The position numbers were made by a program, and so were the translations under genes. Positions 1 through 63,473 of a DNA stretch of 63,473 bases are shown here, piece after piece. How positions within the stretch are numbered: position 1 is the first letter of the stretch; every line of letters begins with the position of its first letter. This stretch comes from a virus. Below the pieces are notes generated by a model. The model did no database searches. It was not told the origin of the DNA and worked only from the letters and a program-made list of their open reading frames with translations. Where the stretch lies: the IMG/VR virus record IMGVR_UViG_3300049811_000819, positions 1 through 63,473 of that record. One strand, 5' to 3'.

Positions 1-1107
1 ATGCGCCATAGTGCATCAAATAGTAGGGAAGATTTAGGGAAGCTTGACGAGAAAATTAGGGAAGCAAATCAAACGCTTAGGCGGGTATCGATCCGAAGAA
101 AGGGCGATCGTCTTTTTCTCAGGGCTACACTTCCAGACCAGAAAACAGGGAAAAACAAGCAACACGAAATAAAGACTGGCGCGCCAGCTACAATAACAGG
201 ATTGAGAGCCGCTAAGGCAAAGGCTGATCGATTATCAAGCGATCTGATTCTCGGATCGTTCCGATGGGAAGACTGGTTATCTCCTGAATCTGTTTCATCG
301 GGAAATAGCTGCGGGGAATGGATCGAGAAGCTGACAAGCGACCACTGGAGTCGAGTCGAGCGAACCAAAAGCCGCGAGCGAAGCTTTCGGGAAGACTATC
401 TGATTCCCTACTCGAAACTCCCATCAAACAAAGCTTTAACCGAGGATTTGTTGAGGGATACTCTCGTTCGAGAAACGAGTCCATCAATGGAAAAAACCCG
501 TAACCGATATTGCTTGGCTTACACGAGACTTGCTCGGTTTGCTGGATTAGGAATAGATTTTAACGGGTATCGAGTGAGATACGAGCCGAAAGATCGCTAT
601 CTACCATCAGACAAGGAAATCGAAACGGCGATCGACGCTGTGAAAAATCCTGCGTGGATATGGATTGCTGGCATAATGGCCGCCTATGGATTAAGACCTC
701 ACGAACTTTTTCACCTCGATATGTCGGGGATGGGCGGTGAATTGCCGATTTTACGAATTCTACCAAGCACAAAGACGAAAGAACGGACAGTGTTGCCATG
801 TCCTGCATCGTGGGTAGATCGATGGAACCTGCGGGAAAAGCATTGGCCAAGATTTATAGCCACACCAGAGACTCACGATAACAAAGACCTTGGGGCAAGG
901 ATAACGCCGGGGCTAAAGCGGAACGGAGTGAACTGGACAGCTTATGCTTTTCGAGATTGCTATGTTATCCGATTAGAAAAAGCAGGATGGCCGCCAAACC
1001 TTGCGGAGAAGATGGGCGGCCACAGTCGGGAAACAAGGAAAAAGTCTTATCTACGGCACGTCAACGATCGGGACTTAGTTGATGTGTTTCGTCGGTTAAA
1101 CTTTTGA
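1..1107 (+). CDS. int: Tyrosine recombinase (phage integrase)
   Basis: Site-specific recombinase expected to integrate and, with the directionality factor at 3044-4009, excise the phage. The C-terminal catalytic domain carries the family signature: Arg232 (YGLRPHEL), a lysine in the beta-hairpin STKTKER (about 258-260), Arg318 in AYAFRDC (the usual HxxR histidine is tyrosine here), His341 in MGGHSRET and the nucleophile Tyr350 in SYLRH. Residues 1-190 would be the arm- and core-binding part. At 368 residues it has a normal length. The ATG is the first base of the window, so a longer N-terminus cannot be excluded. Its 3' end overlaps the convergent gene at 1096-1329 by 12 bp. Confidence 0.9.
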   Translation: MRHSASNSREDLGKLDEKIREANQTLRRVSIRRKGDRLFLRATLPDQKTGKNKQHEIKTGAPATITGLRAAKAKADRLSSDLILGSFRWEDWLSPESVSSGNSCGEWIEKLTSDHWSRVERTKSRERSFREDYLIPYSKLPSNKALTEDLLRDTLVRETSPSMEKTRNRYCLAYTRLARFAGLGIDFNGYRVRYEPKDRYLPSDKEIETAIDAVKNPAWIWIAGIMAAYGLRPHELFHLDMSGMGGELPILRILPSTKTKERTVLPCPASWVDRWNLREKHWPRFIATPETHDNKDLGARITPGLKRNGVNWTAYAFRDCYVIRLEKAGWPPNLAEKMGGHSRETRKKSYLRHVNDRDLVDVFRRLNF

Positions 1108-1329
1108 CACTTCTTTAACTTCCCATTCTTCAACCATTGCAGCATTGTCCTCTACTAATAATGTCTCGTATTCGGAACTATTGTCGACCTCTAATAGAGA
1201 TACGGAAATATTGCAAAATGCGTTTTCTGCCGCTTCAAGATTAGGAGCTTCAATAGTCACAATAACCTCGATTTGTATTGTTCCTTGAAACTGTTTGAGT
1301 TCAGGTTTAGATTGTTTTTTCTTAGGCAT
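1096..1329 (-). CDS. Small hypothetical protein, Lys-rich N-terminus
   Basis: A 77-residue protein with a basic start (MPKKKQSK) and an acidic, valine- and glutamate-rich remainder. No family is recognised. The ATG is preceded by a GAGGAAATC Shine-Dalgarno stretch. It overlaps the upstream helix-turn-helix gene by 8 bp, so it is probably the last cistron of the leftward early operon, and its end runs into the integrase 3' end. It could be a partner of the excisionase-like protein, but that is only positional. Confidence 0.6.
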   Translation of the reverse strand: MPKKKQSKPELKQFQGTIQIEVIVTIEAPNLEAAENAFCNISVSLLEVDNSSEYETLLVEDNAAMVEEWEVKEVSKV

Positions 1330-1585
1330 GATTTCCTCTTAATAATTCTTGCATTTTTTGCCAATTGTAGCGATAGCCTCGCTCACCGTGGATTTTGTAG
1401 TGTACGCCCTCTTTCGCTTGTTTTCGGTAGCGTTCGAGGGTAGAGCGAGAAATTTTAAGCTTCTCGCAACATTCTCGACTATCTACCCATTGATCAGATT
1501 TGAGTTCTAGATAGATTTCGGTCAATAGATTGACTTGGTTTTCTAGATGGTATATGCGTCGTTTTAAGTCTTCAATTTCGCTCAT
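1322..1585 (-). CDS. Excisionase-like helix-turn-helix protein
   Basis: An 87-residue protein. Residues 1-30 look like a short coiled coil (MSEIEDLKRRIYHLENQVNL). The second half, WVDSRECCEKLKISRSTLERYRK, resembles the MerR/excisionase winged helix with a following wing (HYKIHGERGYRYNW). I chose the internal ATG at 1585 over the upstream one at 1663 because the domain starts there and the upstream start would overlap the neighbouring gene by about 50 bp. Beside the integrase and downstream of a directionality factor, it may be a recombination accessory protein or a repressor. Confidence 0.65.
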   Translation of the reverse strand: MSEIEDLKRRIYHLENQVNLLTEIYLELKSDQWVDSRECCEKLKISRSTLERYRKQAKEGVHYKIHGERGYRYNWQKMQELLRGNHA

Positions 1586-1614
1586 TTTCGGGACTCCATA
1601 AATCCCGAAAACTA

Positions 1615-2694
1615 TTAAAAATAGCGGAACTTTAAAACGATCTCGATCACTTCCTGCGGACAAAGAACGCTACAAGTATTCCATCCTGAGCCGCCGACTG
1701 TAGCACGACCGCTCCATCCTTCTGCGTTCGGGTCACGAGCTTTTTCGGCTTCTGAAAGTGCGGAGTAAATTTCCTTTGTAAAGTCGATTCCTTCGGATTC
1801 AGGGTGATTAGGATTACAGGCGAGAGTGTACTTGTTGCCTACAAATTTGTTATCTACGATCACTTCTCGCTGGGTCAAAGTGTAGGGATAAATCTCGGAA
1901 TAGTCACTATCACCGAGTAGGCGATCAATCGCTCGATACGCACAACGGGGATCGATGTAGGTTCCGCCTAATCCCGACATTGTGACTACGGCACAATCTT
2001 TATAAAAGTTGATACGTTTTTCCTCGATTAGTAGGTTTGTGTACTTTTCAACTTTTTCCCAGTATTCGGAAACTTTCGGGTGATCGCACGGCCAGTTATC
2101 TTTCCCCTCGACTGCTCGAACAAGATTCCAGAAAGACTTTTCAAAGGCACGGGACATAAAGTATTCTTTGTCCTCAATTGTCCACTGTCGGCGGTCTTTT
2201 GGCATATCGAGATCGATTGTAAATTCATCGCTATCGCATTTCATTCCCGCAACGCACTTAGCAGCAAAATCGGCGTACTCGGATAGTTCGGAGGGGACAG
2301 CAAGGTGATCACAGTCGTAAGAGATAGCGCAGAGTTTTCGCTCAGTATCTTGATCTAACGCCTCTTGCGAAAAATACCCTTTGAATAAATACACTGCGCT
2401 GCATACGGCATCAGCGTCCAACAATGTCGTGACAAACAGGATATCATCGGTTTCTTGCGGGAACAAACCGATAATATCTATTCCTGCCTCATTTGCTTTT
2501 TCGATAGACTTCCAAATGTCTTCGATTTGGATTTTTGCCCCGTCAGGTCGGTGGTGGTCAAACAGGAAATCTCCCTTACGGAGATGCCAATCTGGAACAG
2601 TCCCGTCAACCATAACAACGGAGCATTCTCCGATTTCAGCGAGTCTAGTATTTAGAGTTTCTAGGTTAGTTGTGACAAGAAAATTAAGAGTCAT
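1615..2694 (-). CDS. DHH-family-like phosphoesterase
   Basis: 359 residues. The N-terminal part contains FLFDHHRPDG (Asp46-His47-His48), the motif that names the DHH superfamily. It is followed by DDILFVTTLLDADAVCSAV, which resembles a further acidic motif. The C-terminal GRATVGGSGWNTCSV is reminiscent of the glycine-rich DHHA1-type substrate loop. Known DHH proteins include RecJ exonuclease, oligoribonucleases and cyclic-dinucleotide phosphodiesterases; which activity, if any, applies here cannot be decided by eye. It lies in the early leftward operon with recombination genes, compatible with nucleic-acid turnover. Moderate confidence in the fold, low in the substrate. Confidence 0.5.
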   Translation of the reverse strand: MTLNFLVTTNLETLNTRLAEIGECSVVMVDGTVPDWHLRKGDFLFDHHRPDGAKIQIEDIWKSIEKANEAGIDIIGLFPQETDDILFVTTLLDADAVCSAVYLFKGYFSQEALDQDTERKLCAISYDCDHLAVPSELSEYADFAAKCVAGMKCDSDEFTIDLDMPKDRRQWTIEDKEYFMSRAFEKSFWNLVRAVEGKDNWPCDHPKVSEYWEKVEKYTNLLIEEKRINFYKDCAVVTMSGLGGTYIDPRCAYRAIDRLLGDSDYSEIYPYTLTQREVIVDNKFVGNKYTLACNPNHPESEGIDFTKEIYSALSEAEKARDPNAEGWSGRATVGGSGWNTCSVLCPQEVIEIVLKFRYF

Positions 2695-2720
2695 GATTTT
2701 TTCCCGATGATGATGTTGAA

Positions 2721-2984
2721 TTAATAGTTTTCGACAATTCCGAGAGCGTTCCGTATCTCGGTTTCTTTACTTGCGCGTCCTTGTCTCCATCCCCGACTAT
2801 AAAACCTGTTTGCAGTGTCACAGTAAAATTGTTTCAAGAAACGAGAGAGACTAAGACTATCGATATTAGCTGGGACAGTAAAGGCAAGTTCCCCATCTGC
2901 GTCGTAAAATTCAATATCTCCTGATTCGGGATTGTCGTAGCGATTTAAATCGTTGATCGTGATAATCGTGTGATTTTCTTGCAT
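2721..2984 (-). CDS. Hypothetical protein
   Basis: 87 residues, no recognised family. The first half (FYDADGELAFTVPANID) looks like a small beta-rich segment and the second half is helical with several Arg/Trp (FYSRGWRQGR). The spacing to both neighbours is short (26 bp to the DHH-like gene) and the direction is the same, so it is probably part of the early leftward operon. AGAAGGAAAT precedes the ATG as a plausible ribosome binding site. Confidence 0.6.
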   Translation of the reverse strand: MQENHTIITINDLNRYDNPESGDIEFYDADGELAFTVPANIDSLSLSRFLKQFYCDTANRFYSRGWRQGRASKETEIRNALGIVENY

Positions 2985-3043
2985 AATTTCCTTCTGATGA
3001 CATTAAAAGATACTCGGCGTTGTCAATGCCCCCTGACAAGCTT

Positions 3044-4009
3044 TTAGAAATCGGGCATTCCTGAAGGCAGTTCTTCTTCAAGCGCATCCTCTACTATTTC
3101 GCTAAGACTAACTTGCTCTTTAAGCAGGGAATTGATTGTGTCAAAATATTCCCTTTTTCCTGTACAGCGATCAGCTATCACAGTAGCCTCGATTATTGGC
3201 ATTCCTTGGCTAACTGCCCATTGAATGCCGTCTTTCTTTTTGGATGCCCAATCGCTAGATGGTAACGCTTTTTGTTGTTGAAAATGAGGCAGTTCGAGAC
3301 CGGAAGACTCACCAGTAAACTGCTGAAAAGCACGAGTTTCGATAATTTGCATCACTTTCGACGCACGATCTGGATGAACGCGGATCGAGAGAAGGTTAAA
3401 TATTTTGCGTCCTCGCTTTCCATCGGGAAGCGGATAAGATAGCTCTCGCGGTCTGCGCTCTAAAAGAAAGGGAATTCCGGTTAAAGTTCCTGCGGCGGTT
3501 TCTACTGCCAAAAGTTGCTCTGTTAGTCCAATAATGTCCCACTTTGAGTGAGTTTTAACCTCGAAGTAACCCATTTCTCCTAGCTGTGGTATAACAATGT
3601 GCAGTCTCCCGACTTGCTTACACTTGCACGCCCCAAAACTGCCATCTGGATTCTCTATTAGCTTTTTGCATGGCAGTGGGTGAGTAGCGACAATTTTCCC
3701 TTTTTCTTCGTATAGCACGCGAGTTTCCTCATCGCACCGAGTAAGAATCGAGGTTTTTCCCCATTCTTCCATCCAAGCAGGGAAAACCTGCTCGACAGAG
3801 GCAAAGGGAAGCAGGCAGGGAATTTGTATGGGCTTGTCACCAAAAATAGTTATGATTTTTTTGTTGATTCCATCAAAGTCCGAATCGAAGCGAAAATAGT
3901 CTAAGTCTGCGCCAGGGCGATCGCTCCCAGCTTTTTTCTCATCTCCCTTGCGGATTTTCCCAAGCATAGGAAAACGAGCTTGTCTTGTAGTTAGTGATTT
4001 GATAGGCAT
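3044..4009 (-). CDS. Recombination directionality factor-like protein (Gp3/PF18897 type)
   Basis: 321 residues with the layout I associate with the Gp3-like recombination directionality factor family, often labelled hydrolase or metal-binding protein in cyanobacteria. It begins with a start like LGKIRKGDEK and DLDYFRF, then a cysteine-containing segment (PLPCKKL, GACKCKQ), then LHIVIPQLGEMGYFEV and GIPFLLERRPRE. The family converts integrases from integration to excision, although the best-known members partner serine rather than tyrosine integrases, so the pairing with the integrase at 1-1107 is inference. The ATG has a clear AGGAG. It is 16 bp downstream of the 4026-4334 gene in the same operon. 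Confidence 0.6.
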   Translation of the reverse strand: MPIKSLTTRQARFPMLGKIRKGDEKKAGSDRPGADLDYFRFDSDFDGINKKIITIFGDKPIQIPCLLPFASVEQVFPAWMEEWGKTSILTRCDEETRVLYEEKGKIVATHPLPCKKLIENPDGSFGACKCKQVGRLHIVIPQLGEMGYFEVKTHSKWDIIGLTEQLLAVETAAGTLTGIPFLLERRPRELSYPLPDGKRGRKIFNLLSIRVHPDRASKVMQIIETRAFQQFTGESSGLELPHFQQQKALPSSDWASKKKDGIQWAVSQGMPIIEATVIADRCTGKREYFDTINSLLKEQVSLSEIVEDALEEELPSGMPDF

Positions 4010-4025
4010 TGTAAACTCCTAAAAT

Positions 4026-4334
4026 TTAAAAAGGAATATCGTCAGAAGCTTTGAATCCCATTGTTTTGTTGCTAATAACTGAGGGGAATTCATCAACGGG
4101 TTTGCCATAGAAAAATTTTTCTACGGAAGGGCATAATATTTCATGTTCACTTGTTATTTGTTTGGCTTCTGTTAGCACTCGCTCTCGTGCTTGTGTCATA
4201 AGAAGCTCGGCGCAAACTTCGTGATCTTCTCCTATTTCTACTCTTGCGTGCATAAACACGCTTAATTCTAGGGATTCGTAATTGCCTAGATTGAATTTTT
4301 GTGTATAAGAAGCCGAAACACCTTGTATCTCCAC
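4026..4334 (-). CDS. Conserved early phage protein of unknown function
   Basis: 102 residues starting with GTG, placed by a strong AGGAGG nine bases upstream. The pattern YTQKFNLGNYESLELSV followed by acidic text and a long helix (LLMTQARERVLTEAKQI) looks like a small phage protein family often found beside DNA-recombination genes; I cannot name it. It is the first cistron after the promoter at 4375-4404 and is followed by the directionality factor. Confidence 0.65.
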   Translation of the reverse strand: MEIQGVSASYTQKFNLGNYESLELSVFMHARVEIGEDHEVCAELLMTQARERVLTEAKQITSEHEILCPSVEKFFYGKPVDEFPSVISNKTMGFKASDDIPF

Positions 4335-4374
4335 TTACTTTTTCCTCCTATTAGAAAAAACTTGACTTTCTTAA

Positions 4375-4404
4375 ATCCTATCAATCCTTTCTTGAATTGT
4401 CAAG
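4375..4404 (-). promoter_or_regulatory. Leftward early promoter with operator-like repeat
   Basis: On the minus strand TTGACA (4398-4403) is followed after 17 bp by TAGGAT (4375-4380). The -35 box lies inside CTTGACAATTCAAG, an inverted repeat with 5-bp arms that recurs at six other places. It sits 41 bp upstream of the early operon start. Confidence 0.75.
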
Positions 4405-4490
4405 TAAATTCTCAAAATAAATTTGTGGATCGCAGGGACATAGGATCGAGGTAACTGATGAGATTGGTAGAGGGTGTAATCGGTGTTAAG

Positions 4491-4740
4491 CGATGTTAGG
4501 GGAGTAGATAACATAAGAAAAGTATTAATATATATAGTTTCTAACCTTTTGTTATTGTTGTTTCCTCGATCCTTGACTTTCGTTTTCCCTCTACGAAAAA
4601 CCTTCATCCTAGCGGTTGACCCCGCTTATCCCTGTCCCGATCTCTTTTTCCCCTAGGTTTGGCGAAACATCAATAACAAATCTCTAGAAAGCTCTCCCTG
4701 TAAGCGTTCCAGGATGTTATCTACTACCCTAACATCGAGA
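4491..4740. promoter_or_regulatory. Intergenic control region A with two spaced palindromes
   Basis: Between the early operon and the tail operon terminator (4335-4797) I see no convincing gene. Two copies of ATGTTA-N10-TAACAT occur at 4493-4514 and 4714-4735. The second ends a module starting ACATCAATAACAAA at 4668. Related modules are found around 26.9-27.2 kb and 35.2-35.9 kb. A short open frame on the minus strand at 4371-4607 overlaps the promoter and is not believed. Confidence 0.6.
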
Positions 4741-4753
4741 GGGTATCTGAAAC

Positions 4754-4779
4754 AAAAAAATCCCGCCGATTTGGCGGGC
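4754..4779 (-). terminator. Rho-independent terminator of the tail operon
   Basis: Minus-strand stem CCCGCC / GGCGGG with an AAAT loop followed by seven T residues. It lies 19 bp beyond the stop codon of the tail tip gene, as expected for the end of the leftward tail transcript. Confidence 0.85.
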
Positions 4780-4797
4780 GCACTAGAAATGGAGGTG

Positions 4798-7362
4798 TCA
4801 AACATTAACAGCGATCGCTTCTTTGAAAGCAACGGGGTAGCTCGAATTTTGAAATACTCGCACAGTGTATGCCAATTGGACTGACCCCCAATCGGTTATC
4901 TGTTGTGATGCGGTATAAACAATTGATCTTTCTCCTGTCTCAGTGATAAATTCCCGTTTTATTGCACTGCCATCGTAGATTCTGACCGTGTAGGTATTGA
5001 GTTCCCCCGGTGCAAACCCCACATCGATATAGTCTGTCCACCGCCCATTAATCCGCGTCCTGCGATACCACGAGATAATCACGTCTCCCCCAGCCCGTTC
5101 CGAGTCCACAACCGCAGAAAACGGCTTGACGCTTTCCAGTGTGACAGTGTGGATTGTCTCGGTATCTACTTCCGTTTCTGTCAATCCGTCTGGCACGATT
5201 TTAAAACGAACTTCCCGGTTGACATCGAACAATTCAACAGGCAAACGGACAAGGTAATCGGTAAGCAATACAAATCTTTCGCCGACAGCATGATTATCGA
5301 TAAAACCCTCAGTTCCTTTAGTACCACGAATCATATAGGAAATATCAAAAGTTAGCGGATTATTTGAGACAATTTCCGCATTTTTAAAAGCAAGAATCTC
5401 GCCTGTAGAAAACCACCCAAGTTGTTTTCCTGCTAAGAATTTCTCAAGCGTTACTGGCTCAATTTCGCCTGAATCCATTCTTATTCGGACTGTATTAAAA
5501 TCGTCAATAAAATTAGGAGAGGAATTATTAAAGTTTGCGCTAAAACTTAATACCGTACCCGTGACACTTTCACCAGTAATAGCAGTAGCAAGTTCGTAGC
5601 TTTCTCCGCCGTCCTCAGAATAAAATATTGTCCCAGTTCGATAGTCTTCATCGCCCTCGATTGCAAGGTAAAAACCAAGATCGGCATCCGATGAGTTGAC
5701 GGGCGGGCATTCAATAACAATCGCTGTAGCCGAGCCGTAGCTTGCTGGAATTTCGCTGGGAGGGGCAAAGGTTAGATTAGTAGTAATTTCGGGCAGGATA
5801 TCGCTTGTGAGTTGGTCTATGCCAGTACAGTCAGTTACAACTCCCCAGGTTGAATCTGCGGTTAGCCCATGGGCAGTATTTTGGGTGAAAATTAGATTGT
5901 CGTCCGCATCGTAAATCCTAAATTCAGTATTGGGCAGGGGCGAAATTTGACCGAGCGGTAATGTAGTCTCGAATCGCAGAGGCGCGCGGTAGGAGACAAC
6001 TGGGCTAAATACTGTCCCTCGTTGAGCGCGTGTAATCCATCGGTTAGCGTTCGGGGGGGGAGTTGGAGAGTTGTATATTCCCAAGTCATACACCGCTATA
6101 TGCGCGCATTCGTTCGAGTATCCCTGAAATCGAGTCGCTTCTAGCTCGATTAAATATCCTGCACCTCGAACTTTTTTTGTGATCTGCAAAACTTCTCGAT
6201 GAAATAGGCGATCACCGTCTGCCGATATTAAATCTCCTACGCCAAGATCGTCCCATGCGGGCAATAAAAACATCTTGGAAAAGGTTTTAGATTGCGAGCG
6301 GCCGAGAAAAAGAACGCGAGAGGCAAGGGTAATAAATAGGTTATCACTAGATATTAATTTGGTTTGAATTGATAGCTCGTTGGTATGCTTTGCAGCAGGG
6401 TCTTTGGCGACAACCGAAATAGCGTCCTGATCTTTGTTGATATTTAATCCGCTTACTGTTACAGCACTTGGTGTTTCTCGGAAATGTGTGAGTTTTATCT
6501 CGTATAAATCTATCGGGCGATCCCCAAATTTTTTTGCTCCTAATGCCAGCCTTGGAATATGGGTAACTTCTCCCGATGTTTGCTGTTTAAAAACAAGCTT
6601 GTCTTTTGTTTCTCGAACTATCAAGAAAAACGCCCTTAATAATTCCCCGATCTGATCAGCGAACGATGTTCCTTCAAATAGTAAGTCAAAACCTTCAATC
6701 TGCAAATTATCAGGAACACCGCTCACATCGATTTTATCTTCTGCTATTCGAGCTATTTCACAAACTTTTTTCAAAATATCTTTGACTCGTGGATTTTCGC
6801 CACTTTCCCCAACTATCTCGACATCGATCCGTGGAAATCCACTGCCTTCAAATTCAGCAATTGGGTAATTATTAAAAACCAGATAACTCCAGCCTTTGAA
6901 TGCGGGAACGGGGTTCGTTTCATTTGCTTGAATTACTGAGGACGACGTAGTTTGATTACCTGTGTAAATTGTGCAACACTCTAAAAACTTTTGACTTCTT
7001 TGGTCGTCCGATCCATCACCATAAACTAATACTGAATTCATCCAAACACGCCGAACAGAACCGATTTTTTGTGCAATCGGATAAGCGGCTGTCAAAAAAT
7101 AAGAAAACGTTTCTGTTTTCTGTCCCCCGCCTTTTCCGCCTGATACTTTTCGCCGCTCTTTTAGCTTCAAACTCCACATCATTGGCAAGCCTTCTTTTCT
7201 CACCCGCCCAAACGGGAGGGAAAGAGAAAAGCCGAATTCAGCATCAGGTACTCCCGTATCCTCGATTTTTCCCTTTTGTTGTCGCGGGCCAGACGGTGCG
7301 AGAAGTGATAGGAGTAAATTGGCTCCGAGTCCAATTGCGGTAGGAATTAGGAAATTAGCCAC
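4798..7362 (-). CDS. Tail tip / central hub protein (host-specificity J type)
   Basis: 854 residues and last gene of the tail operon, after the NlpC/P60 peptidase, the usual place of the J/GTA gp15-type tail hub. Residues 1-23 are hydrophobic (LIPTAIGLGANLLLSLLAP), a feature of many such hubs. The next segment (FGFSLSLPFGRVRKEG... GGGQKTETFSYFLTAAYPIA) matches the early region of this family. The middle contains beta-rich baseplate-hub text, and the C-terminal third looks like fibronectin-type repeats (DVIISWYRRTRINGRWTDYI), the part that contacts host surface in relatives. A terminator follows the stop. Function by context and pattern, not by search. Confidence 0.75.
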   Translation of the reverse strand: MANFLIPTAIGLGANLLLSLLAPSGPRQQKGKIEDTGVPDAEFGFSLSLPFGRVRKEGLPMMWSLKLKERRKVSGGKGGGQKTETFSYFLTAAYPIAQKIGSVRRVWMNSVLVYGDGSDDQRSQKFLECCTIYTGNQTTSSSVIQANETNPVPAFKGWSYLVFNNYPIAEFEGSGFPRIDVEIVGESGENPRVKDILKKVCEIARIAEDKIDVSGVPDNLQIEGFDLLFEGTSFADQIGELLRAFFLIVRETKDKLVFKQQTSGEVTHIPRLALGAKKFGDRPIDLYEIKLTHFRETPSAVTVSGLNINKDQDAISVVAKDPAAKHTNELSIQTKLISSDNLFITLASRVLFLGRSQSKTFSKMFLLPAWDDLGVGDLISADGDRLFHREVLQITKKVRGAGYLIELEATRFQGYSNECAHIAVYDLGIYNSPTPPPNANRWITRAQRGTVFSPVVSYRAPLRFETTLPLGQISPLPNTEFRIYDADDNLIFTQNTAHGLTADSTWGVVTDCTGIDQLTSDILPEITTNLTFAPPSEIPASYGSATAIVIECPPVNSSDADLGFYLAIEGDEDYRTGTIFYSEDGGESYELATAITGESVTGTVLSFSANFNNSSPNFIDDFNTVRIRMDSGEIEPVTLEKFLAGKQLGWFSTGEILAFKNAEIVSNNPLTFDISYMIRGTKGTEGFIDNHAVGERFVLLTDYLVRLPVELFDVNREVRFKIVPDGLTETEVDTETIHTVTLESVKPFSAVVDSERAGGDVIISWYRRTRINGRWTDYIDVGFAPGELNTYTVRIYDGSAIKREFITETGERSIVYTASQQITDWGSVQLAYTVRVFQNSSYPVAFKEAIAVNV

Positions 7363-7393
7363 GTTTTAAGTAAGAATTCTAAAGTTTCTGTTA

Positions 7394-7804
7394 TTATTCT
7401 ACTCGATAGATAAAAACAAGCGTTCTTATGACCTCGGCAAGGTACGAACAAATTACGCCTTTTTCTGTGTCAGCATGAAGATATACCTCCTCTCCCGCAT
7501 AAATGCCAACGTGGGTTATTACACCCGCCCGTTTGAACACTAGCACATCGCCAATATCAGGTTTTCCGTCAACACGGGTTAGGTAGCGATCGAGAGATTT
7601 TACGAGAAAATCATTTCGGGGAATTCGTTCGTAATTTTCGAGGGCAAAGTCTGACGGGAGAAACCCTACATTCACTCCTACGCCAGCAAGAAATCCGACG
7701 CAATCACAACCGATTCCTTTTTTACTCTGGCCATGATGCCATGGTGTCCCAATCCACTCGATTGCCTCGGCGACGATTTTATCTCCCAACGCATCTACAG
7801 TCAT
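7394..7804 (-). CDS. NlpC/P60 family tail-associated cell wall peptidase
   Basis: 136 residues, single domain. Cys35 in GCDCVGFL, His98 in ITHVGIYAG and His110 in EVYLHAD form the expected Cys-His-His set of NlpC/P60 cysteine peptidases. In long-tailed phages this protein sits at the tail tip and opens peptidoglycan during DNA entry. It lies between the tape measure side and the hub gene, as in lambda (K) and gene transfer agents. Its start overlaps the end of the small upstream gene by 26 bp. Confidence 0.85.
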   Translation of the reverse strand: MTVDALGDKIVAEAIEWIGTPWHHGQSKKGIGCDCVGFLAGVGVNVGFLPSDFALENYERIPRNDFLVKSLDRYLTRVDGKPDIGDVLVFKRAGVITHVGIYAGEEVYLHADTEKGVICSYLAEVIRTLVFIYRVE

Positions 7805-7964
7805 GTTCTCTTTCCTCCGATCTTGGGCGAAATCCCATCTCTACCCCGTTTCGGTAAGTAGTACAAAGCGATTCTTTTAGTTCTCGATCGCCCCGACACG
7901 ATGGGAGAATTTCCCACGCAATCGCCGAAGCAAGTATTGCTCCTAATACTACTATTTTTTTCAC
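7779..7964 (-). CDS. Small protein with N-terminal membrane or lipoprotein-like segment
   Basis: 61 residues starting at GTG, with AAAGGAG about ten bases upstream. The start codon overlaps the stop of the tape measure gene (GTGA), so translation is likely coupled. Residues 1-23 (MKKIVVLGAILASAIAWEIL) form a signal- or membrane-like segment ending PSC, which could be a lipobox-like cysteine, although the context is not canonical. The rest is charged with two further cysteines. An alternative reading frame over the same bases is less likely because it lacks the coupling and ribosome binding site. Confidence 0.55.
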   Translation of the reverse strand: MKKIVVLGAILASAIAWEILPSCRGDRELKESLCTTYRNGVEMGFRPRSEEREHDCRCVGR

Positions 7965-10900
7965 CCGAAAAATCTCCTTTTAGTTCGCTCATTTTGGGCG
8001 TTCTCACGCTCTTTTAGCTGAGTTAGAGAATATCCCATGTCATTCCGTGATTCTATCGTAATATTGCTCACATTGGTGATTGCAAGAGAACGATCAGATG
8101 AGGAACTATTTGAGTTCGTGATATTGTAGCCAGTTCCCCCTACAAAGCCGCCCGTCGCATAGTTTTTGATTGGGGTATTTTTATATTCTAGATAAGCTTT
8201 TGTCTCGTTCGGAGTAAGCACATACTCGTCTTCGTTGGCCACAATCAGCCGGGGGTTTCTCCCGCCGCTCATGGACCGTTCGCGTCGGAAAGCAGAAATC
8301 ATATTTTTCTCTATCGGGGCATCGGCTCCGATTTTTCCACCAGAACTAAAGAGGCTGAATCCTGTTCCCAGTGAAAAACCGGAAGCGGACGTGAATGGAG
8401 TGAAGGCGACGGACGATCCGAGTCCACCGAGGGAACCAGTGAATAGGCTTAATGCTCCTCCTAGTAGTCCGCCTCCCCCATTGCTAAACGGAACTGGGGA
8501 AGATGCGCCTCCGCTCCCTCCAAAGATTTGCATGAGTAGCTGATTGGCTGCCATTTCGCCAATCTTCTGCAAAAAGCTAGTCAGTACATTCAGCATTTGC
8601 TGTAGAGTATCCCGCCCCCCGGTGAATGCGGCTCGGAGTAAGTCGCCAAAAGCCCCAACTGCGGGATTGGCTTCAATAAATGCAGAAGCCAAATTAGCCT
8701 GTTGCATTTTGTCGAGAGCATCTGACATTTCAGATAACTGGGTAGGAGACAAGGCACCCTCTTGAGCTTGTCGCTTGAGTTCGAGGCGACGACGGGCAAA
8801 ATCTGCTTCTATACGAAGTTTTTGAGATTCTCCTGTACTAAACAGCGTTCCGAGCGGATTTATCCGGTTTCCCGCATCGATCCCGTCTGCAAGCAGGTTG
8901 TTGTAGCGTTCGAGGGCGGCTACTCGTTCATCCTCGATCATTCGCATAGCGGCCGCTTCACCCCGAATCTGTCCATAAGTGGCGAGTTGATTATCGAGAG
9001 CTTTATAGCCTTCAAGAATAGCCGTGTTTCGCTTGTTTTCGGTTTTGAGTGCTTTGAATGCGTCATCGTTGCCTGTATCCTGAAATAGCCGCGCCTGTGT
9101 TTCTTCCGAGTTTTTAGCAAAGTCTGAAGTAAGCTGTTCGAGCGATCGAATCTGGGATTGGATTGACTCTCTTTGTTTTTCGATCTCCCGACTTCCGTTA
9201 CGTCGGGCTTGTTCAATTTTCTCCGAAAACGTGAGATAGCCTTTAGAAGAACGCATTAAGTCGGTCGAGGTATCTCCCGTGTCTCTCAGTCCAATTTCGG
9301 CTTGAATTCGGCTTTCTTGCGTTTGTCGGATTAGTCCCGCAATCCGATCAAGATTTTCCCGTCTTGCTCGTTCGAGTTTAAGCAGGTTTTCTTCTTGTTG
9401 GTTTTGTAGAGCTTTCTCGCGGGTGATCCTGATTTGCGTATTGAGTTCTTGCGCCCGGTCGTAATCAAAAGTCGGAAGCGGAGCAAGCGGGATGTTTGCC
9501 TGTGGCTGCCCTGTTAACACACCAGAATATCTCTCGACATTGCCCGTCGTGTAGTTGGCTCTTTCGACCGGCGTAAGAGGCTGAAGATTCGGGTTGAGAA
9601 CTTCCTGTGCAAAGCCTTCCCAGTTTTTGTAAAGTCCCGATCTCATTAACAAGCGGTCAAACTCTTCTGACCCCGAAGTCTCTACTTGCTGAACTACCGA
9701 TGGATGGCGAATGTCGTCGGCGTTGACCGTTGATCGGTAGCGCATCGTTTTGGGGTCATAGGACGGGGAGGGATCGTATTTGTAAATCTGTCCATTGCCG
9801 TAGTCGATGTAGTCCCCGCGCTGTAATGTTCGAGGATTGTTCGGAGTTCCCTGTCTGTAATGTTCGGAGCTTTCGCTATTGTTCGGAGCTTCCCCAATCG
9901 CCGGGGCTATTTTCGGAACTTTCCCGCCAGCAATCTCTCCCGATTTAGCGAGAAGTTTTTTGGAGTTTTCCAGAATGCCCGCCCAGACTTCGTTTAAGGA
10001 CTTAAATGTTAGTTGTTGCCGTGATAGCTCACGGGCTATCTGAACTTGCTGGTTCCAGAAGTCCCGTAGCTGTTTTAAGCGATTCCGCTCGGCATCATAG
10101 ATTTGCTCTTGAATGTTCCGCAGTTGTCGAGCGAACTGGATTGACTGATCCCGAATGTCGAGCGGTCGTGTTCTCAGGCTATCAGCCTCGCCTTGAATTG
10201 AGGCCACTTCGTCCTGGTATTGCAGTATGAGGTCGTCTAATTGCTTCTGTAGCGAGTTCATGCCAGGCGTGCGCCCAGAAATGAGAGATACTCGCAAGCG
10301 TTGGTTCTCAAGGGTTCTCTGACTTGTTCGGAACTCGTTTTCCGCTTCGATGAGCGATCGCTGTAGTCCTCGGATCATATCTCCGTAGGACTCTCGGAAG
10401 CCTCTTATCTCACGGGCTGATTGAATCTGGTAATCCTCGATTGATACTCGGAGATCGACTACTTGTCTTTGCAGTCCAGTGTAATAATCCTCAAGGTCAA
10501 TTGTCTGGCTACGCAGGGATAACTTAGCCTGTTCAATCTGAAGTTGAATCCGAGCGATATTAGCTTCAATTTCTAGGGGATCACCTTTGAGTGTTCCGAC
10601 AAGCTTTGATTGTTCAAAGGCTAATTGTTTATAGAGTTTCGAGATTTCAATCAGCGTTTGGTCGCGGGCAAAAGTTTTGACCTGACTCGATACGGTTCTA
10701 GCAGTCAGCTTAATTTGCTTGTTTGTTGCCTCGATCTCGATCGCTGTGGTTGCGTAGAATTCAGCGAGGTCGTTTTGTTGATCTCTTAAGGTTAATCGTG
10801 TTCGAGCGATGTTCGCTTTAATTCGGGCAATATTCGAGCGAATTGGTAAAGGATCATCGACATTCGCCGCAAGTCGCTCTTGTTCTACTGCTAACTGTTT

Positions 10901-13900
10901 ATAAAGTTCTTCTAGAGATATTTGTGTTTCGGCAGACTGGAACGAGCGGAGTCTGCTAGTCGGGGTGGCGTTATAGAGTTTTTCTTGTTGTCCCGCAACC
11001 AGAACTTCGTTAGCTGATTGTTTTTCGGCTATCTGGCGACGTTTCCGCTCGTTAATAATCTCGCGGTTGATAGTCTGAATTTCTTTTTCTGTAGCAAGAA
11101 TATCCTGACGAGTTGTGGCGTAAGTTTGTGCCATTTCCAGAATATTTTTAAGAGCCGCATTCGATTCGAGATCGGAGTTTTCGGACATGACTCGCTCGAT
11201 TGCTTCCCGGGAAAGTAAATTCTTGTCAATTGCTTCGGAGAAACTACCGACACCGAGCTTTTTAAGATCGTCCCCAAAGTAGGTAGATAGTGTTTTGTCA
11301 GCCGCTTCTGTGATTCGAGTATTTAGTTTCGCCCCAGTTTCCGATGCAGTTGTTTGAAGGGACGCAATTTTTTCTTTTGCTGTCTGTAACGACTCCTCAC
11401 GCACCTTAACATTAAACTCATACTCGTTAAGCTGTCCCGACGCAAATCCTTTTTCGTTACCGATTTGTCGGGTTAGGGACGCTCTTGCGTTAGCAAAAAT
11501 ACGATTGTCTTGAGCATTGAGCGATCGATTAAATGCGTACTGAAGTTTTTTGTACTGTTTTTCCTGATCCCTGAGAACATTAAGGTAGTTCTGTTGTTCG
11601 GTTTTAAGTCCAGCAATTAGTTCTTTCAATCGAGCCGATTCTGATGCGTAATTTTTAAGAGTGTTTCCGCTTTTTCGATACTCTTCGTCTAGTTGTGCAA
11701 GCGCATTTTCGGCTACCTGTAAATCCGCAGTAATACGAGAACCAACAGAGCCAAAGCGTTTATCGATCGCTTCCTGCTCCGTTTTCATTAACACTTGTTC
11801 TTGCTCATTTAAGCGTACTATCGATGCGGAATCCCCTTTACCTGAAGCAACTGCCCGTTCCGCTCGAATTAATGCAATCTGGTTCCGAACACCTTGCAGT
11901 GAATCGATAAACTTATCGATCCCGCTCGTATCCGAGAGTACAGTCTGATAACCTTTTAAGTTTGTTTCTAGCTCTCCTGCGCCTTCTCGAATGTTTTTAA
12001 GATTTTCTTGCCGATCACGAACGGCATTGTTTCTTTTAAAAGTGTAAACAGTTCCGACTGTTAAAACATTAAGAACTTTTTCGGTTCCCGATAAATTCAT
12101 GTCAGGGAAAAGATTATTCCAGAGATTTTTGTCTGGTTTAATTTTCCCTAAATCCTCTAAAACTTTTCTCGATTCCTTGAGAGTCTCAAGCGAATTTTTA
12201 AGTTCTGCATTCCCATTCTCGAAAATATCATAAAATGTTGTCAGCGCAAAGATTGTCGAGGCGGGAACAATCATCGCTCCGAGTGTTGCTTTTATTACTC
12301 CGCCCGCTACTTTTGCTGTAGCCGTGAGAGTTTGCATCTGGGTTGTTGTTTGCCCTGCTGTAACTCCCATTGCAAACAATGAGGCATTGTAAGAAGATAC
12401 AAGCATTGCTCCCAGTCGAGTAGCGGCAGAAAATTGCAATACTGCTTTTCCGAGTAGCCCGATTGCGCTTATCGCCGCAGATGCGCCTACTGTTACAACT
12501 AAACTGAGGTTGTCGCTTAGTCCCTTCAGGAGAGCGTTGAGTAGCTGTAGCGCAGGGTAAGCCACAACGCCAAGTTTTTCCCCGGCTCCCATCGATAGCT
12601 GTTCAACGTTGTTCTGGTAGCGATTGATTTCTGCTTGGAGAGTTTTGCTTGCCGCTCCGAGTCCTCCTGCGCTCATCCTTTCGTATTCGGACGATAATCG
12701 AGGGATCACATCATCAGTGAGTAATTGTCCTGCGCTGGCTTGTCGGTAGAATTCGGCAGTCGTAAGTCCCGACGCACGAGCGGCTACGATCAGTGCGTCG
12801 TAAAGTCCTCCCGACTCGGTTAATTGTTGAGTAAACTCCTCGACTGACAATACTGACCGAGATGCCATCTGATTAATCGCTCGGAATGTCTCGGCTTGTT
12901 GTTGTGGGCTAGTTTGCCGTACTGCAAGAGCAGACTGAAAACCTTGATAGATGTTGTCGCTTTGAGCTTGCAGTGGCGAATTCATTGTTACGATACGGAA
13001 CTGGGCGTACTGCTTGGCTGATTCTTTAAACGAGATACCGAGTTCGTTAGCCCGATCCTGTAGCCCGTCAATCGACGCATTAACGTCGCTAACGCCAGCG
13101 ACATTAAGGTTGATCTTGATTTGCTCTAATTCAGTAAAGGCGAGAAGCGAACTAGAAACTGCTTGTTGGAATTGAAATGGTAAGTTCTGAATTCCAAAGA
13201 ATAAAGGCTGTAATAGGAATTCGGCGGTTTTAAATAGAGCAAGTCCTCCAATAACTGCCAGCGATGCTTTACGAAGATTGAACATCCCCCCCGTAGCCGC
13301 ATCGAGTTCTTTGTCGAGGGTTCTGAGGGCTTTGCCGCCGACCGATAAGAAATTGATAAACCCATCCGCTTGAGCAATTGCAGCTTTTAGTCCACTTACG
13401 AAACTAGAGGTAAATCCGCTTGAAACGCCCGCTTCTTCAAAGCTGTCAAGAGTTTTGAAGATGTTATCTCTTTTTTGATTCCAGTCGCCAAGAATTTCTT
13501 CCCTTGTCGATTTTTGGGGATTCGATGTTTTTATAGTTTGATTTAAAAGCGATTCTCTTTTTTGTAGGATTGCTCTAGCTTTTATCAAGTCTTCTAGGTA
13601 GCGTTGTGGCGAATCTTTTAGCCCGCGAGACATCTCTGTATTCGTAGCCATCCGCTCCCCGTCGTTCGGGTCAGGAAAACCAGACGCAACACGAGGACGG
13701 CGGGGGGGCTGATTGCCACCTCCTCCCCCAGAAGCTAATCGAGCTTGCTCGGCACGTTGTTGCATCACGTCTGTTGCGTTTCTGGCTTGTTGAGCTAATC
13801 GAGCTTGCTCGGCACGTTGTTGCATCACGAGCGATGCCGCTTTTTGCATTGCTTGAATTTCGGATGCTAATGTTTTAGCTACCTTGCTTTTTGTCGTCTC

Positions 13901-16900
13901 AATTATGTTAATTGCATTTTCGATTCGTCTAGAAATTCTTTTCGCTTGCTTTTCAGTTTCAATAGCTTCTTTTTCGGGCTGATCAAGATTTTGTTTTTTA
14001 ACTGCTTGTTTAGGTTTTATTTTTTCTTCAATAACACTAAACTCAGCATCTATAATACGAGATGGATTAGCATTATTTGACTGTTTTGACTGTCTTGGTT
14101 GTGGTATATTTTCAACAACTGGAATAGCCGATAAAGGTTTTTGTTGTTGATTTGCTTTTTTGAGTTTAGATGCAACTTTTCCAGTTATTCCAAGCAAACT
14201 TAGTAAAGAAGCAACAGTTAACCCATAATTGCCTATAAATTTTAACAAATCGGTAGTTAATGCTTTCTCGGCAGATTCAACCTTTTTAGAAACATTTTTA
14301 ACTGGTAATATTTTGCTAGTTATTGATTGAGGACTGATAGACAATTCTTTATCAACAATAGAGTCAGAGACAATACTTGCTAAAAGATTTTTTTCTTTTT
14401 TAACAGGAGTAGGAGTAGTTACACTAGGAGGTTTAGATAGCTTCGCTTGTTTGTTTTCTATTTGAGGACGTTCAAAAAATCTTAATTGGTAAGGGGTAGA
14501 TTTGCCTGTCCCACCTAACGATTGCGGTAAAATGCGACTTAATGATTTACTTGGTACTGTTAACCTTGCCATATTCCCATGATCGGGAAGCATAACAGCA
14601 GTAAATCCCATAGAGCGAGCATATTTTTCTAACTGTTGTGGAGTCATATCTTTTTGACCTTCCATGGCAGTTAAATTACCTTCTTTTGTTTTACCAAAAA
14701 ATACTCTAGGACGAGGAACTTGGTAAGCTAACTGCTGTTTTACCGAGCTATGATAGCCTCCTTTGTAATTAGCTGGTCGTTGAACTTCGTCGTTGTATAA
14801 AACATGAAGACCGCCAATAAAAGTATCGTAATCGCTTAATCTATTCGATTTAGCTCCGCCATAGCCAAATTTTAAATTACCTTGTTTATTGATGCCAATA
14901 AAACCCCTTTCTTCTGCGGCGGCACGATTACGAGATAACTGCAAAACTTGTCCTCTTTGAACAACGTCTGCAATCATGTTTACTTTCTGATTTTTATTTT
15001 GCAAGAAAAATCTATCAAACATCGGGCCGGAACTATAAGCAATTGCCTGTTTATCCCGAAAAGCTTTTTTATCTACATCAACCTGCTTAACAACCTCTGC
15101 CCCAGTTGTAGCGGGGTTCATCGTGACCCCCTTAAAGGATTCTGTTTGGATAAATTGCTGTGCGTTGACAGGCATCCCACTAGAAGCTATGGCAAGAGTA
15201 GCCATAAGTCCCTTAACTGCCGGATTGGATAATCCTTTTTGTAATTCCTTGATAACTTTAGTGGTTAATTCTTTTACCTTAGTAGTTAATCTGCTTTCTT
15301 GTCTTTCAACGCCTATTCCTATTCCTTCAATTAGGTTTTTACCCGCTTTCTCTCCTTTTCGTGATGGCGATTGGTTTCCTAATCCCTTGTTAGTTGCGTT
15401 TACAATATCGATAGCATTTTGGTAAGCGATTTTTTCTGCTTTGTTATCTTTTAATCCTTTGGCTAAACCTTCGTTAAGGTTTTTGCCTGCCTCAATACCT
15501 TTTTTCCCGATCTCAGGGAGAAAAGTAGATTTCAATCCACCTGCTTCTGATGTTCGCTCCATCAATCCACCCATTTCTGGTGGAAGTGCTTTAAATCCGT
15601 ACCGTTCCCACAGTTTTTTTGATCGTGCGTCAGTTGGTAGAGTTACAAGGGGCGTATTGCCAACATGGGCAAATAGCTCTTTCATCCATCGGTTTAATAC
15701 CTCTCGGACTTTAGCTCGCGTTTCTGGATTAACAGGGGGAGTAAATGTGTTATTTACCATCAACGACGAAAGCATAAAGCGCCCGTCTTTTAGACCATGA
15801 CCATAAAGTCTAACTTTATGGTCATCGATAGTTTCTTCTCTAACGAAATCGCTAGTCTTGTTAGATAAGGGTTTTTCAGAAAGACTCACTGAGGGATTTT
15901 TCGATAGCTTTTTTGTTAATAATTTTTGTGTATTTTCAACAACGTCGCCACCTTCCCACTTGACCATTTTTGCTTCGGTTGCAAGGTCTTTTAACCCAGA
16001 GATTGGATCGGCAAAGCGAGATTGGATAATTTTTTCAATATCACCTAAAAACAGACCCACTTCAAAAGCTTTGACAATTTCTTCGGCTAACTCTTGAAAA
16101 TCGGATGATGCAAGCTCTTTTTCAATGCCTATCTCTACACCTTTGATTAAGTTTCTTCCTGCTTTTTCCCCTTTCCAAGATGGCGATCTATTACCTAATT
16201 CATTATTTAACCCATCAATAATATTTTTGGCATTTTTTCTAGCGATTTTGCCAGCTTTGTTATCTTTTAAGCCTTTAGTTAGACCTTCATTGAGGTTTTC
16301 AGCTGCTTTAATGCCCTCGTCGGTTAGATCGACTACGGTGAATTCAACATCAATTATTTGAGCTTTATCAAATAATTTTTTAACCTCATCGATTAAATGG
16401 CCAAGCATTCCCCCTAGTGATTGATTTATTTTCCCTCCCTTTAATTGAGGGTCTTCTATAAATCTTTTTATTTCAGCTGCCGATGCGACTGCAGATTTAT
16501 AAGCTTCTTTGATTTTGGCTAAACTTTTGGTATCATCTGGCATATTTAATGCCTCAGTTAGCAAATTTTTAGCCTGTTGGTATTGACCTGACTTTATCGT
16601 TTTTACATAATCTTTGGGAACCTTGACTGGTTCAAAGGGGGCTAGTTCTATTGGGTTAGGGAGTTTTGATGAAGCTAATCTTTGATAACTCTGTTTAAAC
16701 GTTTTAATAAGAGCGTCGGTTCTTCCTTGTAATGCTTTCTGGTCGTTGGCTCCTAGCCTCTGGGGAATGCTACCGGTGGCCGCTCCTAGAAGTTTTTTGA
16801 CCCCTTCCCCTGCCATTAACGACGATCCAGCAACCGCTCCCCCTTGCGCTAAGACACTGATAGTGCCGTTAGTTAGTTCGGTTACGAGGTTCATTACTGC

Positions 16901-19900
16901 TTCTGTTAGCTGTTGACCTACTCCGAACGGTAAGCCACTAAAAGCTTGTGTCATTTGCATTGACACTGCTTGAAGCATTTCCTGTCCACCAGCGCTCATC
17001 GCCCCTGACAGAATAGTTCGCATTTCGTTGATAACTGCGGCATCTAATCCGAGGGGGAGAGCGTGAAGGGCGGCCGCTCCTACTGCGGCAGTTCCCCCTA
17101 GCTGTAATGCTTTTTTACCTAAGCCCATCCCTGGTATAGCCATGACAGGGCGCTCGATCGCTTTCAATACCGTGAAAACAGTTTGACCGAATTTGATAAT
17201 ATCTAGAGAGGTATCCTTGAGAGCGTTTCTAAGTATTCTGCTCGCTTCTTTTACCTCTCTAATCAATACCTGATTTAATAGGTCTGAAATACTCTCATTA
17301 CCCGACAAAAGCTGTATTTCACCGCTACTATCAGGAGTCGATAATCTAGTAGTTAAACTGCTTTTTAAGCCTGCTTGGGTTTTGATAGCTATACTTTCTA
17401 AGACTTTTTCTAGCGGAGTATTTCCTCTGTCTGTTTCGCTAATACCAAAACCTTCAGGAGCGGGCGGCAAGAGCTTTTGTGAGGATGCTTTGTTAACTGC
17501 ATTTACGAAAGACTGCATTAATTCGGCATTAGATTTAGCCCACGGGTCGTTAGGTGTGCTATTTTGCCACGGATCGATTAAACGACTAGCATATTTGGCT
17601 AGAATAGCTTTTTCTATTCGGGATAGACTAGAAACTATTTGTTTTGTGGCACTGTGAATAGTTTTTTCAATTAAGTTTTCTTTTCCTGTTAAATCTTTTT
17701 GTTTGTTAACTACATCTGATACCTCTTGAGGCTTTATTTGTTGATTCTTGTTTAAAAGTGCCGCAAACTCGGAGATCGCTTTTTCGAGCCTATCAATGCT
17801 AATGATAGCGACTTCTCTGTTCTGGGAGTCTTTGCTTAATTGCCCCGATCTGCTACTTTTAGTTGGGGGACTAACAATGTCGCCTCCTACATTAAGGGTA
17901 TTTTGTTGTCTTCTCCGCAAAAAACGCGGATCATTAACCATTAATGAAGTGTCAGCATACCCCTCATCAAAAGCTTTTTGAAATATTTCCGTGGTTTTTT
18001 TATCGTATCCTTGAGTGCTTCGTCCTTTTGCCCCTTGAACATCTCTATTTATCTGTTCTTGGCGAGTTGTCTGATCTTTTGATAGCTTTGTTGCATTAGC
18101 AAAATCAATAGCTTTTAGTTCGTTTTCTGGACTAATTAAAACATTTTCTGTATTTAGATCAAAATGAGCATATCCAGATTCGTGTATATTTTTGAGTAAG
18201 CGTGCATAACGTTTTACATAATTTGTAAAAGCTTTAATATTTTCTTGGGTACTTAAATCGGCTTTTCGTAAAATATCGTTTAAAGAGCCAACTGTTTTAA
18301 TATATTCCTGAATAAAATACTCACCTTTTCTTGCGGTAATCGGGCGTGGTGCAAGTCCTTGTTTTGCCATTGCTAACTGAGCCTGGAACTCTTTTGGGGT
18401 TCCAAGTTTTCCTTGATTTAGTTCCGTGACTGGTGTTTTAATCGCTAAATTTCCAAGTCGATACACGGCTCCCGTAAAACCTTGTCCTACTTTTTCCGCT
18501 TTAAGTACATCAAGGTTTTCAGGGAGTATTTTTTGGGATTTCTGTAATGCTCGATTAACATTAATTAAGTCAAATGGCTGATACTGAATTGACTTGATAT
18601 TCTGTGATTCAGATGTTAGGGATTGCGATACATTTTCTAGCGCACTCTCGATTAATCCTGTATTTGTTCTTAAAGACGCTTCAAATCCAAGAATAGCGTT
18701 TGAGAGGTTAAAGAAAAAGTCGGTAATATTTTCTACGCTTTCGCCCATTGTGGCGATCTCTTTAATTACCTTGTTTTTCCCTATAAAAGTCGGAACTGAT
18801 GCGTTTGTGTCAACGTATTTATTAGCCGCATTTATCATTTCGCCAATACGCGAGAATGGGCTAGTTTTTAAGAGTTGAAGGTATTCTGATTGCGCTCCCT
18901 TGTCTCCCCCTGCGATTCTTTTTTGCAATTCGGAAACACGTCTTAAAAAGCCTTGATAAATCTGTGCTTCTTTCCGACGTATTTCAATCAAAGCCTGAAC
19001 GACTTTTTTGGCCGCCTTGTCTGCTTCCGTGTTCATGGGCATTTTGTCAACCCACTTTAATAAATCGGGCAGGGACTGGTCTTTGACTAGCGGCAATCCT
19101 TTTTGATTAGTTGTTTGCGAGAGTTTGTAGAGAATATCCCCAAATCGAGGATTAATGTTTTTACGAATATTGCTAGGCGCATCTTCTCTACGAGAAAACA
19201 TTTCTCCGTATGTTGCTGAGTCTGGAGCAGCATTGTCTGGCTCTGTAACGTAGTGATAAGGTTTTGCTCCAAACTGTTTTTCGTACCCTGCTTCAGCTAG
19301 GGTATCAATAGCATTGATAAAGTTAGTCCATTCTGTCTCAAATTCTTCTCCCATCGTGCGGAAAATATTTTTCCGTGTCTCCATCCAAAAGCGTAAAAGC
19401 GAGCCGAAGTTGCTTGGCTTAAGATCGATAGTATCGGTTCCTGAATTAACAAGTTTCTCGATTTCTTCTAGGTTCGAGAGAAGCGGGTCAAGGTAAGAAA
19501 AAGGAACACTTGCTCCCGTAAGAATTTCTGCAAGAGTATTCTGGTAGGCGGAAATTGTGCTTTGTAGTTCTTTTTGTTCTCCCCCAGATGTTTTGCTTGG
19601 ATTACCAAGAACTGGGATCGTTTTTAAAAACTCTGTCCGTTCAGCTATTTCTTGATCAACGGACGTAATCAACGCAAGTAATTCATCTAGTTTTTTAGTA
19701 TCGTTGACTGATAACCTTGATCGGTCAACACCTGACACAGATTGATCTAATTTTTCTTTGTATTTTTTTAATTCTGTAATTCGCTTAACAATTGGAGCAT
19801 AAAGATGCTTGAGCGACTCTCTGAGACTTTTATTAAATTGTTTTTGAGATGTAGCAAGATTGCTTACATAAAGTCCAATCTTGTGATCTTCCCCTGTTCT

Positions 19901-21712
19901 GTTAAGAGTTAATTGCTGTTTTGACGGAAAGAAAAGACGAGAAGGTAAAGCAACATCAGCAGTTTTGTAAATATCTTCGGCTGCTTTTTTCTTTTTGGCA
20001 TCTTTGCTGTTTATATCGGGAATAAACGACTTTCCAAACATCGTGATCCCAACCTTATCGTAGTTGCCCATTGCAGCAACATATTTAAGCGGGCTTTTCG
20101 GATCGACTACGGAAGTTAAACCTGCATTTGGTGTGCCTATCCCTAATCCATATTTGACATTTTTTAGCATTTCCCTAAGAGCGGGTGACATCTTCATTAG
20201 TTGCTGTAGGATAGCGACTGCCTCCTCAACAACGTAGCCACCACCAGAACCCCCGACTAACGCAATCTCCTTGTCGGGGTTTCCCATTGCAACATTTAAC
20301 GCTTTTGCTGCTAACGTAATTGCGTCTTTGTCAAATCCCTCAAAATTAGTTTGAGCTACTCGATCAATTGGCTGAACTGTTTTAAAAGCTGTTAAAATTC
20401 CTTGATAATCCGCTTCAGACATGAACTTTTGCAAAAGTTCTTTATTTTTCTCGACAATTGGTAGCAATTGCTCTCGAATAAATTGACTTGGACTATTTTT
20501 TAGTTCTTCTAGGCTATTTGATAGGACGTTCGGAACGGCAAGGACGGCTGTTTCTGGAAAAACCCCTTGTACTTGAGCAGCAAGGTCGTAGGTACTTTTT
20601 ACCTGCGGCTGTCCAGGGCGGGATTCACTTGGTTGAACACCACCGGTTACTAAAGTAATAGATTTTCTAGATTTAATAAAATCCTGCTCTTTTTGCGAGA
20701 GTTGTAAGATTTTCGCTATTTCTTCGGCTGCTCTTGCTGATTCCGAGAGTTGTATTCGTTTGCGAATTCTTAACGGTTGTACTGCAACTCGTGCGGCCGC
20801 TCCCAGTGATCGCACGAGATTTTCCTCGGCCACCATTGCAATTTTCGGAAAAGCCTCTTTTAGTTTTTCCCCAATCGGGTAAGCGGGTTCTGGTTCTGTT
20901 GAATTTTTGGGACGTTTTTTGACGTTTGCACGACTAAACTGTTGCGCCTCAACGTAAAGGTCTTCTAATTTTCGATAAGTCTCTGGGTTAAAAAGTGTAT
21001 CAGTTATTGCTCTGTAATTGATACGAAGCAACTGTTTTGCCCCTTTTAGTCCCCTAGGGAAGCCCAGTAAATCCTTAAAAGCAGCGTCAAGAAGATTGTT
21101 AAACTGCTTAACATTGCGGCGAATAGTTTTACCTACTGCCTCGCCTTGATCCTCGAAGTCAATTCCGACTGTTCTATTAAGTCCTTTGCCCGCTTTTAGC
21201 CCGCTATAAAGCCCTGCCCCCGTAAAGAATCCCTCGACTGCATTGCCCACAGTGAGATTAAATGCCTTTTGAAAAATATTTCCGCGAGGGTTAGAGTTTC
21301 GGACGGTTACAGACAGTCGCTCGATCGCTTTTTCTACTTTGTCCTGATAGCCTGAAAAACGATGCTCGACTACAAGCCGAGACGGAACCTTTATATCGAC
21401 ACTGACGCGCTTTAATTCCCGCAATTCCCGATTAAGCCTAACAAGTTCCCGATCCTCGACATAGACACGAACGGGGTTGCGCCGGTAATGAGCAACGGTT
21501 TTGTCGAGGTCATCTCGTTTGAGCTTCAAGTGATCGTTCAGTTGGTACAACCGGCGATCATCTACTTCTACCCCGATTTTTACCGTCACCCCAGAGCGAG
21601 CGGCCATGCGCTGTAGGGAGACAAGTTGACCTTTTGCCCGTGCGATACCAATATCGTACTGGTTAGTATTTAAGCCCAGTCCAATTTCTAGCGTGCCTAG
21701 CGAAACAGTCAT
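7961..21712 (-). CDS. Giant tape measure protein with embedded enzyme-like modules
   Basis: 4583 residues. Order seen: ~1-340 tape-measure-like helices; ~345-620 alpha/beta-hydrolase-like region with nucleophile elbow GGSGGG (~487); ~1067-1275 protein-kinase-like region (VGQGFTGAVY loop, LAIK lysine, HFDLNTEN catalytic loop, DFA replacing DFG); hydrophobic stretch ~1525-1640; a 65-residue repeat at ~1800 and ~2074 flanking a GNAT-like region (~1955-2055, SKKLWERYGFKAL); NAGPA/phosphodiester-glycosidase-like region ~2200-2420 (GFIGINKQGN, FFGKTKEGNL, MTPQQLEKYA); the conventional tape-measure domain ~2830-3060; then long coiled coil to ~4350 and a glycine-rich end. It starts after GGAGAC, two bases past the chaperone extension. 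Tape measures set tail length and are ejected with DNA, so these modules may enter the host (inference). Confidence 0.85.
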   Translation of the reverse strand: MTVSLGTLEIGLGLNTNQYDIGIARAKGQLVSLQRMAARSGVTVKIGVEVDDRRLYQLNDHLKLKRDDLDKTVAHYRRNPVRVYVEDRELVRLNRELRELKRVSVDIKVPSRLVVEHRFSGYQDKVEKAIERLSVTVRNSNPRGNIFQKAFNLTVGNAVEGFFTGAGLYSGLKAGKGLNRTVGIDFEDQGEAVGKTIRRNVKQFNNLLDAAFKDLLGFPRGLKGAKQLLRINYRAITDTLFNPETYRKLEDLYVEAQQFSRANVKKRPKNSTEPEPAYPIGEKLKEAFPKIAMVAEENLVRSLGAAARVAVQPLRIRKRIQLSESARAAEEIAKILQLSQKEQDFIKSRKSITLVTGGVQPSESRPGQPQVKSTYDLAAQVQGVFPETAVLAVPNVLSNSLEELKNSPSQFIREQLLPIVEKNKELLQKFMSEADYQGILTAFKTVQPIDRVAQTNFEGFDKDAITLAAKALNVAMGNPDKEIALVGGSGGGYVVEEAVAILQQLMKMSPALREMLKNVKYGLGIGTPNAGLTSVVDPKSPLKYVAAMGNYDKVGITMFGKSFIPDINSKDAKKKKAAEDIYKTADVALPSRLFFPSKQQLTLNRTGEDHKIGLYVSNLATSQKQFNKSLRESLKHLYAPIVKRITELKKYKEKLDQSVSGVDRSRLSVNDTKKLDELLALITSVDQEIAERTEFLKTIPVLGNPSKTSGGEQKELQSTISAYQNTLAEILTGASVPFSYLDPLLSNLEEIEKLVNSGTDTIDLKPSNFGSLLRFWMETRKNIFRTMGEEFETEWTNFINAIDTLAEAGYEKQFGAKPYHYVTEPDNAAPDSATYGEMFSRREDAPSNIRKNINPRFGDILYKLSQTTNQKGLPLVKDQSLPDLLKWVDKMPMNTEADKAAKKVVQALIEIRRKEAQIYQGFLRRVSELQKRIAGGDKGAQSEYLQLLKTSPFSRIGEMINAANKYVDTNASVPTFIGKNKVIKEIATMGESVENITDFFFNLSNAILGFEASLRTNTGLIESALENVSQSLTSESQNIKSIQYQPFDLINVNRALQKSQKILPENLDVLKAEKVGQGFTGAVYRLGNLAIKTPVTELNQGKLGTPKEFQAQLAMAKQGLAPRPITARKGEYFIQEYIKTVGSLNDILRKADLSTQENIKAFTNYVKRYARLLKNIHESGYAHFDLNTENVLISPENELKAIDFANATKLSKDQTTRQEQINRDVQGAKGRSTQGYDKKTTEIFQKAFDEGYADTSLMVNDPRFLRRRQQNTLNVGGDIVSPPTKSSRSGQLSKDSQNREVAIISIDRLEKAISEFAALLNKNQQIKPQEVSDVVNKQKDLTGKENLIEKTIHSATKQIVSSLSRIEKAILAKYASRLIDPWQNSTPNDPWAKSNAELMQSFVNAVNKASSQKLLPPAPEGFGISETDRGNTPLEKVLESIAIKTQAGLKSSLTTRLSTPDSSGEIQLLSGNESISDLLNQVLIREVKEASRILRNALKDTSLDIIKFGQTVFTVLKAIERPVMAIPGMGLGKKALQLGGTAAVGAAALHALPLGLDAAVINEMRTILSGAMSAGGQEMLQAVSMQMTQAFSGLPFGVGQQLTEAVMNLVTELTNGTISVLAQGGAVAGSSLMAGEGVKKLLGAATGSIPQRLGANDQKALQGRTDALIKTFKQSYQRLASSKLPNPIELAPFEPVKVPKDYVKTIKSGQYQQAKNLLTEALNMPDDTKSLAKIKEAYKSAVASAAEIKRFIEDPQLKGGKINQSLGGMLGHLIDEVKKLFDKAQIIDVEFTVVDLTDEGIKAAENLNEGLTKGLKDNKAGKIARKNAKNIIDGLNNELGNRSPSWKGEKAGRNLIKGVEIGIEKELASSDFQELAEEIVKAFEVGLFLGDIEKIIQSRFADPISGLKDLATEAKMVKWEGGDVVENTQKLLTKKLSKNPSVSLSEKPLSNKTSDFVREETIDDHKVRLYGHGLKDGRFMLSSLMVNNTFTPPVNPETRAKVREVLNRWMKELFAHVGNTPLVTLPTDARSKKLWERYGFKALPPEMGGLMERTSEAGGLKSTFLPEIGKKGIEAGKNLNEGLAKGLKDNKAEKIAYQNAIDIVNATNKGLGNQSPSRKGEKAGKNLIEGIGIGVERQESRLTTKVKELTTKVIKELQKGLSNPAVKGLMATLAIASSGMPVNAQQFIQTESFKGVTMNPATTGAEVVKQVDVDKKAFRDKQAIAYSSGPMFDRFFLQNKNQKVNMIADVVQRGQVLQLSRNRAAAEERGFIGINKQGNLKFGYGGAKSNRLSDYDTFIGGLHVLYNDEVQRPANYKGGYHSSVKQQLAYQVPRPRVFFGKTKEGNLTAMEGQKDMTPQQLEKYARSMGFTAVMLPDHGNMARLTVPSKSLSRILPQSLGGTGKSTPYQLRFFERPQIENKQAKLSKPPSVTTPTPVKKEKNLLASIVSDSIVDKELSISPQSITSKILPVKNVSKKVESAEKALTTDLLKFIGNYGLTVASLLSLLGITGKVASKLKKANQQQKPLSAIPVVENIPQPRQSKQSNNANPSRIIDAEFSVIEEKIKPKQAVKKQNLDQPEKEAIETEKQAKRISRRIENAINIIETTKSKVAKTLASEIQAMQKAASLVMQQRAEQARLAQQARNATDVMQQRAEQARLASGGGGGNQPPRRPRVASGFPDPNDGERMATNTEMSRGLKDSPQRYLEDLIKARAILQKRESLLNQTIKTSNPQKSTREEILGDWNQKRDNIFKTLDSFEEAGVSSGFTSSFVSGLKAAIAQADGFINFLSVGGKALRTLDKELDAATGGMFNLRKASLAVIGGLALFKTAEFLLQPLFFGIQNLPFQFQQAVSSSLLAFTELEQIKINLNVAGVSDVNASIDGLQDRANELGISFKESAKQYAQFRIVTMNSPLQAQSDNIYQGFQSALAVRQTSPQQQAETFRAINQMASRSVLSVEEFTQQLTESGGLYDALIVAARASGLTTAEFYRQASAGQLLTDDVIPRLSSEYERMSAGGLGAASKTLQAEINRYQNNVEQLSMGAGEKLGVVAYPALQLLNALLKGLSDNLSLVVTVGASAAISAIGLLGKAVLQFSAATRLGAMLVSSYNASLFAMGVTAGQTTTQMQTLTATAKVAGGVIKATLGAMIVPASTIFALTTFYDIFENGNAELKNSLETLKESRKVLEDLGKIKPDKNLWNNLFPDMNLSGTEKVLNVLTVGTVYTFKRNNAVRDRQENLKNIREGAGELETNLKGYQTVLSDTSGIDKFIDSLQGVRNQIALIRAERAVASGKGDSASIVRLNEQEQVLMKTEQEAIDKRFGSVGSRITADLQVAENALAQLDEEYRKSGNTLKNYASESARLKELIAGLKTEQQNYLNVLRDQEKQYKKLQYAFNRSLNAQDNRIFANARASLTRQIGNEKGFASGQLNEYEFNVKVREESLQTAKEKIASLQTTASETGAKLNTRITEAADKTLSTYFGDDLKKLGVGSFSEAIDKNLLSREAIERVMSENSDLESNAALKNILEMAQTYATTRQDILATEKEIQTINREIINERKRRQIAEKQSANEVLVAGQQEKLYNATPTSRLRSFQSAETQISLEELYKQLAVEQERLAANVDDPLPIRSNIARIKANIARTRLTLRDQQNDLAEFYATTAIEIEATNKQIKLTARTVSSQVKTFARDQTLIEISKLYKQLAFEQSKLVGTLKGDPLEIEANIARIQLQIEQAKLSLRSQTIDLEDYYTGLQRQVVDLRVSIEDYQIQSAREIRGFRESYGDMIRGLQRSLIEAENEFRTSQRTLENQRLRVSLISGRTPGMNSLQKQLDDLILQYQDEVASIQGEADSLRTRPLDIRDQSIQFARQLRNIQEQIYDAERNRLKQLRDFWNQQVQIARELSRQQLTFKSLNEVWAGILENSKKLLAKSGEIAGGKVPKIAPAIGEAPNNSESSEHYRQGTPNNPRTLQRGDYIDYGNGQIYKYDPSPSYDPKTMRYRSTVNADDIRHPSVVQQVETSGSEEFDRLLMRSGLYKNWEGFAQEVLNPNLQPLTPVERANYTTGNVERYSGVLTGQPQANIPLAPLPTFDYDRAQELNTQIRITREKALQNQQEENLLKLERARRENLDRIAGLIRQTQESRIQAEIGLRDTGDTSTDLMRSSKGYLTFSEKIEQARRNGSREIEKQRESIQSQIRSLEQLTSDFAKNSEETQARLFQDTGNDDAFKALKTENKRNTAILEGYKALDNQLATYGQIRGEAAAMRMIEDERVAALERYNNLLADGIDAGNRINPLGTLFSTGESQKLRIEADFARRRLELKRQAQEGALSPTQLSEMSDALDKMQQANLASAFIEANPAVGAFGDLLRAAFTGGRDTLQQMLNVLTSFLQKIGEMAANQLLMQIFGGSGGASSPVPFSNGGGGLLGGALSLFTGSLGGLGSSVAFTPFTSASGFSLGTGFSLFSSGGKIGADAPIEKNMISAFRRERSMSGGRNPRLIVANEDEYVLTPNETKAYLEYKNTPIKNYATGGFVGGTGYNITNSNSSSSDRSLAITNVSNITIESRNDMGYSLTQLKERENAQNERTKRRFFG
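13733..13829. repeat. 60-bp-period direct repeat inside the tape measure
   Basis: A 37-bp unit at 13733-13769 is repeated identically at 13793-13829. It encodes a duplicated VMQQRAEQARLA peptide in a helical, glycine-flanked linker just before the conventional tape-measure domain, suggesting recent slippage or duplication. Confidence 0.85.
15306..16316. repeat. Diverged 65-residue duplication flanking the GNAT-like module
   Basis: Coding segments 16120-16316 and 15306-15492 encode related peptides: NLNEGLTKGLKDNKAGKIA / NLNEGLAKGLKDNKAEKIA, followed by RSPSWKGEKAGRNLI / QSPSRKGEKAGKNLI. The SPSxK...G tail is a common tape-measure repeat. The copies bracket the acetyltransferase-like region, as if it was inserted between duplicated tape-measure units. 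Confidence 0.75.
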
Positions 21713-21713
21713 T

Positions 21714-22160
21714 TTACTTGTCTCCTAACTTTATCAATTCGTCGTATAGTCCACAGTCCACAATTATTTGTAGGGCGTAAACAGGGACTTCCCCAGCTTT
21801 TAATGCCTCTACTAATATCTCGGCTGTTTCGAGATCAAAGAAATATTCTTTATCTTTTTCCAGTCGGTACGGCAGAAAATCCCCTGGCGTGAGATCATTT
21901 ATTTTTCCGCTGTCTTTGGCTTGGGCTTTCATGTAGGAGTGAACCATTGCGGCTATTTGTGAAACGGTTCCCGATAGCGAGTTTATTTCTTCTGCCTTGA
22001 CCCGTTGCACTCCTGACCATTTTTTGAGGATCATCCAGTCAGGCCATTCGTGCCACTCCTCGGCTGGTAGTCCCCAAGCAAACCACTGAAAATAGATTTT
22101 TTCCCAGTCGATTGGGTTATTTATTGCCTCTAGACGAGCGACAATTGCCTCATCTATTCG
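21714..22160 (-). CDS. Tail assembly chaperone, frameshifted T extension (GT protein)
   Basis: This frame is open from the slippery site to its stop without needing its own start. A -1 shift at A-AAA-AAC adds 148 residues (beginning KRIDEAIVARLEAI) to residue 252 of the G-type protein, giving a fusion of about 400 residues. An internal ATG at 22034 could start a 106-residue product but has no evident ribosome binding site, and the continuous upstream coding text (IDWEKIYFQWFAWGLPAEEW) shows it is an extension. GT proteins bind the tape measure and recruit the tail tube protein. The tape measure gene follows directly. Confidence 0.85.
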   Translation of the reverse strand, partial: RIDEAIVARLEAINNPIDWEKIYFQWFAWGLPAEEWHEWPDWMILKKWSGVQRVKAEEINSLSGTVSQIAAMVHSYMKAQAKDSGKINDLTPGDFLPYRLEKDKEYFFDLETAEILVEALKAGEVPVYALQIIVDCGLYDELIKLGDK

Positions 22161-22915
22161 TTTTTTTCGGCTTCCTCATCTTCGGGTTTTTCGGGTTCTT
22201 TTTCGGATGTTTTGGGCGGCTCTGTCCACTGACTAATATCGACATAGACATAATCGTTATACAGGCGAACTAGCATTGATGGATGTAAAGCCTCGATGTC
22301 TTCACGGGTAAATTCTGCGCTTGCTTTTTTTGTCCGGCGCGGGCTGTTCAAGAACAATCGAATCAATTCCCGATTGTAATTATCGAATGTGTCTATTCTT
22401 TCTTGATAAAGCTTATTTAGTTCATCAAGGTAAGGAGTGATTAAATCAGCCGTTTCTTTGCTGAATTCTCGCCGACGCTTACGAGAGTTTACAATAGATT
22501 CTTGAGCTATTTTTGCTGACTCTATTTTTTTCTCAACGCTTTCTAACTCAACGGTTTCCGCCGCATTGACGATTATTTCCTCGACTTTTTCCATCAGCGA
22601 GTTATCGCTAATCACAATCGACTCGATTTCCCCAACGGACAGCCCCGTTTTTTGGCTAACTGCCTTAAGCTGTTCAAGATAAGCCTTGTCAACTTTTTCC
22701 CGTTTTTCTGAGGCATCGGGGATAGCTTTATTTTCCGAGGGATGAATCCCGTATCGTTTGTAAAACTCGATTCCAATTTCTTCATCTTTTTCTGATGCGA
22801 TCAAATCGAGTTTTTCTAACAATTCTTGGTCGTCAATGTATTGAACCCATTCTTTCCGCAAGGGGAAAAAGAAGGTTTCGTTAGTTTTGAGTTTGCCTAT
22901 TATACTTAATGCCAT
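22154..22915 (-). CDS. Tail assembly chaperone, G-type product
   Basis: 253 residues, ending just after a slippery heptamer. The sequence is helical and very charged, with an acidic tail rich in Glu-Pro-Lys that is probably a flexible linker to the T domain in the frameshifted form. Position between the tail tube gene and the tape measure gene is diagnostic for the lambda G/GT chaperone pair. The protein itself has no sequence motif that I can use for identification; the assignment rests on position and the frameshift. Confidence 0.8.
   Translation of the reverse strand: MALSIIGKLKTNETFFFPLRKEWVQYIDDQELLEKLDLIASEKDEEIGIEFYKRYGIHPSENKAIPDASEKREKVDKAYLEQLKAVSQKTGLSVGEIESIVISDNSLMEKVEEIIVNAAETVELESVEKKIESAKIAQESIVNSRKRRREFSKETADLITPYLDELNKLYQERIDTFDNYNRELIRLFLNSPRRTKKASAEFTREDIEALHPSMLVRLYNDYVYVDISQWTEPPKTSEKEPEKPEDEEAEKNE
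22160..22166 (-). other. -1 programmed ribosomal frameshift site (AAAAAAC)
   Basis: On the coding strand the text is GAA-AAA-AAC-GAA-TAG; the heptamer A-AAA-AAC is in the correct phase for tandem tRNA slippage. The zero frame stops six bases later, and the -1 frame continues for 148 codons. Confidence 0.85.
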
Positions 22916-23156
22916 TTATTTTTGCTCGCTTATTTTTTTTGACACGGGGAAGATCGTCAAGCCACAAGGAATCTAGCTCTATCTCTATTTCATCCCGATT
23001 CCCCCTCGGATCGGGATCGGAGCGAAGGGTTTTATTTTTTTGCTTTATTTCTCGGTCAAACACGCCAACACAAAAATACAGGTATTCCCCAAGAATCTCG
23101 CAATTCACAAGGAATACCTCCTGTTCTGCGTCCACTAAGTGCTTGAGCTTCATCAC
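22881..23156 (-). CDS. Hypothetical tail-operon protein
   Basis: 91 residues between the tail tube and chaperone genes, with 4-bp and 35-bp overlaps to its neighbours. N-terminal half is hydrophobic/beta (EVFLVNCEILGEYLYFCVGVF), and the C-terminal half is charged. A second ATG one codon later (23153) may be the true start. No family recognised; a minor tail assembly protein is a positional guess. Confidence 0.6.
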   Translation of the reverse strand: MMKLKHLVDAEQEVFLVNCEILGEYLYFCVGVFDREIKQKNKTLRSDPDPRGNRDEIEIELDSLWLDDLPRVKKNKRAKINGIKYNRQTQN

Positions 23157-23896
23157 AGAGTAGCGTCAGCCTCATCTACATCGCTATCAAACGGAGATGA
23201 TGCCATTCCCTTGATATAACCTGCTTTACCGGTGATAGTAAGGTTAATCGTGTTTTGAATGTAGGCTGCTTTGTCGCCGTTTTCGCCGCGAGAAACGTAG
23301 CACTGGGCGTTACGACCGCCGCGCTGTCCAGTTTTCAATATCTCAAGAAATAAATTAGCACCGTTGTCTTCGGCTGCCTGAATAACGGCTAAAGAAGGAT
23401 CGCCGTACACTTCCGGACCAGAAACGGAGCCTGTATAGTTCACTGACTCGATGAACTTCTCCATTGCTAAATCGTCAGAGAATACTGAATCCGAGCCTTC
23501 GTTATTGCTTGCGTCAATGTTGTAAGTCTTAGCCGAAATAACCGGAATCCAAGCCCGAATAGTGCAGGTTTGCGGCGTAGGAGTAGCGAGCGTTACGGCA
23601 AACTTTGCAGGTTCGATCTCGATCGCTACCTGCGTTGTCGTTGTGGTTTTTTTGCGAACAACCACATAATTTCCCGTAGTGCCAATCTCGATCTTAGTTC
23701 CCTCGTAGAGGATGCGCCCAAAACCACCAGCCGCAACAGTAAGCTCGTCGTCGCCAAGAGCGATAGACGCACTAAGAGCGCGGGTTCTAGTTGGGGCAGT
23801 ATTCCCATAGGCAAATACTGCCGAAACAAAAACTTTTGTATTGCGCGCCGGGGTTAGATTATCTGGTGCGGCAAGGTCGGTATAATTAGCAACCAT
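23153..23896 (-). CDS. Major tail (tail tube) protein
   Basis: 247 residues with the profile of a siphovirus tube subunit: a beta-rich body with a short Ig-like insertion (about 40-115: DDELTVAAGGFGRILYEGTK, Thr-rich strand) and a C-terminal NTINLTITGKAGYIKG strand. It lies just upstream of the chaperone pair and downstream of the tail terminator, the canonical tube position. The name rests on synteny and general composition. Confidence 0.7.
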   Translation of the reverse strand: MVANYTDLAAPDNLTPARNTKVFVSAVFAYGNTAPTRTRALSASIALGDDELTVAAGGFGRILYEGTKIEIGTTGNYVVVRKKTTTTTQVAIEIEPAKFAVTLATPTPQTCTIRAWIPVISAKTYNIDASNNEGSDSVFSDDLAMEKFIESVNYTGSVSGPEVYGDPSLAVIQAAEDNGANLFLEILKTGQRGGRNAQCYVSRGENGDKAAYIQNTINLTITGKAGYIKGMASSPFDSDVDEADATL

Positions 23897-23929
23897 TTTA
23901 TTTTTTACTCAAAAGTTTCAAGTAATATT

Positions 23930-24376
23930 TTAACTCAAAAGTTTAGCACTGGAGACTTTAATAGTAGCTTTTGGGCGGATTATGCCTTCGGCTGTTTTGG
24001 TGTAGGGAGTCACACGGGGTGATTCGAGGACATTCCAGTAATCGCTCACTTGAATTCTGCCAACTACGGGAGTCAGGGAACGAGATAGATTGTACTGCTT
24101 TAAGACGATTGTGTAGTGTGCTATCTCAATATAGTTGCCGAGCAGGGGATCGTAACGGGGATCGGGTTCCCGTTGAATGATTGCCTCAATCCCGCTATTT
24201 ATTTTCATCCGATAGTTAGCAGGCAGTTCAGGAGGCTCTACCCATATAGCGGGAACTTCTTTTATTTTTTGTCCAGTTGGATTAGTTATTTCATATTTTC
24301 CTAGATCGGTATCTAAGATTATTTCTAGGTTATTTCTAAGGGACTGAAGTGTTTCCCGTAGTTCGAGTTCATTCAA
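23930..24376 (-). CDS. Tail terminator / tail completion-like protein
   Basis: 148 residues. It begins with a long helix (LRETLQSLRNNLEIILD) followed by beta text (AIWVEPPELPANY, YIEIAHYTIVLKQY), the helix-then-sheet pattern of lambda U/gp17-type tail terminators. It lies between the gp10-like neck protein and the tube gene, exactly where that protein is encoded in HK97-like tails. No catalytic motif expected. Confidence 0.6.
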   Translation of the reverse strand: MNELELRETLQSLRNNLEIILDTDLGKYEITNPTGQKIKEVPAIWVEPPELPANYRMKINSGIEAIIQREPDPRYDPLLGNYIEIAHYTIVLKQYNLSRSLTPVVGRIQVSDYWNVLESPRVTPYTKTAEGIIRPKATIKVSSAKLLS

Positions 24377-24768
24377 CCTATTTTTCCTCTCATAATATCG
24401 GCGTAACTTTCAAGCAAATTATAGTCTTCGACTGCTGTATCAATAAATGGGCGCGCAGGAACATCAGTTATTTCCCCGTCAGCCCGTTCTATTTCATATC
24501 CTTCATGAACATATGGTGCGTGAGGGGCTGCATAGCCAACGACTTTGTAAGTATCAGAAACGTCATTAACAAACTGGCTATTTTTTAACTCTTTAGTATC
24601 TACTATGTCACGGGGAGAGCCGACGATCATGCCGTTTTGTCGTCTCGTTTCCCGTGGCCACTGCCATTTAGGGTCTCGAATCTGGTAAGTTATTTCTTGA
24701 GCTAATTCGCTTACTACTTCCTCGAATCCCTCGATAACTAATTCCTTTCCGAGATTCCAGTTAATCAT
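24373..24768 (-). CDS. HK97 gp10-like neck / head-tail joining protein
   Basis: 131 residues. It starts with an amphipathic helix (FEEVVSELAQEITYQI) and ends with APHAPYVHEGYEI ... VPARPFIDTAVED, the hallmark 'Y..yvE.Gt...ArPF' ending of HK97 gp10 family neck proteins. It overlaps the downstream terminator-like gene by 4 bp, in line with coupled translation. Confidence 0.7.
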   Translation of the reverse strand: MINWNLGKELVIEGFEEVVSELAQEITYQIRDPKWQWPRETRRQNGMIVGSPRDIVDTKELKNSQFVNDVSDTYKVVGYAAPHAPYVHEGYEIERADGEITDVPARPFIDTAVEDYNLLESYADIMRGKIG

Positions 24769-25199
24769 TGTTTTATTTTATTTCTATCTTGCATTTTTTT
24801 ATTTCTATCTTGCATTTTTTTAGTATGCCGCGGAAACGAAGGGGTATCGGTTTTTTCCGAGAACATATTTTTATTTTTCCCTATGTAGTGCTTATTTTTC
24901 TGCATTACTCTAAGCACATTACGAGCCGAAGAATACCCGAACACTTCAGCAAGAATATGTAAATCACAATCGACTATATAATAATAATCAATCAGAAACA
25001 GTGCTACATTGAAAGCGTGCGGGTTGTTGTTTCTTTCTCGGTTAAACACTTTGAAAGTTATTTTTTCTGCTTGTGGCTGTAGCTGCTCTACAAGGTCACG
25101 GTATTTTATTTTTAGCTCATCTGCTATTTCAACAAACGACAAATAATTATTTTCGTGATACCTGTTAATTATTTCTTGAATTGTCTTTTTGTCTAACAT
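24765..25199 (-). CDS. Helix-turn-helix-like protein, first gene of the tail operon
   Basis: 144 residues from the ATG at 25199. Two helix-turn-helix-like passages are visible: YLSFVEIADELKIKYRDLV near the N-terminus and LHILAEVFGYSSARNVLRVM in the middle. The C-terminus is a basic tail with two copies of KKMQDRN encoded by a 21-bp tandem repeat. It is the first cistron after a terminator and overlaps the neck gene by 4 bp, so it could be a regulator of the tail genes, but no family is recognised. Confidence 0.55.
   Translation of the reverse strand: MLDKKTIQEIINRYHENNYLSFVEIADELKIKYRDLVEQLQPQAEKITFKVFNRERNNNPHAFNVALFLIDYYYIVDCDLHILAEVFGYSSARNVLRVMQKNKHYIGKNKNMFSEKTDTPSFPRHTKKMQDRNKKMQDRNKIKQ
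24780..24821. repeat. 21-bp tandem repeat
   Basis: Two adjacent copies of a unit containing ATTTCTATCTTGCATTTTTT at 24780 and 24801, encoding KKMQDRN twice at the end of the 144-residue protein; a slippage product. Confidence 0.85.
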
Positions 25200-25201
25200 G
25201 A

Positions 25202-25228
25202 TAAAAAGTCGCAAACTAATTGCGACTT
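25202..25228 (-). terminator. Rho-independent terminator after the DUF932 gene
   Basis: Minus-strand stem AAGTCGCAA / TTGCGACTT with loop TTAGT, followed by TTTTTAT. It separates the DUF932 gene from the tail operon, implying that the tail operon has its own promoter or depends on antitermination. Confidence 0.8.
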
Positions 25229-25264
25229 AAAACTGTTATTTTATTTTACTCTCTTTTTTCTTTC

Positions 25265-26425
25265 TTACCAAGCACGGACAGCTTGGATCACATTCGAGGT
25301 TTTCAATTTCTCTCGTTTTGCCTTTTCATGAGCAAAACTAGAGATACTATTCAGGAAAGCTTGTGTGCTAGATTGTGTTTGCCCATTCCACAGGCTATTT
25401 ATGGAACGGTTGAGGTTTTTGCTTTCCTCTAAGCGGTTGTGACAGTAATACTCTGTCACACAGTTTAGTAATCCCCATGCTGTCTCACGGGAAGAAACAA
25501 GGTTGCTACCGATAAATGCACCACGGGTGTACATGGCGTGTACGGTTCGGAGTATCTCACTCTCATCGGTTAAATCAATAGAGTTAATGAGATTCTCTAG
25601 CTGAACAACGCTTATTTTTTCCTGCTCGATCCGCCGTAGCAGATCAGTGGCTAGTTGTTTATTTTCTTGACGGATGCCGTACTTTTGTACGAGCAAGACA
25701 AGGGATTCTGCGCCGGTGATCGTAGTTTGAGCCAGTAGGTTTACCCGTTGCTTGTAAGCCTGCCACCCATCACGAGCGGCTACGAGACAAGCCTGAATAT
25801 TTAGCGTGGCATTTGAGTTATGCCCGATAATTTGCACTCTATCCCTTACCTTCTGTAACATTCCGTTACTGCATACAACGCGGAAAGCCACGTTACTGAC
25901 ACTGTGGCCAGCCCCGTAGTAAAACGGGTGCTGAATTAACAGCTTACCAGAGTTAGGGTCATCGCCGCAGATCGAGAACCCTGATCCTGTAAGATCGGCG
26001 ACCATGAATAATCTTAACTCTAACTCACCTGATCGGTTGATAGTTTCGAGTTTGCCTATTTTTTCTAAGGGGAGGCTATTTTCCGAGCAAAACTCTCGGA
26101 AACTATTCACATAACTTGAAAACGGCACGAGACTATCCGCCCATTCTTTGCTAACCGTTCCCATATCCCGCCCATCGGGATCAGAGAGGGCGATTTTATT
26201 TGGGTTGCTACGTTCATAAAACATTCCGTAACGATACTCGCTTTTTTGGATTTGCCAATCGAGGCCGATACCTTGTAAAGCTTCGCTAGGGGTCATATCG
26301 GGATCGAGGTCGATCCCTAACCCGTAGGAGGGATCTAATCTTCCATAAACGATTTTGGCTTTTTCTTGGATTTTTCCGTTAAGATTCCACCCAGCGTTAC
26401 TGGGATCGGTGATGGTTAAACTCAT
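25265..26425 (-). CDS. DUF932 phage/plasmid-like protein
   Basis: 386 residues from the ATG at 26425 (AAGGAAAAAA upstream). The text WADSLVPFSSYVNSFREFC, ELRLFMVADLTGSGFSICGD, HSVSNVAFRVVCSNGM and AYKQRVNLLAQTTIT, followed by AMYTRGAFIGSNLVSSRETAWGLLNCVTEY, follows the DUF932 (TIGR03299) pattern, widespread in phages, plasmids and cyanobacterial genomes. Function is unknown; it is usually an abundant accessory protein. A tRNA-like element lies just upstream of its ribosome binding site. Confidence 0.75.
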   Translation of the reverse strand: MSLTITDPSNAGWNLNGKIQEKAKIVYGRLDPSYGLGIDLDPDMTPSEALQGIGLDWQIQKSEYRYGMFYERSNPNKIALSDPDGRDMGTVSKEWADSLVPFSSYVNSFREFCSENSLPLEKIGKLETINRSGELELRLFMVADLTGSGFSICGDDPNSGKLLIQHPFYYGAGHSVSNVAFRVVCSNGMLQKVRDRVQIIGHNSNATLNIQACLVAARDGWQAYKQRVNLLAQTTITGAESLVLLVQKYGIRQENKQLATDLLRRIEQEKISVVQLENLINSIDLTDESEILRTVHAMYTRGAFIGSNLVSSRETAWGLLNCVTEYYCHNRLEESKNLNRSINSLWNGQTQSSTQAFLNSISSFAHEKAKREKLKTSNVIQAVRAW

Positions 26426-26468
26426 TTTTTTTCCTTGTAAATGTTTCTTGTTGCCTTGTTCAGGCAAA

Positions 26469-26517
26469 CTGATCGAGGGAATCGAACCCTCTAGGAGCCT
26501 ACCGATTAGGCGATCAG
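26469..26517 (-). ncRNA. 49-nt tRNA-like three-way junction lacking an anticodon arm
   Basis: Read on the minus strand: a perfect 7-bp acceptor-like stem CTGATCG/CGATCAG (26511-26517 with 26469-26475), a D-arm-like hairpin GCCTA-ATCGG-TAGGC, a short linker, then a canonical T-arm AGGG-TTCGATT-CCCT. No anticodon stem-loop and no encoded CCA. It lies between the stop of the 73-residue gene and the ribosome binding site of the DUF932 gene, so it should be in their mRNA. Fold is directly visible; tRNA kinship is inference. Confidence 0.6.
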
Positions 26518-26524
26518 AAAGGAA

Positions 26525-26746
26525 TTAGGTTTTATTGTAGGAGACGTACCAACCGTCTCCATCCATGTGGTTGTGCGCGATAGCGACTTTTTCACCGTTG
26601 CTGTTATACACAAAGGCTTTGTAGCCATCTGACGGCGAGCCTTTTATCTCCCTCAAAAAAAATTCTTCATTATTTGCAGATTCGGGAAAATCCCAAGCTT
26701 TTGCGATTGCAATGGGTTTGTTGTTATCGGGATGGGAAATAATCAT
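26525..26746 (-). CDS. Small hypothetical protein
   Basis: 73 residues: beta-rich text with KPIAIAKAWDFPES and YKAFVYNSNGEKVAIAHNHM and an ending GDGWYVSYN. No family recognised. Its promoter at 26782-26812 fits well; the tRNA-like element starts 8 bp after its stop and the DUF932 gene follows. Confidence 0.6.
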   Translation of the reverse strand: MIISHPDNNKPIAIAKAWDFPESANNEEFFLREIKGSPSDGYKAFVYNSNGEKVAIAHNHMDGDGWYVSYNKT

Positions 26747-26781
26747 TTTGTTTGTTTCCTTTGTTTTCTCTCGATGTAATC

Positions 26782-26812
26782 ACTATAACTCGCTATTTCT
26801 TGACTTGTCAAG
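26782..26812 (-). promoter_or_regulatory. Leftward promoter, palindromic -35 region
   Basis: Minus strand TTGACA (26806-26811), then TATAGT (26782-26787) after 18 bp. The -35 lies in the perfect palindrome CTTGACAAGTCAAG, a variant of the repeated operator-like element. It drives the 73-residue and DUF932 genes. Confidence 0.75.
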
Positions 26813-26894
26813 TAAAACTATAGAAGTTTTCTCTATAAGTTTCTGAATGATTACTATAGACTATCCTCTATATCTTCCCTGTTATCGAGACTGA

Positions 26895-27230
26895 GAAAAT
26901 GTTAGGAGCCAGATAACACCCCTAAATCCTCTCCCCGTCTAGAATACAAAGATTTGTTATTGATGTTTCGCCGAATCTAGGGGAAAGAAAAAAAAGACAC
27001 AAGTAATCAGACACAACCATAAGAATCGCCCTAGAGACACAAAACCTGATTAAGAGATAGATTCTATCAAGATGACAAGATGGATAGGGATAAAGACGAT
27101 TTTCGAGGAGATAGGTAAAATGAACGACGCAAAAAAGGAAACACGAAAATCACCACAACATCAATAACAAAAGTCTGGAACGTAAGCGAGGAAAGGACTA
27201 GGGAATGTTAGAGAGTAGATAACATTAAAG
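26895..27230. promoter_or_regulatory. Intergenic control region B with repeated modules
   Basis: In the 26747-27381 gap I find no gene. ATGTTA-N9-TAACAT(C) palindromes occur at 26899-26919 (last base mismatched) and 27205-27225. The text TTTGTTATTGATGTTTC at 26953-26969 is an inverted copy of the module seen at 4664-4680; another forward copy starts at 27157. AGATAACATTTTT follows at 27235. Confidence 0.55.
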
Positions 27231-27314
27231 AAGATCAGATAACATTTTTCTTTCTCTCTCCCTTGTCTCCCTTACTGTCTTACGCCTTGCTACAGACATA
27301 CTACAAGGACGACA

Positions 27315-27349
27315 CAAAAAACCGCTAGAGCATATCTAGCGGTTTTTTG
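27315..27349. terminator. Terminator after the 323-residue gene
   Basis: Stem ACCGCTAGA / TCTAGCGGT with loop GCATA, flanked by A5-6 on the left and T6 on the right, so it can work on both strands. It lies 33 bp beyond the stop of the leftward gene at 27382-28353. Confidence 0.8.
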
Positions 27350-27381
27350 GTCAAGGGTTCCACTCGGAACCCCGTGAGAAT

Positions 27382-28353
27382 CTAGTCGATAATCTGATGA
27401 GTGCGAGTTTCGCCCTTACCCTCAGAAACAAGGGTTAATCCGTTCCATTTTATGTAACTTAAATGGTTACGGGCGTTGTGATAAGACCATCCCATCAATT
27501 CTTGCATCTCAGCGACAGTGCGGGGCTGTTCCCGCATGAAGTCGATCAACTTCTGTGGTACCTTCGGGGTTTTGGCGTTCGGGTTATTAACGCGAGACCC
27601 CGGCGCACCGCTACTGCCAGACTTGCGGGCTTTTTTCTCGATGCCTAGCCATAGATCCCATGGCTGAGACTTAAACCATTTAGGATTAAAAAATGCCGCG
27701 TCCATCGTGGACATAATCGCCCCATCTTTGTTGATGGCGTAGTATTTTTCGGTGTCGGTGAATATTCGACAGTCCATGTTTACGAGGTTAGTGTCAAACC
27801 ACAGATTTAATCCTTTCGACTCTAACCACTCCTCGGTAGTAGGGACGTGGATCGGGGTATTGAATTCGATCCATTCCCCATAAGAGATAGTTTTGGTTTT
27901 GACTCCCAACGACTCCCAGACGTTAGCAGGAATTGTCGCAATGGGATTGCACTCGGTATCCACAAGCCGAATCGTATCCGGGTCACACCGGTAAACCACG
28001 ACTTGATATTTTTTATCAGGTGTGACATTAACCTCCATATCCCCCATATCGATGGGGTGATCGACGGTCACCGTTCCCCGGTTAGTTGATTCGATTTCTA
28101 GTTCGCTATCAGTTTCAATTTCTTCCTCAATTTCTTCAGTTACTTCCAATTCTTTCACTTCCTCAATTTCTTCCTCAATTTCAGCCACATTGACTAGATT
28201 CGCTTCTATCCAATCAACAATAGAATTGCGAAGTTTGTCTTTAGAAATCCCTACTACCTTGATTCCCGCTTCATGAACAGTATTTAATTCTTTAGCTACA
28301 GACTGTAATTCGGCAAATACTTGACAGTTTTGGATGGTTTCGATAGTAATCAT
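27382..28353 (-). CDS. Acidic protein with C-terminal winged-helix domain
   Basis: 323 residues. Residues about 58-88 are an almost pure Glu/Ile/Val run (EEEIEEVKELEVTEEIEEE). The middle is beta-rich (YQVVVYRCDPDTIRLVD). The last 60 residues (VPQKLIDFMREQPRTVAEMQ ... MGWSYHNARNHLSYIKWNGL) look like a winged helix. A basic loop (KKARKSGSSGAPGSR) precedes it. The acidic and basic/DNA-binding parts together suggest a phage regulator, but no family is recognised. Confidence 0.6.
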   Translation of the reverse strand: MITIETIQNCQVFAELQSVAKELNTVHEAGIKVVGISKDKLRNSIVDWIEANLVNVAEIEEEIEEVKELEVTEEIEEEIETDSELEIESTNRGTVTVDHPIDMGDMEVNVTPDKKYQVVVYRCDPDTIRLVDTECNPIATIPANVWESLGVKTKTISYGEWIEFNTPIHVPTTEEWLESKGLNLWFDTNLVNMDCRIFTDTEKYYAINKDGAIMSTMDAAFFNPKWFKSQPWDLWLGIEKKARKSGSSGAPGSRVNNPNAKTPKVPQKLIDFMREQPRTVAEMQELMGWSYHNARNHLSYIKWNGLTLVSEGKGETRTHQIID

Positions 28354-28410
28354 GGTCGTTTTCTTTTTTGTGATGTTTTATTCGGGGCTTGTTTCGTTCC
28401 CCATGACTTA

Positions 28411-28440
28411 AGAATGCCGCTCATTTCTTGAATTGTCAAC
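28411..28440 (-). promoter_or_regulatory. Leftward promoter, operator-like -35
   Basis: Minus strand TTGACAATTCAAGAAA with the -35 at 28434-28439; the hexamer 17 bp downstream, CATTCT, is a weak -10. Upstream of the acidic winged-helix gene. Confidence 0.5.
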
Positions 28441-28470
28441 TAATACAAGCGCACTCCCCCAAAATCTTAA

Positions 28471-28491
28471 AATACTTGCCTAGCAAGTATT
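28471..28491. repeat. Perfect inverted repeat
   Basis: AATACTTGC-CTA-GCAAGTATT, 9-bp arms and a 3-bp centre, in the 232-bp gap between the methyltransferase and the acidic regulator. Could be an operator; no T-run, so probably not a terminator. Confidence 0.6.
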
Positions 28492-28505
28492 CTGTCGATT
28501 CTCGC

Positions 28506-28552
28506 AAAAAACTCTCAGAAAAATTCTTGAAACTTTTTTCTGAGAGTTTTCT
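28506..28552. terminator. Terminator after the methyltransferase gene
   Basis: Long A/T-flanked stem AACTCTCAGAAAAA / TTTTTTCTGAGAGTT with a short loop, symmetric and usable in both directions; 34 bp beyond the leftward methyltransferase stop. Confidence 0.8.
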
Positions 28553-28585
28553 CAATGCCCATCATAGACAAGTATCAATGAAGGT

Positions 28586-29605
28586 CTATAGCTGATACCT
28601 CTGTACTAAGTCATCCCGTACTCCGATTAAGATCACTCGCTCCCGGGATTGAGGCACACCATAGTATTTAGCATTTAGGACTTGCCCCCTGACTTTGTAG
28701 CCACAGGATCGCAATTCGCTATATATATCGAGAGCGACTCGCTTCATGTGTCCTCGGATCATACCGGGTACATTCTCCGCCACGAACGCTTTTGGTTTGA
28801 ATCCTTGCAGAAAACGACAATACTCCCTAAATAGCTGATTGCGATCATCATGTAGGTTGCGTTTGCCTGCCACAGAAAATCCCTGACAGGGCGGGGACCC
28901 TGTAAGTAAATCGAGATCGCCGAGACTGATTCCCGATAAAGCGATCGCTTTTTCTAGGGAAAGTTTTGCTATATCCCCGTGATAGAGTGGTACCTCAGGG
29001 AAGTTTGCCCGGTAGGTTGTGGCAGATTGATCATTCCATTCCACAGCTAGGCGCTCATCGAACCCTGCTAGTTTTAATCCGAGAGATGAACCGCCACACC
29101 CCGAAAAAGTATCAATCACAGTCGGGCGATCGGTGTTTTCAAGGAATGGGGAATTTTTCAAGTTTTCAGCGATCGCTTTCATTAATAGGGGCGGGACTGA
29201 ATTCCCAATCCTCTCGATCACATTTTTAAATCCGAGTGATTCAGGAAACACGAAATCATCGGGGAAACTTCCGAGTCTTTTTAATTCCACCTCATTAATA
29301 AATCGCTCACCATTGGGGTGGATTATGCCGGTTGTTCCCCAATGAGAAGATTTAATAATAGTGCAGGATTCTCTGTTCCAAGATAGTCGGATTAGACTCA
29401 TAAAACCGCCCGTTTTGCCGTTGTTATACTTAGCGATTATTGGTTTTATCTTGTCACTAGCAAAATCCCCCGGCGTTATCTCTAGGGCGACTTTTTGGAC
29501 ATATTCACGCATGGCAATCGGACAAGGTTCGTTCTCGTCTAATCCCTTAAAGGCTTCTCGTACTGTGATCGGTTTTGTTTGCGGTTTTGGGTGAAAGTTC
29601 CACAT
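28586..29605 (-). CDS. Circularly permuted DNA (cytosine-5) methyltransferase
   Basis: 339 residues. All major C5-methyltransferase motifs are present but in permuted order. The target-recognition part and motifs IX-X come first (NEVELKRLGSFPDDF ~104-118, NVIERIGNSVPPLLMKAIA ~128-146). Then motif I (DTFSGCGGSSLG ~165), the catalytic PPCQGF with Cys240, ENV (277-279) and QSRER (319-323), at the very C-terminus. Ordinary enzymes run I to X. Permuted C5 enzymes such as M.BssHII are known, but rare. Expected role: methylating phage DNA against host restriction. Target sequence unknown; no partner endonuclease nearby. It starts 4 bp after the ParB-like gene ends. Confidence 0.9.
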   Translation of the reverse strand: MWNFHPKPQTKPITVREAFKGLDENEPCPIAMREYVQKVALEITPGDFASDKIKPIIAKYNNGKTGGFMSLIRLSWNRESCTIIKSSHWGTTGIIHPNGERFINEVELKRLGSFPDDFVFPESLGFKNVIERIGNSVPPLLMKAIAENLKNSPFLENTDRPTVIDTFSGCGGSSLGLKLAGFDERLAVEWNDQSATTYRANFPEVPLYHGDIAKLSLEKAIALSGISLGDLDLLTGSPPCQGFSVAGKRNLHDDRNQLFREYCRFLQGFKPKAFVAENVPGMIRGHMKRVALDIYSELRSCGYKVRGQVLNAKYYGVPQSRERVILIGVRDDLVQRYQL

Positions 29606-29608
29606 AAA

Positions 29609-30214
29609 TCACCATTTAAACCCACAATTAGGACACTCGTGCTTAGTTTCTCCTAAACTTTCCTCATCTATATCTTGATTATCGCCGGGGATTCCTTCAT
29701 CACTTTCCTCTCCCATATTCAAGGCGGTAAGAATTGAACTTAAATCCCCGATCGCTCCTAAATCCTCACCCTCGCTATCGAGATATTCTGCTTGCTCTAA
29801 CAGTAAATCGTGATCAAATAATTTCAGTTCATCGATAAGCTCAAGCCCTGCGCCGTGAATCGTCGAATGATTGTGCAAAATAGAGTATTTTACAGCTTTT
29901 CCCTCACTTTCAGCCTCTACTCCTATCAAAACAGGTACCAGCCATTCGCCATCTTTATCGGTCAAAATTCCCCTTGGTGGTTTAATATTGCGATTTTTGA
30001 TTTTTAATAGAGCGGCACGTCGATCATGCCCTTCTGTAATTCCGCCTTTCCCTCTATTAAGGCTGGGGTCTATTCCAATCGGGTCTTTAAAGCCAAATTC
30101 TAGGATAAGAGCGATTGTGTTCTCAGTAGCGTGCTTTTTGGAATTACTTACAAGGGGAATAAGGTCAGAGAGGCGACGATACTCGATCGCTAATTTATCT
30201 GCTTTATCTGGCAT
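29609..30214 (-). CDS. ParB/Srx-like domain protein with C-terminal zinc knuckle
   Basis: 201 residues. The start (YRRLSDLIPLVSNSKKHATE...LILEFGFKDPIGID, GITEGHDRRAALLK) follows the ParB N-terminal pattern, here with EGHDR near the GEHR position. Such domains often precede DNA methyltransferase genes in phages. The last residues HECPNCGFKW provide two cysteines of a zinc knuckle. It is transcribed with the methyltransferase 4 bp downstream and diverges from the terminase small subunit. Role in DNA modification or host-nuclease control is inference. Confidence 0.7.
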   Translation of the reverse strand: MPDKADKLAIEYRRLSDLIPLVSNSKKHATENTIALILEFGFKDPIGIDPSLNRGKGGITEGHDRRAALLKIKNRNIKPPRGILTDKDGEWLVPVLIGVEAESEGKAVKYSILHNHSTIHGAGLELIDELKLFDHDLLLEQAEYLDSEGEDLGAIGDLSSILTALNMGEESDEGIPGDNQDIDEESLGETKHECPNCGFKW

Positions 30215-30215
30215 A

Positions 30216-30229
30216 ATTGAATTGTCAAG
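30216..30229 (-). promoter_or_regulatory. Partial copy of the TTGACA operator element
   Basis: Minus strand CTTGACAATTCAAT, only 2 bp upstream of the ParB-like ATG in the 47-bp divergent gap. Too close to serve as that gene's own -35; may be an operator for the rightward terminase transcript, which has TATATATT at 30250-30255. Confidence 0.4.
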
Positions 30230-30261
30230 ATTGTAAATAGAAGCACCTATATATTAACCGA

Positions 30262-31020
30262 ATGGTAGTAGCAAAACGCGGCAGAAAAAGAACCTACACA
30301 ATCCATGAGGAAGTTATCGAATTCGTGAGTTATCCCATCTGGGAACAGCAACCCCTCGAAACACCAGACTGGTTTGAAAGATTTCAGACGTGGTATCTTA
30401 CGATTCCTAGCGGGTACAGAACCTTAAATCGAGCGTTTTCTAATTGCGGGGAGGCCGCTGGGGAAACAGTAGAGAAAACAAAATTTAAGCGAGCCAAAAC
30501 TGTTCCAGACGATTGGATACTTGCTTGCAAAAATTATCGATGGGAAGAACGCGCCCGTGCTTACTGGTTAAAAAAAATACAGGAACAAGATGGGCATATC
30601 GACCACGTTTTAACGGAAATTCGCGAGCGAACGCTCAAGATTGCTCTAAAAAGCCTAGACAAAATCGAGGCAATGACGAATTACCCAATTTCTCGCCGGA
30701 CTATAACATCAGTAGATGAACAGGGGAATCCTCTACAGGTTACAATTGAACCTAACGGCAATTGGTCGCATCGAGACGCTTTATCAATGAGCAAAACCTT
30801 GACTGATGTACTCGAAAAAGTCATGGGGTTAGATACTCTTGAATATGCGCTAAATATTGTTCAAAAAAATGGATTAGCAGTTATTGATCCTGACGGGAAA
30901 CTAATCGGCTCTGGAGCAATCGAACCAAGTATCGATGACTTAACGGCAATCATTCGTGATAGTGCAGTGATTGATGAAGATGTTTTAATTCCTACTAAAA
31001 TGGTTGAAGAAGAAGAATGA
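30262..31020 (+). CDS. Terminase small subunit-like protein
   Basis: 252 residues. First of a rightward block ending with the large terminase. The N-terminal RGRKRTYT is basic, the middle (WILACKNYRWEERARAYWLKKIQEQDGHID) has the 'W..RA..w' pattern typical of phage small terminase-like proteins, and a helix-rich oligomerisation segment follows (HVLTEIRERTLKIALKSLDKIE). The C-terminus is acidic. It should recognise phage DNA and load the large subunit. No clear ribosome binding site; ATATATTAACCG precedes the ATG, so the transcript may be nearly leaderless. Confidence 0.65.
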   Translation: MVVAKRGRKRTYTIHEEVIEFVSYPIWEQQPLETPDWFERFQTWYLTIPSGYRTLNRAFSNCGEAAGETVEKTKFKRAKTVPDDWILACKNYRWEERARAYWLKKIQEQDGHIDHVLTEIRERTLKIALKSLDKIEAMTNYPISRRTITSVDEQGNPLQVTIEPNGNWSHRDALSMSKTLTDVLEKVMGLDTLEYALNIVQKNGLAVIDPDGKLIGSGAIEPSIDDLTAIIRDSAVIDEDVLIPTKMVEEEE

Positions 31021-31337
31021 CTACAGCATCAATAAACAGGTTGGAATTTTACGATGCTTTTCTTGCAGTAGAAATAGCAAGAATAGAAACCGAATTTAAT
31101 TATCAAAATCCTGGACTAGAGCAAGGTTTTGATACCTATGCTGATAATAGTTTTGACTGGCAATTTTTCCCTGTTTACGAAGTAATATTCACGCTAAAAT
31201 CCCGTCAAACACTTTACGAACGAACAAGAAAAGCGATTGAACCGAACCCAATCAAATTTGGAGGTTTTGCTGTTCCTTTGATGCGTTTTGAAACTCTTGA
31301 AAAACAATGGGGGTATCCTAATGCTCAACTCGATTAA
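31017..31337 (+). CDS. Hypothetical protein in the terminase operon
   Basis: 106 residues, ATGA overlap with the preceding gene. Aromatic and acidic residues are abundant (FDTYADNSFDWQFFPVYEV); no family is recognised. Overlaps the next gene by 17 bp. Packaging accessory role is only positional. Confidence 0.55.
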   Translation: MTTASINRLEFYDAFLAVEIARIETEFNYQNPGLEQGFDTYADNSFDWQFFPVYEVIFTLKSRQTLYERTRKAIEPNPIKFGGFAVPLMRFETLEKQWGYPNAQLD

Positions 31338-31590
31338 AGGTTTACTTGATCGCTGGCATGATCGTGATACATATTTCCCCGAAAGTCTTGTAATAACAAT
31401 ACTTAGAAATCGAGGACTATCTAGTCACCTTGAGATATTTAATAGGCTAAAAACTAGACAATGGCCAATACGCCGTCCCGAAACAGTCAAAAAACACCTT
31501 GATCGTATGGTGTTCGAGGGTAAACTACAATCAAGAAAAACAAACCGATTTACCTATTATGAAATTGTAAGAAATAATGAAATTTCGTAG
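31321..31590 (+). CDS. Small winged-helix-like protein
   Basis: 89 residues when started at the ATG at 31321; an upstream ATG (31288) would overlap the previous gene by 50 bp. The central part, SHLEIFNRLKTRQWPIRRPETVKKHLDRM followed by FEGKLQSRKTNRFTYYEI, reads as a winged helix with a beta-wing. A DNA-binding packaging or regulatory protein is possible. Confidence 0.55.
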   Translation: MLNSIKGLLDRWHDRDTYFPESLVITILRNRGLSSHLEIFNRLKTRQWPIRRPETVKKHLDRMVFEGKLQSRKTNRFTYYEIVRNNEIS

Positions 31591-31601
31591 CGAGTCAATT
31601 A

Positions 31602-33179
31602 ATGCTAAAAAACAGGCAAAGAATCAGTCCCAAAAATTTACAGCGCATACGGGAAAACAACTCTCGTTATTCGACTAATGTAGATTACAATTATCCTGAG
31701 CCTCAGATAGGAAAACAGACCTTGTTTTTTAATTCTGATGCGGATATTGTCTGGTTTGGCGGGGCGGCCGGAAGCGGGAAATCAAGAAACCTTCTCGCTT
31801 ATTGCGCGCGAGAAGAGTTTATTCGTAACCCTCTTTTTAATGCAGTAATTTTTAGACTTTCCTATAGTCAGATAACGAACCCCGGAGGTTTAGCTGATGA
31901 ATCGCAATTGCTTTATCGAGATTTAGGCGGGAAATTAATTACAAAACCGTTTGATTGGAAATTTCCATCGGGGGCAAAAATATCTTTTCGGTATCTACAG
32001 CATCGAAAAGATATGTTTGCTTGGCAGGGATCGCAGGTAAATTTAATCTGCTGGGATGAATTAACTCATTGGGATGATGGAGGTGAGGCATTTTGGTATT
32101 TACTATCCCGTAACCGATCAATGTCTGGGATTAAGCCAAGAATTCGAGCCACAATGAACCCTGACGCTGACTCTTGGGTAGCTGATATGATCCGATGGTG
32201 GATCAACCCACAAACTGGCTATCCAATCGAGGAAAGATGTGGAATAATTCGATATTTTGTTCGATCGGCGGGGCAATTAATATGGGGTGATAGTGAAGAA
32301 GAACTGATTGCCCGATTCCCAAAATCCAATCCAAAAAGTTTTACTTTTATTAATGCCACAATTTACGATAATCCGATCTTCTTAAAAGCTAACCCCGAAT
32401 ACATTGCGAACCTTGAAGCTCTACACCCGATTGAGCGAGAAAGACTATTACACGGAAATTGGAAGATTAAATATGAGACAGGAACCGTGTTCGATCGCAC
32501 ATGGTTTGAGATATTAGATAATATTCCCGATGACTGGAAATTAATCGGAAAAGTACGATTCTGGGATTTGGCCGCTACAGCAAAAGAAAACGCTGAAAAT
32601 TATCACTGCTACACATCGGGTACTCTTGTCTATAAATACGAGCGAGTTAAAAATACTTTATCCGATGGCACGATTGTCAAGGAATTTGCTTATGTAGTCG
32701 CTGATAATATATGCGAACAGAAAAAAGTCGGTGAAGTCGAATTAATGTTAAAAAACACTGCTGAAATAGACGGGAAAAGCGTAGCAGTTCGATGGGAGAA
32801 AGAAGGTGGGTCAAGCGGTAAGTTCGTAGAGAACACGATTACAAATGTAATACAGGAATATCACCCGAATCACGACGTAGCGGCGATCGCTCCACAAGGG
32901 GATAAATTAACAAGAGCGTTACCTGCGGCGACGGCAGCCAGTAGGGGGCAGGTTTTTATCCTTCGGGATGCTGTCTGGAATACTCGCTTTTTAAATGCTT
33001 GTCAGAGTTTCGATGGGAATAAAAAGCCACCACCGGTTAACGACCTTGTGGATAGTCTTTCTGGTGCGTTCTATTCCCTTGAAAATGAGTTTTTCGGAGG
33101 GGATGACGATGGTGTGATGCCAATTGTGTCACCAGCACCGATTAACGAGTTTAGGGGGGGATTGAAGGGAAGATATTAA
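31602..33179 (+). CDS. terL: Terminase large subunit
   Basis: 525 residues. ATPase: Walker A GGAAGSGKS (53-61), Walker B LICWDE (148-153) and coupling motif ATMNP (183-187). Nuclease: first acidic residue in RFWDLAAT (Asp322) and a late acidic residue in NDLVDSLSGA. This is the motor that packages and cuts phage DNA. The length is normal. A terminator follows the stop. The organisation of Walker A as GAAGSGKS resembles terminases of phages with HK97-type heads. Confidence 0.92.
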   Translation: MLKNRQRISPKNLQRIRENNSRYSTNVDYNYPEPQIGKQTLFFNSDADIVWFGGAAGSGKSRNLLAYCAREEFIRNPLFNAVIFRLSYSQITNPGGLADESQLLYRDLGGKLITKPFDWKFPSGAKISFRYLQHRKDMFAWQGSQVNLICWDELTHWDDGGEAFWYLLSRNRSMSGIKPRIRATMNPDADSWVADMIRWWINPQTGYPIEERCGIIRYFVRSAGQLIWGDSEEELIARFPKSNPKSFTFINATIYDNPIFLKANPEYIANLEALHPIERERLLHGNWKIKYETGTVFDRTWFEILDNIPDDWKLIGKVRFWDLAATAKENAENYHCYTSGTLVYKYERVKNTLSDGTIVKEFAYVVADNICEQKKVGEVELMLKNTAEIDGKSVAVRWEKEGGSSGKFVENTITNVIQEYHPNHDVAAIAPQGDKLTRALPAATAASRGQVFILRDAVWNTRFLNACQSFDGNKKPPPVNDLVDSLSGAFYSLENEFFGGDDDGVMPIVSPAPINEFRGGLKGRY

Positions 33180-33181
33180 AA

Positions 33182-33214
33182 AAGGGACTAAAGAATTTCT
33201 CTAGTCCCTAATTT
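33182..33214 (+). terminator. Terminator after the terminase genes
   Basis: AGGGACTA (33183-33190) pairs with TAGTCCCT (33202-33209), followed by AATTT. The T-run is poor, so efficiency is uncertain. Its left arm contains GGGACTAAA, the sequence that follows the leader hairpins of the antirepressor genes. Confidence 0.55.
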
Positions 33215-33312
33215 GTACAAATAGATCAACTTACCTAAGCTTTCTAGCCACAAGATAAGGTTTATCCCTTCATTGTAAGACAAGTCAGCCCCTTGACAAA
33301 AACTTCTAGGGC

Positions 33313-34212
33313 TTGACACTCCCGTCGTCTCGAAGGGGTTGCACCAGAGAACAAAAAATCGGCTTGCTAGTTGTAGATTCCCGTTTGATCGCCGGTGAGC
33401 TAGGGATCGAGCATCGTGGATTACGTCAGACAGTCGAGAAGTATTTGAACGAGTTACAAGAGTTCGGGACGATAACATTTCAAATGTCATCGTCACGGAT
33501 GCCGGATGGACGCATTAACCCGAAACCTGAGCGCTATTGTTTCCTCAACGAAGATCAGGCGACCTTCCTGATGACGCTTTCCCGCAACACTCCCCAAGTA
33601 GTCGCTTGTAAGCAAAACCTAGTCAAGGCGTTCTCAAAGGCTAAAGAGTTAATCAAAGAAGTCAACCCTGCAAAAAGCGATCGGGAATTAGAGATCGAAA
33701 AAATCCGGGCGATCACCGAAAACGTCTATGCGATAAGCAAAACCGACGTTGAGAAAATGCGGGAACTCAAAAATTTCTCCCCTCCTACCCAAGTCGAATA
33801 CTATCGCCTAGAACAAGAACGAGTAAAAGAGCAGGCGGAACGTGCCAAGACAGAGGCTGAACAGCTTCGGTTAGAGCGTTCCAAAATAGTCCACTCCCCG
33901 AAAAAAGAAACCCTGTACCCTGTAGGAACTACTCTACTCACCCCGGAACAGCTAAAAGACAAGCTAATTACCGACATGGCCGCCTACATCGACAAAATGG
34001 TCAACGAAAAAGGAATCAAGCCGAAAATACGGGATTTACAGCAGAAATTCCAGTCCCGCAAGGTTCCCGATGATAATGGCAAGCTTGTCAGAATTAATGC
34101 GAATATTTTGCGATCGCTCCTACCGGAAGCTTTAGAGCGATGCGAATGCGATCGAGAAAATGTTCTGTTGGGATTACCCCTAAACCGAGTCAGAGTCTCT
34201 CGAACCCACTAG
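33313..34212 (+). CDS. Rha-like antirepressor, apparently N-terminally shortened
   Basis: From VVDSRLIAGELGIEHRGL to CFLNEDQATFLMTLSRNTPQV and NLVKAFSKAKELIKE the protein matches the Rha domain of its paralogs at 42559 and 52270. Those start MSIQI(L/V)TVNESLVVDSR; here the first strand is missing and only TTG starts exist (33313 or 33364), so the N-terminus looks truncated or altered. The C-terminus (LITDMAAYIDKMVNE...KIRDLQQKFQSR...INANILRSLLPE) is shared with the BRO-type protein at 34289, showing domain exchange. A coiled coil links the two. Role: probable phage regulatory protein. Confidence 0.7.
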   Translation: MTLPSSRRGCTREQKIGLLVVDSRLIAGELGIEHRGLRQTVEKYLNELQEFGTITFQMSSSRMPDGRINPKPERYCFLNEDQATFLMTLSRNTPQVVACKQNLVKAFSKAKELIKEVNPAKSDRELEIEKIRAITENVYAISKTDVEKMRELKNFSPPTQVEYYRLEQERVKEQAERAKTEAEQLRLERSKIVHSPKKETLYPVGTTLLTPEQLKDKLITDMAAYIDKMVNEKGIKPKIRDLQQKFQSRKVPDDNGKLVRINANILRSLLPEALERCECDRENVLLGLPLNRVRVSRTH

Positions 34213-34288
34213 AAACTTTCAGTTTAAAATAGTGATGCCCCCGATCGCTTCGGGGGACTAACCAATTCAACCTAAAAGGCAGGTCAAA
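34211..34288 (+). promoter_or_regulatory. Leader of the BRO-type gene: promoter box, hairpin, ACTAA
   Basis: AGAAACTTTCAG followed by TTTAAAAT (promoter-like), then hairpin GCCCCCGA-TCGCT-TCGGGGG (34237-34256) directly followed by ACTAA, and AAAGGCAGG before the ATG. The same order is found in front of five other genes. Confidence 0.65.
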
Positions 34289-35053
34289 ATGGCTAACTCA
34301 AGTTTAGCAGTTTTCGAGTTTCAGTCTAATTCCGTCCGAATTCTCTCAATCGATAATGAGCCGTGGTTTGTGGCGCGGGATGTTTGCAATGTACTTGGTA
34401 TTTTAAATGTTTCGCAAGCTCTTGCGCGATTAGATGGGGACGAAAAGCGTCTTGTGAATAGCGAAGGGGGTATCATTTCAAATGATGATCCAGACGTAAC
34501 AAGGCTTCTAGCTGTTAACGAGTCTGGTATGTACTCCCTTGTACTATCGTCCCGCAAGTCAGAAGCACGGGCTTTCAAAAAATGGATCACTTCAGAAGTC
34601 CTCCCCTCAATCCGAAAAACGGGAGGATATGTGCAACAGGAGTTGTCGGAAACTGAAAAACTGAGGATTAAGCTAGAAAACGCAAAAATCGAGCTAGAAA
34701 TTGCAAAACTGCGGCTAGAAACGACGAAAGTAGATGTAGAGCGAGAGCGTTTTGCGTTGGAATCGAAACAACTAAGTGAGCCAATCCCTCAATTTTCGGA
34801 GATTCCTGTCGCTAATGCGTATAGCTCCAATGCGGCTAATACTATCCAGCGAGCAAAGCTAATCAACGCAATCGCCGCATACATGGACAAATGCGAGCGA
34901 GAACACAAACGGATTCCTGATATTCGGAATTTGCACCAACGATTTCAGCGATGGATTTTGATAACCGACGATGGCAATCCAATTCGGGTCAATTCTGGCA
35001 TACTTAAAAATTTGATGCCAGAAGTCAACGCTTGTCGTGCCGAGCGTCATTAG
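34289..35053 (+). CDS. BRO-N family antirepressor-like protein
   Basis: 254 residues. The N-terminal 115 residues form a BRO-N domain: VRILSIDNEPWFVARDVCNVLGI, RLDGDEKR, VNESGMYSLVLSSRKSEAR, FKKWITSEVLPSIRKTGGY. A heptad-rich coiled coil follows (~120-160). The C-terminal module (LINAIAAYMDKCEREHKR... IRNLHQRFQR ... RVNSGILKNLMPE) matches the end of the Rha-like protein at 33313. BRO/Ant proteins bind DNA and often relieve repression of lytic genes. Confidence 0.8.
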   Translation: MANSSLAVFEFQSNSVRILSIDNEPWFVARDVCNVLGILNVSQALARLDGDEKRLVNSEGGIISNDDPDVTRLLAVNESGMYSLVLSSRKSEARAFKKWITSEVLPSIRKTGGYVQQELSETEKLRIKLENAKIELEIAKLRLETTKVDVERERFALESKQLSEPIPQFSEIPVANAYSSNAANTIQRAKLINAIAAYMDKCEREHKRIPDIRNLHQRFQRWILITDDGNPIRVNSGILKNLMPEVNACRAERH

Positions 35054-35127
35054 CGATCGCTCCTACCAGAAACTCTAGAACGCTCTAAAGTCTCTCGAAC
35101 CCACTAAAACGATTAATCCTACGTCCA

Positions 35128-35158
35128 TCCCCCTAGAGAAGCTTCTAGGGGGATTTTT
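35128..35158 (+). terminator. Terminator after the BRO-type gene
   Basis: Stem TCCCCCTAGA / TCTAGGGGGA with a 6-nt loop followed by TTTTT, 75 bp past the stop of the rightward BRO gene. Confidence 0.85.
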
Positions 35159-35251
35159 AGTGCGATGTAGGGGATGTGGAACCGGGGAGGGATTGGGGGG
35201 GGTAGGGACGGGATAGGGACAAGGATAGGGGGATGTTAAAACGTTAGAGCG

Positions 35252-35930
35252 ATGTTAGGGAGTAAATAACGTAGGAAAAAGATATATATGTCAATACTTC
35301 TAACCTTTTTGTTAGTATGTTTCACTTTTTTACCCACTTACTCTTTTTTGGTTCAACCCCCCTACTTTTACTGCTGACCTTGCTAATTTTTCTAGCGAGT
35401 AGTACAAGTATTCTATGTTAAAGATTTTGACTCGATGTTAGGGAGTAAATAACATAGAGAAAAGATATATATATCAATACTTCTAACCTTTTTGTTAGTA
35501 TGTTTCACTTTTTTACCCACTTACTTTTTCCCGATCCAATTTCCTATCTTTCCACGGATGACCTTGCTCTATCCCCTCCCTTTTTTTCCTTCCCCTATGA
35601 TCCTTGAAACATTCATAACAAATTTCTACAGACTAGACAGGGTAAGCGTTTCAGGATGTTATCTGATACCCTAACATCCTCGAACACCTCGACATAGCGA
35701 TCGCAATTCTGATATATTACATATACTACGAATGTAACATATCTTATCGCTTATAGTAGAGTCTGATGTATTACATATACTACTTATGTAACACAACCCC
35801 CTTTTTTCGTCTGTTTTGACTAACTATATAGGTAGCCCTAACATCAATAACACTTTCTGAAAGTCTTACTGGGAGAGGATTTAGGTGTTGGATTTATCAA
35901 TGACACCCCTCGAACACCCTAACATCCCTC
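35252..35930. promoter_or_regulatory. Control region C: duplicated 90-bp unit and spaced palindromes
   Basis: No credible gene lies between 35054 and 36211. A unit beginning GATGTTAGGGAGTAAATAAC and ending TTACCCACTTACT occurs at 35251-35342 and again at 35434-35525 (183-bp period, near identical). Palindromes ATGTTA-N9/10-TAACAT lie at 35252-35272 (TAACGT), 35435-35455 and 35656-35677. A second class, TTACAT-N9-ATGTAA, lies at 35717-35737 and 35771-35791. ACATCAATAACA recurs at 35840. Very AT-rich; a replication origin or repressor-binding region is possible. Confidence 0.6.
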
Positions 35931-35944
35931 TAGCCCAAAACACA

Positions 35945-36142
35945 GCCCCCATCTAAATCCAAGAATTTAGATGGGGGCATCGGGAAACGCGGTTCTAAAG
36001 GTGGTGACAAAAATTTTGAAAACCCCTCTGAAACCGAGACACAGCAAGGATTAGAAGGTGTTCGTATCTCACTTTTTGAAAAATCGGCTGAAAAGGAAGG
36101 GGTACGTTATTGTCGTACCCCTTGAGGCATCGGGAAACGCGC
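35945..36142 (+). repeat. Two hairpins each followed by GCATCGGGAAACGCG
   Basis: Hairpin GCCCCCATCTAAAT/ATTTAGATGGGGGC (35946-35980) and hairpin AAGGGGTACG/CGTACCCCTT (36097-36124) are each followed at once or within 3 bp by the 15-bp GCATCGGGAAACGCG. The bases between them contain a short open frame but no start or ribosome binding site that I trust. Unrelated stems with the same 3' tag suggest a functional RNA tag or a relic of mobile-element ends. Confidence 0.5.
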
Positions 36143-36156
36143 TAGAATACTTGTAT

Positions 36157-36211
36157 CGCCCTCTAGTTCTCGCTAGAGGGACTAAACAATAAGCCTAAAC
36201 AGGAGGCACTA
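36157..36211 (+). promoter_or_regulatory. Leader hairpin and ACTAAA of the second BRO-type gene
   Basis: Hairpin CCCTCTAG-TTCTCG-CTAGAGGG (36159-36180) directly followed by ACTAAAC, then AATAAGCCTAAACAGGAGG and ATG. Stem sequence differs from the other leaders, but the architecture is kept, pointing to selection on structure. Confidence 0.7.
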
Positions 36212-36988
36212 ATGTCTGATACAAGTTTAGCAGTTTTCGAGTTTCAGTCTAATTCCGTTCGTATTGTGATGATCGACGGCGATCCGTGGTTTGTAGCGCG
36301 GGATTTGTGCGAAGCGTTAAACCTTCGCGATACCTCTAAAGCTTGCGCTCGATTGGATGTTGACGAAAAGCTGATACGAACATTAGTCGTATCAGGTCAA
36401 AACCGTGAAGTAGTAATAATTTCAGAATCGGGGATGTATCGTTTGGTTTTTAGATCGCGCAAACCTGAAGCGCAAGCGTTCAGAAAATGGGTAACATCTG
36501 AAGTTCTCCCCTCGATCCGAAAAACAGGACGCTACTCGCTTCCCTCCCCCTCCCCCTCCCCCCTATCCCTCCCCGAACAATTAGCTGCGGCCGGACTACC
36601 CGAAGATTGGCCAGTCAAAAAATATCCCCTAGGAGTTCCCACGGGAGAAAAGCCACCTCTGCCAAGCGATCGCCCTGGGAGTTTAGAACGACAAGAAATC
36701 GAATTGACAATTTTGCTGTGCGAGGCTTTTGGAGGGCGGCTAGTCACGCCGGAGGAAGCGGCGATCGTTGCACCCGAATTAAAGTCAGCGATCCGAATGC
36801 ACTTTCGGAGCCATGGCCGTGGATGGAGTTGGGCAACCATCGTCAAGGCATACACTTTTGACAACTGCTGGTGGGAACGATTTTTTAAGGAACCGGTGAT
36901 CAGGTATTTCAAGTTCAACCCCCTTGCACCTCGCCAACCCCAATTTGCGGATCAGAAATTTTTGCTTGAAACTTCAAGCAAAAATTAG
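36212..36988 (+). CDS. BRO-N family antirepressor-like protein
   Basis: 258 residues. The first 110 residues repeat the BRO-N pattern (VRIVMIDGDPWFVARDLCEALNL, RLDVDEKLI, ISESGMYRLVFRSRKPEAQ, WVTSEVLPSIRKTGRY) and are nearly the same as in the gene at 34289. A Ser-Pro repeat (PSPSPSPLSLPEQL) leads to a different C-terminus ending in an aromatic, basic region (NCWWERFFKEPVIRYFKF). Good AGGAGG ribosome binding site. Probable regulatory switch protein. Confidence 0.8.
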   Translation: MSDTSLAVFEFQSNSVRIVMIDGDPWFVARDLCEALNLRDTSKACARLDVDEKLIRTLVVSGQNREVVIISESGMYRLVFRSRKPEAQAFRKWVTSEVLPSIRKTGRYSLPSPSPSPLSLPEQLAAAGLPEDWPVKKYPLGVPTGEKPPLPSDRPGSLERQEIELTILLCEAFGGRLVTPEEAAIVAPELKSAIRMHFRSHGRGWSWATIVKAYTFDNCWWERFFKEPVIRYFKFNPLAPRQPQFADQKFLLETSSKN

Positions 36989-37002
36989 AGTAAAATACGG
37001 GA

Positions 37003-37065
37003 AGATGCCTCCTTCTCCTGGCATCTGATTAAATTAATCCTTTTGAAAACCGCAAAAGGATTAAT
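37003..37065 (+). repeat. Two hairpins after the second BRO gene
   Basis: AGATGCC/GGCATCT (37003-37027) and ATTAATCCTTTTG/CAAAAGGATTAAT (37033-37065, 13-bp arms, 7-nt loop). Neither is followed by a T-run, so termination is uncertain. The fibre cassette begins 24 bp later. Confidence 0.65.
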
Positions 37066-37088
37066 TACTCGAAAATCGGGTACCAAGC

Positions 37089-37514
37089 GTGATAGAAGCA
37101 AATATAGTAGTCAATCTAATAGACGATCTACGGATCGAGCGGGGCTGTTTTTGGTCGCCGCTCACAATCTTGCTGTTTGGTGACTACACAGACTGGGAAT
37201 TGTTCGGGCAAATTCGTGATCAAACCGGTAGTGAATCACTGTATGCCGATTTTCAGTTTGAGCCAATCGTGTTAGTGGATAGGGTAGAAGATGAAGTCAC
37301 TAAAACCTATTCACGAATAGTTCCTTTTCTGGGTGCTTCTCAATCTTTGGCAATCCCCCCGACTAAAATAATCAGTGCTACTACCCCAATCGCCATCGGA
37401 AAAAACCGATGGGCTTTTGATATTAGGATTCGCAATCCAGATGATCTTGAGATAGTTCTACCGATTTGCGAGGGAGCGGTTGAAGTTAGCGATCGAGTAA
37501 CGGTGATAGTCTAA
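37089..37514 (+). CDS. Baseplate-attachment (BppU-N-like) protein of the fibre cassette
   Basis: 141 residues starting at GTG. The pattern RGCFWSPLTILLFGDYTDWELFGQIRDQTGS, a beta-sandwich middle and RWAFDIRIRNPDDLEIVLPICEGAVEVSDRVTVIV follows the small Ig-like domain that often heads phage fibre operons (hydrophobic strands, 'G.v.Vs..VT' ending). It probably anchors the fibre to the tail. It overlaps the next gene by one base. Confidence 0.6.
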   Translation: MIEANIVVNLIDDLRIERGCFWSPLTILLFGDYTDWELFGQIRDQTGSESLYADFQFEPIVLVDRVEDEVTKTYSRIVPFLGASQSLAIPPTKIISATTPIAIGKNRWAFDIRIRNPDDLEIVLPICEGAVEVSDRVTVIV

Positions 37515-37735
37515 TGCAAACAATAGTTATCGAAAATGGCGAGGTTATTAGGGTTGAAAATCAGCTAAGTACAACGCTGGTTTTAAATCGTGATCCAAGT
37601 ATTTATATCAGAGGTGAAAGAGGATTTTCAGCCTATCAGGTAGCTGTTGCCAACGGTTTTGTTGGCACAGAAGAAGACTGGCTAGAAAGTTTAAGAATCC
37701 AAACAGAATTAAATTGGAATAGTACAAATTGGTAA
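37514..37735 (+). CDS. Small fibre-linker protein
   Basis: 73 residues. IYIRGERGFSAYQVAVANGFVGTEEDWLESL contains the 'GxSAYexAvxnGFxGTexeWLxSL' motif that marks connectors in many phage tail fibres. It would bridge the anchoring protein and the distal fibre subunits downstream. No other domain. Confidence 0.65.
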   Translation: MQTIVIENGEVIRVENQLSTTLVLNRDPSIYIRGERGFSAYQVAVANGFVGTEEDWLESLRIQTELNWNSTNW

Positions 37736-37739
37736 ATTT

Positions 37740-38303
37740 ATGACAACTTTTAAAATATTTCGAGAAACCGCACTGCCTGGGTTGTTACAGCCTTACGCAA
37801 TGTATGTAGTCGCCCCAACAGCAAAACCTGATTACATTGAAATTTATGTTACCAACTCGACCGGAAGTGCTGCTAGAAGGGTTCTAACAGATACCGATGT
37901 TCAAGGGATGATTAATTCATCCCTTAGCGGAATGTCGGGGCTACAGGTAGTAGCCGATATTACAGCAAGAAACGCTTTAAATCCCACTACAAATCAGTTA
38001 GTTTTAGTGCTAAATGCCACGGGTGATAATACAGTATCCAGTGGGGCGGCAACTTACGTTTATCGGCTTTCCACAACAAGTTGGATTAAGATTAGTGAAG
38101 CCGAATCCTTAGACGCAGTGGTAAATTGGACAAATATACAAGGTAAGCCTACCAGTTCTGCTAGTGCGATCGATACTGCGGTGGCTAATTCCCACACTCA
38201 CGCCAACAAAACTCAGCTAGACAAAATAGGAGAAAATGAAGATGGTCTCTTAACCTATAATAATAATTTGCCAGTAATTGCTTGGAACAGCGTCGGATGG
38301 TAG
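37740..38303 (+). CDS. Tail fibre protein, proximal part
   Basis: 187 residues. Fibre-like elements: ATYVYRLSTTSWIKISEAESLD and WTNIQGKPTSSASAIDTAVANSHTHANKTQLDKIGEN, where the 'HTHxNKxxLDKI' is a common fibre metal-site/triple-helix repeat. It stops shortly after this repeat, and the following frame continues with related text; see the finding on a possible frameshift. Confidence 0.75.
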   Translation: MTTFKIFRETALPGLLQPYAMYVVAPTAKPDYIEIYVTNSTGSAARRVLTDTDVQGMINSSLSGMSGLQVVADITARNALNPTTNQLVLVLNATGDNTVSSGAATYVYRLSTTSWIKISEAESLDAVVNWTNIQGKPTSSASAIDTAVANSHTHANKTQLDKIGENEDGLLTYNNNLPVIAWNSVGW

Positions 38304-38304
38304 C

Positions 38305-38832
38305 GTGAGTAATTTTAGGACACATAAAGTAGTTAGTTCTTTACCTGTCACTCTCGAACCGAATGCAGTTTATTTTGTTAGAGCGGGGGCTGGGTTTGAT
38401 TTGTATTGTACTGATCAAACAGGAAATATCGCCCACCAAATAAATGGTGGGGGTACTATTACGGCAGTTAGTCAATTAACTAACGATAGCGGCTATATAA
38501 CAGCTAGTAGCACTGCTATTACTGACTCTGATGTAGTTTTTAATATTGCCGTCTTTAACGAGACTTTTATTTTATTCAACAATGGGGTTTTTGAGCTATT
38601 ATCGGTTGCAGCAATTCAAAATTTAACTAATAGCAATAGTGGTAGCATTACTTTTAGAAATAACGGAACTGCAATAGCTGGATTATCTAGTTTGTCGATT
38701 AGTGGAACAAGGTCAGGAACTTTTACGCCTAGTGCCACGCAAAATATATCTACTGGTACAAATCTAGATATTGTGATCACAGGATTAAGTCAAAGTATTC
38801 AATTAGCTTTTACCTTGAGGATAAGAAAATGA
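38305..38832 (+). CDS. Tail fibre protein, second part
   Basis: 175 residues if started at the GTG at 38305; the frame is open back to a TTG at 38278, overlapping the previous gene by 26 bp. VVSSLPVTLEPNAVYFVRAG is a frequent fibre strand motif. The rest (SQLTNDSGYITASS, Ser/Thr/Asn-rich beta text) is typical of a shaft. Its end overlaps the next start by 4 bp. Confidence 0.7.
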   Translation: MSNFRTHKVVSSLPVTLEPNAVYFVRAGAGFDLYCTDQTGNIAHQINGGGTITAVSQLTNDSGYITASSTAITDSDVVFNIAVFNETFILFNNGVFELLSVAAIQNLTNSNSGSITFRNNGTAIAGLSSLSISGTRSGTFTPSATQNISTGTNLDIVITGLSQSIQLAFTLRIRK

Positions 38833-39353
38833 CGATTTTATCTGTTTACGAAACCGCTCCCAATACCTTTAGGGAGGTTACTTTAAAAGCCGCAAATGTA
38901 GCTTTTAACAGTGGAGAATTACGAGAACGAATTACTACTGCAATTATTAATAATGCCCAACAAGGTTCGGCACTCTTAAATGATCCCGCTTACTTTGCTA
39001 AGGTTAAAAGTGAATTTATGCCAGATATAAATTCAGTTGTGATTTTAGCTAAAAAAGTGGCAATAGGAGAAATATTAATTTACAACAGGGACGCAGCTTT
39101 TCAGTTGACTCTAAAAGCTATCCCCATTGCTTGCGCTGGTGTAGCATCTTTCGTCCTCACACAGGAACAAAGATCGTCTTTGAATTTTAACCTATTAACT
39201 GCTCCCCAAGTGTCTAGATCGTTGTTGCCCGCCTTCTTGGCGCCCGACGGGCAGTTAGAGCCTATTAGCGATGCGGCTATTTTATCAATGGTTACAGAAT
39301 TTAGTAATAGTCCTGTTTACTTCCAGATTTTAGATAATCAAGGGTTTGTCTAA
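38829..39353 (+). CDS. Fibre-cassette protein of unknown function
   Basis: 174 residues, ATGA overlap with the previous gene. The N-terminus resembles a beta-rich cap, followed by mixed text (NDPAYFAKVKSEFMPDINSVV). No family recognised. Candidate fibre chaperone or minor fibre subunit from position alone. Confidence 0.55.
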   Translation: MTILSVYETAPNTFREVTLKAANVAFNSGELRERITTAIINNAQQGSALLNDPAYFAKVKSEFMPDINSVVILAKKVAIGEILIYNRDAAFQLTLKAIPIACAGVASFVLTQEQRSSLNFNLLTAPQVSRSLLPAFLAPDGQLEPISDAAILSMVTEFSNSPVYFQILDNQGFV

Positions 39354-40123
39354 TGCAGGTTATTATTAAGCGGCGGGCTATTAGAATCGAACAAGTTCCT
39401 AATTTAGCCCATATTTACGACTTCACAAATCCTAGCAATTTAACCTTAAGTGGATCAGAAATCTCTGCAATTAGTGACAGAGGACTGTTTAATACTGCAT
39501 TATCACAGCCTACGGCATCAGCTAGACCCTTGATCGTCACTAATCAATTAAACGGTTTATCTGTTGCAAATTTTAACGGGACAAGTCACGTTTTATTCAA
39601 TAATAACTCTACTTTAGGATTATCAAGTTTTGGCTTGTTTGTATTAGCAAATCCTTCTGATAATAATAATGTCAACAAAGATACCTTTGTTAGGAGATTG
39701 TCATCAAATGGTATCAACTGGGCTGTGCGGTATAACAGTACCGAACAATTTAATTTAATTGCACAAAATAGTTCAGGTACAGCATTTACTGGTTTAGTAT
39801 TAAGTCAAGGTGCTGGCAATTGGGGTCTTGCGTTTGTTGGGTATAATTCGGGCTTTTATTATCGAAGTATAAATGGAAACACTGTTAACTCTCAAAGTAG
39901 TAGTGTGGTTCCACGATCTGACGGAACTCAGCGTTTAACTATAGGGTTTAATAGTGGCGTTGCTAATAGTTTTTTTGGAAGCATTGCTACGATAGTAGCT
40001 TTAGATGGCTACCCAACTAATGACGAAAAACAAATCATCGAAGGAATACTTTTACACAAGACAGGATTGCAGTCCTTATTACCCTCAAATCACCCCTATC
40101 GATTTTTCCCTCCTTTTGTTTAA
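39353..40123 (+). CDS. Concanavalin/LamG-like receptor-binding protein
   Basis: 256 residues. The pattern IYDFTNPSNLTLSGSEISAISDRG, ARPLIVTNQLNGLSVANFNG and the ending DEKQIIEGILLHKTGLQSLLPSNHPYR, with PPFV at the end, is the signature of a concanavalin-A-like lectin domain found at fibre tips. It is the distal gene of the cassette and the best receptor-binder candidate. It overlaps the convergent gene by 4 bp. Confidence 0.75.
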   Translation: MQVIIKRRAIRIEQVPNLAHIYDFTNPSNLTLSGSEISAISDRGLFNTALSQPTASARPLIVTNQLNGLSVANFNGTSHVLFNNNSTLGLSSFGLFVLANPSDNNNVNKDTFVRRLSSNGINWAVRYNSTEQFNLIAQNSSGTAFTGLVLSQGAGNWGLAFVGYNSGFYYRSINGNTVNSQSSSVVPRSDGTQRLTIGFNSGVANSFFGSIATIVALDGYPTNDEKQIIEGILLHKTGLQSLLPSNHPYRFFPPFV

Positions 40124-40860
40124 TATTTTGCCGCAGATAATTGCTGGTTAAACGGAAGGCTTTGGATTAACTCCCGATGTTTCTGCTCTAACCTTGCTTT
40201 TTCATCTTTTAATTTCTCAATCTCTTGTCTTTGGCGGGCGATGATGGTTTCGGTTAGGCTCGTAGGCTTAATCTTTGCAATTTGCCGTTTTAGCTCGTAA
40301 TTCTCAGCTTGTAGTACGTTGTACTTCTCTAGTAATTCTTGATCGTTTTTTGGAGTATCGGACTTAGCGGGATCGGGTTTCCGGATACTAATACGATTAG
40401 CTATTGCCTTGATTTGTGATGGGGTTGGGGTATTGGTTCCCGCTTCGCTCGTAATTTTCTGCCAGAGAGATCGGATTTCCGTGACCCGTTCGAGATTACA
40501 AGCAAGTCCTACAGCGGATGCTCCCCCGTGCGCTTCTTTTGTAGCAAGAATAATAGCTCGATCCCGAAAAGGAGCGAGAGCTTTATAGGAGTATGTGCTA
40601 ATTGGAACTCCTAAAATCATCTCGATCATCCGAGCCGAATTTTCTTCCTTAATCCGTCGGAACATATAGGGTGAAAGATAAGCATCCGAGAATCCCTGAA
40701 ATGTTTTGTAGCCAATTGCTATGTATCCTCCGTTTTCCTCGAACTTGTGCAGGACATGACGCAAGCGATTGTTGATCTGTCGGATTCCCTCGAAACATTC
40801 GTTAATTTCCCCAACAAAGTTTTGAAAGATAGACGGTAATTCTTTAGTAGATTGTGTCAT
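40120..40860 (-). CDS. Hypothetical coiled-coil protein of the nblA operon
   Basis: 246 residues from the ATG at 40860, whose ATGA overlaps the stop of the previous cistron. The first two thirds are helical with aromatic-rich text (YIAIGYKTFQGFSDAYLSPYMFRRIKEENSARMI); the last 70 residues form a charged coiled coil (ETIIARQRQEIEKLKDEKAR). No family recognised. Third cistron after nblA. Confidence 0.6.
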   Translation of the reverse strand: MTQSTKELPSIFQNFVGEINECFEGIRQINNRLRHVLHKFEENGGYIAIGYKTFQGFSDAYLSPYMFRRIKEENSARMIEMILGVPISTYSYKALAPFRDRAIILATKEAHGGASAVGLACNLERVTEIRSLWQKITSEAGTNTPTPSQIKAIANRISIRKPDPAKSDTPKNDQELLEKYNVLQAENYELKRQIAKIKPTSLTETIIARQRQEIEKLKDEKARLEQKHRELIQSLPFNQQLSAAKY

Positions 40861-41180
40861 GATTTTTTCCAAAATACTCGGTTTGTCGGGGTGGGATGGT
40901 AGAAAATCTCACCGTTGGTTTTCTTCTGAAGCTTCAAGATTAATTGCCCTTGAGACGGGGCTTCGATACCTAAGACTATCGATATAGAAGCGTTAAGCTG
41001 AGAACTGAACTTGATCAGGTCGTCTTCTTTGAGGTTTGCGGCAATATCGGGGAGATAGGTATTTTCGTGTTTGTAATGTTTGGTGACGTTATTGGCGTTT
41101 TTGCGCTTAATCGCTCGTTTTAGCCCAAGCACCCAATCAGATGCTTTTTTTTGTAACTCAGGAACAACAGTTTGCTTCAA
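40857..41180 (-). CDS. Hypothetical protein encoded directly after nblA
   Basis: 107 residues starting with TTG immediately after the nblA stop (TAATTG), with GGAG nine bases upstream inside nblA. The N-terminus is basic (KKASDWVLGLKRAIKRKN). A central acidic helix (NLKEDDLIKFSSQLNASI) follows. No family recognised, but tight coupling to nblA suggests that the two act together. Confidence 0.6.
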   Translation of the reverse strand: MKQTVVPELQKKASDWVLGLKRAIKRKNANNVTKHYKHENTYLPDIAANLKEDDLIKFSSQLNASISIVLGIEAPSQGQLILKLQKKTNGEIFYHPTPTNRVFWKKS

Positions 41181-41384
41181 TTATTTATTCTCCAGTTTTA
41201 AAGAACTATCTTCTAGATTCCATTCATGTTTCAAAATATTTTTGTACATTGCTTCTCGAACCAAAATCGTTTCGTAAAGCTTAATTAAAAGTTCTTGTGA
41301 TTGCTCGTGATTCAACTGTTGAACCTGCAAACTAAACGAGCATAGGTCAAATTGTTGTTCTAGAGTTAGTTCTGTTTCGTCCAT
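41181..41384 (-). CDS. nblA: NblA, phycobilisome degradation protein
   Basis: 67 residues matching the NblA family: LTLEQQFDLCSFSLQVQQL, NHEQSQELLIKLYETILVREAMYKNILKHEW. NblA is a small adaptor that binds phycobiliproteins and directs them to Clp protease, bleaching the antenna. Phage copies are known from Microcystis and Planktothrix phages. The ATG at 41384 follows AGAGGTAAAG; a GTG one codon earlier is less likely. Its presence fixes the host as a phycobilisome-bearing cyanobacterium. Expressed from the leftward promoter at 41418-41447. Confidence 0.9.
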   Translation of the reverse strand: MDETELTLEQQFDLCSFSLQVQQLNHEQSQELLIKLYETILVREAMYKNILKHEWNLEDSSLKLENK

Positions 41385-41417
41385 CACTTTACCTCTTGAT
41401 TTCTAATTTATACTTAA

Positions 41418-41468
41418 AGCTTAAAGTAAGTCTCTTGAATTGTCAAGCGAATTCTGTTACACTTTATA
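41418..41468. promoter_or_regulatory. Divergent promoter pair around one operator element
   Basis: The element CTTGAATTGTCAAG (41434-41447) supplies a minus-strand TTGACA (-10 candidate TAAGCT, 17 bp) for nblA and, read rightward, TTGTCA (41440-41445) with TTTATA (41463-41468) after 17 bp for the gene at 41489. One bound protein could control both directions. Confidence 0.6.
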
Positions 41469-41488
41469 AAAAGTCCAAGAAAAACAAA

Positions 41489-41929
41489 ATGGTTGATTCA
41501 GTGATAGGAATAGCAGGGCAATTTTTATCAAATCCGACAATAAAGGCGAATGCGTCTCTCGTGTTTAGTATTGCTACGGGTGCGCCTACGATAGTCGCTG
41601 ATGAAGTGGGAAATCCGATTCTTGCAACATCTGTTACAGCCACAGTCACACTTTCTTGTTGGCTTCAACAGAAAAAGCCTCCCTACGCTGATGTGCAAGA
41701 GGGGAGTTACCTTGACTCTGAATATTTTGAGGGAAGGCTAGTAAACCCTAAAAACTATCCTTTCCCAGTCCCGGCTACGGGAGATATTCGGATCACGATT
41801 AACGGGCGATCTGGGCTTATTCGGCAGTTAAATGTTTTCGAGTCCCCAACAAGCCAGCAATTAAATATTTCAGACAAACTAGGACGGAGAATTAAGCTTT
41901 ATGCGAGATTCGATCAGGGAGGGGGTTGA
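41489..41929 (+). CDS. Hypothetical protein with hydrophobic N-terminal half
   Basis: 146 residues from the ATG at 41489. Residues 1-65 are apolar (SLVFSIATGAPTIVADEVG, SVTATVTLSCWL), followed by a beta-rich half (GDIRITINGRSGLIRQL). Reminiscent of a small membrane or surface protein; no family recognised. It abuts the convergent holin-like gene without any gap. Confidence 0.55.
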   Translation: MVDSVIGIAGQFLSNPTIKANASLVFSIATGAPTIVADEVGNPILATSVTATVTLSCWLQQKKPPYADVQEGSYLDSEYFEGRLVNPKNYPFPVPATGDIRITINGRSGLIRQLNVFESPTSQQLNISDKLGRRIKLYARFDQGGG

Positions 41930-42145
41930 TTAGTTTGATTCGTCCCTAGAATCACCTGCCAAAAATAAACCAATAGCGATTAGTTTTCCCTGCCAATTAT
42001 CTGAGGCAATGTAATGAGCAAATAGCGCAATACCCGAAAATTCAGGGTGTTGCGCTGAGTAAGTAATAAAATCACTTAGAACATAAATAGCGGCAATTAA
42101 TGAAGTTTTCCAGTCTTTAAACAATGCTCGATTTAATATTTTCAT
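41930..42145 (-). CDS. Holin-like small membrane protein
   Basis: 71 residues with two apolar segments: KTSLIAAIYVLSDFITYSA and LIAIGLFLAGDS, and a charged end (DSRDESN). The pattern of short N-terminal KDWKTSL, helix, linker, helix is common among small phage holin-type proteins. It has a strong AGGAGGG and overlaps the end of the RusA-like gene. The endolysin is almost 10 kb away, so the lysis role is not supported by clustering. Confidence 0.5.
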   Translation of the reverse strand: MKILNRALFKDWKTSLIAAIYVLSDFITYSAQHPEFSGIALFAHYIASDNWQGKLIAIGLFLAGDSRDESN

Positions 42146-42521
42146 AAACCCTCCTAAAAATTGGCTTGTCGCTGATTGTTAAAATTAGCTTATCTTCGTG
42201 CCATTTTGTAAATGTGTGGTCGTATCCTCGAATAATCTTTAGGTTGTCTTCGATAATAATTCCTGCGTATTTTAGCCCATCGTTAATATACTTTGCCCCA
42301 GCAGAAGTGTTATCAGGGTCACGGGCAAAATTAACGATTTTCCATTCATAGTGTAACCAAACCTCGCCTAAGAACCGTGGGATTTTTTGCTCTTTTACAA
42401 GGCTTGCAATATAAAAATTCCACTTTTTTTTGATGCTCGCACTTTTGAATTTGTTGCTTCGAGCTACTCGAATCTGATCGTTTAGTGTGGGAGGGAGGGG
42501 ACAGGTAAAAGTAGTGATCAT
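42117..42521 (-). CDS. RusA-like Holliday junction resolvase
   Basis: 134 residues from the ATG at 42521; the longer reading start would cross the leader hairpin. FTCPLPPTLNDQIR and the conserved acidic cluster FARDPDNTSAGAKYINDGLKYAGIIIEDN match the RusA pattern (DxDN...K...D.L...g...DD). RusA enzymes resolve branched DNA during phage replication or packaging. The catalytic Asp set appears complete. Preceded by a hairpin-ACTAAA element 7 bp before the ATG. Confidence 0.7.
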   Translation of the reverse strand: MITTFTCPLPPTLNDQIRVARSNKFKSASIKKKWNFYIASLVKEQKIPRFLGEVWLHYEWKIVNFARDPDNTSAGAKYINDGLKYAGIIIEDNLKIIRGYDHTFTKWHEDKLILTISDKPIFRRVYENIKSSIV

Positions 42522-42548
42522 TTTTAGTCCCCCGTTTACGCGGGGGCA
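42522..42548 (-). promoter_or_regulatory. Leader hairpin and ACTAAAA in front of the RusA-like gene
   Basis: Minus strand GCCCCCG-CGTAAA-CGGGGG followed by ACTAAAA and then the ATG. The shortest version of the leader element, with no Shine-Dalgarno between hairpin and start. Confidence 0.65.
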
Positions 42549-42558
42549 TACAATTATT

Positions 42559-43311
42559 TTATTCGCCCAATAACAGTTGTCTTTGCCCTTCCGACAAAAT
42601 CCGAACAGCTTTGTCGATATTTTCTTGGTGTACAAAAGACTGAGTGATCGGGCGCTGGATCAAATCCAATAAATCAGGTGCTATTTTTTGCAATCGACGT
42701 TCTAACTCCGCCCCCGATTTAAATGTAACTCCCGTCATTTTTTTTATATGATCTTTTAATTGTGCAGTAGTCATTCCCTTGCGGCGATCACCACAACGCT
42801 GATCTATTACTTCTAATACGACTTTTTCGGTTTCGACAATTTGATCAGCCATGCCACGCAATGCGAGGACAGTCTCTTTGCCGTGTAAGACTAGCATCGT
42901 ATGGTCTAATTGTCTCAGTTCAAGTTGCTTGGACAATACTTCGTTTTGTAGTTCTAACTCTCGAATGCGATCGCTTTGCTGTGGGATAACTTCTTTGATT
43001 AGTTTTTTGGCTTCTGAAAAAGCTCTAACTAGGTTGCGCTTGCATTGACGCACTTGCTCACTATTCCGAGAAAGTGTCATCGTATAAGTTGCTTGATCTT
43101 CGTTTAAGTAACAATAAATTTCTGTAGAAGTATTACCCTGACTTGTTTTGAACTCTCGCATTTTAAATTCTAGAGTTCCAAATTGTTCAATTTCTGTTAA
43201 ATACTTTTTGATTGTTTGCAAAAAGCCTTTATGGGTAATCCCTAATTCATCAGCGATTAAACGGGAATCAACAACTAAAGACTCGTTAACTGTTAAAATC
43301 TGAATAGACAT
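42559..43311 (-). CDS. Rha-like phage regulatory protein
   Basis: 250 residues. Rha domain: MSIQILTVNESLVVDSRLIA, GITHKGFLQTIKKYL, YCYLNEDQATYTMTLSRNSEQV, CKRNLVRAFSEAKKLI. Coiled coil ~115-145. The C-terminal part (KSGAELERRLQKIAPDLLDL...ENIDKAVRILSEGQRQLLLGE) is related to the end of the paralog at 52270. Rha proteins are antirepressor-like and can block phage or helper growth. Preceded by the conserved leader and AGGAG. Confidence 0.8.
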   Translation of the reverse strand: MSIQILTVNESLVVDSRLIADELGITHKGFLQTIKKYLTEIEQFGTLEFKMREFKTSQGNTSTEIYCYLNEDQATYTMTLSRNSEQVRQCKRNLVRAFSEAKKLIKEVIPQQSDRIRELELQNEVLSKQLELRQLDHTMLVLHGKETVLALRGMADQIVETEKVVLEVIDQRCGDRRKGMTTAQLKDHIKKMTGVTFKSGAELERRLQKIAPDLLDLIQRPITQSFVHQENIDKAVRILSEGQRQLLLGE

Positions 43312-43402
43312 AGTGGCTCCTATTAGCCTAAATGTTTAGTCCCCCGATCGCATCGGGGGCAATAATAATATTATAATCTGAAAGTTTCTGTTAAGATGCT
43401 AA
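43312..43402 (-). promoter_or_regulatory. Leader of the Rha gene: AACAGAAACTTTC, TATAAT, hairpin, ACTAAA
   Basis: Minus strand order: TTAACAGAAACTTTCAGAT, TATAAT, hairpin CCCCCGATGCGATCGGGGG (43341-43359), ACTAAACATTTAGGC, AGGAG, ATG. Nearly identical to the leader at 44126-44210. Confidence 0.75.
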
Positions 43403-44125
43403 CTAAGCGCGCTTAATCGTTAACGTCGTCGTTTCGGGCAATCGATATTCGGGATAAGCTAATCGCCATGCCTGATGATGATAAAGATTTTGGAATTCAA
43501 ATCGGGGAGACGGCACTTTTTTGATCTCTAGCCCTAGTTTATTACTTGCCGCTTTCAGTAGTCGCCAGTTAAACGAGGTTTCCCGTACATCGTTAAACTT
43601 GGCAACACGGATAATCGAACTATACTCAAAAAGCTCATCAACCGCTTCAGAAAGAGCATAATTTTCGGCTTCTAGTAGTTGTTTTTGTTCCTCTAGAAGT
43701 TCCATTTTCTCCAATAAGGCGACCTGCTGTTCTGCTAGTTTTAAGTTTTCACGAGCAAGCTCAATCGCTGTTTTGGGTTTAGCGATCGAGTAGCTTCCCG
43801 TTTGACGAATAGAAGGAAGTATCTCGGAGTGCATCCATCGGTTTAGTTGTTTACCCATCTCAGTTCGCGATCGAGATAACAAGAATGTGATCGCCGCATC
43901 ATTGACGATTAGTACACGCTGAACTCCTCCGTTAGTTTCAAGGGAGTAGTCGGCGACTACATCCTTTCCTAAATCCTCTTGTAGTACCGCTTTTGCGTCA
44001 GCCGGGCGCGTTTTGCTTCCCATAGCTTTAAGGACATCGGCTAGTACAAACCACGGATCACCGTCGATCACTACTACCCGGATCGCGTTTCCACTAAAAT
44101 CGAATGGTACAATATTGTTAGACAT
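43403..44125 (-). CDS. BRO-N family antirepressor-like protein
   Basis: 240 residues. BRO-N domain: IRVVVIDGDPWFVLADVLKAMG, VNDAAITFLLSRSRTEM, LNRWMHSEILPSIRQTGSY. A leucine-rich coiled coil (~130-160, QQVALLEKMELLEEQKQLLE) follows, then a distinct C-terminal domain (VRETSFNWRLLKAASNKLGLEIKK...YHHQAWRLAYPEYRLP) that looks like the KilA-C/ANT-type end of phage antirepressors. Preceded by the shared leader. Confidence 0.8.
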   Translation of the reverse strand: MSNNIVPFDFSGNAIRVVVIDGDPWFVLADVLKAMGSKTRPADAKAVLQEDLGKDVVADYSLETNGGVQRVLIVNDAAITFLLSRSRTEMGKQLNRWMHSEILPSIRQTGSYSIAKPKTAIELARENLKLAEQQVALLEKMELLEEQKQLLEAENYALSEAVDELFEYSSIIRVAKFNDVRETSFNWRLLKAASNKLGLEIKKVPSPRFEFQNLYHHQAWRLAYPEYRLPETTTLTIKRA

Positions 44126-44210
44126 AGTGGCTCCTATTAGCCTAAATGTTTAGTCCCCCGATGCGATCGGGGGCAATAATAATATTACAATCTGAAAGTT
44201 TCTGTTAAGA
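44126..44210 (-). promoter_or_regulatory. Leader of the BRO gene (same type)
   Basis: Minus strand: TTAACAGAAACTTTCAGATTG, TAATATTATTATT, hairpin CCCCCGATCGCATCGGGGG (44155-44173), ACTAAACATTTAGGC, AATAGGAGCCACT, ATG. Lies just downstream of the head operon end. Confidence 0.75.
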
Positions 44211-44242
44211 TGCAACTTGTTTCCCGTGCTGACCAAAAACTT

Positions 44243-44911
44243 TTAGACTGTGATAGGTTTATACTTCCGAAAAGCCAGTAATAAATCATCGGGAACCATT
44301 CCTAACTGTCCCGATCCGTAACTAATTTTTAACTCTTCAAACGGCAATTCTACGCTTGTAACACCCTTAAAGCTTCCCGTATTACATACCCAGTCGAGAA
44401 CTCGTCCAAAAGCGGCTTTTAGTTGTCTTACTTGCCTAGTATCTTCCGAGAAGTCGATCCCCGCAGAATACTCCACATCAGCCTCGGAAAACTCAGGGAA
44501 TGGCTCACGGCTGTTCCATGATTGATTGTATCCCCATGATCGCCCGTAAACAGTTGATAGATTAATCTGTCCATCTACATCGATCATGTACTCATCAGGA
44601 GTCAGTACCTTCCAATTATCTGGGGCGATTGCCCGGTTAAATCCGTCTGTTACGTTTCCGAGGCGAACCTTGATAATTGGTTCGGGGTCTTCTGCGATCG
44701 GTGTGCTTGGCGAGACATAGGTAAGTCTAAAGTTTTGGAATTTTAGATTGACCCGTAGCTTTTCTCGGTACTGGACAATCCCTAGTGGGCGATCAGCCCC
44801 CCGATCCCCCTCGACAATAGTTTCGACAAAAGAAATTGCGCCTTCTAGTGCGTCATCCACTAGGGTAACGCTAGGCGCAAATAGTGACAGGTCATCGGGA
44901 GTGAAAATCAT
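44243..44911 (-). CDS. Head-tail connector-like protein
   Basis: 222 residues from the ATG at 44911, which overlaps the preceding stop (ATGA). FTPDDLSLFAPSVTLVDDALEGAISFVETIVEG is the start pattern of connector (gp6/gp15-type) proteins: an early helix pair covering 'A..fve'. Followed by beta-rich text. Last gene of the head operon after the capsid gene, the usual connector position. Confidence 0.55.
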   Translation of the reverse strand: MIFTPDDLSLFAPSVTLVDDALEGAISFVETIVEGDRGADRPLGIVQYREKLRVNLKFQNFRLTYVSPSTPIAEDPEPIIKVRLGNVTDGFNRAIAPDNWKVLTPDEYMIDVDGQINLSTVYGRSWGYNQSWNSREPFPEFSEADVEYSAGIDFSEDTRQVRQLKAAFGRVLDWVCNTGSFKGVTSVELPFEELKISYGSGQLGMVPDDLLLAFRKYKPITV

Positions 44912-45132
44912 ACAATTTTGAGCATCGGACAATATTTCTGGTTTTCTTTTGTCCGTTGCGGGCAAAACGAAGCTCTTTCTTCGTCGTCATACTGTAATCG
45001 TCCGCCGCAGTCACTACAAAGCTTTATACCTTGACTTCTCAGGTTGACAAGCTGATATTCGCTTTCGGCAGGCGGAAAGTCAGGCGAGGGGATTTCGCCC
45101 GCTATTTCGGTTTTTGTTCTTGTTTCAGCCAT
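44908..45132 (-). CDS. Small zinc-ribbon-like protein
   Basis: 74 residues. IKLCSDCGGRL and ASFCPQRTKENQKYCPML supply four cysteines in CxxC...C...C spacing, likely one zinc. N-terminus is acidic/Pro-rich. It lies between the capsid and connector genes, 6 bp after the capsid stop. A decoration or assembly role is guesswork. Confidence 0.6.
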   Translation of the reverse strand: MAETRTKTEIAGEIPSPDFPPAESEYQLVNLRSQGIKLCSDCGGRLQYDDEERASFCPQRTKENQKYCPMLKIV

Positions 45133-45138
45133 AGTTTA

Positions 45139-47052
45139 TTAGGTTAATCCAGAAAGTGCATTGTCAGTAGTGCGGAACTTGGCTACCCGTAACTGTTGAC
45201 TGGCGTTACTTGAACCAGTGGGGTCAACGTCAAGGGTATCAACTCCTTCCCACGAAAGCCATGTCAAGCGGGACTCGCGGTCAAAGTTGGTTACAGAATC
45301 GGTGCGAACCTCGACAGGCATTGCAATTCCACGTCCTACTGCTCCATGTCCAAAGAAATAGGAGTCCCGGAATAGTGCAGTAGTAGAGGGAGTGCGGACG
45401 GTAACATTGCTTACTCCGTCCGCCCCAGCGTTGCCTACCCCAAAAGCATTCGATTCAAAACAGTGAACGCCCTCGACAACACCCATGTAGCCGTTAACTC
45501 GCGGTTCGGACTCATCAGGAACGTAAGCCGGAAGCATGGCATTGAGGAAATCAAGAAGGTTGGCTGGTGTCGGGGCTTCCCAGTCGTCGTCTAAGTCTTC
45601 TCGCAATTGTTTCCAAGCAGTAGGATTTAGGACTGCCATAAAGTTTCCGTCTGGCAGGGGTTCCCACGGGCTAGTAGATGAGTGAGCGCGGTGACGCATC
45701 TCCCGGAGAAATTGTTGACTCATCCGTCCATCGCCGTTTTGTAGAGCAGTCGGAGTAGTAGTGATTGTGTTGCCCCGGTTATACCAGATTACCGAGGTCA
45801 CATCGTAGCGAGACCGGATTAAACGATCCTCGAATTGAGCGTAGTCATAGCCAAATTTTTGATTGAGTTCTGCCGCTAGTTCGTAAGCAGAAAAATACTC
45901 AACGAAACTCACAATCCGGATTGGATTAATTTGCGTAGAAGCACTTTCTTTACCACGTCCATACTCACGAATTTCCACATCGACTTTAGACGTGGACATG
46001 GAATCGCTACGGGTCGTGATCGAACTGTAGGTACTGCCCGCCGATAATTCGTAGTCAGCAAGAGCAGGAGAAACAGAAAGATAATTGAATCTTCCAATTT
46101 GAATTGTGTTTCCCCGCGATTTTGCAAAATCGTATCGCACTAAGGGCATCATGTGAAATACAAAGCCAGGGCGATGGGTGACACGCATAATCGCCGAGAG
46201 CGTAGGTAAAAAGCCACCGGGAAGATCAGAGATGATCGTGTTAGTCACGCTTTCACCAGGATCGATCATCTGAATATCAGTTCCCCGAAAAAGACCCGCT
46301 TTTTTACCCCACGAATCGAGATCGCTTAAAACGTGCCGATAGTTTGCCTTGACATAGCGATCAAGCTCGGTTTTGTCAAAGTCTAGAACACGCTCTTTAG
46401 CTCCTGTAAATTTTATAGCTTTTGGGAGCGAGTCGATATGATGCTGAATTTCCCGAAAAGTACCGGGTAACTTATCGTTGTACCCGATTGAGATATTCGT
46501 GTTAAAGTTTACTGTTTTGAATTTCGGGGCATTGTTTTGTACTTTCACTTCGTCTGTTTCTGCCTTTTTTGCAGGCTGACTAGAGCCGTGGAGTTTTCCT
46601 AGTTCTTGAAAGTTATTAATGAGTCGTTCCGACTCGGACGTTTTAGCTTCGAGTGCAGCGATTTTTTCGTTTGCTTGCTTGATAGCGACCGATGCGCTAT
46701 CAAGAGAGGATTTAATTTCGTTTTTTTCGGCTTCTGCCTGTTGCTTTTGCGCTTCTAACGCAGATTGTTTCTCGGCTTCAGCCACTACCTTAACTTCTGC
46801 AATTGCAGAAGTTACAGCATTTGTGATCATTAACTCGATTGCTTTTAGATCGACCGCAGGAGCGGTGAGAGCTTCAAGGGTTTCGGCTTCAAAATTTTTG
46901 ATAGGAGTAGCTGGCATAGCGTTTTTAATTACGCCGCGTTCCACAGCCTTAGATTTCATCTCAAATAATTCTTTCTCGTCAACAGGTTCCCCATCGGAAT
47001 CTTTCACGACTACGGGGGTAACTCGTTTGATTTCTTGTAATGTTTTAGGCAT
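45139..47052 (-). CDS. Major capsid protein with N-terminal coiled-coil scaffold-like region
   Basis: 637 residues from the ATG at 47052. Residues ~60-150 form a long alanine/glutamate coiled coil (AEAEKQSALEAQKQQAEAEK), like the delta/scaffold part of capsid precursors that lack a separate scaffold gene. The rest is a capsid body (PGGFLPTLSAIMRVTHRPGF, DVEIREYGRGKESAST, GNFMAVLNPTAWKQLR, RDSYFFGHGAVGRGIAMPVE) resembling N4-gp56-type or HK97-fold proteins. The protease-like gene just upstream could remove the N-terminal region. Confidence 0.8.
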   Translation of the reverse strand: MPKTLQEIKRVTPVVVKDSDGEPVDEKELFEMKSKAVERGVIKNAMPATPIKNFEAETLEALTAPAVDLKAIELMITNAVTSAIAEVKVVAEAEKQSALEAQKQQAEAEKNEIKSSLDSASVAIKQANEKIAALEAKTSESERLINNFQELGKLHGSSQPAKKAETDEVKVQNNAPKFKTVNFNTNISIGYNDKLPGTFREIQHHIDSLPKAIKFTGAKERVLDFDKTELDRYVKANYRHVLSDLDSWGKKAGLFRGTDIQMIDPGESVTNTIISDLPGGFLPTLSAIMRVTHRPGFVFHMMPLVRYDFAKSRGNTIQIGRFNYLSVSPALADYELSAGSTYSSITTRSDSMSTSKVDVEIREYGRGKESASTQINPIRIVSFVEYFSAYELAAELNQKFGYDYAQFEDRLIRSRYDVTSVIWYNRGNTITTTPTALQNGDGRMSQQFLREMRHRAHSSTSPWEPLPDGNFMAVLNPTAWKQLREDLDDDWEAPTPANLLDFLNAMLPAYVPDESEPRVNGYMGVVEGVHCFESNAFGVGNAGADGVSNVTVRTPSTTALFRDSYFFGHGAVGRGIAMPVEVRTDSVTNFDRESRLTWLSWEGVDTLDVDPTGSSNASQQLRVAKFRTTDNALSGLT

Positions 47053-47098
47053 GGTGTTTTTCACGATCGCTAAGAAAATTATACTTGAAGTTTTGCTA

Positions 47099-47812
47099 TC
47101 ACGCCATAACAAAAGCGTTCAGGTTTTTATCAAGAATTCTAGCCTGTCGGCAATTTCCCGCAAATACAAAAGAGCATTCTAGGGAGTCACATATTCCGAC
47201 GCGACGGTAGTAAGGCGTTAACAGTTCTTGCTCTACCCATACTGCCATGAACGGGGGGTAATGCTCACAGTGCTTGTCTTCGTAAGGAGTGTTGCAGATC
47301 GGACAGTAGGATTTTCCGTAAAAGTTTCCGCCAATTGAAACATTCGCCCGCCGACCATAGAGAATATCCGAGGCTCCGGGGTGGGACTGTTCAATAAAAG
47401 CAAATACTAAAACCTGATGATAACCGTCTTGCTCAATAATTGCTCTGTCTTCGCTTGGGTTCGGGGACTTAGAAAGTATCTTTCGCATCCCTTCCTCGCT
47501 TACTCGTGGTAACGAATAAAGCAAAGCATCGTAAATCATCCCGAAAGTTTTTTCTGCCCGTTCCCATTCGTGATCCAACATCAAAGGACAGCCAGGATAG
47601 CTCGCTACCATAGTTGTTAAGGCGCTTTCATCCCACGCCATCAGTGAGCCGTGAATCAGGTTGTTGCTGGCCATCATTGGGAATCGCAAAAGTTCGGACG
47701 CTTCCCACGGGTCAGACCCCATCGGGGAGTAAGCATTAATTGCTAATAGTTCCTCGGCTGTCGGTTCGCGCGTTTCTAGTAATTTTTCAAAATCTGAGCG
47801 AGTTAGTAGCAT
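47099..47812 (-). CDS. Putative prohead protease
   Basis: 237 residues. SLMAWDESALTTMVASYPGCPLMLDHEW contains a conserved His in the position seen in phage capsid-maturation proteases, and VLVFAFIEQSHPGASDILYG and RANVSIGGNFYGKSYCPICN follow a pattern known from phage proteases with a Cys/His cluster (CPICNTPYEDKHCEHYPP). VGICDSLECSFVF fits the usual late 'eCSfV' element. Serine and His for catalysis are plausible, but I cannot fix the triad. It is located right before the capsid gene. Confidence 0.55.
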   Translation of the reverse strand: MLLTRSDFEKLLETREPTAEELLAINAYSPMGSDPWEASELLRFPMMASNNLIHGSLMAWDESALTTMVASYPGCPLMLDHEWERAEKTFGMIYDALLYSLPRVSEEGMRKILSKSPNPSEDRAIIEQDGYHQVLVFAFIEQSHPGASDILYGRRANVSIGGNFYGKSYCPICNTPYEDKHCEHYPPFMAVWVEQELLTPYYRRVGICDSLECSFVFAGNCRQARILDKNLNAFVMA

Positions 47813-47954
47813 GGCTATAAAAAATCCTAATAATAATTCTACTTGTAAAACAGAAGTTTATGGTAAGATGAGCGCAATAAATACAAAATATAAATCAAAA
47901 ATTTACTTCAGGGAGTACGAGTTACGGGGCAGGAAGCAGCCTCGTTTTTTTTGT
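47813..47954. other. Gap in the head operon with rightward promoter-like text
   Basis: A 142-bp gap. Rightward AAACAGAAGTTTATGGTAAGAT resembles the AACAGAAACTTTC-box/-10 arrangement of the antirepressor leaders. A 30-codon rightward frame starts at 47868 and ends at 47960, and ACGAG...CTCGT followed by T8 lies at 47918-47949. This may encode a short antisense RNA or peptide; not strong enough to call a gene. Confidence 0.35.
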
Positions 47955-48593
47955 CTATAGCCAGCCTGAGCCAGCAAGGAGGTTTGTCGTCGGGCGCGTG
48001 CGAGAATTGGAAAAAACAAAATAACATCCGCAATTATCTCGGCAGGAACAGCGATCGGTGGGACGGGGGAGGGTTCCAATTGTCTGCCATCCCGCCGCTT
48101 CGTACACTATGCACTCACGGCAGGATTCGGTTTTTGTCCTGATTCGGCGTTCCCATCGGTTTACTAAAGCGTTTCCCCGGCGATTTCCCTCCTCGAAAGC
48201 TTCACGAGCTTTAGTGATGTAACGTTTTGAGCGGTTTAGAATTTGTTTTTCTGTTTGAGTTCCAAGTATAATGTCCCGGCTAAACTTTCGGAGTCTAGCG
48301 TACTGTGAGCGAAGCATTGCCCCGATCCTTCCGTAGTCGGATTGGGTCATATCTGGCTTCCCGACTCGATACAGTTGGATCGTCAACATCTTAATTTCCT
48401 CGCTCATGCGAGACTCCCATTCTCGAACGGTGATTCGTTCAGAAAGCATATCCCGTGTAAGTCGATCAGTCCGATTAATCCTTTCGTTGATCGCCGTAGC
48501 GACAAGCTCACGAACACGGGCGGCCGAAATAAATTTCTTGGTTCGGTTGTCGTGATAGCGTCGAGTTAGGGGATTAAATGAAAAATCAAACAT
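47955..48593 (-). CDS. MuF-like minor head protein
   Basis: 212 residues from the ATG at 48593. A helical N-terminal two-thirds is followed by the MuF-type ending: WERRIRTKTESCRECIVYE, GTLPRPTDRCSCRDNCGCYFVF, with the C..C ... C.C...C.C cysteines. The protein usually sits inside the head near the portal. It lies between the EAL/small gene and the protease-like gene. Confidence 0.75.
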   Translation of the reverse strand: MFDFSFNPLTRRYHDNRTKKFISAARVRELVATAINERINRTDRLTRDMLSERITVREWESRMSEEIKMLTIQLYRVGKPDMTQSDYGRIGAMLRSQYARLRKFSRDIILGTQTEKQILNRSKRYITKAREAFEEGNRRGNALVNRWERRIRTKTESCRECIVYEAAGWQTIGTLPRPTDRCSCRDNCGCYFVFSNSRTRPTTNLLAGSGWL

Positions 48594-48595
48594 AG

Positions 48596-48769
48596 TCAAA
48601 GCTGTTCATCGATCTCTGGTTCAAGAAAGTTTTCAAAATCAGGATCGGGAGGTTTTTTCTTCCAGTCTGAGATTGCTAAATTTATGTCTTCAGAATTTAC
48701 GTTTGCCTTTGATAATAAGCGTGTTACTGGATCAAGAGTTTTTTCTTTTGGGTTAAATTTGCTTCGCAT
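48596..48769 (-). CDS. Small hypothetical protein upstream of MuF
   Basis: 57 residues (MRSKFNPKEKTLDPVTRLLS ... ending EPEIDEQL). Its stop is 2 bp upstream of the MuF ATG and its start is 3 bp downstream of the EAL gene stop, so it fills the gap exactly and looks like a real cistron. Basic N-terminus, acidic C-terminus; no family recognised. Confidence 0.7.
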   Translation of the reverse strand: MRSKFNPKEKTLDPVTRLLSKANVNSEDINLAISDWKKKPPDPDFENFLEPEIDEQL

Positions 48770-48772
48770 GAT

Positions 48773-49477
48773 TTACTCAATACAAAGGTCTTCGGGATGA
48801 ACAGGACAATGAAAAGCGTAACCTTGAAAATATTCTAACCCTAAACTGCTTAAAAGATTAAATTGCAACAAAGACTCAACTCCTTCAGCAACTAAAACTG
48901 TTCCTTGTTCTTGACAGAATTTTGCAAAATACTTAATAAAACTAGCTTTTTCTGAATTGTCAGCGTCAACCAAAAATAGGCGATCAAGTTTGATGATCGA
49001 GGGAGAAATAGAGAATAGTCTATCAAGCCCTGCGTGATTGCAAGGAAAATCGTCAATAGCAATTCTATAGCCTAAGTCTTTTAAAAAACAAATTTCGTTT
49101 AATCCGTTTGGGGAAATAGGATCGCTTTCTGTTATCTCAATAATTACCTTGTCAGGATTTAAAAAAGTCGTCAACTGCTTTATGTGAGTTTTGTTTGCTA
49201 ATTGAATAGGCGAAACATTTACGCAAACTGACGAGATATTGTACCTATTAATATCCTCACTAACAATTTTTGCGATTAATAAATAAAGAGAGAGAAGCTG
49301 ATTAGCTTCAGCCGCAACCTCAAAAATATGTCCTGCGCCCTCTGTTTCAAAACCTTTCCAGCGAAGTAAAGCCTCGCAAGAAAACGGAATCTTTTCTGAA
49401 TTGACAATTGCCTGATAATACGGGCGAATATCGCCTCTGTCTAATGCTTTAAGCAGGTCTGCTGGATTCTTTCTCAC
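48773..49477 (-). CDS. EAL-domain (c-di-GMP phosphodiesterase-like) protein
   Basis: 234 residues from a GTG at 49477 (29-bp overlap with the portal gene; another GTG at 49492 is possible, and the frame is open to 49618). A whole EAL domain is present: CEALLRW, CVNVSPIQL (Asn), IIEITES (Glu), IAIDDF (two Asp), IIKLDR (Lys), LVAEGVES (Glu) and YFQGYAF (Gln). Loop 6, normally DDFGTGYSSL, is DDFPCNHAGL, so dimerisation or activity may be changed. EAL enzymes cleave cyclic di-GMP to pGpG. No GGDEF, sensor or membrane part. Its place between portal and MuF is unusual. Confidence 0.85.
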   Translation of the reverse strand: MRKNPADLLKALDRGDIRPYYQAIVNSEKIPFSCEALLRWKGFETEGAGHIFEVAAEANQLLSLYLLIAKIVSEDINRYNISSVCVNVSPIQLANKTHIKQLTTFLNPDKVIIEITESDPISPNGLNEICFLKDLGYRIAIDDFPCNHAGLDRLFSISPSIIKLDRLFLVDADNSEKASFIKYFAKFCQEQGTVLVAEGVESLLQFNLLSSLGLEYFQGYAFHCPVHPEDLCIE

Positions 49478-50732
49478 TTTTTTCTTTCTCACTTTTTGGT
49501 GTACTTTCTTCTGTGGCGGTGTCGTCAGTTTCGTCGCTCGACATTCCATCAATTGACTCTGACCATTCTGGCCAAAGTATCCGATACTTATTTTGAGCAT
49601 TCTCGGTGTACCAATCAAAGCCTTTGCGTAATACTATCTCTGTGTCGATTGCTTGTTTAATTGCGCTCGTCAGTAGTTGACACCATCCGTACCTCATCCG
49701 AGAGTAGCGGCGATCAGGCGATCGAGATAGCTCTTTAGTTCCCCCCTTTGATTCGAGTCCGGGAAAAAAGTACGAGGGAAAGCCAGGGATAATTAGCCTA
49801 TATCGGCATTGCAAAAGATGATTAATTAATCCCGATAGTTCAGGATTAAGGTTTGCCATTTTGCGAATATCGTGTTTATCGCTAGTTAGTACAAAATCGG
49901 TGATCGTCCCTGATTGTCGCCGTAGCTGTATTTCTTGTTCAAATTTTCGCTTGTTTTCTTCGCTTATGCCCGGGAAGATGTACAAGGTCGGATCACTCGC
50001 AATGTCATCGGCTTTTCTTTGGAGATTGTCGGCCGCTCGTTTTACGTCTGTCCATGCTTCAAGCGATGGTAGCCAAAGCGAACGCCCATAAAGGAATTCG
50101 GGAGAATGCCGGAGATGGATAAGTTTTTCTGGCTCGAAAAAATAATCGGGATCGGAATCGGATAAATACTTTCTTTGTTCAAATCCGATCAGTTGTCCTT
50201 GGTCTGTTTCTTTTCGGAACATCTCGAATGTAGGCAGATAAAGACTCTTGTTTACTCCAAAATCCTTGCTTTTGTTCGGAGATAATCCTTCACGCTCAAT
50301 CCCTAGTTCGATAAAACAATCGCCTTTTCCTAATGTCCATCGCAAGGCTTTTTTAAGCTTGTCCCCTCCGATCACGTGAGAATCTAAAGATTGCTTTCTT
50401 TGGCGTAATTCTTCAGCAATTGCAAAAACTTCAGCGTTTATGGGTGTTTCTTCGTCATCGAGCGTATCGGCAATCGCCCAACCTTGATCGTCCCCGTCGC
50501 TACTAGCGAAAGTATCATCGGCGGCCATTTCGAGGGAATGGAACACCTCATAGCACCATTGGTTAAGTTCGATTAGCTCACGGGAAATTCGAGGGTTACG
50601 AATCGGATTTTCCTCGATTTCTAGGTCGTATCTCCGCGTCATCGATAGAATTCCCGATGAAGCAAGCGATCGCTGTGAACCTCTTAGCGATCCGTCTTGT
50701 TTTTTGTCTTTTTTCTTTTTTGTTTTGGCCAT
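49449..50732 (-). CDS. Portal protein
   Basis: 427 residues. First gene of the head operon. WALTLGKG-type core: LKKALRWTLGKGDCFIELGIE, PTFEMFRKETDQGQLIGFEQ, EPEKLIHLRHSPEFLYGRSLW, LEAWTDVKRAADNLQRKADD, ISEENKRKFEQEI and FFPGLESKGGTKE form the usual portal order (wing, 'hlr....yG.S....', stem helix, crown). The C-terminus is Ser/Glu-rich and overlaps the EAL gene. The N-terminus is extremely lysine-rich (MAKTKKKKDKK). Confidence 0.8.
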   Translation of the reverse strand: MAKTKKKKDKKQDGSLRGSQRSLASSGILSMTRRYDLEIEENPIRNPRISRELIELNQWCYEVFHSLEMAADDTFASSDGDDQGWAIADTLDDEETPINAEVFAIAEELRQRKQSLDSHVIGGDKLKKALRWTLGKGDCFIELGIEREGLSPNKSKDFGVNKSLYLPTFEMFRKETDQGQLIGFEQRKYLSDSDPDYFFEPEKLIHLRHSPEFLYGRSLWLPSLEAWTDVKRAADNLQRKADDIASDPTLYIFPGISEENKRKFEQEIQLRRQSGTITDFVLTSDKHDIRKMANLNPELSGLINHLLQCRYRLIIPGFPSYFFPGLESKGGTKELSRSPDRRYSRMRYGWCQLLTSAIKQAIDTEIVLRKGFDWYTENAQNKYRILWPEWSESIDGMSSDETDDTATEESTPKSEKEKSEKESSRPA

Positions 50733-50764
50733 CGGGAGCTACAATTCTTTCCCTATTCTAAGGG

Positions 50765-50791
50765 AAAAAGACGACTTTGTTAGCCGTCTTT
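50765..50791 (-). terminator. Terminator between the 109-residue gene and the portal
   Basis: Minus-strand stem AAGACGGC / GTCGTCTT with TAACAAA loop, then TTTTTCCC. It should end the leftward transcript from the promoter at 51444, so the head operon needs its own start. Confidence 0.75.
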
Positions 50792-50823
50792 CTTGAAACA
50801 TCACACAAGGAAAGGAAAAAATT

Positions 50824-51153
50824 TTAAAACTCGTGCCACTCTAGCAATTCGTCTGGCACATCATTGTACTTTTGCCAGATAATACTAGGATCATCGTTGG
50901 GATCACCTTCATTGCTAGGAACTTCATAGCTCATCCCGAAGCATTCTATAACATTAGCATAGTTTCTAGTGAGAATAGGAGCAGGGACAACTTCCGATGG
51001 ACGCAACCAGAGGTTTTCTGGTTCGGGGTTTTGGAAGTTCACCGATAGGTATGGGCCATCGGGAATAACTTCTACGATCCGACCTACTCCACGATCAATA
51101 TCTTCCTTGATTTCTTCCGTGTTTATCTTGACAAATTCATCTATTTTAAACAT
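50824..51153 (-). CDS. Hypothetical protein with KOW/SH3-like N-terminus
   Basis: 109 residues. KIDEFVKINTEE...GVGRIVEVIPDGPYLSVNFQNPEPENLWLRPSEVVPAP looks like a small beta-barrel with the 'G.i..i.......v.f' pattern. The remainder is acidic. No family recognised. Four bp after the gene at 51158 and served by the same promoter. Confidence 0.6.
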   Translation of the reverse strand: MFKIDEFVKINTEEIKEDIDRGVGRIVEVIPDGPYLSVNFQNPEPENLWLRPSEVVPAPILTRNYANVIECFGMSYEVPSNEGDPNDDPSIIWQKYNDVPDELLEWHEF

Positions 51154-51157
51154 TGTT

Positions 51158-51412
51158 TTACTCCTCTGGTTGATTCAGGATTGCTTTTTCTTGTTCGATA
51201 GAAATAGCGGAGTAAAACAATTCATCGGTAAGCCGATCTTGCAAAATCTTAGCTACAGCATTAGTAACAAAAAAGAATTTCCCTTGCGCTAAATTTACGG
51301 ATGATACGTTTGGCATTACGTCGTATTCGATAAAAAATACTTCGTAACAGTTGACAAAGTGTTGTCTTCCTTTAGCGTCTTCAATTACTAAAGGACTGAA
51401 TTTATCACTCAT
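51158..51412 (-). CDS. Small hypothetical early protein
   Basis: 84 residues: beta-strand N-terminus (SPLVIEDAKGRQHFVNCYEVFFIEYD) and helical C-terminus (ELFYSAISIEQEKAIL). First cistron after a near-consensus promoter of the TTGACA-operator class, so probably an early gene. No family recognised. Confidence 0.6.
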   Translation of the reverse strand: MSDKFSPLVIEDAKGRQHFVNCYEVFFIEYDVMPNVSSVNLAQGKFFFVTNAVAKILQDRLTDELFYSAISIEQEKAILNQPEE

Positions 51413-51443
51413 GATGACTCCCTTAATTTCTTGACTTAATTAA

Positions 51444-51473
51444 ATCATACATAGTCTTTCTTGAATTGTCAAG
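51444..51473 (-). promoter_or_regulatory. Leftward promoter, operator-like -35
   Basis: Minus strand TTGACA (51467-51472), 17-bp spacer, TATGAT (51444-51449). The -35 is within CTTGACAATTCAAG. Drives the genes at 51158 and 50824. Confidence 0.8.
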
Positions 51474-51491
51474 TAAACCAGGAGAACAATT

Positions 51492-52247
51492 TTAGATAAC
51501 CTGTAAAGCTTTCTCGTAGTACCGAATTCTGTCTTCCAATGCATTAAACCCCCCGTTGACTCGTCGAGTAACTTGTTTTACTGTTGCACCTCGATCAATT
51601 AGTGCGTTCATTTTATTGCGATACCACCAAAACCCAGAGGGGAGAAAAAGGTAATTATCCCGAACGTATTGCCACCCCTCCATCACTCTCTGATCGCCAA
51701 CAAAGTCAGCAAAAGCTTGGTAGTTTGCTCTGCCAGTCATTTGAAGAGCGTCCACGCCACGAAACCGTCGCCCGTCACCAGCAAAGATATTGCCGAGGTC
51801 ACGCCGTCCTTCGTAGGCAGTTCCTGACGCTAATTCAACCATCCAGCGAAGTCCGCCACTTTCGTGGGCAATTTGAGCTAAAAAGTGGCGGACACGGGGG
51901 ATAGTAGTAATATCGAAGCGCTTGAGACAGCGATCGAGAGCTTGGAATTGGCGATCTGTAATTGCTCTCCCAAAAACCGCCTCGCACTGGTCTTTACGGA
52001 CAACAGGAGACTCTATCCCTGTCCCGTCAAAGTGTCCTCGAAAAGCATACCAGTTAAAGCGTCCATCAATCGGAGAATCGACTTCTATTAGGTAGTGACT
52101 TCCTTTGAGCTTTAGCCACTTGTAAATCACTTTTTGCCCCTTAGTAATCGGAACAGACTTAAAATCTGTGGGCAAATTCGGAGCGGAGGAGTCAAGGGGG
52201 TGAGACTTTAAGAGTGTAGGAGCAGTAGCGAGCAGGGTGTTAATCAT
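51492..52247 (-). CDS. GH19 (chitinase-fold) endolysin
   Basis: 251 residues. Residues 34-75 look like an SH3-like binding part (ITKGQKVIYKWLKLKGSHYL...FNWYAFRGHFDGTG). The GH19 lysozyme/chitinase-type domain follows: RVRHFLAQIAHESGGLRW with the catalytic acid Glu129, a second acidic candidate Glu146 (TAYEGR), GDGRRFRGVDALQMTGRANY and the ending WWYRNKMNALIDRG ... ITRRVNGG-like text. It should cleave peptidoglycan glycan strands at lysis. A standalone gene between an early operon and a Rha gene. Confidence 0.85.
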   Translation of the reverse strand: MINTLLATAPTLLKSHPLDSSAPNLPTDFKSVPITKGQKVIYKWLKLKGSHYLIEVDSPIDGRFNWYAFRGHFDGTGIESPVVRKDQCEAVFGRAITDRQFQALDRCLKRFDITTIPRVRHFLAQIAHESGGLRWMVELASGTAYEGRRDLGNIFAGDGRRFRGVDALQMTGRANYQAFADFVGDQRVMEGWQYVRDNYLFLPSGFWWYRNKMNALIDRGATVKQVTRRVNGGFNALEDRIRYYEKALQVI

Positions 52248-52269
52248 TTTGTTAAGTTTCCGTTTTCAC

Positions 52270-53025
52270 TTATTCGCCAATTAACATCTGTCGGCTTACA
52301 CTTTTTCGTTTTTGAGCAAACAAATCTTTAACTGTTTTAATATTTTCTTCTGGAATATAGGGAGCCTGTACTGCTCGCATTCCTTGACAAATTAGGTGAT
52401 CCTGTTTTTGTCGTTTTAGCCAAATTTCTAATTCCCGCCCTGTTTTGAATCCTAATTGTTTGGCCATATCAGCTAGACTTCGCCCAACAAAAGATACGTT
52501 ACGCCCATCTTTGCAAACTACTGTCTCGGTGATAACTTCTTTGACCGGAACGATGGCATTGGGTACACCTTTAATTAAAGCCAGTATCTCAACTCCGTGG
52601 AGCGACGCAATTGCTTCTGATTTGTCTAAGATGTATCGATTATTTTGAGAGATTTCTAACTGCATCTCCAATTCTCGAATGCGATCATTCTGTGCTGGAA
52701 TTACTTCTTTGATTAGTTGTTTCGCTTTCTCAAATCCTTCAACTAATTTTTCTTTGCAGTCTAGAACCTGTTCGGTATTGCGAGAAAACGTCATCAACAA
52801 AGTAGCTTGGTACTCATTTAAGTAACAGTAAGAAATTTCGTAAGTCCCTCCCTGTGGTCGTTTCACCACGTCGATTTCAAATTTTACTGGTTCTTTTCGC
52901 CCCAAACGGTCAAGATATTTCTTAATTGTTTTAAGTAAACTTGCGTGTTCAATCCCTAATTCTTGTGCAATTAAACGGGAATCAACAACTAAAGACTCGT
53001 TAACTGTTACAATCTGAATAGACAT
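52270..53025 (-). CDS. Rha-like phage regulatory protein
   Basis: 251 residues. Same N-terminus as the paralog at 42559 (MSIQIVTVNESLVVDSRLIA), then EHASLLKTIKKYL, YCYLNEYQATLLMTFSRNTEQV and KLVEGFEKAKQLIKEV. The middle differs; the end (KTGRELEIWLKRQKQDHLI...EENIKTVKDLFAQKRKSVSRQMLIGE) is a diverged copy of the paralog's C-terminal domain. Same leader and AGGAG. Probable antirepressor or host-interaction regulator. Confidence 0.8.
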   Translation of the reverse strand: MSIQIVTVNESLVVDSRLIAQELGIEHASLLKTIKKYLDRLGRKEPVKFEIDVVKRPQGGTYEISYCYLNEYQATLLMTFSRNTEQVLDCKEKLVEGFEKAKQLIKEVIPAQNDRIRELEMQLEISQNNRYILDKSEAIASLHGVEILALIKGVPNAIVPVKEVITETVVCKDGRNVSFVGRSLADMAKQLGFKTGRELEIWLKRQKQDHLICQGMRAVQAPYIPEENIKTVKDLFAQKRKSVSRQMLIGE

Positions 53026-53121
53026 AGTGGCTCCTATTAGCCTAAATGTTTAGTCCCCTAGCTTTAACTAGGGGCGATACCAATATTATACCGAAAGTTT
53101 TTGTTAAGAGGCTGAATTGTC
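53026..53121 (-). promoter_or_regulatory. Leader of the second Rha gene
   Basis: Minus strand: TTAACAAAAACTTTCGG, TATAAT, hairpin CCCCTAGTTAAAGCTAGGGG (53055-53074), ACTAAACATTTAGGC, AGGAG, ATG. The stem sequence differs from the CCCCCGATCG stems, but the pairing is kept. Confidence 0.75.
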
Positions 53122-53622
53122 TTACTTTGTTAAGTTTCCGATAGTTTCTGTTAAGGATTTAAGGTACGCAGATATTTTCGTTTGCTGTTGACGAATTTCC
53201 AGTAAATGACGATCATGAGCATCTTGTCGTGATCGTAGTTCGTTAAACTGACGGTCGTAACTGGGCAAGACTAGATCGGCTACCTGTTGTTTTGTTTCGA
53301 CAACTGCAATGCGTTCGGTCAATCCCGTGATTTTGTCACCTAGAGTTTTAACTGAACTATCGAGACTCCCCACACTTTTATCGAGGCGTTCCATCATTTT
53401 TTCAAGCTTACTAGACTGAGTATCGGTAAACTCTGTAGCTTTTTCGATAGTAAGGCGATCTAACTCTTCTGCCTGTGATTTGGATCTGCTCAAAAAATAC
53501 GATACGACTACTGAGCCTATCGCTAACGTAACACTAAAGATTACGCCCCAGTCTTGCACTGTCCAGTCGGATGGGCGATTAATAACTGTTGCGGGCGGCA
53601 CAAGGATAGAGGTGGTTTCCAT
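53122..53622 (-). CDS. Single-pass membrane protein with coiled coil
   Basis: 166 residues. One transmembrane segment at ~25-44 (WGVIFSVTLAIGSVVVSYFL), then a long coiled coil (LDRLTIEKATEFTDTQSSKL ... LTERIAVVETKQQVADLVL) to the end. This topology resembles XhlA/spanin-like lysis accessory proteins, and the endolysin lies 0.9 kb downstream in the same direction. Tail-fibre coiled-coil is an alternative. Confidence 0.6.
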   Translation of the reverse strand: METTSILVPPATVINRPSDWTVQDWGVIFSVTLAIGSVVVSYFLSRSKSQAEELDRLTIEKATEFTDTQSSKLEKMMERLDKSVGSLDSSVKTLGDKITGLTERIAVVETKQQVADLVLPSYDRQFNELRSRQDAHDRHLLEIRQQQTKISAYLKSLTETIGNLTK

Positions 53623-53652
53623 GATGTTTTTTACATTGCTCTATCCGTAATT

Positions 53653-55998
53653 TTACCCCCGAGGTGAGGAAAATAGGAAGTCATTACCAGGCATAAAGTT
53701 CCCAAAAGTAGGAATACCGCCAAAGTTATTCGTATTTACCCAGAGCGTTCGGCACGTCTCGTAAGTACGATCACATCCTGCCGTGAGTCGCACTGAATCG
53801 TGAGTAGCGATCGAGTCGGCCGCCCCAGTAAACAACTCGATCCGTGTGGTTCCCGCAAAGGGAAAAAATTGGGACGTATAAATTGCGTAGGATGCGTTTT
53901 TGTTCTTGCCATCGAGGAATCTGAGCGTTCCCCACGCAAGGTCATTAAAAACTCCGTAAACCTCGACAATACGACGATCAGCGGCACTTTTGATAGAAGT
54001 TGTGTAAGTTGGGACGCTTTTCTGGCACCCCGTCCCGTCACCGTTGTCCTGCCCAAAAAACCACTGGCACAGGGGTGTTACTTTCTCGTCTCGTGATTGC
54101 CGGAGCTTGATACTGGCTTCAGTAAGATTTTCGAGGGTGTAGGTTTCGCCGCTTTTCGAGTTAATTTCCCCGACAAAGCCAATTTGTACCCGCTCGTCAG
54201 GCAAATCTAAGAGCGAGTCGGGAAGATTTCGCCAATCTATAATCGCCGTGATGATCTTGGCCTCTTGGAAACGGGGCGAAAGAATTAGCGGCTCGGTTAG
54301 GTCGTCAATGAATGCACCCCGAAACTCTTCGTTATCTGAATTTAATCCGATAGAGCGATCGAGCGCAGTCGGGTCAAGTGCGCGACGGGACTGATACGTC
54401 ACCCCGTCGATCCTAATATCCCGCGAGTGATTGGTATATCCAAGCTTTTCCCCGTCCGTGAGTTCGATTAGGATAGCTCTACAAAGCGTCAAAACGGGAT
54501 CGGAGAAATCCCCACCTGTTCCCCCATCCCCTCGAATTCCGTCCGTAAAGCGTCGGATTTGGAGTTCTCCTAGTGAATAGACTCTTTGATTAGTTTGGTT
54601 GGAATAATTGAGGGATTTTGAGTTAAATCGAGAGATAACGTTCCCACCGTTCAGGAGATCGGGGAATCGAAAAGTTGCGCCGGTTCCCTTGTGGGAAAGC
54701 CACAAGCAAATTAAATACTCTAGCTCGTTCTGACGCAAGTTTTTTCGTTGCTGTAGAGAATTAGTATCGGCCGCTTTTTGCCGGCGAGCGAACCGTTTCC
54801 GCTCGCCACTGGAAAGCTCGATGATGCTGCTCTGAAATTCGGGGGATAGTGTCGAGGCTTTGTAAAGATTGAGCCTGAATTCGTGAGTAGTGCCGTTCTC
54901 GAATACTTCGATAGGAACAATTGCTGGTTCGATTCTTGACTCACGCAGAACGAGCGAGGGTATCTCGAATACGCCTTGTACCTTAACTGGGTTCCCGTCA
55001 ATAACTTTGACAAGCGGCCGATAGTCAAGGCGATCAGACTCAAACGAACAGAGAATCTTAAAAGTCCCTTCCCATGTCAAAATTCCCGTAGTAGGCGGAC
55101 TGTCGAAAACTACTCGATCAGGAGCTAGAACGTAGCCTGTTAGCTCAGTGTCGCCCTGATAGATTTTCAGCCCAGTATCGGGGAACAAGATCGGGCGATA
55201 GTGAGTGTTTCCCCCGCACGAGTAAGCTTTAGTCAGAATAAACTCGGTTAAAATCCCGTCAGCGCCAGGATAAAGAACGCCTTGTGATGTTGCTCCGTTG
55301 CCAAGGTCTATCTGGTTTCTCGTAGCTTGATCGTCTGATATGTCCTGATAGAGAAAATCTCCCTTTGCTCCTTGCCTTGCTTCGTGGAAATCCAGAAGAC
55401 TATCAAGGTCGTCGGTTCGCAGAGCAGACCGGGAGAGATTGAAGATACGGATCGGGTCTGCCCACTCTACGATCCTCTGTTCGGCATCACCAGTGTTGTC
55501 GTATTCGTAATTCTGAAACTGGATTTCTACACTAAAATCTTTGTCAGGCAGGATTGGAAAATTGGGAAAATCTACGGGGTAGGGACTTGTCGGTTTATGG
55601 GTTGGTTCGACAATTTCCACAATATCGACTATTTCTACATCAAAAGCTGCCAAGCCAAACCCGGCTCCAGACCCCTGAGTAAACCAGTTGGCAGAACCTC
55701 TATTCAGTCCACTAGCGTTAAATCCTACTCCAATTACACCAGTAAAGCGATCGCTGTACTGGGAATCAGAAATAACCCAAATATTTTGTTTTTGCCCGTA
55801 TTTACTAGCTAAAGCCCAGAACTGACTTTGTGTAGAACCGTTTGAAGTGCCGTCAGTATTCTCTATAATTAGCTTGGGATTCTTGTCCCATGAAATGGGC
55901 TGAATAGTACGCCACACCGCAGGGCTACTACTGCCGCCAAATATCCCTTGACTTCTGCAAGTTCCAAAGACGTGATAATAAATACCGGGTACCGACAT
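53653..55998 (-). CDS. DUF2460-DUF2163 baseplate fusion protein
   Basis: 781 residues. Residues ~120-420 contain a DUF2460-like unit (EQRIVEWADPIRIFNLSRSA, LLDFHEARQGAKGDFLYQD, YRPILFPDTGLKIY, GTTHEFRLNL). Residues ~500-781 contain a DUF2163-like unit with the signature ending CDRTYETCRTLWVNTNNFGG, FGNFMPGNDFL. In gene transfer agents these are separate proteins (gp12.. gp13) of the baseplate before the NlpC gene; here they are fused and moved about 46 kb away. The N-terminal ~120 residues are specific. Probable distal tail component. Confidence 0.75.
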   Translation of the reverse strand: MSVPGIYYHVFGTCRSQGIFGGSSSPAVWRTIQPISWDKNPKLIIENTDGTSNGSTQSQFWALASKYGQKQNIWVISDSQYSDRFTGVIGVGFNASGLNRGSANWFTQGSGAGFGLAAFDVEIVDIVEIVEPTHKPTSPYPVDFPNFPILPDKDFSVEIQFQNYEYDNTGDAEQRIVEWADPIRIFNLSRSALRTDDLDSLLDFHEARQGAKGDFLYQDISDDQATRNQIDLGNGATSQGVLYPGADGILTEFILTKAYSCGGNTHYRPILFPDTGLKIYQGDTELTGYVLAPDRVVFDSPPTTGILTWEGTFKILCSFESDRLDYRPLVKVIDGNPVKVQGVFEIPSLVLRESRIEPAIVPIEVFENGTTHEFRLNLYKASTLSPEFQSSIIELSSGERKRFARRQKAADTNSLQQRKNLRQNELEYLICLWLSHKGTGATFRFPDLLNGGNVISRFNSKSLNYSNQTNQRVYSLGELQIRRFTDGIRGDGGTGGDFSDPVLTLCRAILIELTDGEKLGYTNHSRDIRIDGVTYQSRRALDPTALDRSIGLNSDNEEFRGAFIDDLTEPLILSPRFQEAKIITAIIDWRNLPDSLLDLPDERVQIGFVGEINSKSGETYTLENLTEASIKLRQSRDEKVTPLCQWFFGQDNGDGTGCQKSVPTYTTSIKSAADRRIVEVYGVFNDLAWGTLRFLDGKNKNASYAIYTSQFFPFAGTTRIELFTGAADSIATHDSVRLTAGCDRTYETCRTLWVNTNNFGGIPTFGNFMPGNDFLFSSPRG

Positions 55999-56132
55999 AC
56001 TTTTTCTGCCTTTCAGTAATTACAAGGAAAGTTTTCTTAAGGATTTTTTTACAATTAGGGATATCTAGGTTTTTAATAAAAAGTCTAGACCGCATAATGT
56101 AAATGTCGAGCCTAGACACGGATTAATTTCAC

Positions 56133-56294
56133 ATGAAAACTATTTTAGCATCTGTTTTACTCTTTTCTGCTTTTACTGCCCCTGTTTTTGCAACTCCCGA
56201 AGCTAACGGTAAAGAAACTATCACTAACGAAGCTTCTGGATTGTGCTTACCAGGGCGACTTCGTTGCTCTAGCGAGGGTAGTCCCCGTTTTTAA
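56133..56294 (+). CDS. Small secreted cysteine-containing peptide
   Basis: 53 residues. Residues 1-20 are a textbook signal peptide (MKTILASVLLFSAFTAPVFA) with cleavage expected before TPEANG. The mature 33-residue part has two cysteines (SGLCLPGRLRCSS). No family recognised. A terminator follows 47 bp downstream. Upstream hairpin text GTCTAG...CTAGAC at 56083-56117. It is one of very few rightward genes in this part of the window. Confidence 0.6.
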   Translation: MKTILASVLLFSAFTAPVFATPEANGKETITNEASGLCLPGRLRCSSEGSPRF

Positions 56295-56340
56295 TTTTGT
56301 TTTTCTGGTTCCTAGTTTCCTTGGATGGTGATATAGTCTA

Positions 56341-56375
56341 GAAAGCGAGTATAATACTCGCTTTTTTGTTTTTTA
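56341..56375 (+). terminator. Strong rightward terminator
   Basis: Stem AAAGCGAGTAT / ATACTCGCTTT with a 1-nt loop region followed by a T-rich tail (TTTTTTGTTTTTT), downstream of the secreted peptide gene. Confidence 0.85.
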
Positions 56376-56390
56376 AAAGGATTGACACCC

Positions 56391-56555
56391 ATGGGTATTG
56401 TTGGATGTTTTAAACTTTTTTGGGCTTTGATTAAAGAATCTCCTTTGTGGTTTCAGGTGTTTCTATTTAACCTGCAAGTCTATGTCATCGCAGGGCTTTT
56501 CTTCTGGGGAGTCTTCAAGATTGCCGTATTCTTTTTTCATTTGATTTTTAATTAA
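56391..56555 (+). CDS. Putative 54-residue membrane peptide
   Basis: Starts MGIVGCFKLFWALIKESPLW, with AAAAGGA 11 bases upstream, and is strongly apolar and aromatic throughout (VYVIAGLFFWGVFKIAVFFF). It overlaps the leftward RHH gene at its 3' end by 93 bp, so one of the two may not be real. Comparable tiny hydrophobic peptides act as holins or toxins; no direct support here. Confidence 0.35.
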   Translation: MGIVGCFKLFWALIKESPLWFQVFLFNLQVYVIAGLFFWGVFKIAVFFFHLIFN

Positions 56556-56672
56556 TTCTTCCAGCACAGAAGTAATACTCCGAGTACCTTTGTGACTCCT
56601 GAGCCACTCCAAACACTCTGGGGCAATTCGTGCCGAAAATGGGACTCGATCTATTTTTCTATGCTGTTTCAT
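56463..56672 (-). CDS. Ribbon-helix-helix-like protein
   Basis: 69 residues. RVPFSARIAPECLEWLRSHKGTRSITSVLEELIKNQ fits the RHH pattern (short strand, helix, turn, helix). C-terminus is acidic. A small DNA-binding regulator is likely; overlaps the upstream DUF6464-like gene by 14 bp. The antisense overlap with a rightward membrane peptide is odd. Confidence 0.6.
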   Translation of the reverse strand: MKQHRKIDRVPFSARIAPECLEWLRSHKGTRSITSVLEELIKNQMKKEYGNLEDSPEEKPCDDIDLQVK

Positions 56673-56898
56673 TATAATAATTCCGTTCGCTACATTCTAA
56701 ACAAGGAATAGACGGATTGACAGCACACTTTAAAACAGGTTCCTTGGAAAAGTAAGGACAGTTGAACATTTTTAGCTGTTCTTCTGTTGATAATTTTCCC
56801 CATGTTGTAGGCTCAGGATTGTTATTAGACTTAAAAATACTTACTAAAAACATTGCCGTTAGGTAGCCGATGTGAAATAGACCATGGAGTAGTTTCAT
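56659..56898 (-). CDS. DUF6464-like small cysteine protein
   Basis: 79 residues. Residues 1-23 form a membrane segment (FHIGYLTAMFLVSIF), then a Cys-rich ending CPYFSKEPVLKCAVNPSIPCLEC, which matches the 'C.YF....lrCAVNP..pC..C' signature I associate with the cyanobacterial family DUF6464. Function unknown; supports a cyanobacterial host. Confidence 0.65.
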   Translation of the reverse strand: MKLLHGLFHIGYLTAMFLVSIFKSNNNPEPTTWGKLSTEEQLKMFNCPYFSKEPVLKCAVNPSIPCLECSERNYYNETA

Positions 56899-56900
56899 AT

Positions 56901-57047
56901 TTAATTACTTGTTCTAAGTTTAATTACTTGTTCTAAGGTTTCTATCGCCTCATCGAGACCAGAAGCGGGTACTTGCTTAACCAATCCAATAAGCTTTAGG
57001 AACTTTTGGATGTTAGGGTGATTGATGTCTTGGTTTTGAAATTTCAT
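56901..57047 (-). CDS. Small hypothetical protein with 3' direct repeat
   Basis: 48 residues (MKFQNQDINHPNIQKFLKLI, DEAIETLEQVI). Its ATG overlaps the stop of the fibre gene (TAATG), so translation is likely coupled. An 18-bp direct repeat (TTAATTACTTGTTCTAAG at 56901 and 56919) ends the gene and encodes repeated LEQVI/LRTSN text. A fibre-associated chaperone is possible; no family recognised. Confidence 0.55.
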   Translation of the reverse strand: MKFQNQDINHPNIQKFLKLIGLVKQVPASGLDEAIETLEQVIKLRTSN

Positions 57048-57961
57048 TAAGTCAATCCTTGCGTCCATACTCTCATTAAAATTCTCTCACTGCCAAATTC
57101 TCCTACGCATATCCAGAATTGATTGTTACTACCATCAGGATCAGTACCTGTATTGCGATAAATCTGACCAACAGGAATAGCAAGAGATGTTTTTAATAGG
57201 TTTGATGCTACACCAATTGCACGATTAGGACTAGCATCATCTCTAATTACTAAATCGGTTGTGTTTGCTCCTGGTGTTGAGGTTTGACAAGTAATCGAAT
57301 AGTTAGCGATAGAATCAGCACTTGAAGCTGTAGGCACCCTTAAAGCTGTTCTTGTGTTGCTGTTTATTGACGCTATTCTAGCTCCCGTGCGAAATGTATT
57401 GGTTTCGCCCAAAATAAGATAAACAAAATTTAAAGGAGCAAAACTACCAGAATACAACGGATTCTTTAACCAACCATAATAAAAAAAACGGTAGCTACTA
57501 CTATTAAAAGTGTTTCCGTTCCTTCCGATAGAAAACATTGCTAAAGATTCAGTGTTTAAACACCAATATTGTAATTGGGTTGAATCTGGAATATCAAAAA
57601 ACCAGGACTGATTGGCGGCTGGTGAGTTATAACTAACTGTCGCAACCTCTTGACTACTAGCAGTATTACTAGAAGAAAGACTGCTTCCTATTCTAAACCT
57701 ATTCCCAGTAGTAGAAGGGTTATTATTACTACCAATTAAAGCAGGTCTGGCTATAGTTTCCGATAGAGATGGGAGTAATAAGCCCATGGTGTTACTAGAA
57801 GAAATAACCGCACAGGTTTGTCCCAAGCTTGTGTTTATCCAATCACGCAAAGTAGTTTGAGAAATATTTTCGGCACGAGAGTCATTAACAAATAAATTAC
57901 TTCGCCATCCAAAATAATAATTCCCTACATTGTCTTGATTAGTTAAATTAGGTGTACTCAT
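57047..57961 (-). CDS. Tail fibre / receptor-binding protein of the second cassette
   Basis: 304 residues, rich in Ser, Asn, Thr and aromatic residues (RFFYYGWLKNPLYSGSFAPL), typical of a beta-structured fibre tip. No enzymatic motif. It ends the second fibre cassette. Starts with ATGA coupling to the repeat protein. Confidence 0.6.
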   Translation of the reverse strand: MSTPNLTNQDNVGNYYFGWRSNLFVNDSRAENISQTTLRDWINTSLGQTCAVISSSNTMGLLLPSLSETIARPALIGSNNNPSTTGNRFRIGSSLSSSNTASSQEVATVSYNSPAANQSWFFDIPDSTQLQYWCLNTESLAMFSIGRNGNTFNSSSYRFFYYGWLKNPLYSGSFAPLNFVYLILGETNTFRTGARIASINSNTRTALRVPTASSADSIANYSITCQTSTPGANTTDLVIRDDASPNRAIGVASNLLKTSLAIPVGQIYRNTGTDPDGSNNQFWICVGEFGSERILMRVWTQGLT

Positions 57962-58203
57962 GGTGTTCTGTCAAATTGATTAATATCTTGTGAACAATAG
58001 AGAAAAGTACCGTCACTTGCAGATGTAGCCGGTCGCCAATTATCTATTTGTGAATTAGCTAATTGGCAATAGAGAAAAGTACCGTCACTTGCAGATGTAG
58101 CCGGTCGCCAATTATCTATTTGTGAATTAGCTAATTGGCAATATAAGAAAGTTCCATCAGCAGGGATTCCTTGATCTCCCCATAGAACTAAGTGAGAAAA
58201 CAT
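57958..58203 (-). CDS. Tandem-repeat fibre protein
   Basis: 81 residues. After LVLWGDQGIPADGTF, the unit DGTFLYCQLANSQIDNWRPATSAS appears twice and then starts a third time. It is encoded by 72-bp tandem repeats. The repeats probably form stacked elements of a fibre shaft; copy number may vary between isolates. Confidence 0.65.
   Translation of the reverse strand: MFSHLVLWGDQGIPADGTFLYCQLANSQIDNWRPATSASDGTFLYCQLANSQIDNWRPATSASDGTFLYCSQDINQFDRTP
57995..58138. repeat. 72-bp tandem repeat, two perfect copies
   Basis: Copy 1 57995-58066 and copy 2 58067-58138 are identical by eye; a third, diverged partial copy follows to about 58165. Encodes the repeats of the fibre protein. Confidence 0.9.
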
Positions 58204-59162
58204 TAAATATAGCCTCTAGAAACTGAGCCAAAAAGATTTGTCCCGTCGCTAACAAAACTAAATATATCAACAGCATTAGGTGATGTTGATAATATAGGAG
58301 TTAGCGAAAATTTATAAGCAGAATTAAACGTTAATGTTCTGTTTCCTGTGCTATCTTGTTTAACAATCAAAATATAAGTTCCTCCTGCCTGAATATTAGT
58401 AGGGGCGGCTAAAGTTCTGTTACCTCCAAGTGTTACAGTAGCTACTTGCTGAGTATTTAAATTCCAGTTAATGGTTGCTCCATCGGTTAAACTAGCAAGG
58501 GGAAATCTTTGCTGTCTGGTGAAATCGTTGACGGCAGAAATTCTAGCTCGATCACTAATTTGTGCCTGTAGTTTTTGCAAGGCTGTCAACAAAGTATCGG
58601 TAGCAGCAATTGCTGTATTAGTGCCTGTAGTCAAGCCTGTTAAAACAGTTGCTCTAACCTTGTCAAAGAAATCAAAAAATCCTTTATCCCCTGATTCTTT
58701 TCCGTAAAAAGTGTCGTCAGCAGGATCGCCAGCGATACTTTCTGCTGCGTCAACAATGCCATCGTTGTCTGTGTCGTAAACTGAGCGATTCATGTCACCG
58801 ATGGCAGCGACCCATGCAGTCCCATCAAATACAAGGTCTGAGCCAGAAAGGAGCGACACTTTTAGCCCTGCAAAAGGTGCGTAAAATTTCCACGATCCTG
58901 ATACAGGTTGTCCGTTTGCACTGATTACTGGGCAAGCGATCTGGTTAGTTTTTCCTGCCCATGCACCTGATGCGCCCGTGGGAACAAGGTAAAAAGAATC
59001 GGGAGTTAGTCCGCTTGTCGGGGGCGTAGTTAAGGTTCGAGAAATAATCGGAGCGCGTCCAACGCTCACAAGACGGAATAACTCGTTAGCGACTTGCTCC
59101 TTAAATTCTTGGGAAGAATTTAGTAAAAGCCCGTTATCTCCCAGTATTCTCGCTGTAGTCAT
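58203..59162 (-). CDS. Tail fibre protein with DUF2793-like segment
   Basis: 319 residues from the ATG at 59162 (GAGGAG upstream). LTPDSFYLVPTGASGAWAGK, ISANGQPVSGSWKFYAPFAG and LVFDGTAWVAA follow the DUF2793 fibre/tail pattern; YDTDNDGIVDAAES is a calcium-binding-like DxDxDG loop. The C-terminal half has beta-strand text (LGGNRTLAAPTNIQAGGTYI) seen in many fibres. First gene of the second fibre cassette; overlaps the helicase end by 29 bp. Confidence 0.7.
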   Translation of the reverse strand: MTTARILGDNGLLLNSSQEFKEQVANELFRLVSVGRAPIISRTLTTPPTSGLTPDSFYLVPTGASGAWAGKTNQIACPVISANGQPVSGSWKFYAPFAGLKVSLLSGSDLVFDGTAWVAAIGDMNRSVYDTDNDGIVDAAESIAGDPADDTFYGKESGDKGFFDFFDKVRATVLTGLTTGTNTAIAATDTLLTALQKLQAQISDRARISAVNDFTRQQRFPLASLTDGATINWNLNTQQVATVTLGGNRTLAAPTNIQAGGTYILIVKQDSTGNRTLTFNSAYKFSLTPILSTSPNAVDIFSFVSDGTNLFGSVSRGYI

Positions 59163-60957
59163 CTCCAAACTCCTCGCGCATACACTTTTCTATCCAATCG
59201 GGATTACTACAGCAACGGTTCAAGTAATCCTGATAACTTTTCACGTCATCTTTAGTATAATTCGATCCGAACACTGCGTATAATTTCCAGAATGTTTTAG
59301 GCCACCATTGAGACAGCTTATAGATCCTGACGATTTCATATCGCGCCCATTCTGGTTTTTTGTTCTTATTGTACGCTTCTCGCCTTGCCTGCCGATAAGC
59401 GTAGTACAGTTTTTTGTCTTCGTCTGGAAGTATTTGCTGAAGCTTTTCGTTGGCGATCCGTTTTTCTGTTTTTCCAGAAACAAACTCGAATCCACACCCT
59501 GGACAGATACGAGCGGAGGCGTGAACTATACATCCACAATTCTCGCATTCCTTGATAGGAGCCTCACCTTTTTCAAGGTTACTAGAATTTCTTAGCGCAG
59601 GATAGGTCACGTCCTCGATAAACCCGTGTCGTTTGACATTGCCTGCCTGATCTAGGACAAGGCAATCGGTTTTTTTAAGCCGTGGGCAAAGTCGCTGGCC
59701 GCGCCCTGTCATCTGAATATAAAGCGTGACGCTTTTAGTTGGGCGGGAATGAATAATACAGCTAATTTCAGGTAGATTAAAGCCGATTCCGCAAGTATTA
59801 ATGTTTATAATCCCTCGTGTTTTTAGTTCTGCTACACTTTTAAAAATCTCCCGTCTTTCCTCGGATGGGGTTTCGGCGGTAATCACAGAGACAGGGATTC
59901 CCTGATCAGTAAATTCTTTCGCAAGCGAGGCGGCGTGAACTTTTCCTGCTGCAAAACAAACAAACTGACGATTTTGCCCAAGCCGCTTGTATTCCGAGAC
60001 AATCGACTGTACCGCCTCTAAGCATCGGGTTTCTAGTTCTGCTGCATCAAAATCGCCACCTGTGCTTTTAACTCCTTTTGTGTCGATCTGGTCTTTTGTA
60101 GAGAAATAAACGCATCCTACGAGCGCGCCGCGTTCGATCATCTCTTTCGGGGTCGGGCCGGTTACTTGTGTCTCGAAAATGTCTCCTAGTTCTTCGCGCT
60201 TTGATAATCGCCATGGGGTCGCTGTTAGTCCGATGACGATTCGATTATCCGATGATAGTTTTTTCCCTGCGAATAAATGTTCTTGTTTCCGCAAAATTTC
60301 CCACGCAGAATTTAATTCTTGCATCTTCTCTTTACTTCCCCCGTGATCGGGGGGATGGAGAAGCGCAAGAGATTTATATTTTTGCTTTGCCTCCTCAAAA
60401 GTGACTCGATACTCAAATTCTAAGTCTTCTCTTTCGACAGCGATCCCTAAAGTAGCTAATTCGCTAGAAATCTCTTTTATCGAGGTTGTCTGTTTTCCAC
60501 CTTTAAGATTGTTGAAATTGCCTCGAAACCACTGACAATATCCAGACAAATGTACCTCGTCAAGCAGAATAACTTCGGGATTGAACCACGAAATATCTCG
60601 CCTTGCTAAGGTTTGAGTTGTGGCAATCTGTACTTTTTGTAGGCGGTCTTCTTTGTATTCCCCAGCGATTACTCCTGCGGTTAATCCGAATTTTTTAAGT
60701 ACCTCTATGGTCTGGTCGATTAAACAGGTAAACGGCACAACAATTAAAGTACGGCGTTGTCTTTTAATTGCTGCATCATAGATGATTTGGCAGAATAAAA
60801 TAGTTTTTCCGTATGAGCAAGGTGCAATAACTAGAACTCGCTTAAATCCTGCTTTAAGCTGATCATAAATCTCTTTTTTAAGAGCTTTTTGATCAGGGCG
60901 AAGTTGAATTGTCGGAGTTGGGATTACAGGAGTTTCTTTAAGTAGTGCTAGAGCCAT
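59134..60957 (-). CDS. SF2 DEAD/DEAH-type helicase with J-domain insertion and zinc ribbon
   Basis: 607 residues from the ATG at 60957 (AAGGAGAG upstream). Motifs: Walker A APCSYGKT (45-52), motif II LLDEVH (131-136), motif III GLTATP (243-248), VI QMTGRGQR (415-422). Between II and III there is YKSLALLHPPDHGGSKEKM followed by QELNSAWEIL (~194-222), a J-domain-like helix pair with HPPD in place of HPD. A four-cysteine ribbon (CENCGC...CPGCGF, 471-489) ends the helicase core. Expected role in replication, recombination or DNA repair. Confidence 0.85.
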   Translation of the reverse strand: MALALLKETPVIPTPTIQLRPDQKALKKEIYDQLKAGFKRVLVIAPCSYGKTILFCQIIYDAAIKRQRRTLIVVPFTCLIDQTIEVLKKFGLTAGVIAGEYKEDRLQKVQIATTQTLARRDISWFNPEVILLDEVHLSGYCQWFRGNFNNLKGGKQTTSIKEISSELATLGIAVEREDLEFEYRVTFEEAKQKYKSLALLHPPDHGGSKEKMQELNSAWEILRKQEHLFAGKKLSSDNRIVIGLTATPWRLSKREELGDIFETQVTGPTPKEMIERGALVGCVYFSTKDQIDTKGVKSTGGDFDAAELETRCLEAVQSIVSEYKRLGQNRQFVCFAAGKVHAASLAKEFTDQGIPVSVITAETPSEERREIFKSVAELKTRGIININTCGIGFNLPEISCIIHSRPTKSVTLYIQMTGRGQRLCPRLKKTDCLVLDQAGNVKRHGFIEDVTYPALRNSSNLEKGEAPIKECENCGCIVHASARICPGCGFEFVSGKTEKRIANEKLQQILPDEDKKLYYAYRQARREAYNKNKKPEWARYEIVRIYKLSQWWPKTFWKLYAVFGSNYTKDDVKSYQDYLNRCCSNPDWIEKCMREEFGDDYSENTGR

Positions 60958-60993
60958 GTTTTTTCTCTCCTTGTTTTTTTTTTGTGAAAGCAA

Positions 60994-61419
60994 TTAGCAA
61001 TTTCTATTAAGATTAGAATCTAGCCACAACTTTTCTAAGCTTTTGGTCTCCCATTTTTCAAAACCGTAGGGATAACCCATTAACTCTAGCAAGGAGGAGA
61101 GATTATTCCAACGAGCATAAAGAGGAGATGCAATTATTGCTTTTTTTACGGCTTTTTGGGGTAGCTGAAGATATACTTTTAATTGTCTAGGGTCATCGCA
61201 AAATTTACGCCCGTTCCAGAATTGCTTGACTTGCGAATCTTCTACTGATACTATGCCATACAATTTTTGCAAGATAGTATCAGGACAACGTACTGACAAG
61301 CCTTGAAAGCTTGCTAGTATTTCTTCTATTGACTGATTCAATGACTGATTTTTTGATTCAGCAAAAGACTTTAGATGCTGAATCAAATCATTGTTTAGGT
61401 AAATTTCGATTTTTTCCAT
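60994..61419 (-). CDS. Hypothetical protein with RHH-like N-terminus
   Basis: 141 residues. MEKIEIYLNNDLIQHLKSFAESKNQSLNQSIEEILASF fits a ribbon-helix-helix dimer. The C-terminal two-thirds (QLPQKAVKKAIIASPLYARWNNLSSLLELMGYPYGFEKW) are helical and not recognised. It is 36 bp upstream of the helicase and could regulate it. Confidence 0.6.
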   Translation of the reverse strand: MEKIEIYLNNDLIQHLKSFAESKNQSLNQSIEEILASFQGLSVRCPDTILQKLYGIVSVEDSQVKQFWNGRKFCDDPRQLKVYLQLPQKAVKKAIIASPLYARWNNLSSLLELMGYPYGFEKWETKSLEKLWLDSNLNRNC

Positions 61420-61568
61420 GTCACTTACAGAAAAACTTCAAACAACATATCGTGATATATTTTGGCTAAAAACATATCTTTTTCTGTTATTAAAAGATGC
61501 CAATTTTTTATTGACAACCAAAAAAGTTTCCAACCAAAAAACCAATACTTTAGTTTAATCATTATCTT

Positions 61569-61838
61569 TCATTTACTTTTTACTTCTTCTTGCAGTGCGA
61601 TTGCGCTATGAATTGACAAAGGTATATCGTTGTCTAACAGTTCGAGGGTTTTGTCGTCTTCCTTGACGTTTGTTCGTGCGTCAAGTAAGCTGTTTTGATA
61701 TTTACCTGTTAGCTTGATTTGCAAAAGGCTTCTTTTTCCTACTGGCGATATGGATTCTATCTCTCCTGCTAAAAATAAAGGGCTAACATCGTATAACAGG
61801 ACTTTATCGCCGCACTTTAGGTCTTTTACTGTTTTCAT
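61569..61838 (-). CDS. Small hypothetical early protein
   Basis: 89 residues from the ATG at 61838, chosen because GGAG lies 7 bases upstream and because it overlaps the preceding stop (ATGA). Beta-rich N-terminus (GDKVLLYDVSPLFLAGEIESI) like a small barrel. Last cistron of the operon starting at 62209. The 149-bp gap after it (61420-61568) contains AT-rich text and no gene. Confidence 0.6.
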   Translation of the reverse strand: MKTVKDLKCGDKVLLYDVSPLFLAGEIESISPVGKRSLLQIKLTGKYQNSLLDARTNVKEDDKTLELLDNDIPLSIHSAIALQEEVKSK

Positions 61839-61993
61839 AGTTTTCTCCATTCCTTTAAATTGGCTTTGCAAGTTAACAGATGGGCTTTAAATCGTTCAAC
61901 GGACTCTCTTTCTTCGATTTGCTTAACAATTCCTTTGGAGTTTTCGGGATCGTGTTCGCTTACGGCTTTCCAAGAAATAGCTTTTTCTCTCAT
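61835..61993 (-). CDS. Small hypothetical protein
   Basis: 52 residues (start MREKAISWKA, helical KGIVKQIEERESVERFKAHL). AAGGTG precedes the ATG, and the stop overlaps the next start (ATGA), so this short frame is a genuine coupled cistron by its position. No family recognised. Confidence 0.65.
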   Translation of the reverse strand: MREKAISWKAVSEHDPENSKGIVKQIEERESVERFKAHLLTCKANLKEWRKL

Positions 61994-62002
61994 GCTGTCA
62001 CC

Positions 62003-62209
62003 TTACTTTTTAGCTGACTTTAACTTGACTGGGAGCATTCCATGCTTTTTTAGCTGTGCATTTATCTCGTTGATTTTGTTAGTCAAAATTTCTCTTTTGA
62101 GTTTGCCTGTTGGATCAATAGTTCCTGTTGCCTTAGAGTGCAATTGTCCTTTATACCAACAAGCTAAAGAGACGAGGGTTTGTCCGTTTTCGTGCAACAA
62201 AGGGTTCAT
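62003..62209 (-). CDS. Small hypothetical early protein
   Basis: 68 residues. The first half is beta-like (QTLVSLACWYKGQLHSKATG), and the second is a basic helix (REILTNKINEINAQLKKH) with a Lys-rich end. First cistron after the near-consensus promoter at 62240-62269. No family recognised. Confidence 0.6.
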   Translation of the reverse strand: MNPLLHENGQTLVSLACWYKGQLHSKATGTIDPTGKLKREILTNKINEINAQLKKHGMLPVKLKSAKK

Positions 62210-62239
62210 CCGATATTCCTTGTTTTTGTCGTTGATTGA

Positions 62240-62269
62240 ATCATATCAATTCTTTCTTGAATTGTCAAG
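62240..62269 (-). promoter_or_regulatory. Leftward promoter, operator-like -35
   Basis: Minus strand TTGACA (62263-62268), 17-bp spacer, TATGAT (62240-62245). The -35 is inside CTTGACAATTCAAG and overlaps the stop of the CoiA-like gene. Confidence 0.8.
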
Positions 62270-63473
62270 TAAGTTCTGTAAAATCTTCTTTCCGAAAACA
62301 GAAAAACTTGTATCCCTTCCACTCAGGGAATTCGGGATCGGTTGATTCAAAGTGATAATAAGTTCCGAGTGCAGTTTTTATCGTTCCAAGGGGTTTACAA
62401 ATATTAAAAATATGCCCGAAAGAAGTCACTTGGTAACGGCGATCAGGATAGCGTGATTCTTGGTACTCTCCGACAAAAATAGGAGCAATAGTCTCTTTTT
62501 CTTTTGGCGACTTGGCTGACTTGCTTTTTCGGCGGTATTGATAGCTAGAAAGTGGGAAAGGAGCTACAGGAGTAAATCGGTCGTCGTCTTTACAGGTAAT
62601 TACTGTTGTTAGTCTGTAGTTGTCTTTGTAATATTTTTCAAGCTTCGATTGGTATCTTTCTATGTCTGCTTTTTTGATACATCGTCTATATTCTTTGTAA
62701 TCTGGAAGCTTCGATGTGTCTCCGCTCAAAAAAACTTCAAAAACTTTGTTAGGACAAGGCAAATCTGGATCAAGAATTTCTTGTTCTTTTGTGTAGTCTT
62801 CTGTTGACCAATCAACAAACTTATAGTGATTCCAATAGCGGGGACGATTTTTCTCCCCAATTCTTTCATTCCACAAGAGTTCTATATCATCAAGACTTAA
62901 AGCGATTAGCTCATCGTCATTTTTCGTAAAAGGAGCATAAAAATAACCGAATTTTCTTTCACATAATAATTTTAGTCGAGCAGTCGCTCTGTTCTCTTTT
63001 TTAAAAAGCCAAATGCAGTCTATCCCTTTTCGATGATAAAACTCAGTTCGAGCAAGGAATTCTCTATCATCCATCCTTGAAAGTTGTACCTCGAAAACAA
63101 TAAGTGGCTTACCAGTTTGATCTGTTAAACAGAGGTCTGCACGGCGTTCATTCCCGAATCTTCTTTCGGGTATTAATTGATTTTCGGAAATTCCTCTTTT
63201 TACCAGTTCTCCTAGCAGAAGAATAACGCACTCGCTATGTTCTGCGGTTGAGCGGAGTCCATAAGTACAGGAAATTTCTCGATCACCGAGATGGGAGAAA
63301 AAAACTCGTTCCCCTTGAGATTTTTTAATACAGAATTTTGATCCACAATCGGGGCAGGAAAAAGTGTGTTCCTTAAACCTATTGATTAATTCTAATCTTG
63401 ACTTGAAATGAAGGGAAACTACCCTGGTAGGCGTTTGATCGGCTTCCCGAACAGCAATACTTGTAAAAGGCAT
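62265..63473 (-). CDS. CoiA-like zinc/PD-(D/E)XK nuclease-type protein
   Basis: 402 residues whose ATG is the last base triplet of the window. Layout of CoiA competence proteins: a zinc-binding part (FSCPDCGSKF Cys40/Cys43, FFSHLGDREISC His61/Cys69, AEHSE His79), then a restriction-like nuclease core (RRADLCL Asp113, IVFEVQLS Glu128-x-Gln130). The C-terminal 250 residues are extra. CoiA relatives act on incoming or phage DNA; here replication, repair or superinfection exclusion are possible. No upstream sequence is available, so the start cannot be checked. Confidence 0.7.
   Translation of the reverse strand: MPFTSIAVREADQTPTRVVSLHFKSRLELINRFKEHTFSCPDCGSKFCIKKSQGERVFFSHLGDREISCTYGLRSTAEHSECVILLLGELVKRGISENQLIPERRFGNERRADLCLTDQTGKPLIVFEVQLSRMDDREFLARTEFYHRKGIDCIWLFKKENRATARLKLLCERKFGYFYAPFTKNDDELIALSLDDIELLWNERIGEKNRPRYWNHYKFVDWSTEDYTKEQEILDPDLPCPNKVFEVFLSGDTSKLPDYKEYRRCIKKADIERYQSKLEKYYKDNYRLTTVITCKDDDRFTPVAPFPLSSYQYRRKSKSAKSPKEKETIAPIFVGEYQESRYPDRRYQVTSFGHIFNICKPLGTIKTALGTYYHFESTDPEFPEWKGYKFFCFRKEDFTELT

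Follow-up and report, generated by a model that had tools for sequence, protein, structure and literature searches.

The DNA analysed here, a viral stretch of 63,473 nt (the window), raises the question of why a tRNA-like structure that lacks an anticodon arm should lie between two protein-coding genes. The structure occupies positions 26469-26517 of the minus strand and is read from 26517 to 26469, the coordinates at which the original prediction had placed it. The minus strand is the functional one, because the DUF932 gene, the 73-aa ORF and the TTCGATT reading are all found on it. Folding yields an acceptor 5' strand CTGATC (26517-26512), a D hairpin GCCTA-ATCGG-TAGGC that contains GG (26511-26497), a linker TCCTA (26496-26492), a T arm GAGGG-TTCGATT-CCCTC with a 5-bp stem (26491-26475) and an acceptor 3' strand GATCAG (26474-26469). 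A discriminator-like base, equivalent to position 73, follows at 26468, and comparison of the tails places no encoded CCA 3' of it. The predicted D-arm-like hairpin and TTCGATT T arm were thus recovered; the predicted 7-bp acceptor stem beside a 5-bp T stem was not, as the two stems form 11 contiguous pairs, arranged as 6 + 5 or equally as 7 + 4. On the minus strand, the element alone reaches a minimum free energy of -19.2 kcal/mol (z -2.66 against shuffles), and together with the adjoining hairpin (the next 18 nt) -27.1 kcal/mol (z -3.79), with 0 of 200 shuffles equally stable. The tRNA-like structure is genuine.

As predicted, the element is flanked by two coding genes and precedes the DUF932 ribosome-binding site, the ORFs and an AAGGA motif all being on the minus strand. 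It begins 7 nt past the stop codon of the upstream 73-aa ORF (26525-26746), which has no Pfam or PHROG match, and 43 nt separate its end from the ATG of the downstream DUF932 gene (25265-26425, 386 aa; Pfam PF06067, 45.7 bits against a cut-off of 23). Directly 3' of the element, a hairpin absent from the original prediction pairs TTGCC with GGCAA around TGAACAA (TTGCCTGAACAAGGCAA; 26467-26451, minus strand; p 0.013 in the downstream-hairpin test), followed by the RBS-like AAGGA (26432-26436), identified by a script match. Upstream of the 73-aa ORF, a sigma-70-like promoter on the same strand, TTGACA-18-TATAGT (26782-26811), is a consensus match only (11/12), and the terminator-like hairpin downstream of DUF932 (25206-25228, minus strand) is of a kind expected about as often by chance. 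The genomes of 84,980 bacterial and archaeal species, when scanned, yielded no relative of the DUF932 protein or of the terminase, and the best phage matches of the window's terminase are at most 43% identical.

Relatives of the element were compared for conservation of the fold. Two IMG/VR contigs, L002 and L003, encode a DUF932 protein 82% identical to that of the window and carry one identical element. The L002 leader follows the same plan in a different sequence, with acceptor CCCTAG/CTAGGG, T arm CGGGG-TTCGATT-CCCCG and hairpin TTGCCC-GAATA-GGGCAA. The original prediction had turned on pairing being conserved in relatives, and it is: across the 11 acceptor and T pairs, window and L002 differ by seven two-sided changes, with no one-sided change and no broken pair. 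When the 5' strands of one virus are set against the 3' strands of the other, 5/11 pairs remain. Pairs were set by hand for these counts, since MAFFT alignments misplaced the 5' acceptor strand. The downstream hairpin is kept in L002; the upstream ORF is not conserved, and an unrelated ORF stands in its place there. A covariance model built on the window element alone (R1) matched L011 with 49.5 bits (E 1.9e-8) and L002 with 46.5 bits. The L011 element precedes a different gene, an unrelated 86-aa ORF; of its 11 pairs, a single one, in the acceptor, is broken and two are changed on both sides, and its hairpin pairs weakly (p 0.157).

The closely related L009 and L012 possess an upstream-ORF homologue without DUF932 or the element; the module therefore comes and goes. 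Model R1 found no element in most other p131 relatives (~71% identity), and the region upstream of a Scytonema plasmid DUF932 relative (L004, 27% identity) is without one. L002 also has a second, degenerate leader at about 5660-5735, which adopts a three-way fold without a T loop; as the stretch tested folds no better than its shuffles (z -0.85), it was not counted. In L011, a leader stretch GATAGCCARATCRAAACGGGGA..TCCCC is repeated at 594-640 and 1300-1340, and the tRNA-like element follows the second copy only.

Comparison with known RNA families places the element outside them. ARAGORN calls no tRNA gene in the window, Rfam gives no match to the element at gathering scores, and the tRNA-Sec model reaches 14.7 bits against 47. 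As in tRNA (RF00005), a TTCRANN T loop closed by G-C is combined with a 6-bp acceptor stem; the anticodon arm with its seven-base loop is absent, and a 5-nt linker joins the D hairpin to the T arm. The mascRNA-menRNA model (RF01684) does not match the window element at E<=10, and scores 25.0 bits (E 0.0031) for L002 and 24.9 bits for the element of contig L210, both short of the 42.5 bits set as the gathering score. The hairpin and leader (26467-26423) score 16.7 bits with the freshwater-2 RNA model (RF02980; gathering 49.9). Like the element, mascRNA and menRNA, from the lncRNAs MALAT1 and MEN-beta, combine an acceptor stem, a short D hairpin and a T arm inside a longer transcript; mascRNA retains a small third arm. 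Unlike the element, mascRNA belongs to animals and lies at the 3' end of its transcript rather than between cistrons. This family is described as processed by RNase P and RNase Z (PMC4919922). The element is best grouped with tRNA-like processing signals, and not with tRNA or the mascRNA family.

Similar elements occur in other viruses. We searched 2.9 million IMG/VR contigs with patterns that place a tRNA D loop near a T loop. The pattern AGTCGGTAG-N3-17-GGTTCGANTCC returned 22 stretches, 19 of them distinct; in 11 of these, but not in the rest, acceptor pairing, which is no part of the pattern, is better than that obtained with 97.5% of shuffled 3' flanks. The pattern CTAGTCGGTAG-N2-16-GGTTCRANNCC returned seven stretches, all with the anticodon-less fold, representing six distinct elements (one common to L183 and L220). 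Enclosed by CTA and TAG, the D loop has five bases, GTCGG, and resembles the mascRNA D loop. A structure descriptor without the D-loop requirement gave 26 distinct matches outside ARAGORN tRNAs in 2.17 Mb of loci, against one in a dinucleotide-block shuffle; these loci were partly picked by pattern, and many of the descriptor matches fall elsewhere in them. A stricter descriptor gave 39 matches against none in the shuffle, parts of tRNAs included. Elements that lack a D stem retain GG in the linker; GG is needed for the tRNA elbow.

Several contigs carry two to five elements, all on the coding strand: four in L170, three each in L221 and in the contig of L201 and L224, three and a weaker fourth in L135, and two each in L183 and L109. 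In six multi-element records, GTTCGANTC matched 20 times, in each case on the same strand as the elements already known, and the reversed pattern four times; in the L221 record, two of the three matches beyond the stretch first read (L245, L250, L254) adopt the fold. At the matching place in cr50_1 and cr111_1, crAss-like relatives of L207, the pattern is absent. Genes beside the elements are diverse and mostly of unknown function; they include a helicase (L135) and a scaffolding protein (L210) downstream and amidoligase-like genes upstream (L221 and L183).

Most of the at least 120 matches of one pattern scan were ordinary tRNAs. A scan for the downstream-hairpin pattern gave 25 stretches; beyond the L002 and L003 contigs, four records (L005:6857-6943, L008, L061 and L065) are ordinary phage tRNA-Thr and tRNA-Gly genes, and the remaining matches look like chance. 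Directly behind these four tRNA genes stands a 6-bp TTGCCC-GGGCAA hairpin much like the one behind the window's element, perhaps by chance among very many tRNAs.

Placement and downstream structure were counted in a curated set of 24 elements on 13 contigs, which are not independent within a contig. The set derives from the 26 descriptor matches: L097 was removed by eye as probably coding; L205, L211, L169 and L149 were moved to a second list, joined there by L208, L212 and L215; duplicates were reduced to the first copy (L001 = window, L006 = L002, L220 = L183); and L011, L206 and L109:10152 were added by pattern. Co-directional ORFs lie on both sides of 20 of the 24, and 19 overlap no called ORF, where ORFs are a greedy longest-ORF call and not a gene annotation. 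A hairpin (p<=0.05) begins within 8 nt downstream in 12/24, compared with 62 of 833 ordinary tRNAs from the same loci (Fisher p 8e-8, overstated because elements of one contig are treated as independent). All 12 hairpins start 1 to 5 nt past the acceptor, as in L109 (AACTAAAC-GTTTAGTT), L170 (TCAGGG-CCCTGA), L221 (TATTGCTA-TAGCAATA) and L201 (TATTGACT-AGTCAGTA). Of the other 12, which include L011, L138, L206, L210 and both L183 elements, none shows a significant hairpin on its downstream side. The distance from the element to the next start is 34 to 51 nt in many cases and between 1 and several hundred nt in the others. The acceptor/T stack comprises 11 pairs in the window clade and 12 in most other elements.

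A terminal CCA, which inhibits RNase Z, is encoded by none of 17 elements and by 412 of 769 tRNAs (Fisher p 3e-6, likewise too strong, as elements sharing a contig are counted as independent). The tails of the tRNA-like elements (e.g. L135, L207, L221, L183, L201, L208, L211) often read RCTA or ACTG at the place of a tRNA's ACCA; CT stands at that place in 108 of the 769 ordinary tRNAs of the loci.

We propose that the element is punctuation, excised by RNase P and RNase Z so that the DUF932 message receives a hairpin-capped 5' end of its own, and put the probability of this reading at about 0.5. The element would be transcribed within a two-gene message, the 73-aa ORF followed by DUF932. Host RNase P would cut on its 5' side and RNase Z 3' of the discriminator-like base, splitting off the message of the upstream ORF and freeing a tRNA-like RNA of roughly 50 nt. 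After a cut at that base, the downstream message would carry the hairpin at its 5' end or close to it, so that the DUF932 message would begin with the hairpin (26467-26451), continue into the ribosome-binding site and be protected by the hairpin at its 5' end; a 5'-terminal hairpin slows message decay. The presence of similar elements in several unrelated viruses suggests that the cell's tRNA-trimming enzymes are borrowed to cut viral messages, and an acceptor sequence that is free to vary with its pairing kept argues for recognition of shape by the enzymes involved. The candidates are the bacterial RNase P and RNase Z; minimal acceptor/T-arm substrates suffice for both. Two-sided pair changes, the intercistronic place, the missing CCA and the recurrent order of element, hairpin and start support message punctuation; the 12/24 elements without a significant hairpin, the broken pair in L011 and the stack of 11 rather than 12 pairs count against it. 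Among the three uses that the original prediction had offered, a processing mimic defining the DUF932 5' end is the best supported, by compensatory pairing, by co-directional placement elsewhere and by a hairpin where the RNase Z product would start, the cleavage itself being what we infer.

Other readings of the same observations are less probable. The fold and hairpin may act in cis without being cut, with a tRNA-binding protein bound to them or a nuclease stalled there, and so set the translation or stability of the downstream gene. The fairly constant 40-51 nt from the element to many start codons, with a Shine-Dalgarno-like site, is what a leader switch would look like; the downstream genes are, however, unrelated, and acceptor sequences that vary with pairing kept point to shape recognition by general tRNA enzymes, so we regard this as unlikely. 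We give somewhat less credence to the freed RNA itself being the product, a stable tRNA mimic acting in trans that would, for example, occupy tRNA-handling enzymes or act as decoy to a defence nuclease recognizing the acceptor/T half. Elements retain the acceptor, the T arm and an elbow-capable GG even without a D stem, and phage-encoded RNase P substrates of other kinds have been described (PMC11143913), yet several differing copies within one operon, together with the downstream hairpins, suggest a role in cis. Without an anticodon loop, anticodon nucleases would not be baited, and the decoy suggested in the original prediction, taken as bait for such a nuclease, fits poorly with the absence of an anticodon and is unlikely.

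Elements and tRNAs share signals of ancestry, so some elements could be decayed tRNAs. Seven elements whose D arm is canonical have this appearance: none has a significant downstream hairpin, two are free of ORF overlap, and one of them (L205) reaches 51.8 bits with the tRNA model of Rfam. That the elements as such are functionless tRNA genes that have lost the anticodon arm is nevertheless improbable, as decay would not yield seven two-sided changes with no pair broken, and would not fit 20/24 elements between co-directional ORFs or the excess of hairpins. The idea, also raised in the original prediction, that the element is the relic of a tRNA-type attachment site is very improbable. The window does contain a gene at 1-1107 that resembles an integrase gene (20.5 bits with the Pfam integrase model, under its cut-off), but this lies 25 kb from an element that sits inside an operon. 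An attachment core repeats the end of a host tRNA letter for letter, whereas the relatives' acceptor stems differ on both strands and still pair.

Message punctuation by excision has precedents. To our knowledge, plant t-elements come with no module of downstream hairpin plus start. They are described as tRNA-like structures in plant mitochondrial messages that are cut by tRNA-processing enzymes (PMC4919922). They share the tRNA-like fold with the window element, whose fold and intercistronic place were read from the DNA letters, and differ in belonging to a eukaryotic organelle with a protein-only RNase P. The logic also matches the tRNA punctuation of polycistronic transcripts, in which tRNA shapes between cistrons mark the places to be cut, except that a working tRNA stands there and the present element cannot decode. 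Bacterial polycistronic mRNAs are RNase P substrates (PMC4919922), tRNA-like parts of other transcripts are cut by RNase P (PMC4919922, PMC11143913), and the host enzyme processes phage non-tRNA transcripts, namely M3 RNA, C4 antisense RNA and T4 gene 32 mRNA (PMC11143913). The literature consulted also included PMC5723415 and PMC4810235. For the three phage transcripts, no anticodon-less intergenic element is described there. A search of the open-access literature found no description of anticodon-less elements of this kind in phages. It is a tentative view, held at slightly under even odds, that they form a widespread, undescribed phage class: intergenic anticodon-less tRNA mimics, as a rule with a hairpin and a start site behind them, that split polycistronic messages by way of essential tRNA-maturation enzymes of the host and leave the downstream 5' ends protected.

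If this is true, some phages cut their mRNAs at tRNA-like punctuation that is unable to decode, and depend for this on RNase P and RNase Z, enzymes that hosts cannot easily lose. Bacterial viruses would then have a counterpart to mascRNA and plant t-elements, and there would be an explanation for noncoding gaps in phage genomes where tRNA finders see nothing between the genes. The elements, some seemingly without a D stem and with the GG kept, would offer a simple test bed for the fewest tRNA parts that RNase P and RNase Z need, and may aid the prediction of expression units in uncultured viruses.

Other genes of the window were noted in passing. A 4583-aa protein (7964-21712, minus strand), presumably a tape measure, resembles a protein kinase over residues 1130-1218 (35.3 bits with Pfam Pkinase). 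An EAL-domain protein (48776-49618, minus strand; Pfam PF00563, 130.8 bits), of a group that usually comprises c-di-GMP phosphodiesterases, overlaps a long ORF at 49449-50732. A Bro-N protein is encoded at 34289-35050 on the plus strand (Pfam, 80.1 bits), and several other ORFs of the window look similar by eye.

Follow-up and report, generated by a model that had tools for sequence, protein, structure and literature searches.

Control of phage antirepressors at the RNA level has been described for a few enterobacterial phages, in which antisense RNAs act on the ant mRNA. Antirepressor synthesis is checked at translation initiation by the sar RNA in P22 and by the c4 RNA in P1/P7 (PMC12197685). 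Apart from these, about half of the SAS elements of cluster K mycobacteriophages have an inverted repeat just upstream (PMC3203893), and bacterial mRNA can gain stability from a hairpin at its 5' end (PMC3997798). The window analysed here, 63,473 nt of the IMG/VR virus record IMGVR_UViG_3300049811_000819, harbours a leader of about 52 nt, which consists of a 5' hairpin (P1), an ACUAA(C/A) linker and a weak second hairpin (P2). There is about an even chance that this leader is the shared cis-acting 5' UTR of an antirepressor regulon, with P1 at the 5' end and P2 engaged in translation initiation.

The initial annotation reported six G+C-rich hairpins, each directly 5' of ACTAA, and every one was found in the window; a search of all ACTAA sites on both strands placed a perfect G+C-rich stem of at least 6 bp before this motif at these six loci only. 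A covariance model (R1) built from five of the window hairpins, with the rusA copy excluded, recovered rusA at E 0.0013, while the next matches had E values of at least 0.57. Gene families of the window were checked with Pfam and PHROGs. Two leaders lie on the plus strand. The first precedes bro34, a Bro-N antirepressor-like gene (34289..35053; PF02498, E 2e-22; PHROGs anti-repressor), and comprises P1 (CCCCCGATCGCTTCGGGGG, 34238..34256), the ACTAA linker (34257..34261) and P2 (34262..34292; outer pairs CCA/UGG including the AUG, inner pairs ACCU/AGGU, 7-nt loop). The second precedes the Bro-N antirepressor-like gene bro36 (36212..36988, ATG at 36212; PF02498, E 8.5e-24), with P1 (CCCTCTAGTTCTCGCTAGAGGG) at 36159..36180 and P2 at 36186..36215 (outer ACA/UGU, inner GCCU/AGGC, 7-nt loop with the Shine-Dalgarno sequence, SD). 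On the minus strand, the Rha-like regulator gene rha43 (42559..43311, ATG at 43311; PF09669, E 1.5e-13) has P1 (CCCCCGATGCGATCGGGGG) at 43341..43359 and P2 at 43308..43335 (ACAU/AUGU and GGCU/AGCC, SD in the loop); the Bro-N antirepressor-like gene bro44 (43403..44125, ATG at 44125; PF02498, E 5.4e-9) has P1 (CCCCCGATCGCATCGGGGG) at 44155..44173 and P2 at 44122..44149; and the Rha-like regulator gene rha53 (52270..53025, ATG at 53025; PF09669, E 4.6e-13) has P1 (CCCCTAGTTAAAGCTAGGGG) at 53055..53074 and P2 at 53022..53049. The remaining copy, in front of a RusA-like Holliday junction resolvase gene (minus strand, 42117..42521, ATG at 42521; PHROG 1682, E 1.7e-17), is an outlier in which P1 (CCCCCGCGTAAACGGGGG, 42529..42546; stem check and R1 match) stands 7 nt from the ATG, without P2. 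Another Rha gene of the window (33313-34212) is without the leader.

The upstream elements described earlier are also present. The box AGAAACTTTC, a GAAA-N-TTTC inverted repeat 5' of the -10 in bro34 (34211..34220, plus strand), is exact in three window copies (the others at 43380..43389 for rha43 and 44194..44203 for bro44, minus strand), and rha53 carries it with one mismatch (AAAAACTTTC, 53093..53102, minus strand); it is a candidate operator. Each of the six copies allows a TAnAAT-like -10 to be placed 7-10 nt upstream of the hairpin (TAAAAT at 34225..34230 on the plus strand for bro34). The proposed link with the hairpin after terL (about 33187-33209) did not hold, as the GGGACTAAA there belongs to a structure of another kind, with GGGACTA inside the stem. 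A minus-strand GGGGACTAAA at 21045 has no matching stem 5' of it.

Copies of the leader are widespread among related viruses. R1 found it in 17 of 21 related virus contigs, and a second model, R2, in 23 of 27 virus records, although R2 was built partly from the relatives' own copies. Further scans brought dozens more copies, a pattern search among them returning 55 stretches (54 plausible). In nearly all plausible copies the distance from P1 to the ATG is ~27-35 nt, the exceptions being rusA, one doubtful match in L274 and a few copies in which the longest nearby frame starts elsewhere; the -10 and P1 are separated by 9-11 nt in nearly all copies of the family. The leader recurs before four or five regulator families, its genes being of the Rha, Bro-N, KilA-N, weakly AntA-like or unnamed 'SLQRFD' type, and a regulator gene lies downstream of every copy except the window rusA and the doubtful L274 match. 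In ten related records it was present on 6/6 full-length Rha genes and 2/2 Bro-N genes. The initial annotation had proposed one RNA-level element common to the BRO/Rha gene set, to be refuted by a lack of covarying copies in relatives; this search was run and such copies were found, so the element survives. A diverged leader also occurs in the virus G418, which has a different G+C content and is rich in the HIP1 octamer; a search for more leaders of that kind recovered G418 itself only. The virus L193, with a Rha 64% identical, is without the ACTAAA leader.

Outside this group the leader was not recovered. The hosts of these freshwater viruses are probably cyanobacteria; the sole indication is an excess of HIP1 octamers, 13 where about 0.5 would be expected. 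The covariance search suggested earlier for cyanophages and cyanobacteria succeeded in related viruses but gave no true copy in 386 cyanobacterial genomes, in which the strict pattern occurred at chance level, R1 had no match and five weak matches to a further model (R3) were terminator-like rather than leader copies. The isolated cyanophage CL131 (Rha 42% identical) gave no model match, and comparison of the leader DNA with phage and plasmid collections revealed nothing related. Nor is the leader a general feature of BRO genes: 0/145 distinct upstream regions had a hairpin-ACTAA in the leader position, and across 160 BRO loci surveyed in other viruses and genomes the only hairpin-ACTAA was coincidental and lay well away from the BRO gene. 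Among 16 matches of a TATAAT-hairpin pattern in viral contigs, 15 represented one unrelated repeat family and the other was a chance site 5' of an unrelated gene.

Such recurrence might reflect no more than duplication of a promoter cassette that accompanies moron-like regulator genes as they move and is conserved by recent common descent. The leaders of rha43, bro44 and rha53 are nearly identical outside the stem, degraded genes of 16 and 47 codons still carry a leader, and rusA seems to have inherited one, all of which would suit a cassette. Between groups, however, the flanks diverge strongly while P1, ACUAA and P2 pairing are kept, and stem sequences differ yet remain paired, which makes this explanation very improbable.

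Covariation is present in both helices. In P1, four of seven pairs show double-sided changes and 97% of cells are paired; its length ranges from 17 to 22 bp across copies, its arms differ between copies within one phage, and pairing is kept while loop sequence and orientation vary. The compensatory change claimed for these stems is therefore correct in that they differ and still pair, but P1 covariation alone is not decisive. P1 occurs as exact inversions (reverse complements) in otherwise identical flanks, as between rha43 and bro44; these apparently point to template switching, which itself makes perfect palindromes and renders the covariation ambiguous. Together with the flipping, the lack of G-U intermediates in the outer six pairs indicates that P1 covariation may be partly mutational. 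The repeated inversion would then preserve traces of naturally occurring template switches at a short palindrome.

The same properties raise the question of whether P1 acts on DNA, as an inverted repeat at +1, the operator through which a repressor would control the antirepressor genes. A palindrome free of G-U pairs in its outer part, tolerant of inversion and overlapping the predicted start would fit, and there would be nothing unusual in antirepressor genes being under a repressor. Nevertheless, arms that differ within one phage and a P1 of 17-22 bp are unusual for one dimeric site, the GAAA-N-TTTC box is the better operator candidate in the window, and a promoter operator leaves unexplained why P2 includes and covaries with the start codon. 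An operator role for P1 is accordingly considered quite improbable.

The evidence from P2 is stronger than that from P1. The initial annotation had the first hairpin right but was incomplete, in that it overlooked this second one, which spans the SD and AUG and also covaries. RNAalifold predicts P2 unaided; its loop is nearly constant (6-7 nt), loop and 3' arm hold the SD, and the outer three pairs include the start codon and the following base, which covaries with its leader partner (C-G, U-A, A-U). Three pairs show double changes, with 21 double-change cells against 7.8 in shuffles, and a strict P2 occurs in 12/18 leader genes against 2/179 other SD genes, although these shuffle and Fisher figures overstate independence because the leaders are related to one another. 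Slid controls were 12-46% paired. P2 is thus a conserved hairpin that includes the SD and/or AUG, as is characteristic of an SD-masking translational operator. When the SD and AUG of leader genes were compared with those of the phages' remaining genes, the computed accessibility showed no significant reduction (p about 0.2), and it was set aside as proof of masking; P2 alone does not occlude strongly. Leaders of MAIEIVSQ-type Rha genes, folded at full length, have as their minimum-energy structure an alternative hairpin that covers the AUG.

On the favoured reading of a shared regulatory leader, each antirepressor-type gene would probably be transcribed from its own sigma-70-like promoter. The RNA is predicted, from the spacing of the -10, to begin 2-4 nt 5' of the G+C-rich P1; in two window copies a consensus scan favours an alternative -10, TATTAT, which would place the start inside the P1 5' arm. 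P1 would anchor or protect the RNA 5' end. A leaderless mini-ORF from an ATG 5' of P1 was rejected: the position reads TCG or ACG in several copies, and the frames differ. Attenuation, another suggestion made earlier, is disfavoured: ACTAA(C/A) or a close variant, not a U-tract, lies 3' of the stems, and the rusA, rha43 and bro44 stems gave no terminator-like call in the region scanned. Nothing in the analysis favours a processing site either. P2 would tune translation initiation, and as its own pairing is too weak to conceal the ribosome-binding site, a trans-acting partner is most likely involved. It is tentatively proposed that P1-ACUAA-P2 is recognised by a single such factor, whether a protein of phage or host, a ligand or an RNA, which releases translation of Rha, BRO, KilA-N and AntA together, so that lysis or lysogeny would be decided on stored, protected mRNA. 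If so, unrelated antirepressor families would be run as one post-transcriptional regulon in such phages. The leader also offers a concrete marker with which phage contigs can be searched for antirepressor genes, and makes a compact test system for the bench.

Comparison with known systems places the leader apart from each. It resembles the c4 RNA (RF01695) and the P22 sar RNA in the RNA-level control of phage antirepressor translation initiation (PMC12197685); these, however, are antisense RNAs, whereas the leader is a cis element without an Rfam match. No Rfam family, c4 included, reached its gathering score (the best, a sub-threshold score for an unrelated plasmid RNA, was 18.9 bits against a gathering value of 55), and the rest of the window contains no 12-nt complement to the ribosome-binding regions of the five leaders examined. 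As with the leader, SAS/ESAS of cluster K mycobacteriophages are repeats before the starts of many unrelated phage genes (PMC3203893). The 9-mer ATAGGAGCC is common to three window copies and the SAS consensus but is not kept in relatives, and neither the SAS motif GGGATAGGAGCCC nor the ESAS consensus arms occur in the leader alignments. ESAS arms are an imperfect 17 bp with a consensus, while those of P1 are 5-9 bp and of free sequence; the ACUAA linker and a second hairpin, which spans SD and AUG, also set the leader apart from ESAS.

Stabilising stem-loops of the ompA, papA and aprE kind stand no more than about 4 nt from the RNA 5' end, and P1 is predicted to lie similarly close to its own (PMC3997798). 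It is rather unlikely, though worth considering, that P1 alone matters, slowing 5'-end-dependent decay as in the ompA leader, with P2 a by-product of SD and start-codon composition. Such a stabiliser would suit the predicted start, the free loop, the weakness of P2 and a rusA copy with P1 only, and bla mRNA in E. coli becomes more stable when a hairpin is appended to its 5' end (PMC3997798). A simple stabiliser, however, needs no linker, and ACUAA is kept amid diverged flanks, while P2 covaries, has a nearly constant loop and is rare in other SD genes. Compared with ompA, papA and aprE, the leader has a conserved linker and an SD hairpin and is common to several regulators in one phage. The T4/RB69 gp43 translational operator likewise combines an upstream hairpin with a sequence overlapping the ribosome-binding site (PMC3014915); it has a conserved loop sequence and autoregulates one gene, whereas the leader serves several gene families and its P1 loop varies freely in sequence.

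Six hairpin-ACTAA sites, originally read from the sequence, were recovered when both strands were searched mechanically; in that search a G+C-rich perfect stem of at least 6 bp preceded only these six of the window's ACTAA sites. As the initial annotation held, the hairpins stand before antirepressor- and RusA-type genes: all six lie just upstream of a gene, of the Bro-N type in three cases (bro34, bro36, bro44), Rha in two (rha43, rha53) and RusA in one (rusA). A covariance model (R1) trained on the five hairpins other than that of rusA recovered the rusA hairpin at E 0.0013 in a scan of the window; no other match came near this value, the next-best (E 0.57 and 1.4) being two of the palindromes as read on the opposite strand.

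Folding of whole leaders brought to light a second hairpin, P2, over the Shine-Dalgarno (SD) sequence and AUG, which was missed when the first hairpin (P1) with ACTAA, itself correctly located, was proposed as the RNA control element. From 5' to 3', the leader comprises a TAnAAT-like -10, a spacer of 9-11 nt (7 in bro34), P1 (17-22 nt, mostly with CCC first and GGG last), ACUAA, P2 and the start codon, mostly 27-35 nt from P1. If transcription starts ~7 nt after the -10, the RNA is predicted to begin with A(U)(Y)G, immediately followed by P1. In the 22 leader regions to which a fixed rule was applied, P2 has inner xxCU/AGxx and outer CCA/UGG-like helices, and its loop is 7 nt long, or 6 nt in leaders of the rha43 type; RNAalifold, with the alignment as sole input, gives the same structure. 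Pair 15-27 is A-U in eight leaders, C-G in eight and G-C in one; pair 14-28 is U-A in five, G-C in four, A-U in three and unpaired in six; and pair 6-36, in which the base following AUG takes part, is C-G in eleven, U-A in three and A-U in two. Strict P2 occurs in 12 of 18 leader genes against 2 of 179 other SD genes. Because the leaders are related, the counts given here are not independent. In the rusA copy, P1 lies just 7 nt ahead of the ATG; this copy resembles a leader after P2 loss, or a captured one.

Upstream of the -10, four window copies carry a GAAA-N-TTTC box, a candidate repressor site, which is not kept in the upstream sequences compared from relatives. GGCATCGGGAAACGCG is present at window ~35976 and again at ~36127, just upstream of the bro36 promoter, at the position held by the GAAACTTTC box in other copies. 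Between bro34 and bro36, a ~100-bp AT-rich direct repeat (~35240-35345 and ~35436-35540) reads 'gttagggagtaaataac...tatatat...ttagtatgtttcacttttttacccacttac'. A further Rha-family gene (33313-34212) has no leader, and its N-terminal region appears altered or truncated relative to relatives.

The window terminase has 41 relatives in IMG/VR. The covariance-model search that the initial annotation proposed for cyanophage and cyanobacterial genomes gave copies in related viruses, with R1 matching 17 of 21 records (terminase relatives and contig L193) at up to three copies each; a second model (R2), partly built from the records searched, matched 23 of 27. Scanning by pattern yields 55 more stretches; 54 look genuine (the exception is contig L324). 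Four records read through (G395, G402, G390, G415) hold 1-3 pattern-level copies each, preceding Rha, Bro-N and an unnamed SLQRFD family. AntA-like genes carry the leader in other contigs, L274 (weak Pfam match) and L279 (PHROGs and resemblance). Across ten related records, the leader stands before both Bro-N genes and before six Rha genes of full length, and is missing from a short Rha remnant in G389. In G418, a different virus (52% G+C, 41 HIP1 octamers), diverged copies precede two genes, one Bro-N and one KilA-N. Leader association suggests that the SLQRFD proteins are a new antirepressor-type family. The SLQRFDxDGIEL... proteins of 174-234 aa (L252, L253, L263) matched nothing convincingly in Pfam or PHROGs, and frame-shifted SLQRFD remnants of 16-47 codons keep an intact leader (L238, L244, L247, G402:24590).

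The perfect pairing of P1 had been equated with compensatory change. In the alignment tested, four P1 pairs indeed change on both sides and the outer six show zero one-sided changes. However, the short palindrome is recurrently inverted: in three backgrounds, P1 also stands as its exact reverse complement after 38 nt of identical upstream sequence, and in the window the P1 hairpins of rha43 (43341-43359) and bro44 (44155-44173) are mutual inversions. These flips point to template switching at the palindrome as the probable route, which would give perfect arms with no selection at work; covariation in P1 therefore counts for less than covariation in P2. What the flips do show is that the P1 loop sequence is not what matters. 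Both orientations behind identical upstream sequence were seen in the window and in L276, L283, L289, L278 and L300.

The constant spacing between -10 and P1 is an argument for a 5'-terminal RNA hairpin, and P2 speaks for an effect on translation initiation. In ensemble calculations, SD/AUG accessibility is not significantly lower than in these phages' other genes (p ~0.2); P2 is thus less likely to be a lock that works by itself than a structure for recognition or one that a partner completes. P1 may keep untranslated mRNA alive next to the operator-like SD hairpin, and the two together would permit quick release of stored antirepressor mRNA.

The element is not a general feature of BRO genes: it is absent from all 145 distinct upstream regions taken from other viruses and genomes. 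The 386 cyanobacterial genomes searched gave no convincing copy either. The upstream regions of BRO genes in contigs L089, L104 and L159 are presumably similar to the C4 antisense RNA region known from enterobacterial phages. Viral contigs L010-L024 share an unrelated repeat family made up of TATAAT, a C/G-rich hairpin and GGGGACTAAA; its members commonly lie close to contig ends and are inverted at both ends of L016. In the isolated Aphanizomenon phage CL131 (MG209611 64542-64692), Bro-N gene gp062 shows a long hairpin of its own downstream of a TAAAAT and possibly a CCUG/CAGG hairpin ahead of its ATG, different in sequence.

Antisense RNAs control antirepressor synthesis in P22 (sar) and P1/P7 (c4) (PMC12197685); no antisense partner and no Rfam match were found for the leader, nor was a description found in the literature covered (titles and abstracts, open-licence papers only). 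The P1-ACUAA-P2 leader is classed as a new family of leader RNAs, of a kind already known. Its closest published analogue by position is the SAS/ESAS repeats of cluster K mycobacteriophages, although their hairpin arms and motif differ (PMC3203893), while 5'-terminal stabilising hairpins (PMC3997798) and the T4 gp43 operator (PMC3014915) are its functional analogues.

Follow-up and report, generated by a model that had tools for sequence, protein, structure and literature searches.

A stand-alone EAL-domain gene with a conserved loop 6 variant in an exchangeable slot between the portal and MuF-like genes of a putative Microcystis phage

The stretch of viral DNA analyzed in the present study (IMG/VR record IMGVR_UViG_3300049811_000819; 63,473 nucleotides, hereafter called the window) carries a gene for a bare EAL domain, with neither a sensor nor a GGDEF domain, among its head genes (Table 1). 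An initial annotation, which was made from the DNA letters alone, had placed an EAL-domain phosphodiesterase-like gene between those for the portal and a MuF protein, and the matches obtained for the neighboring genes agreed with this position, although no Pfam match was found for the MuF-like gene product.

Table 1. Features of the window considered in the present study; positions are those of the window.
Feature	Position	Strand	Evidence
Tyrosine integrase	1-1107	+	phrog_1 E=4e-11, PF00589 E=4.5e-4
Major capsid protein	45139-47112	-	34% to annotated MCP of Cylindrospermopsis phage Cr-LKS4, E=8e-68
Probable head maturation protease	47099-47812	-	phrog_18299, E=3.3e-5 (weak match)
MuF-like minor head protein	47955-48599	-	PHROG 24776 (unannotated); position and C-terminal Cys motif
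Conserved 57-aa gene (KFNPKEKxLDPVTRLL...DWKKKPPDPDF), MuF-side border of cargo slot	48596-48769	-	Homologous reading in L002, L016, L033, L064
Gene for a stand-alone EAL domain (234 aa; start codon GTG, 49477)	48773-49477	-	PF00563 E=6.8e-38; homology start; SD-like sequence; overlap with portal; model pLDDT 93.8
Part of the EAL gene (559 nt) whose absence from L004-L011 breaks the frame and removes nearly all catalytic motifs	48850-49408	-	Comparison with L004-L011
Altered loop 6, DDFPCNHAGL	49025-49054	-	Unchanged in L002/L003, where the overall identity is 55%
29-nt overlap, portal 3' end / EAL 5' end	49449-49477	-	L002 overlap equally long, at 8001-8029
Portal protein	49449-50732	-	34% to annotated portal of Cr-LKS4, E=3e-55

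The minus-strand open reading frame reported at 48773-49618 was confirmed, but its start had to be moved. The first 141 nt of this frame are portal sequence, the open frame extending back into the portal gene, and homology to the relatives L002 and L003 begins only at GTG 49477, which ruled out the TTG at 49618 as a start codon. L002 has an ATG at the equivalent site, SD-like sequences precede the start in relatives (AAGGA before the ATG of L002 and AGAGGA before the GTG of L004), and the overlap between the portal stop and the EAL gene has exactly the same length in L002 as in the window. Taking the start of homology, these SD-like sequences, and the conserved overlap together, GTG 49477 is almost certainly the true start, as far as may be judged from these comparisons. 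The overlap had also raised the possibility of a portal-EAL frameshift fusion, which was ruled out by the plain 29-nt gene overlap, the SD-like sequences in the relatives, and the separate ATG in L002. Translational coupling of the two genes is likely.

The Pfam EAL profile matched residues 54-269 of the ORF over profile positions 3-233 of 236, and the score of 130.8 bits against a curated cut-off of 31.3 bits, together with the E value of 6.8e-38, indicates that this match was not due to chance. All eight catalytic and metal residues expected of a catalytic EAL (E33, N85, E112, D140, D141, K161, E196, and Q216, numbered according to window:48773-49471) are present in the window protein and in L002, and the loop 6 anchor Glu (E115) is present in both intact lineages; the reading of a complete EAL domain in the initial annotation is therefore correct. 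These residues fall in invariant or nearly invariant columns when cyanobacterial and viral EALs are aligned with the phage protein, with the exception of E196, at which Microcystis itself deviates. The structural prediction that had been proposed for this protein yielded an AlphaFold2 model with the EAL barrel fold (pLDDT 93.8, pTM 0.90), the top match of which among solved structures was RocR, an active phosphodiesterase (Z 27.1, rmsd 2.1 over 233 residues), followed by YahA, MorA, BifA, PdeA, and others; the stand-alone "versatile" EAL of Vibrio cholerae (6ifq) was also among the matches.

Regarding loop 6, the initial annotation had noted DDFPCNHAGL in place of DDFGTGYSSL, and this reading proved to be accurate to the letter. 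The usual loop 6 of EAL domains is DFG(T/A)GYSS, whereas the phage copy reads DFPCNHAG, and the two glycines of this loop, which are 88% and 79% conserved in Pfam, are both absent from the phage protein (PMC2994820). Loop 6 has been regarded as required for EAL activity (PMC5845226). Without the intact loop 6 of class 1, the phage EAL falls into class 2, "potentially active", of a three-class scheme (PMC7005169), and a 2026 study listed class II EALs that are functional although their signature residues deviate (PMC12900916). The DDFP loop was not seen in 20 cyanobacterial EALs obtained in a class search or in about 80 other viral EALs, and the conservation of this variant offers a natural experiment on the role of loop 6 in EAL enzymes.

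Searches of IMG/VR revealed one other intact EAL lineage, consisting of L002 and L003, which are identical over 14.2 kb and were counted as one virus. The EAL of this lineage occupies the same genomic position as that of the window and shares 55% identity with it. Between the window and L002, a 16-residue block including loop 6 (AIDDFPCNHAGLDRLF) is unchanged despite eight synonymous codon changes, and a run of identical residues of this length was reached 90 times in 20000 column shuffles. The comparison of the two genes gave a pN of 0.27 and a pS of 0.73, with silent sites near saturation, which, at the codon level, is the pattern of a gene under purifying selection. Since loop 6 has been kept identical despite silent changes, it is maintained by selection, and has not decayed, wherever the gene is intact.

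A conserved but altered loop 6 may also be read in another manner, namely, that the alteration abolishes hydrolysis and leaves a c-di-GMP receptor comparable to LapD or FimX, and that this receptor, by binding c-di-GMP, controls a partner such as a phage decision protein or the motor of type IV pili. The loss of both glycines, the strict conservation of the variant loop, and the good fit of the FimX and LapD EAL structures to the model (Z 23.5-25) are consistent with this, as is the common use of inactive EALs as receptors (PMC7063779). Nevertheless, we consider a receptor to be rather unlikely because neither lineage has lost any of the eight catalytic residues, among which are the metal ligands and the general base, and the protein has no extra domain for signal output. 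Several catalytic residues are missing from receptors of the LapD and FimX type, but the set of the phage protein is intact, and since it includes those lost in known receptor-type EALs, catalysis appears to be somewhat more likely than binding only.

Eight further contigs (L004-L011), which represent two close subtypes of one lineage with 87% identical portals, carry an out-of-frame EAL remnant, in which the first approximately 23 and the last 25 codons are left. The frame is, thus, broken in this lineage, a possibility that the initial annotation had considered damaging to its claim, while it is intact, under purifying selection, and at the same position in L002/L003. The deletion may be taken to indicate a non-functional passenger that was recently captured from a bacterium and is decaying; however, with purifying selection, no close cellular donor, and all 16 residues of the loop 6 block shared by two lineages whose silent sites are near saturation, we find this hardly credible. 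Moreover, as the best cellular identity is about 30-32%, the capture is not recent. Recent acquisition from the Microcystis chromosome in particular was ruled out, with identities of 23-25% to Microcystis EALs and about 32% to the best cyanobacterial one; the nearest relatives of the phage EAL are about equally distant, and the cyanobacterial EALs compared all have a canonical or near-canonical loop 6. Host contamination and misassembly were also ruled out by the occurrence of the gene at the same site in an independent lineage and of remnants in eight more contigs. The EAL-deleted subtypes L004 and L008 show 9 differences per 1400 bp, most of which lie within the EAL remnant, around 7980-8075, and are mostly synonymous, and this suggests recombination with intact EAL copies that may still be circulating.

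The neighborhood in related phages, the survey of which had been proposed, was examined in 80 loci gathered with the portal profile, and showed that the EAL gene is kept at this position in L002/L003, with a remnant, other cargo, or none elsewhere. In a group with about 73% portal identity, the portal-MuF gap measures 1-2.3 kb and usually holds an N6/N4 DNA methyltransferase (PF01555), of which many recombined forms exist, together with a 74-aa gene and, in some cases, a gene with a WDGH domain. In L064 (contig IMGVR_UViG_3300042311_001128), the place of the methyltransferase is taken at 7235-8944 by a 569-aa protein that cuts into the 74-aa gene and matches CARDB, VCPO_N (vanadium-chloroperoxidase N-terminal), and PAP2, an unusual phage cargo. 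In Cylindrospermopsis phages and their 32-35% relatives, the gap is 160-420 bp long and without cargo. Since a gene of the 57-aa type adjoins MuF in each of the window, L002, L016, L033, and L064, the order of the slot is portal, cargo, 57-aa gene, and MuF. The slot methyltransferases of L023-L077 range between 238 and 477 aa, with conserved ends and swapped middles (e.g., L047:7235-8605 and L054:7235-8149), and this pattern looks like modular recognition-domain exchange.

An EAL gene, its remnant, a methyltransferase, a haloperoxidase-like gene, or nothing may, therefore, be found between the portal and 57-aa genes, and because this gap is an exchangeable cargo slot, the EAL gene is, on the basis of gene content, a dispensable accessory (moron-type) gene and not part of head assembly. 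The presence of a signaling gene in a head operon, which had appeared puzzling, is mostly explained by the variable, accessory nature of the locus; the idea that the head operon itself had gained a signaling function was not upheld, given the exchangeable slot and the out-of-frame deletion in eight sister contigs. The portal-MuF position and apparent translational coupling to the portal would also suit an EAL protein that is made beside these head proteins, carried in the head, and ejected with the DNA, such that it acts as infection begins. This appears to be very improbable because the other occupants of the slot are ordinary methyltransferases and a haloperoxidase-like protein, and a sister lineage exists without the EAL. 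The slot is, in any case, a place in which further accessory genes may be sought in related phages.

The window encodes an integrase and a Gp3-like excision factor (RDF), and the phage, which would be siphovirus-like, may be temperate. A 4583-aa ORF (7961-21712, minus strand) shows tape-measure similarity at residues 2563-3545 and also has a serine/threonine-kinase-like match around residues 1129-1219. Several genes of the Rha/anti-repressor or BRO-N families are present in the window (33313-34212, 42559-43311, 43403-44125, and 52270-53025), one of which lies inside the late gene cluster and adjoins the endolysin gene.

No integrated copy of the portal of the window was found in GTDB genomes, the sole match to the portal profile being a CRISPR array of Microcystis aeruginosa LEGE 91341, the spacers of which match the methyltransferase clade, several over their full length. 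Another Microcystis genome, G299, has a 50-spacer array with several spacers that are 100% identical over the full spacer to the EAL-deleted L004/L008, and eight of its spacers have matches in the window, with 90-100% identity over 18-40 nt, at sites distributed between 8 and 54 kb; no such match was obtained with five shuffled versions of the window. On spacer evidence, Microcystis is well supported as the host genus of the L004/L008 sister lineage, and there are strong indications that it is also that of the window phage, which need not be the exact phage sampled by the G299 spacers. The assignment to a phage of cyanobacteria in the initial annotation was, thus, sound. A class-wide DNA search for the host had given only a weak result, consisting of similarity in the endolysin gene and one spacer, and it was the genus-level search with spacer extraction that led to Microcystis. 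The HIP1 palindrome GCGATCGC is 26-fold enriched in the window (13 versus 0.5 expected), and Microcystis and other cyanobacteria are likewise rich in HIP1; this fits a cyanobacterial host, but does not discriminate among hosts. The methyltransferase clade, without HIP1, also has Microcystis spacers. Phages of that clade are almost devoid of CGATCG/HIP1 sites, unlike the EAL clade. In the LEGE 91341 genome (L270), a further CRISPR array is built from another repeat (CTCTACTAGCTAGAG...), and one of its repeats is split by a short insertion with inverted-repeat-like ends.

The c-di-GMP gene set of this host genus is small, as previously described for 24 strains (PMC7063779). The Microcystis genomes that we searched encode at most one REC-GGDEF cyclase (315 aa), with an FHA-GGDEF-EAL hybrid in 9 of 12 and an HD-GYP-like protein in 11 of 12, and the effector ComFB was found in none of the 12. 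All nine hybrids read (L117-L122 and L226-L228) have Lys in the EAL signature (IAKGVE) at the site of the catalytic Glu, unlike in a published survey, in which the catalytic residues of the hybrid EAL were called conserved (PMC7063779). The HD-GYP proteins read LLYRIG where HD is expected, and this same variant (YR-GVP) was noted in the survey as possibly degenerate (PMC7063779). Based on these substitutions, both chromosomal proteins look inactive, and Microcystis appears to possess at most one stand-alone diguanylate cyclase and to be without an intact phosphodiesterase; judging by residues, the catalytic set of the phage EAL would be more complete than that of any Microcystis EAL or HD-GYP read here. 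Remnants of a second EAL gene were observed near the hybrid in several Microcystis genomes.

Taken together, we give about an even chance to the phage EAL being a phosphodiesterase that is expressed late, as its operon position suggests, is co-translated with the portal, and lowers host c-di-GMP. The gene would probably be co-translated through the 29-nt overlap, and the small soluble enzyme would most likely hydrolyze host c-di-GMP to pGpG once the late genes are expressed. Since Microcystis appears to have few cyclases and no intact phosphodiesterase, even modest activity would clear this messenger. PilZ/CelA is a known candidate c-di-GMP target in Microcystis (PMC7063779), and lower c-di-GMP would likely lead to less extracellular polysaccharide of the PilZ/CelA type and to altered type IV pilus behavior, which would aid the spread of the phage out of a mucilaginous colony or block adsorption by rivals. 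Against a phosphodiesterase, both conserved loop 6 glycines are lost, a sister lineage has dropped the gene, such that any benefit would be dispensable or conditional, and the known intact copies come from two lineages only.

Phages encode counter-defenses that degrade cyclic nucleotides, and the loop 6 variant, lying beside the metal and substrate site, may shift the specificity of the EAL to another cyclic (di)nucleotide of CBASS-type immunity, or to pGpG. The "versatile" Vibrio cholerae EAL among the structural matches and the very small c-di-GMP network of Microcystis (PMC7063779) are compatible with such a function; however, the late operon position is late for a counter-defense and the signature residues that contact the substrate are canonical, and we regard this as distinctly improbable. 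A broader speculation, in which a late-made or head-packaged EAL with shifted cyclic-(di)nucleotide specificity disarms a nucleotide-signaled defense of Microcystis, or else supplies the only working c-di-GMP phosphodiesterase of the host and takes control of colony behavior, is also unlikely.

The initial annotation had considered a phage protein acting on a host second messenger to be new, which is only partly the case. Diguanylate cyclases have been reported in Cariaco viral elements (PMC7785012) and a yhjH-like phosphodiesterase in sargassum viruses (PMC11295528), and the literature on EAL domains in phages consists of few, indirect reports. A scan of IMG/VR gave 159 EAL stretches on viral contigs, most of which belong to long multidomain proteins, many being GGDEF-EAL hybrids, and there are three PHROG families of EAL (PHROGs 11823, 22021, and 32988). 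Other stand-alone viral EALs were found in L160 (a 344-kb contig), L204 (beside a phage DNA polymerase), and L215 (about 4 kb from a portal gene). No EAL-like fold was among the listed matches to BFVD viral structures (best E 4e-4, GDPD family), which does not prove its absence in viruses because IMG/VR has these EAL stretches. A 1.67-kb record labeled cyanophage AS-1 contig_14 (DQ115821.1, 381-1064; L127) has an EAL domain that is 28% identical to that of the window, and could be phage or host DNA.

What appears to be new is the combination of a conserved loop 6 variant, a defined cargo slot between portal and MuF, the contents of which turn over, and a host, Microcystis, with inactive-looking phosphodiesterases. 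If the enzyme is active, the virus would directly alter the second-messenger state of a cyanobacterium that forms blooms and has seemingly inactive c-di-GMP-degrading enzymes of its own, phage infection would be linked to colony mucilage and pilus behavior in Microcystis blooms, and the manipulation of c-di-GMP in cyanobacteria by phages would become testable.

In comparison with known systems, the window shares c-di-GMP turnover on a viral contig with the virus-borne genes described above (PMC7785012, PMC11295528, and the PHROGs), whereas the DDFPCNHAGL loop 6 occurs in none of the other viral EALs read and the portal-MuF cargo slot in none of the few contexts examined. The Cylindrospermopsis phages Cr-LKS4 and RM-2018a have a related portal, MuF-like gene, and major capsid protein, with portal and MuF-like genes in the same order as in the window; however, identities are 33-34%, and a single 70-aa gene comes after their portal, with no cargo. 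The degenerate receptor-type EALs of LapD and FimX have the fold and an altered signature region in common with the phage EAL, but have lost catalytic residues that the phage EAL keeps. The phosphodiesterases RocR, YahA, and PdeA (PF00563) share its fold over the whole length and all of its catalytic residues, and the phage EAL differs from them in being without a sensor or GGDEF domain, in reading DDFPCNHAGL and not DDFG(T/A)GYSSL at loop 6, and in being encoded by a phage.

Follow-up and report, generated by a model that had tools for sequence, protein, structure and literature searches.

Polyomavirus large T antigen, a helicase of superfamily 3 (SF3), is a viral helicase with a J-domain of its own, and RB43 057w, also named Rki, is a phage J-protein that stands alone, outside any helicase. 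The J-domain of T antigen is N-terminal, and the binding of Hsc70 by T antigen influences viral DNA replication (PMC8894888). For 057w, interaction with the host DnaK has been demonstrated (PMC3486835). J-like proteins such as Pam16 keep the J fold without a working HPD motif (PMC10939069), and the trypanosome proteins TbPam16 and TbPam18, which have inactive J-domains, regulate mitochondrial DNA replication (PMC11349236). DNA polymerases of HMO-2011-type phages contain a partial DnaJ central domain (PMC9038755). E. coli RadD (YejH), finally, is an SF2 DNA repair protein for which SSB binding and RecA-dependent strand exchange are described (PMC10238739, PMC8887467). Already known, then, are phage J-proteins, a viral helicase whose J-domain is N-terminal and a phage polymerase that contains the zinc region of DnaJ.

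The protein described here resembles each of these in part. By analogy with T antigen it is a viral helicase that carries its own J-domain, but it belongs to SF2 and holds the domain within its lobe 1, not at the N-terminus. Its J-domain is like that of 057w, except that it is built into a helicase. The HMO-2011-type polymerase, a phage replication enzyme, likewise has a piece derived from DnaJ inserted in it, although what it has taken up is the zinc region with CXXCXGXG repeats and not a J-domain. Pam16 and the TbPam16/TbPam18 pair share with it a J fold without a working HPD, but they are separate membrane proteins with no helicase, and the likeness is one of analogy only. RadD is the closest in fold, in best NCBIfam model and in the zinc ribbon that follows lobe 2; the phage protein differs from it in carrying the J insert and in its far lower score against the RadD model. 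In the literature searched, which did not extend to the main review of phage J-proteins, we found no description of a J-domain inside an SF2 phage helicase, with repeated loss of HPD.

The DNA analysed ('the window') is a stretch of 63,473 nt, IMG/VR record IMGVR_UViG_3300049811_000819. Residue numbers count throughout from an in-frame TTG at 60993; the open reading frame from this codon (60993-59134, minus strand) would yield 619 amino acids. The ATG at 60957, given as the start in the preliminary description of this locus, is the better choice: this methionine is also where the alignment with sister-clade relatives begins. The helicase features are:

59134..60957, minus strand: gene for the RadD-like SF2 helicase, 607 amino acids from the ATG at 60957
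60802..60825, minus strand: motif I (Walker A), APCSYGKT, residues 57-64
60550..60561, minus strand: motif II, DEVH, residues 145-148
60214..60234, minus strand: motif III region, IGLTATP, residues 254-260 (TAT at 257-259)
59692..59985, minus strand: second RecA-like lobe, Helicase_C by Pfam, residues 337-434
59494..59547, minus strand: zinc-ribbon cysteines 483, 486, 497 and 500, kept in ten aligned family members

Both RecA-like lobes are recognized by Pfam (ResIII, 2.8e-15; Helicase_C, 1.3e-15), and the protein matches the DNA helicase family phrog_16 (3.1e-74). RadD is the closest solved fold (Foldseek E 1.5e-19; VIA Z 26.3, rmsd 4.5 over 336 residues, model residues 28-463) and also the best NCBIfam model (NF053632, 3.3e-29), although the score of 101.6 bits falls far short of the 720 bits required for an equivalog. 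The fold match of the model and the four conserved cysteines together give a RadD fold with SF2 motifs and a zinc ribbon. No DnaB or loader family appears among the Pfam, phrog and NCBIfam matches listed. The enzyme is thus an SF2 helicase closest to RadD, neither a replicative helicase nor a loader and, by this likeness, a motor of the repair or recombination type. It is probably a recombination or replication-fork helper of the phage. Membership in a T-antigen-like group or among lambda-type loaders was considered and rejected, the enzyme being SF2 and RadD-like. The suggestion that the phage might couple helicase loading to chaperone action, as lambda does with separate proteins, is not supported by this assignment.

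About 110 residues separate motif II from motif III in the window helicase, and a J-domain accounts for about 85 of them. Its parts, with helices taken from the structure model, are:

60268..60480, minus strand: inserted J-domain, residues 172-242, with predicted helices at 172-181, 199-212 and 221-236
60358..60399, minus strand: predicted J-domain helix II, residues 199-212
60346..60357, minus strand: HPPD loop, residues 213-216, joining helices 199-212 and 221-236
60286..60333, minus strand: predicted last J-domain helix, residues 221-236

Both peptides in which a J-domain pattern had originally been noticed lie between these motifs, and the insert in the first RecA-like lobe is, as proposed, a true J-domain. 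Pfam DnaJ (PF00226) matches residues 196-238 (E=2.8e-4). The score, 21.4 bits for the protein and 24.8 for the whole record, is below the curated cut-off of 27.8 bits; relatives L001 and L006 exceed the cut-off at 27.9 bits, as do seven of 16 records when searched whole. In profile-profile comparison with six J-domains, the window insert alone reaches 98.1% probability and an alignment of six inserts (five with HPD, and the window) 98.9%, whereas none of 100 versions of the latter alignment with shuffled columns exceeded 4.7%. Among solved sequences, the best match of the insert is the J-domain of polyomavirus T antigen (1faf, E 1.5e-4). A model of the whole helicase from 54 sequences is confident (mean pLDDT 82.3, pTM 0.75) and predicts three helices, as in a J-domain, in blocks of pLDDT 81-91, with the loop block at 69; an earlier model from five close sequences, at pLDDT 40, was not used. 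The linker between helices I and II spans 182-198, longer than is usual in J-domains, and the GG that follows the motif is kept.

One could suppose, instead, an ordinary helical helicase insertion that merely happens to look like a J-domain. The sub-threshold Pfam score of the window would fit this, as would the 69.6% that HPD-less inserts reach in the profile comparison and the lack of a Pfam DnaJ match in the two HPD-less proteins scanned. Against it stand the relatives that exceed the cut-off, the distance between the profile probabilities and all 100 shuffles, helices that fall as they do in a J-domain, and an HPD motif that is correctly placed in 13 of the 59 insert-bearing loci. Chance resemblance is largely refuted, and we give it hardly any weight. 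PDB fold searches with the whole helicase listed no J-domain chain among their matches, which are filled by helicase lobes; this is not evidence against a J fold.

Nor is the insert a normal feature of such helicases, since homologs outside one clade lack it. The spacing between motifs II and III is 24-36 residues in seven of nine distant phage relatives, in the cyanobacterial plasmid homologs measured (a set without L041 and L038), and in 61 of 67 viral relatives examined, the other six ranges beginning after motif II. The remaining distant phage relatives (L014, L018 and L019 are named) gave no match to the pattern for motif III, and L018 is seen by alignment to be without the insert. A survey of 80 loci found 59 with the insert and three without, 18 being unreadable by motif search. 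In a tree of the helicase built without the insert region, all insert-bearing rows form one clade (support 100/100), to which the insert is confined, and the window sits inside an otherwise HPD-bearing group (99/99, and 97/98 in a second tree).

The preliminary description read the loop as HPPD rather than HPD. HPD is indeed absent; the proline, however, is not an added residue. All nine close relatives (L001-L009, about 80% identical to the window) read LLHHPDHGG and the window reads LLHPPDHGG, so the ancestral HHPD has undergone a change of His to Pro, with Pro214 (60352-60354) in the position of the HPD histidine. The codon change is CAC to CCC, a single A-to-C substitution (CATCACCCCGAT in L001, CATCCCCCCGAT in the window). 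An error of sequencing or assembly in the run of C, in a phage that really has HPD, might be suspected, inasmuch as HPPDHGG was found in no other viral contig (a search that may not cover the records closest to the window) and the window copy also deviates at the otherwise constant glycine of motif I. But the difference is a substitution without change of length, in a gene whose frame is intact and which is under purifying selection, and we regard an error as very unlikely.

That second deviation is the APCSYGKT of Walker A, in which Ser replaces a Gly found in 34 of 34 readable relatives. In all nine of L001-L009, Walker A is interrupted between GK and T by an intein (3101-4123 in L001), truncated in L002 and L003; homing-endonuclease domains are present in the inteins of the three proteins scanned. 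No intein interrupts Walker A in the window or in the sister clade. The serine, which adjoins the intein site of the relatives, might protect against homing or might weaken the ATPase.

HPD is present in 13 of the 59 insert-bearing loci: L001-L009, L216, and the more distant L080, L081 and L083, which keep it at 39-40% identity to the window. The other 46 are HPD-less and read IHAESKE or close variants. In the sister clade, HHPD was removed by a 12-base in-frame deletion (CATCATCCAGAT, with L216 as reference), and the GG and T/S that follow were changed to AES. L216 (helicase at 2001-3821) retains HHPD and nests within the deletion clade, beside L055 (90/84). Alleles with and without HPD are therefore found together among close relatives, either because an old polymorphism was retained or because of recombination, and the number and order of the losses are not certain. 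Since L216 and the three distant relatives keep HPD, the insert was probably acquired with a working motif that was lost at least twice, with purifying selection thereafter.

The selection can be followed in pairs of sequences. Given as dN/dS, the values for insert and helicase core among HPD-less loci are 0.032/0.775 and 0.019/0.640 (L054-L056), 0.026/0.446 and 0.032/0.657 (L054-L073), and 0.032/1.486 and 0.032/0.635 (L056-L073); for the window they are 0.105/2.731 and 0.082/1.660 with L008, and 0.114/0.731 and 0.079/1.569 with L001, where the ratio is higher in the insert, dS being near saturation in several of the pairs compared. The dN/dS of the insert is low in the HPD-less pairs and near that of their helicase core, and the J-domain has thus been kept under purifying selection after loss of the switch.

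Such persistence would also be expected if the J fold had served from the start only to prop the protein with its helices or to clamp DNA, its inherited HPD never used. Two further observations are in keeping with this. No Hsp70 gene was found in 16 records, which are possibly fragments. And the residues just before HPD, at the end of helix II, are a hydrophobic LLH in the L001-L009 clade, which lacks basic residues there; E. coli-type J-domains have basic residues at this place. However, HPD is kept in L001-L009 and again in L080, L081 and L083; at 39-40% identity, three unused residues would be expected to drift. We consider a motif that was never used improbable.

What, then, might the motif have been used for? 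We favor, as likely, the reading that a RadD-like SF2 helicase gained a J-domain in its motor lobe, that the domain tethers DnaK in the members that have HPD, and that the window copy lost the switch and retained the module. The J-domain would have entered the loop of lobe 1 between motifs II and III. In HPD-bearing members, for which recruitment of DnaK is plausible from their sequences, it would tether the host DnaK to the helicase; since the 16 records hold no Hsp70 gene, the partner would be the host's. The tethered DnaK could remodel the nucleoprotein complex in which the helicase works, involving RecA, SSB or replisome proteins. In the window copy, stimulation of DnaK would have been lost, and the insert is most readily understood as a J-like module with a structural or adaptor role, expected to position DNA or a partner beside the motor.

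Recruitment of DnaK had been proposed for the window protein itself, together with a doubt about stimulation, and of the two it is the doubt that has gained ground. Were the PPD insert still an active co-chaperone, coupling the helicase to chaperone action, the conservation of helices II and III and of the GG after the motif would be accounted for, and nine close relatives do have the full motif. Replacement of the HPD His (by Gln) or Asp, however, abolishes Hsp70 stimulation in every system tested (PMC8215388), and in work on a phage J-domain the H38Q variant was the control without activity (PMC3486835). In the window this histidine is proline; moreover, the sister clade has deleted HHPD altogether and still retains the insert, and the enzyme is RadD-like and no loader. 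Recruitment by the window copy is accordingly unlikely on its sequence, and that it remains an active co-chaperone is a reading to which we attach little credence. More tentatively, we can imagine an Hsp70 tethered beside the ATP site that strips RecA, SSB or replisome proteins while the motor runs, with HPD toggled by tiny mutations, perhaps tracking host chaperones, and with the C-terminal fusions of cyanobacterial plasmids as an independent event; taken as a whole, this extended scenario is possible but doubtful.

These fusions are of a different form. A Crinalium plasmid (L039, 1354-3264) encodes a RadD-like helicase that ends in a J-domain with HPD intact (PF00226, 8.9e-12, 45.4 bits, over the cut-off). 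In a Gloeothece plasmid (L036, 1462-3345) the C-terminal match is weak (17.9 bits) and HPD is lost. L011, L038, L041 and L042 appear by eye to have degenerate C-terminal remnants, with no Pfam DnaJ match in L011 and L038, the two that were scanned. The J-domains of the cyanobacterial plasmids are C-terminal and so arose apart from the insert, and they suggest that the pairing of J-domain and helicase is useful rather than accidental.

Separate J genes were also seen. In Alteromonas phage R7M (L034, 1489-2148), a DnaJ gene and the beginning of an SF2 helicase gene share a few bases, and this adjoining helicase carries the same motifs. A general pairing of J genes with such helicases was rejected on a scan of 212 loci, which set aside insert-bearing loci, J genes that came from J searches, and purposely fetched Pseudoalteromonas J genes; beyond these, only L039 and L036 were positive, so the R7M neighborhood stands alone. 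In Microcystis phage Mae-JY30 (L033, 1587-2168), a protein has a C-terminal J-like part with HPD present (Pfam 17.6 bits, under the cut-off), and its gene directly precedes that of an ATP-binding protein.

As to the phage itself, a DNA similarity search with 49449-61871 gave no match among phages. Cyanobacterial plasmids and a Cylindrospermopsis phage are among the nearest named relatives that cover at least 80% of the helicase protein, which hints weakly at a host among the cyanobacteria. A gene resembling an integrase, together with three that match anti-repressor or transcriptional-regulator families (1-1107; 34289-35053; 43403-44125; 52270-53025), suggests a temperate phage. The window also holds an open reading frame of 4583 amino acids (7961-21712), in which Pfam recognizes nothing but protein kinase domains, at around residues 1130-1220, and one of 81 amino acids (57958-58203) made up largely of near-identical tandem units of 24 amino acids (DGTFLYCQLANSQIDNWRPATSAS).

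In this family the motor lobe of a viral SF2 helicase has had a J-domain grafted into it, and close relatives supply natural HPD-plus and HPD-minus alleles. These alleles form ready-made pairs for testing whether Hsp70 can be put to direct use by a helicase, and they bear equally on the role left to a J-domain after loss of its DnaK switch.
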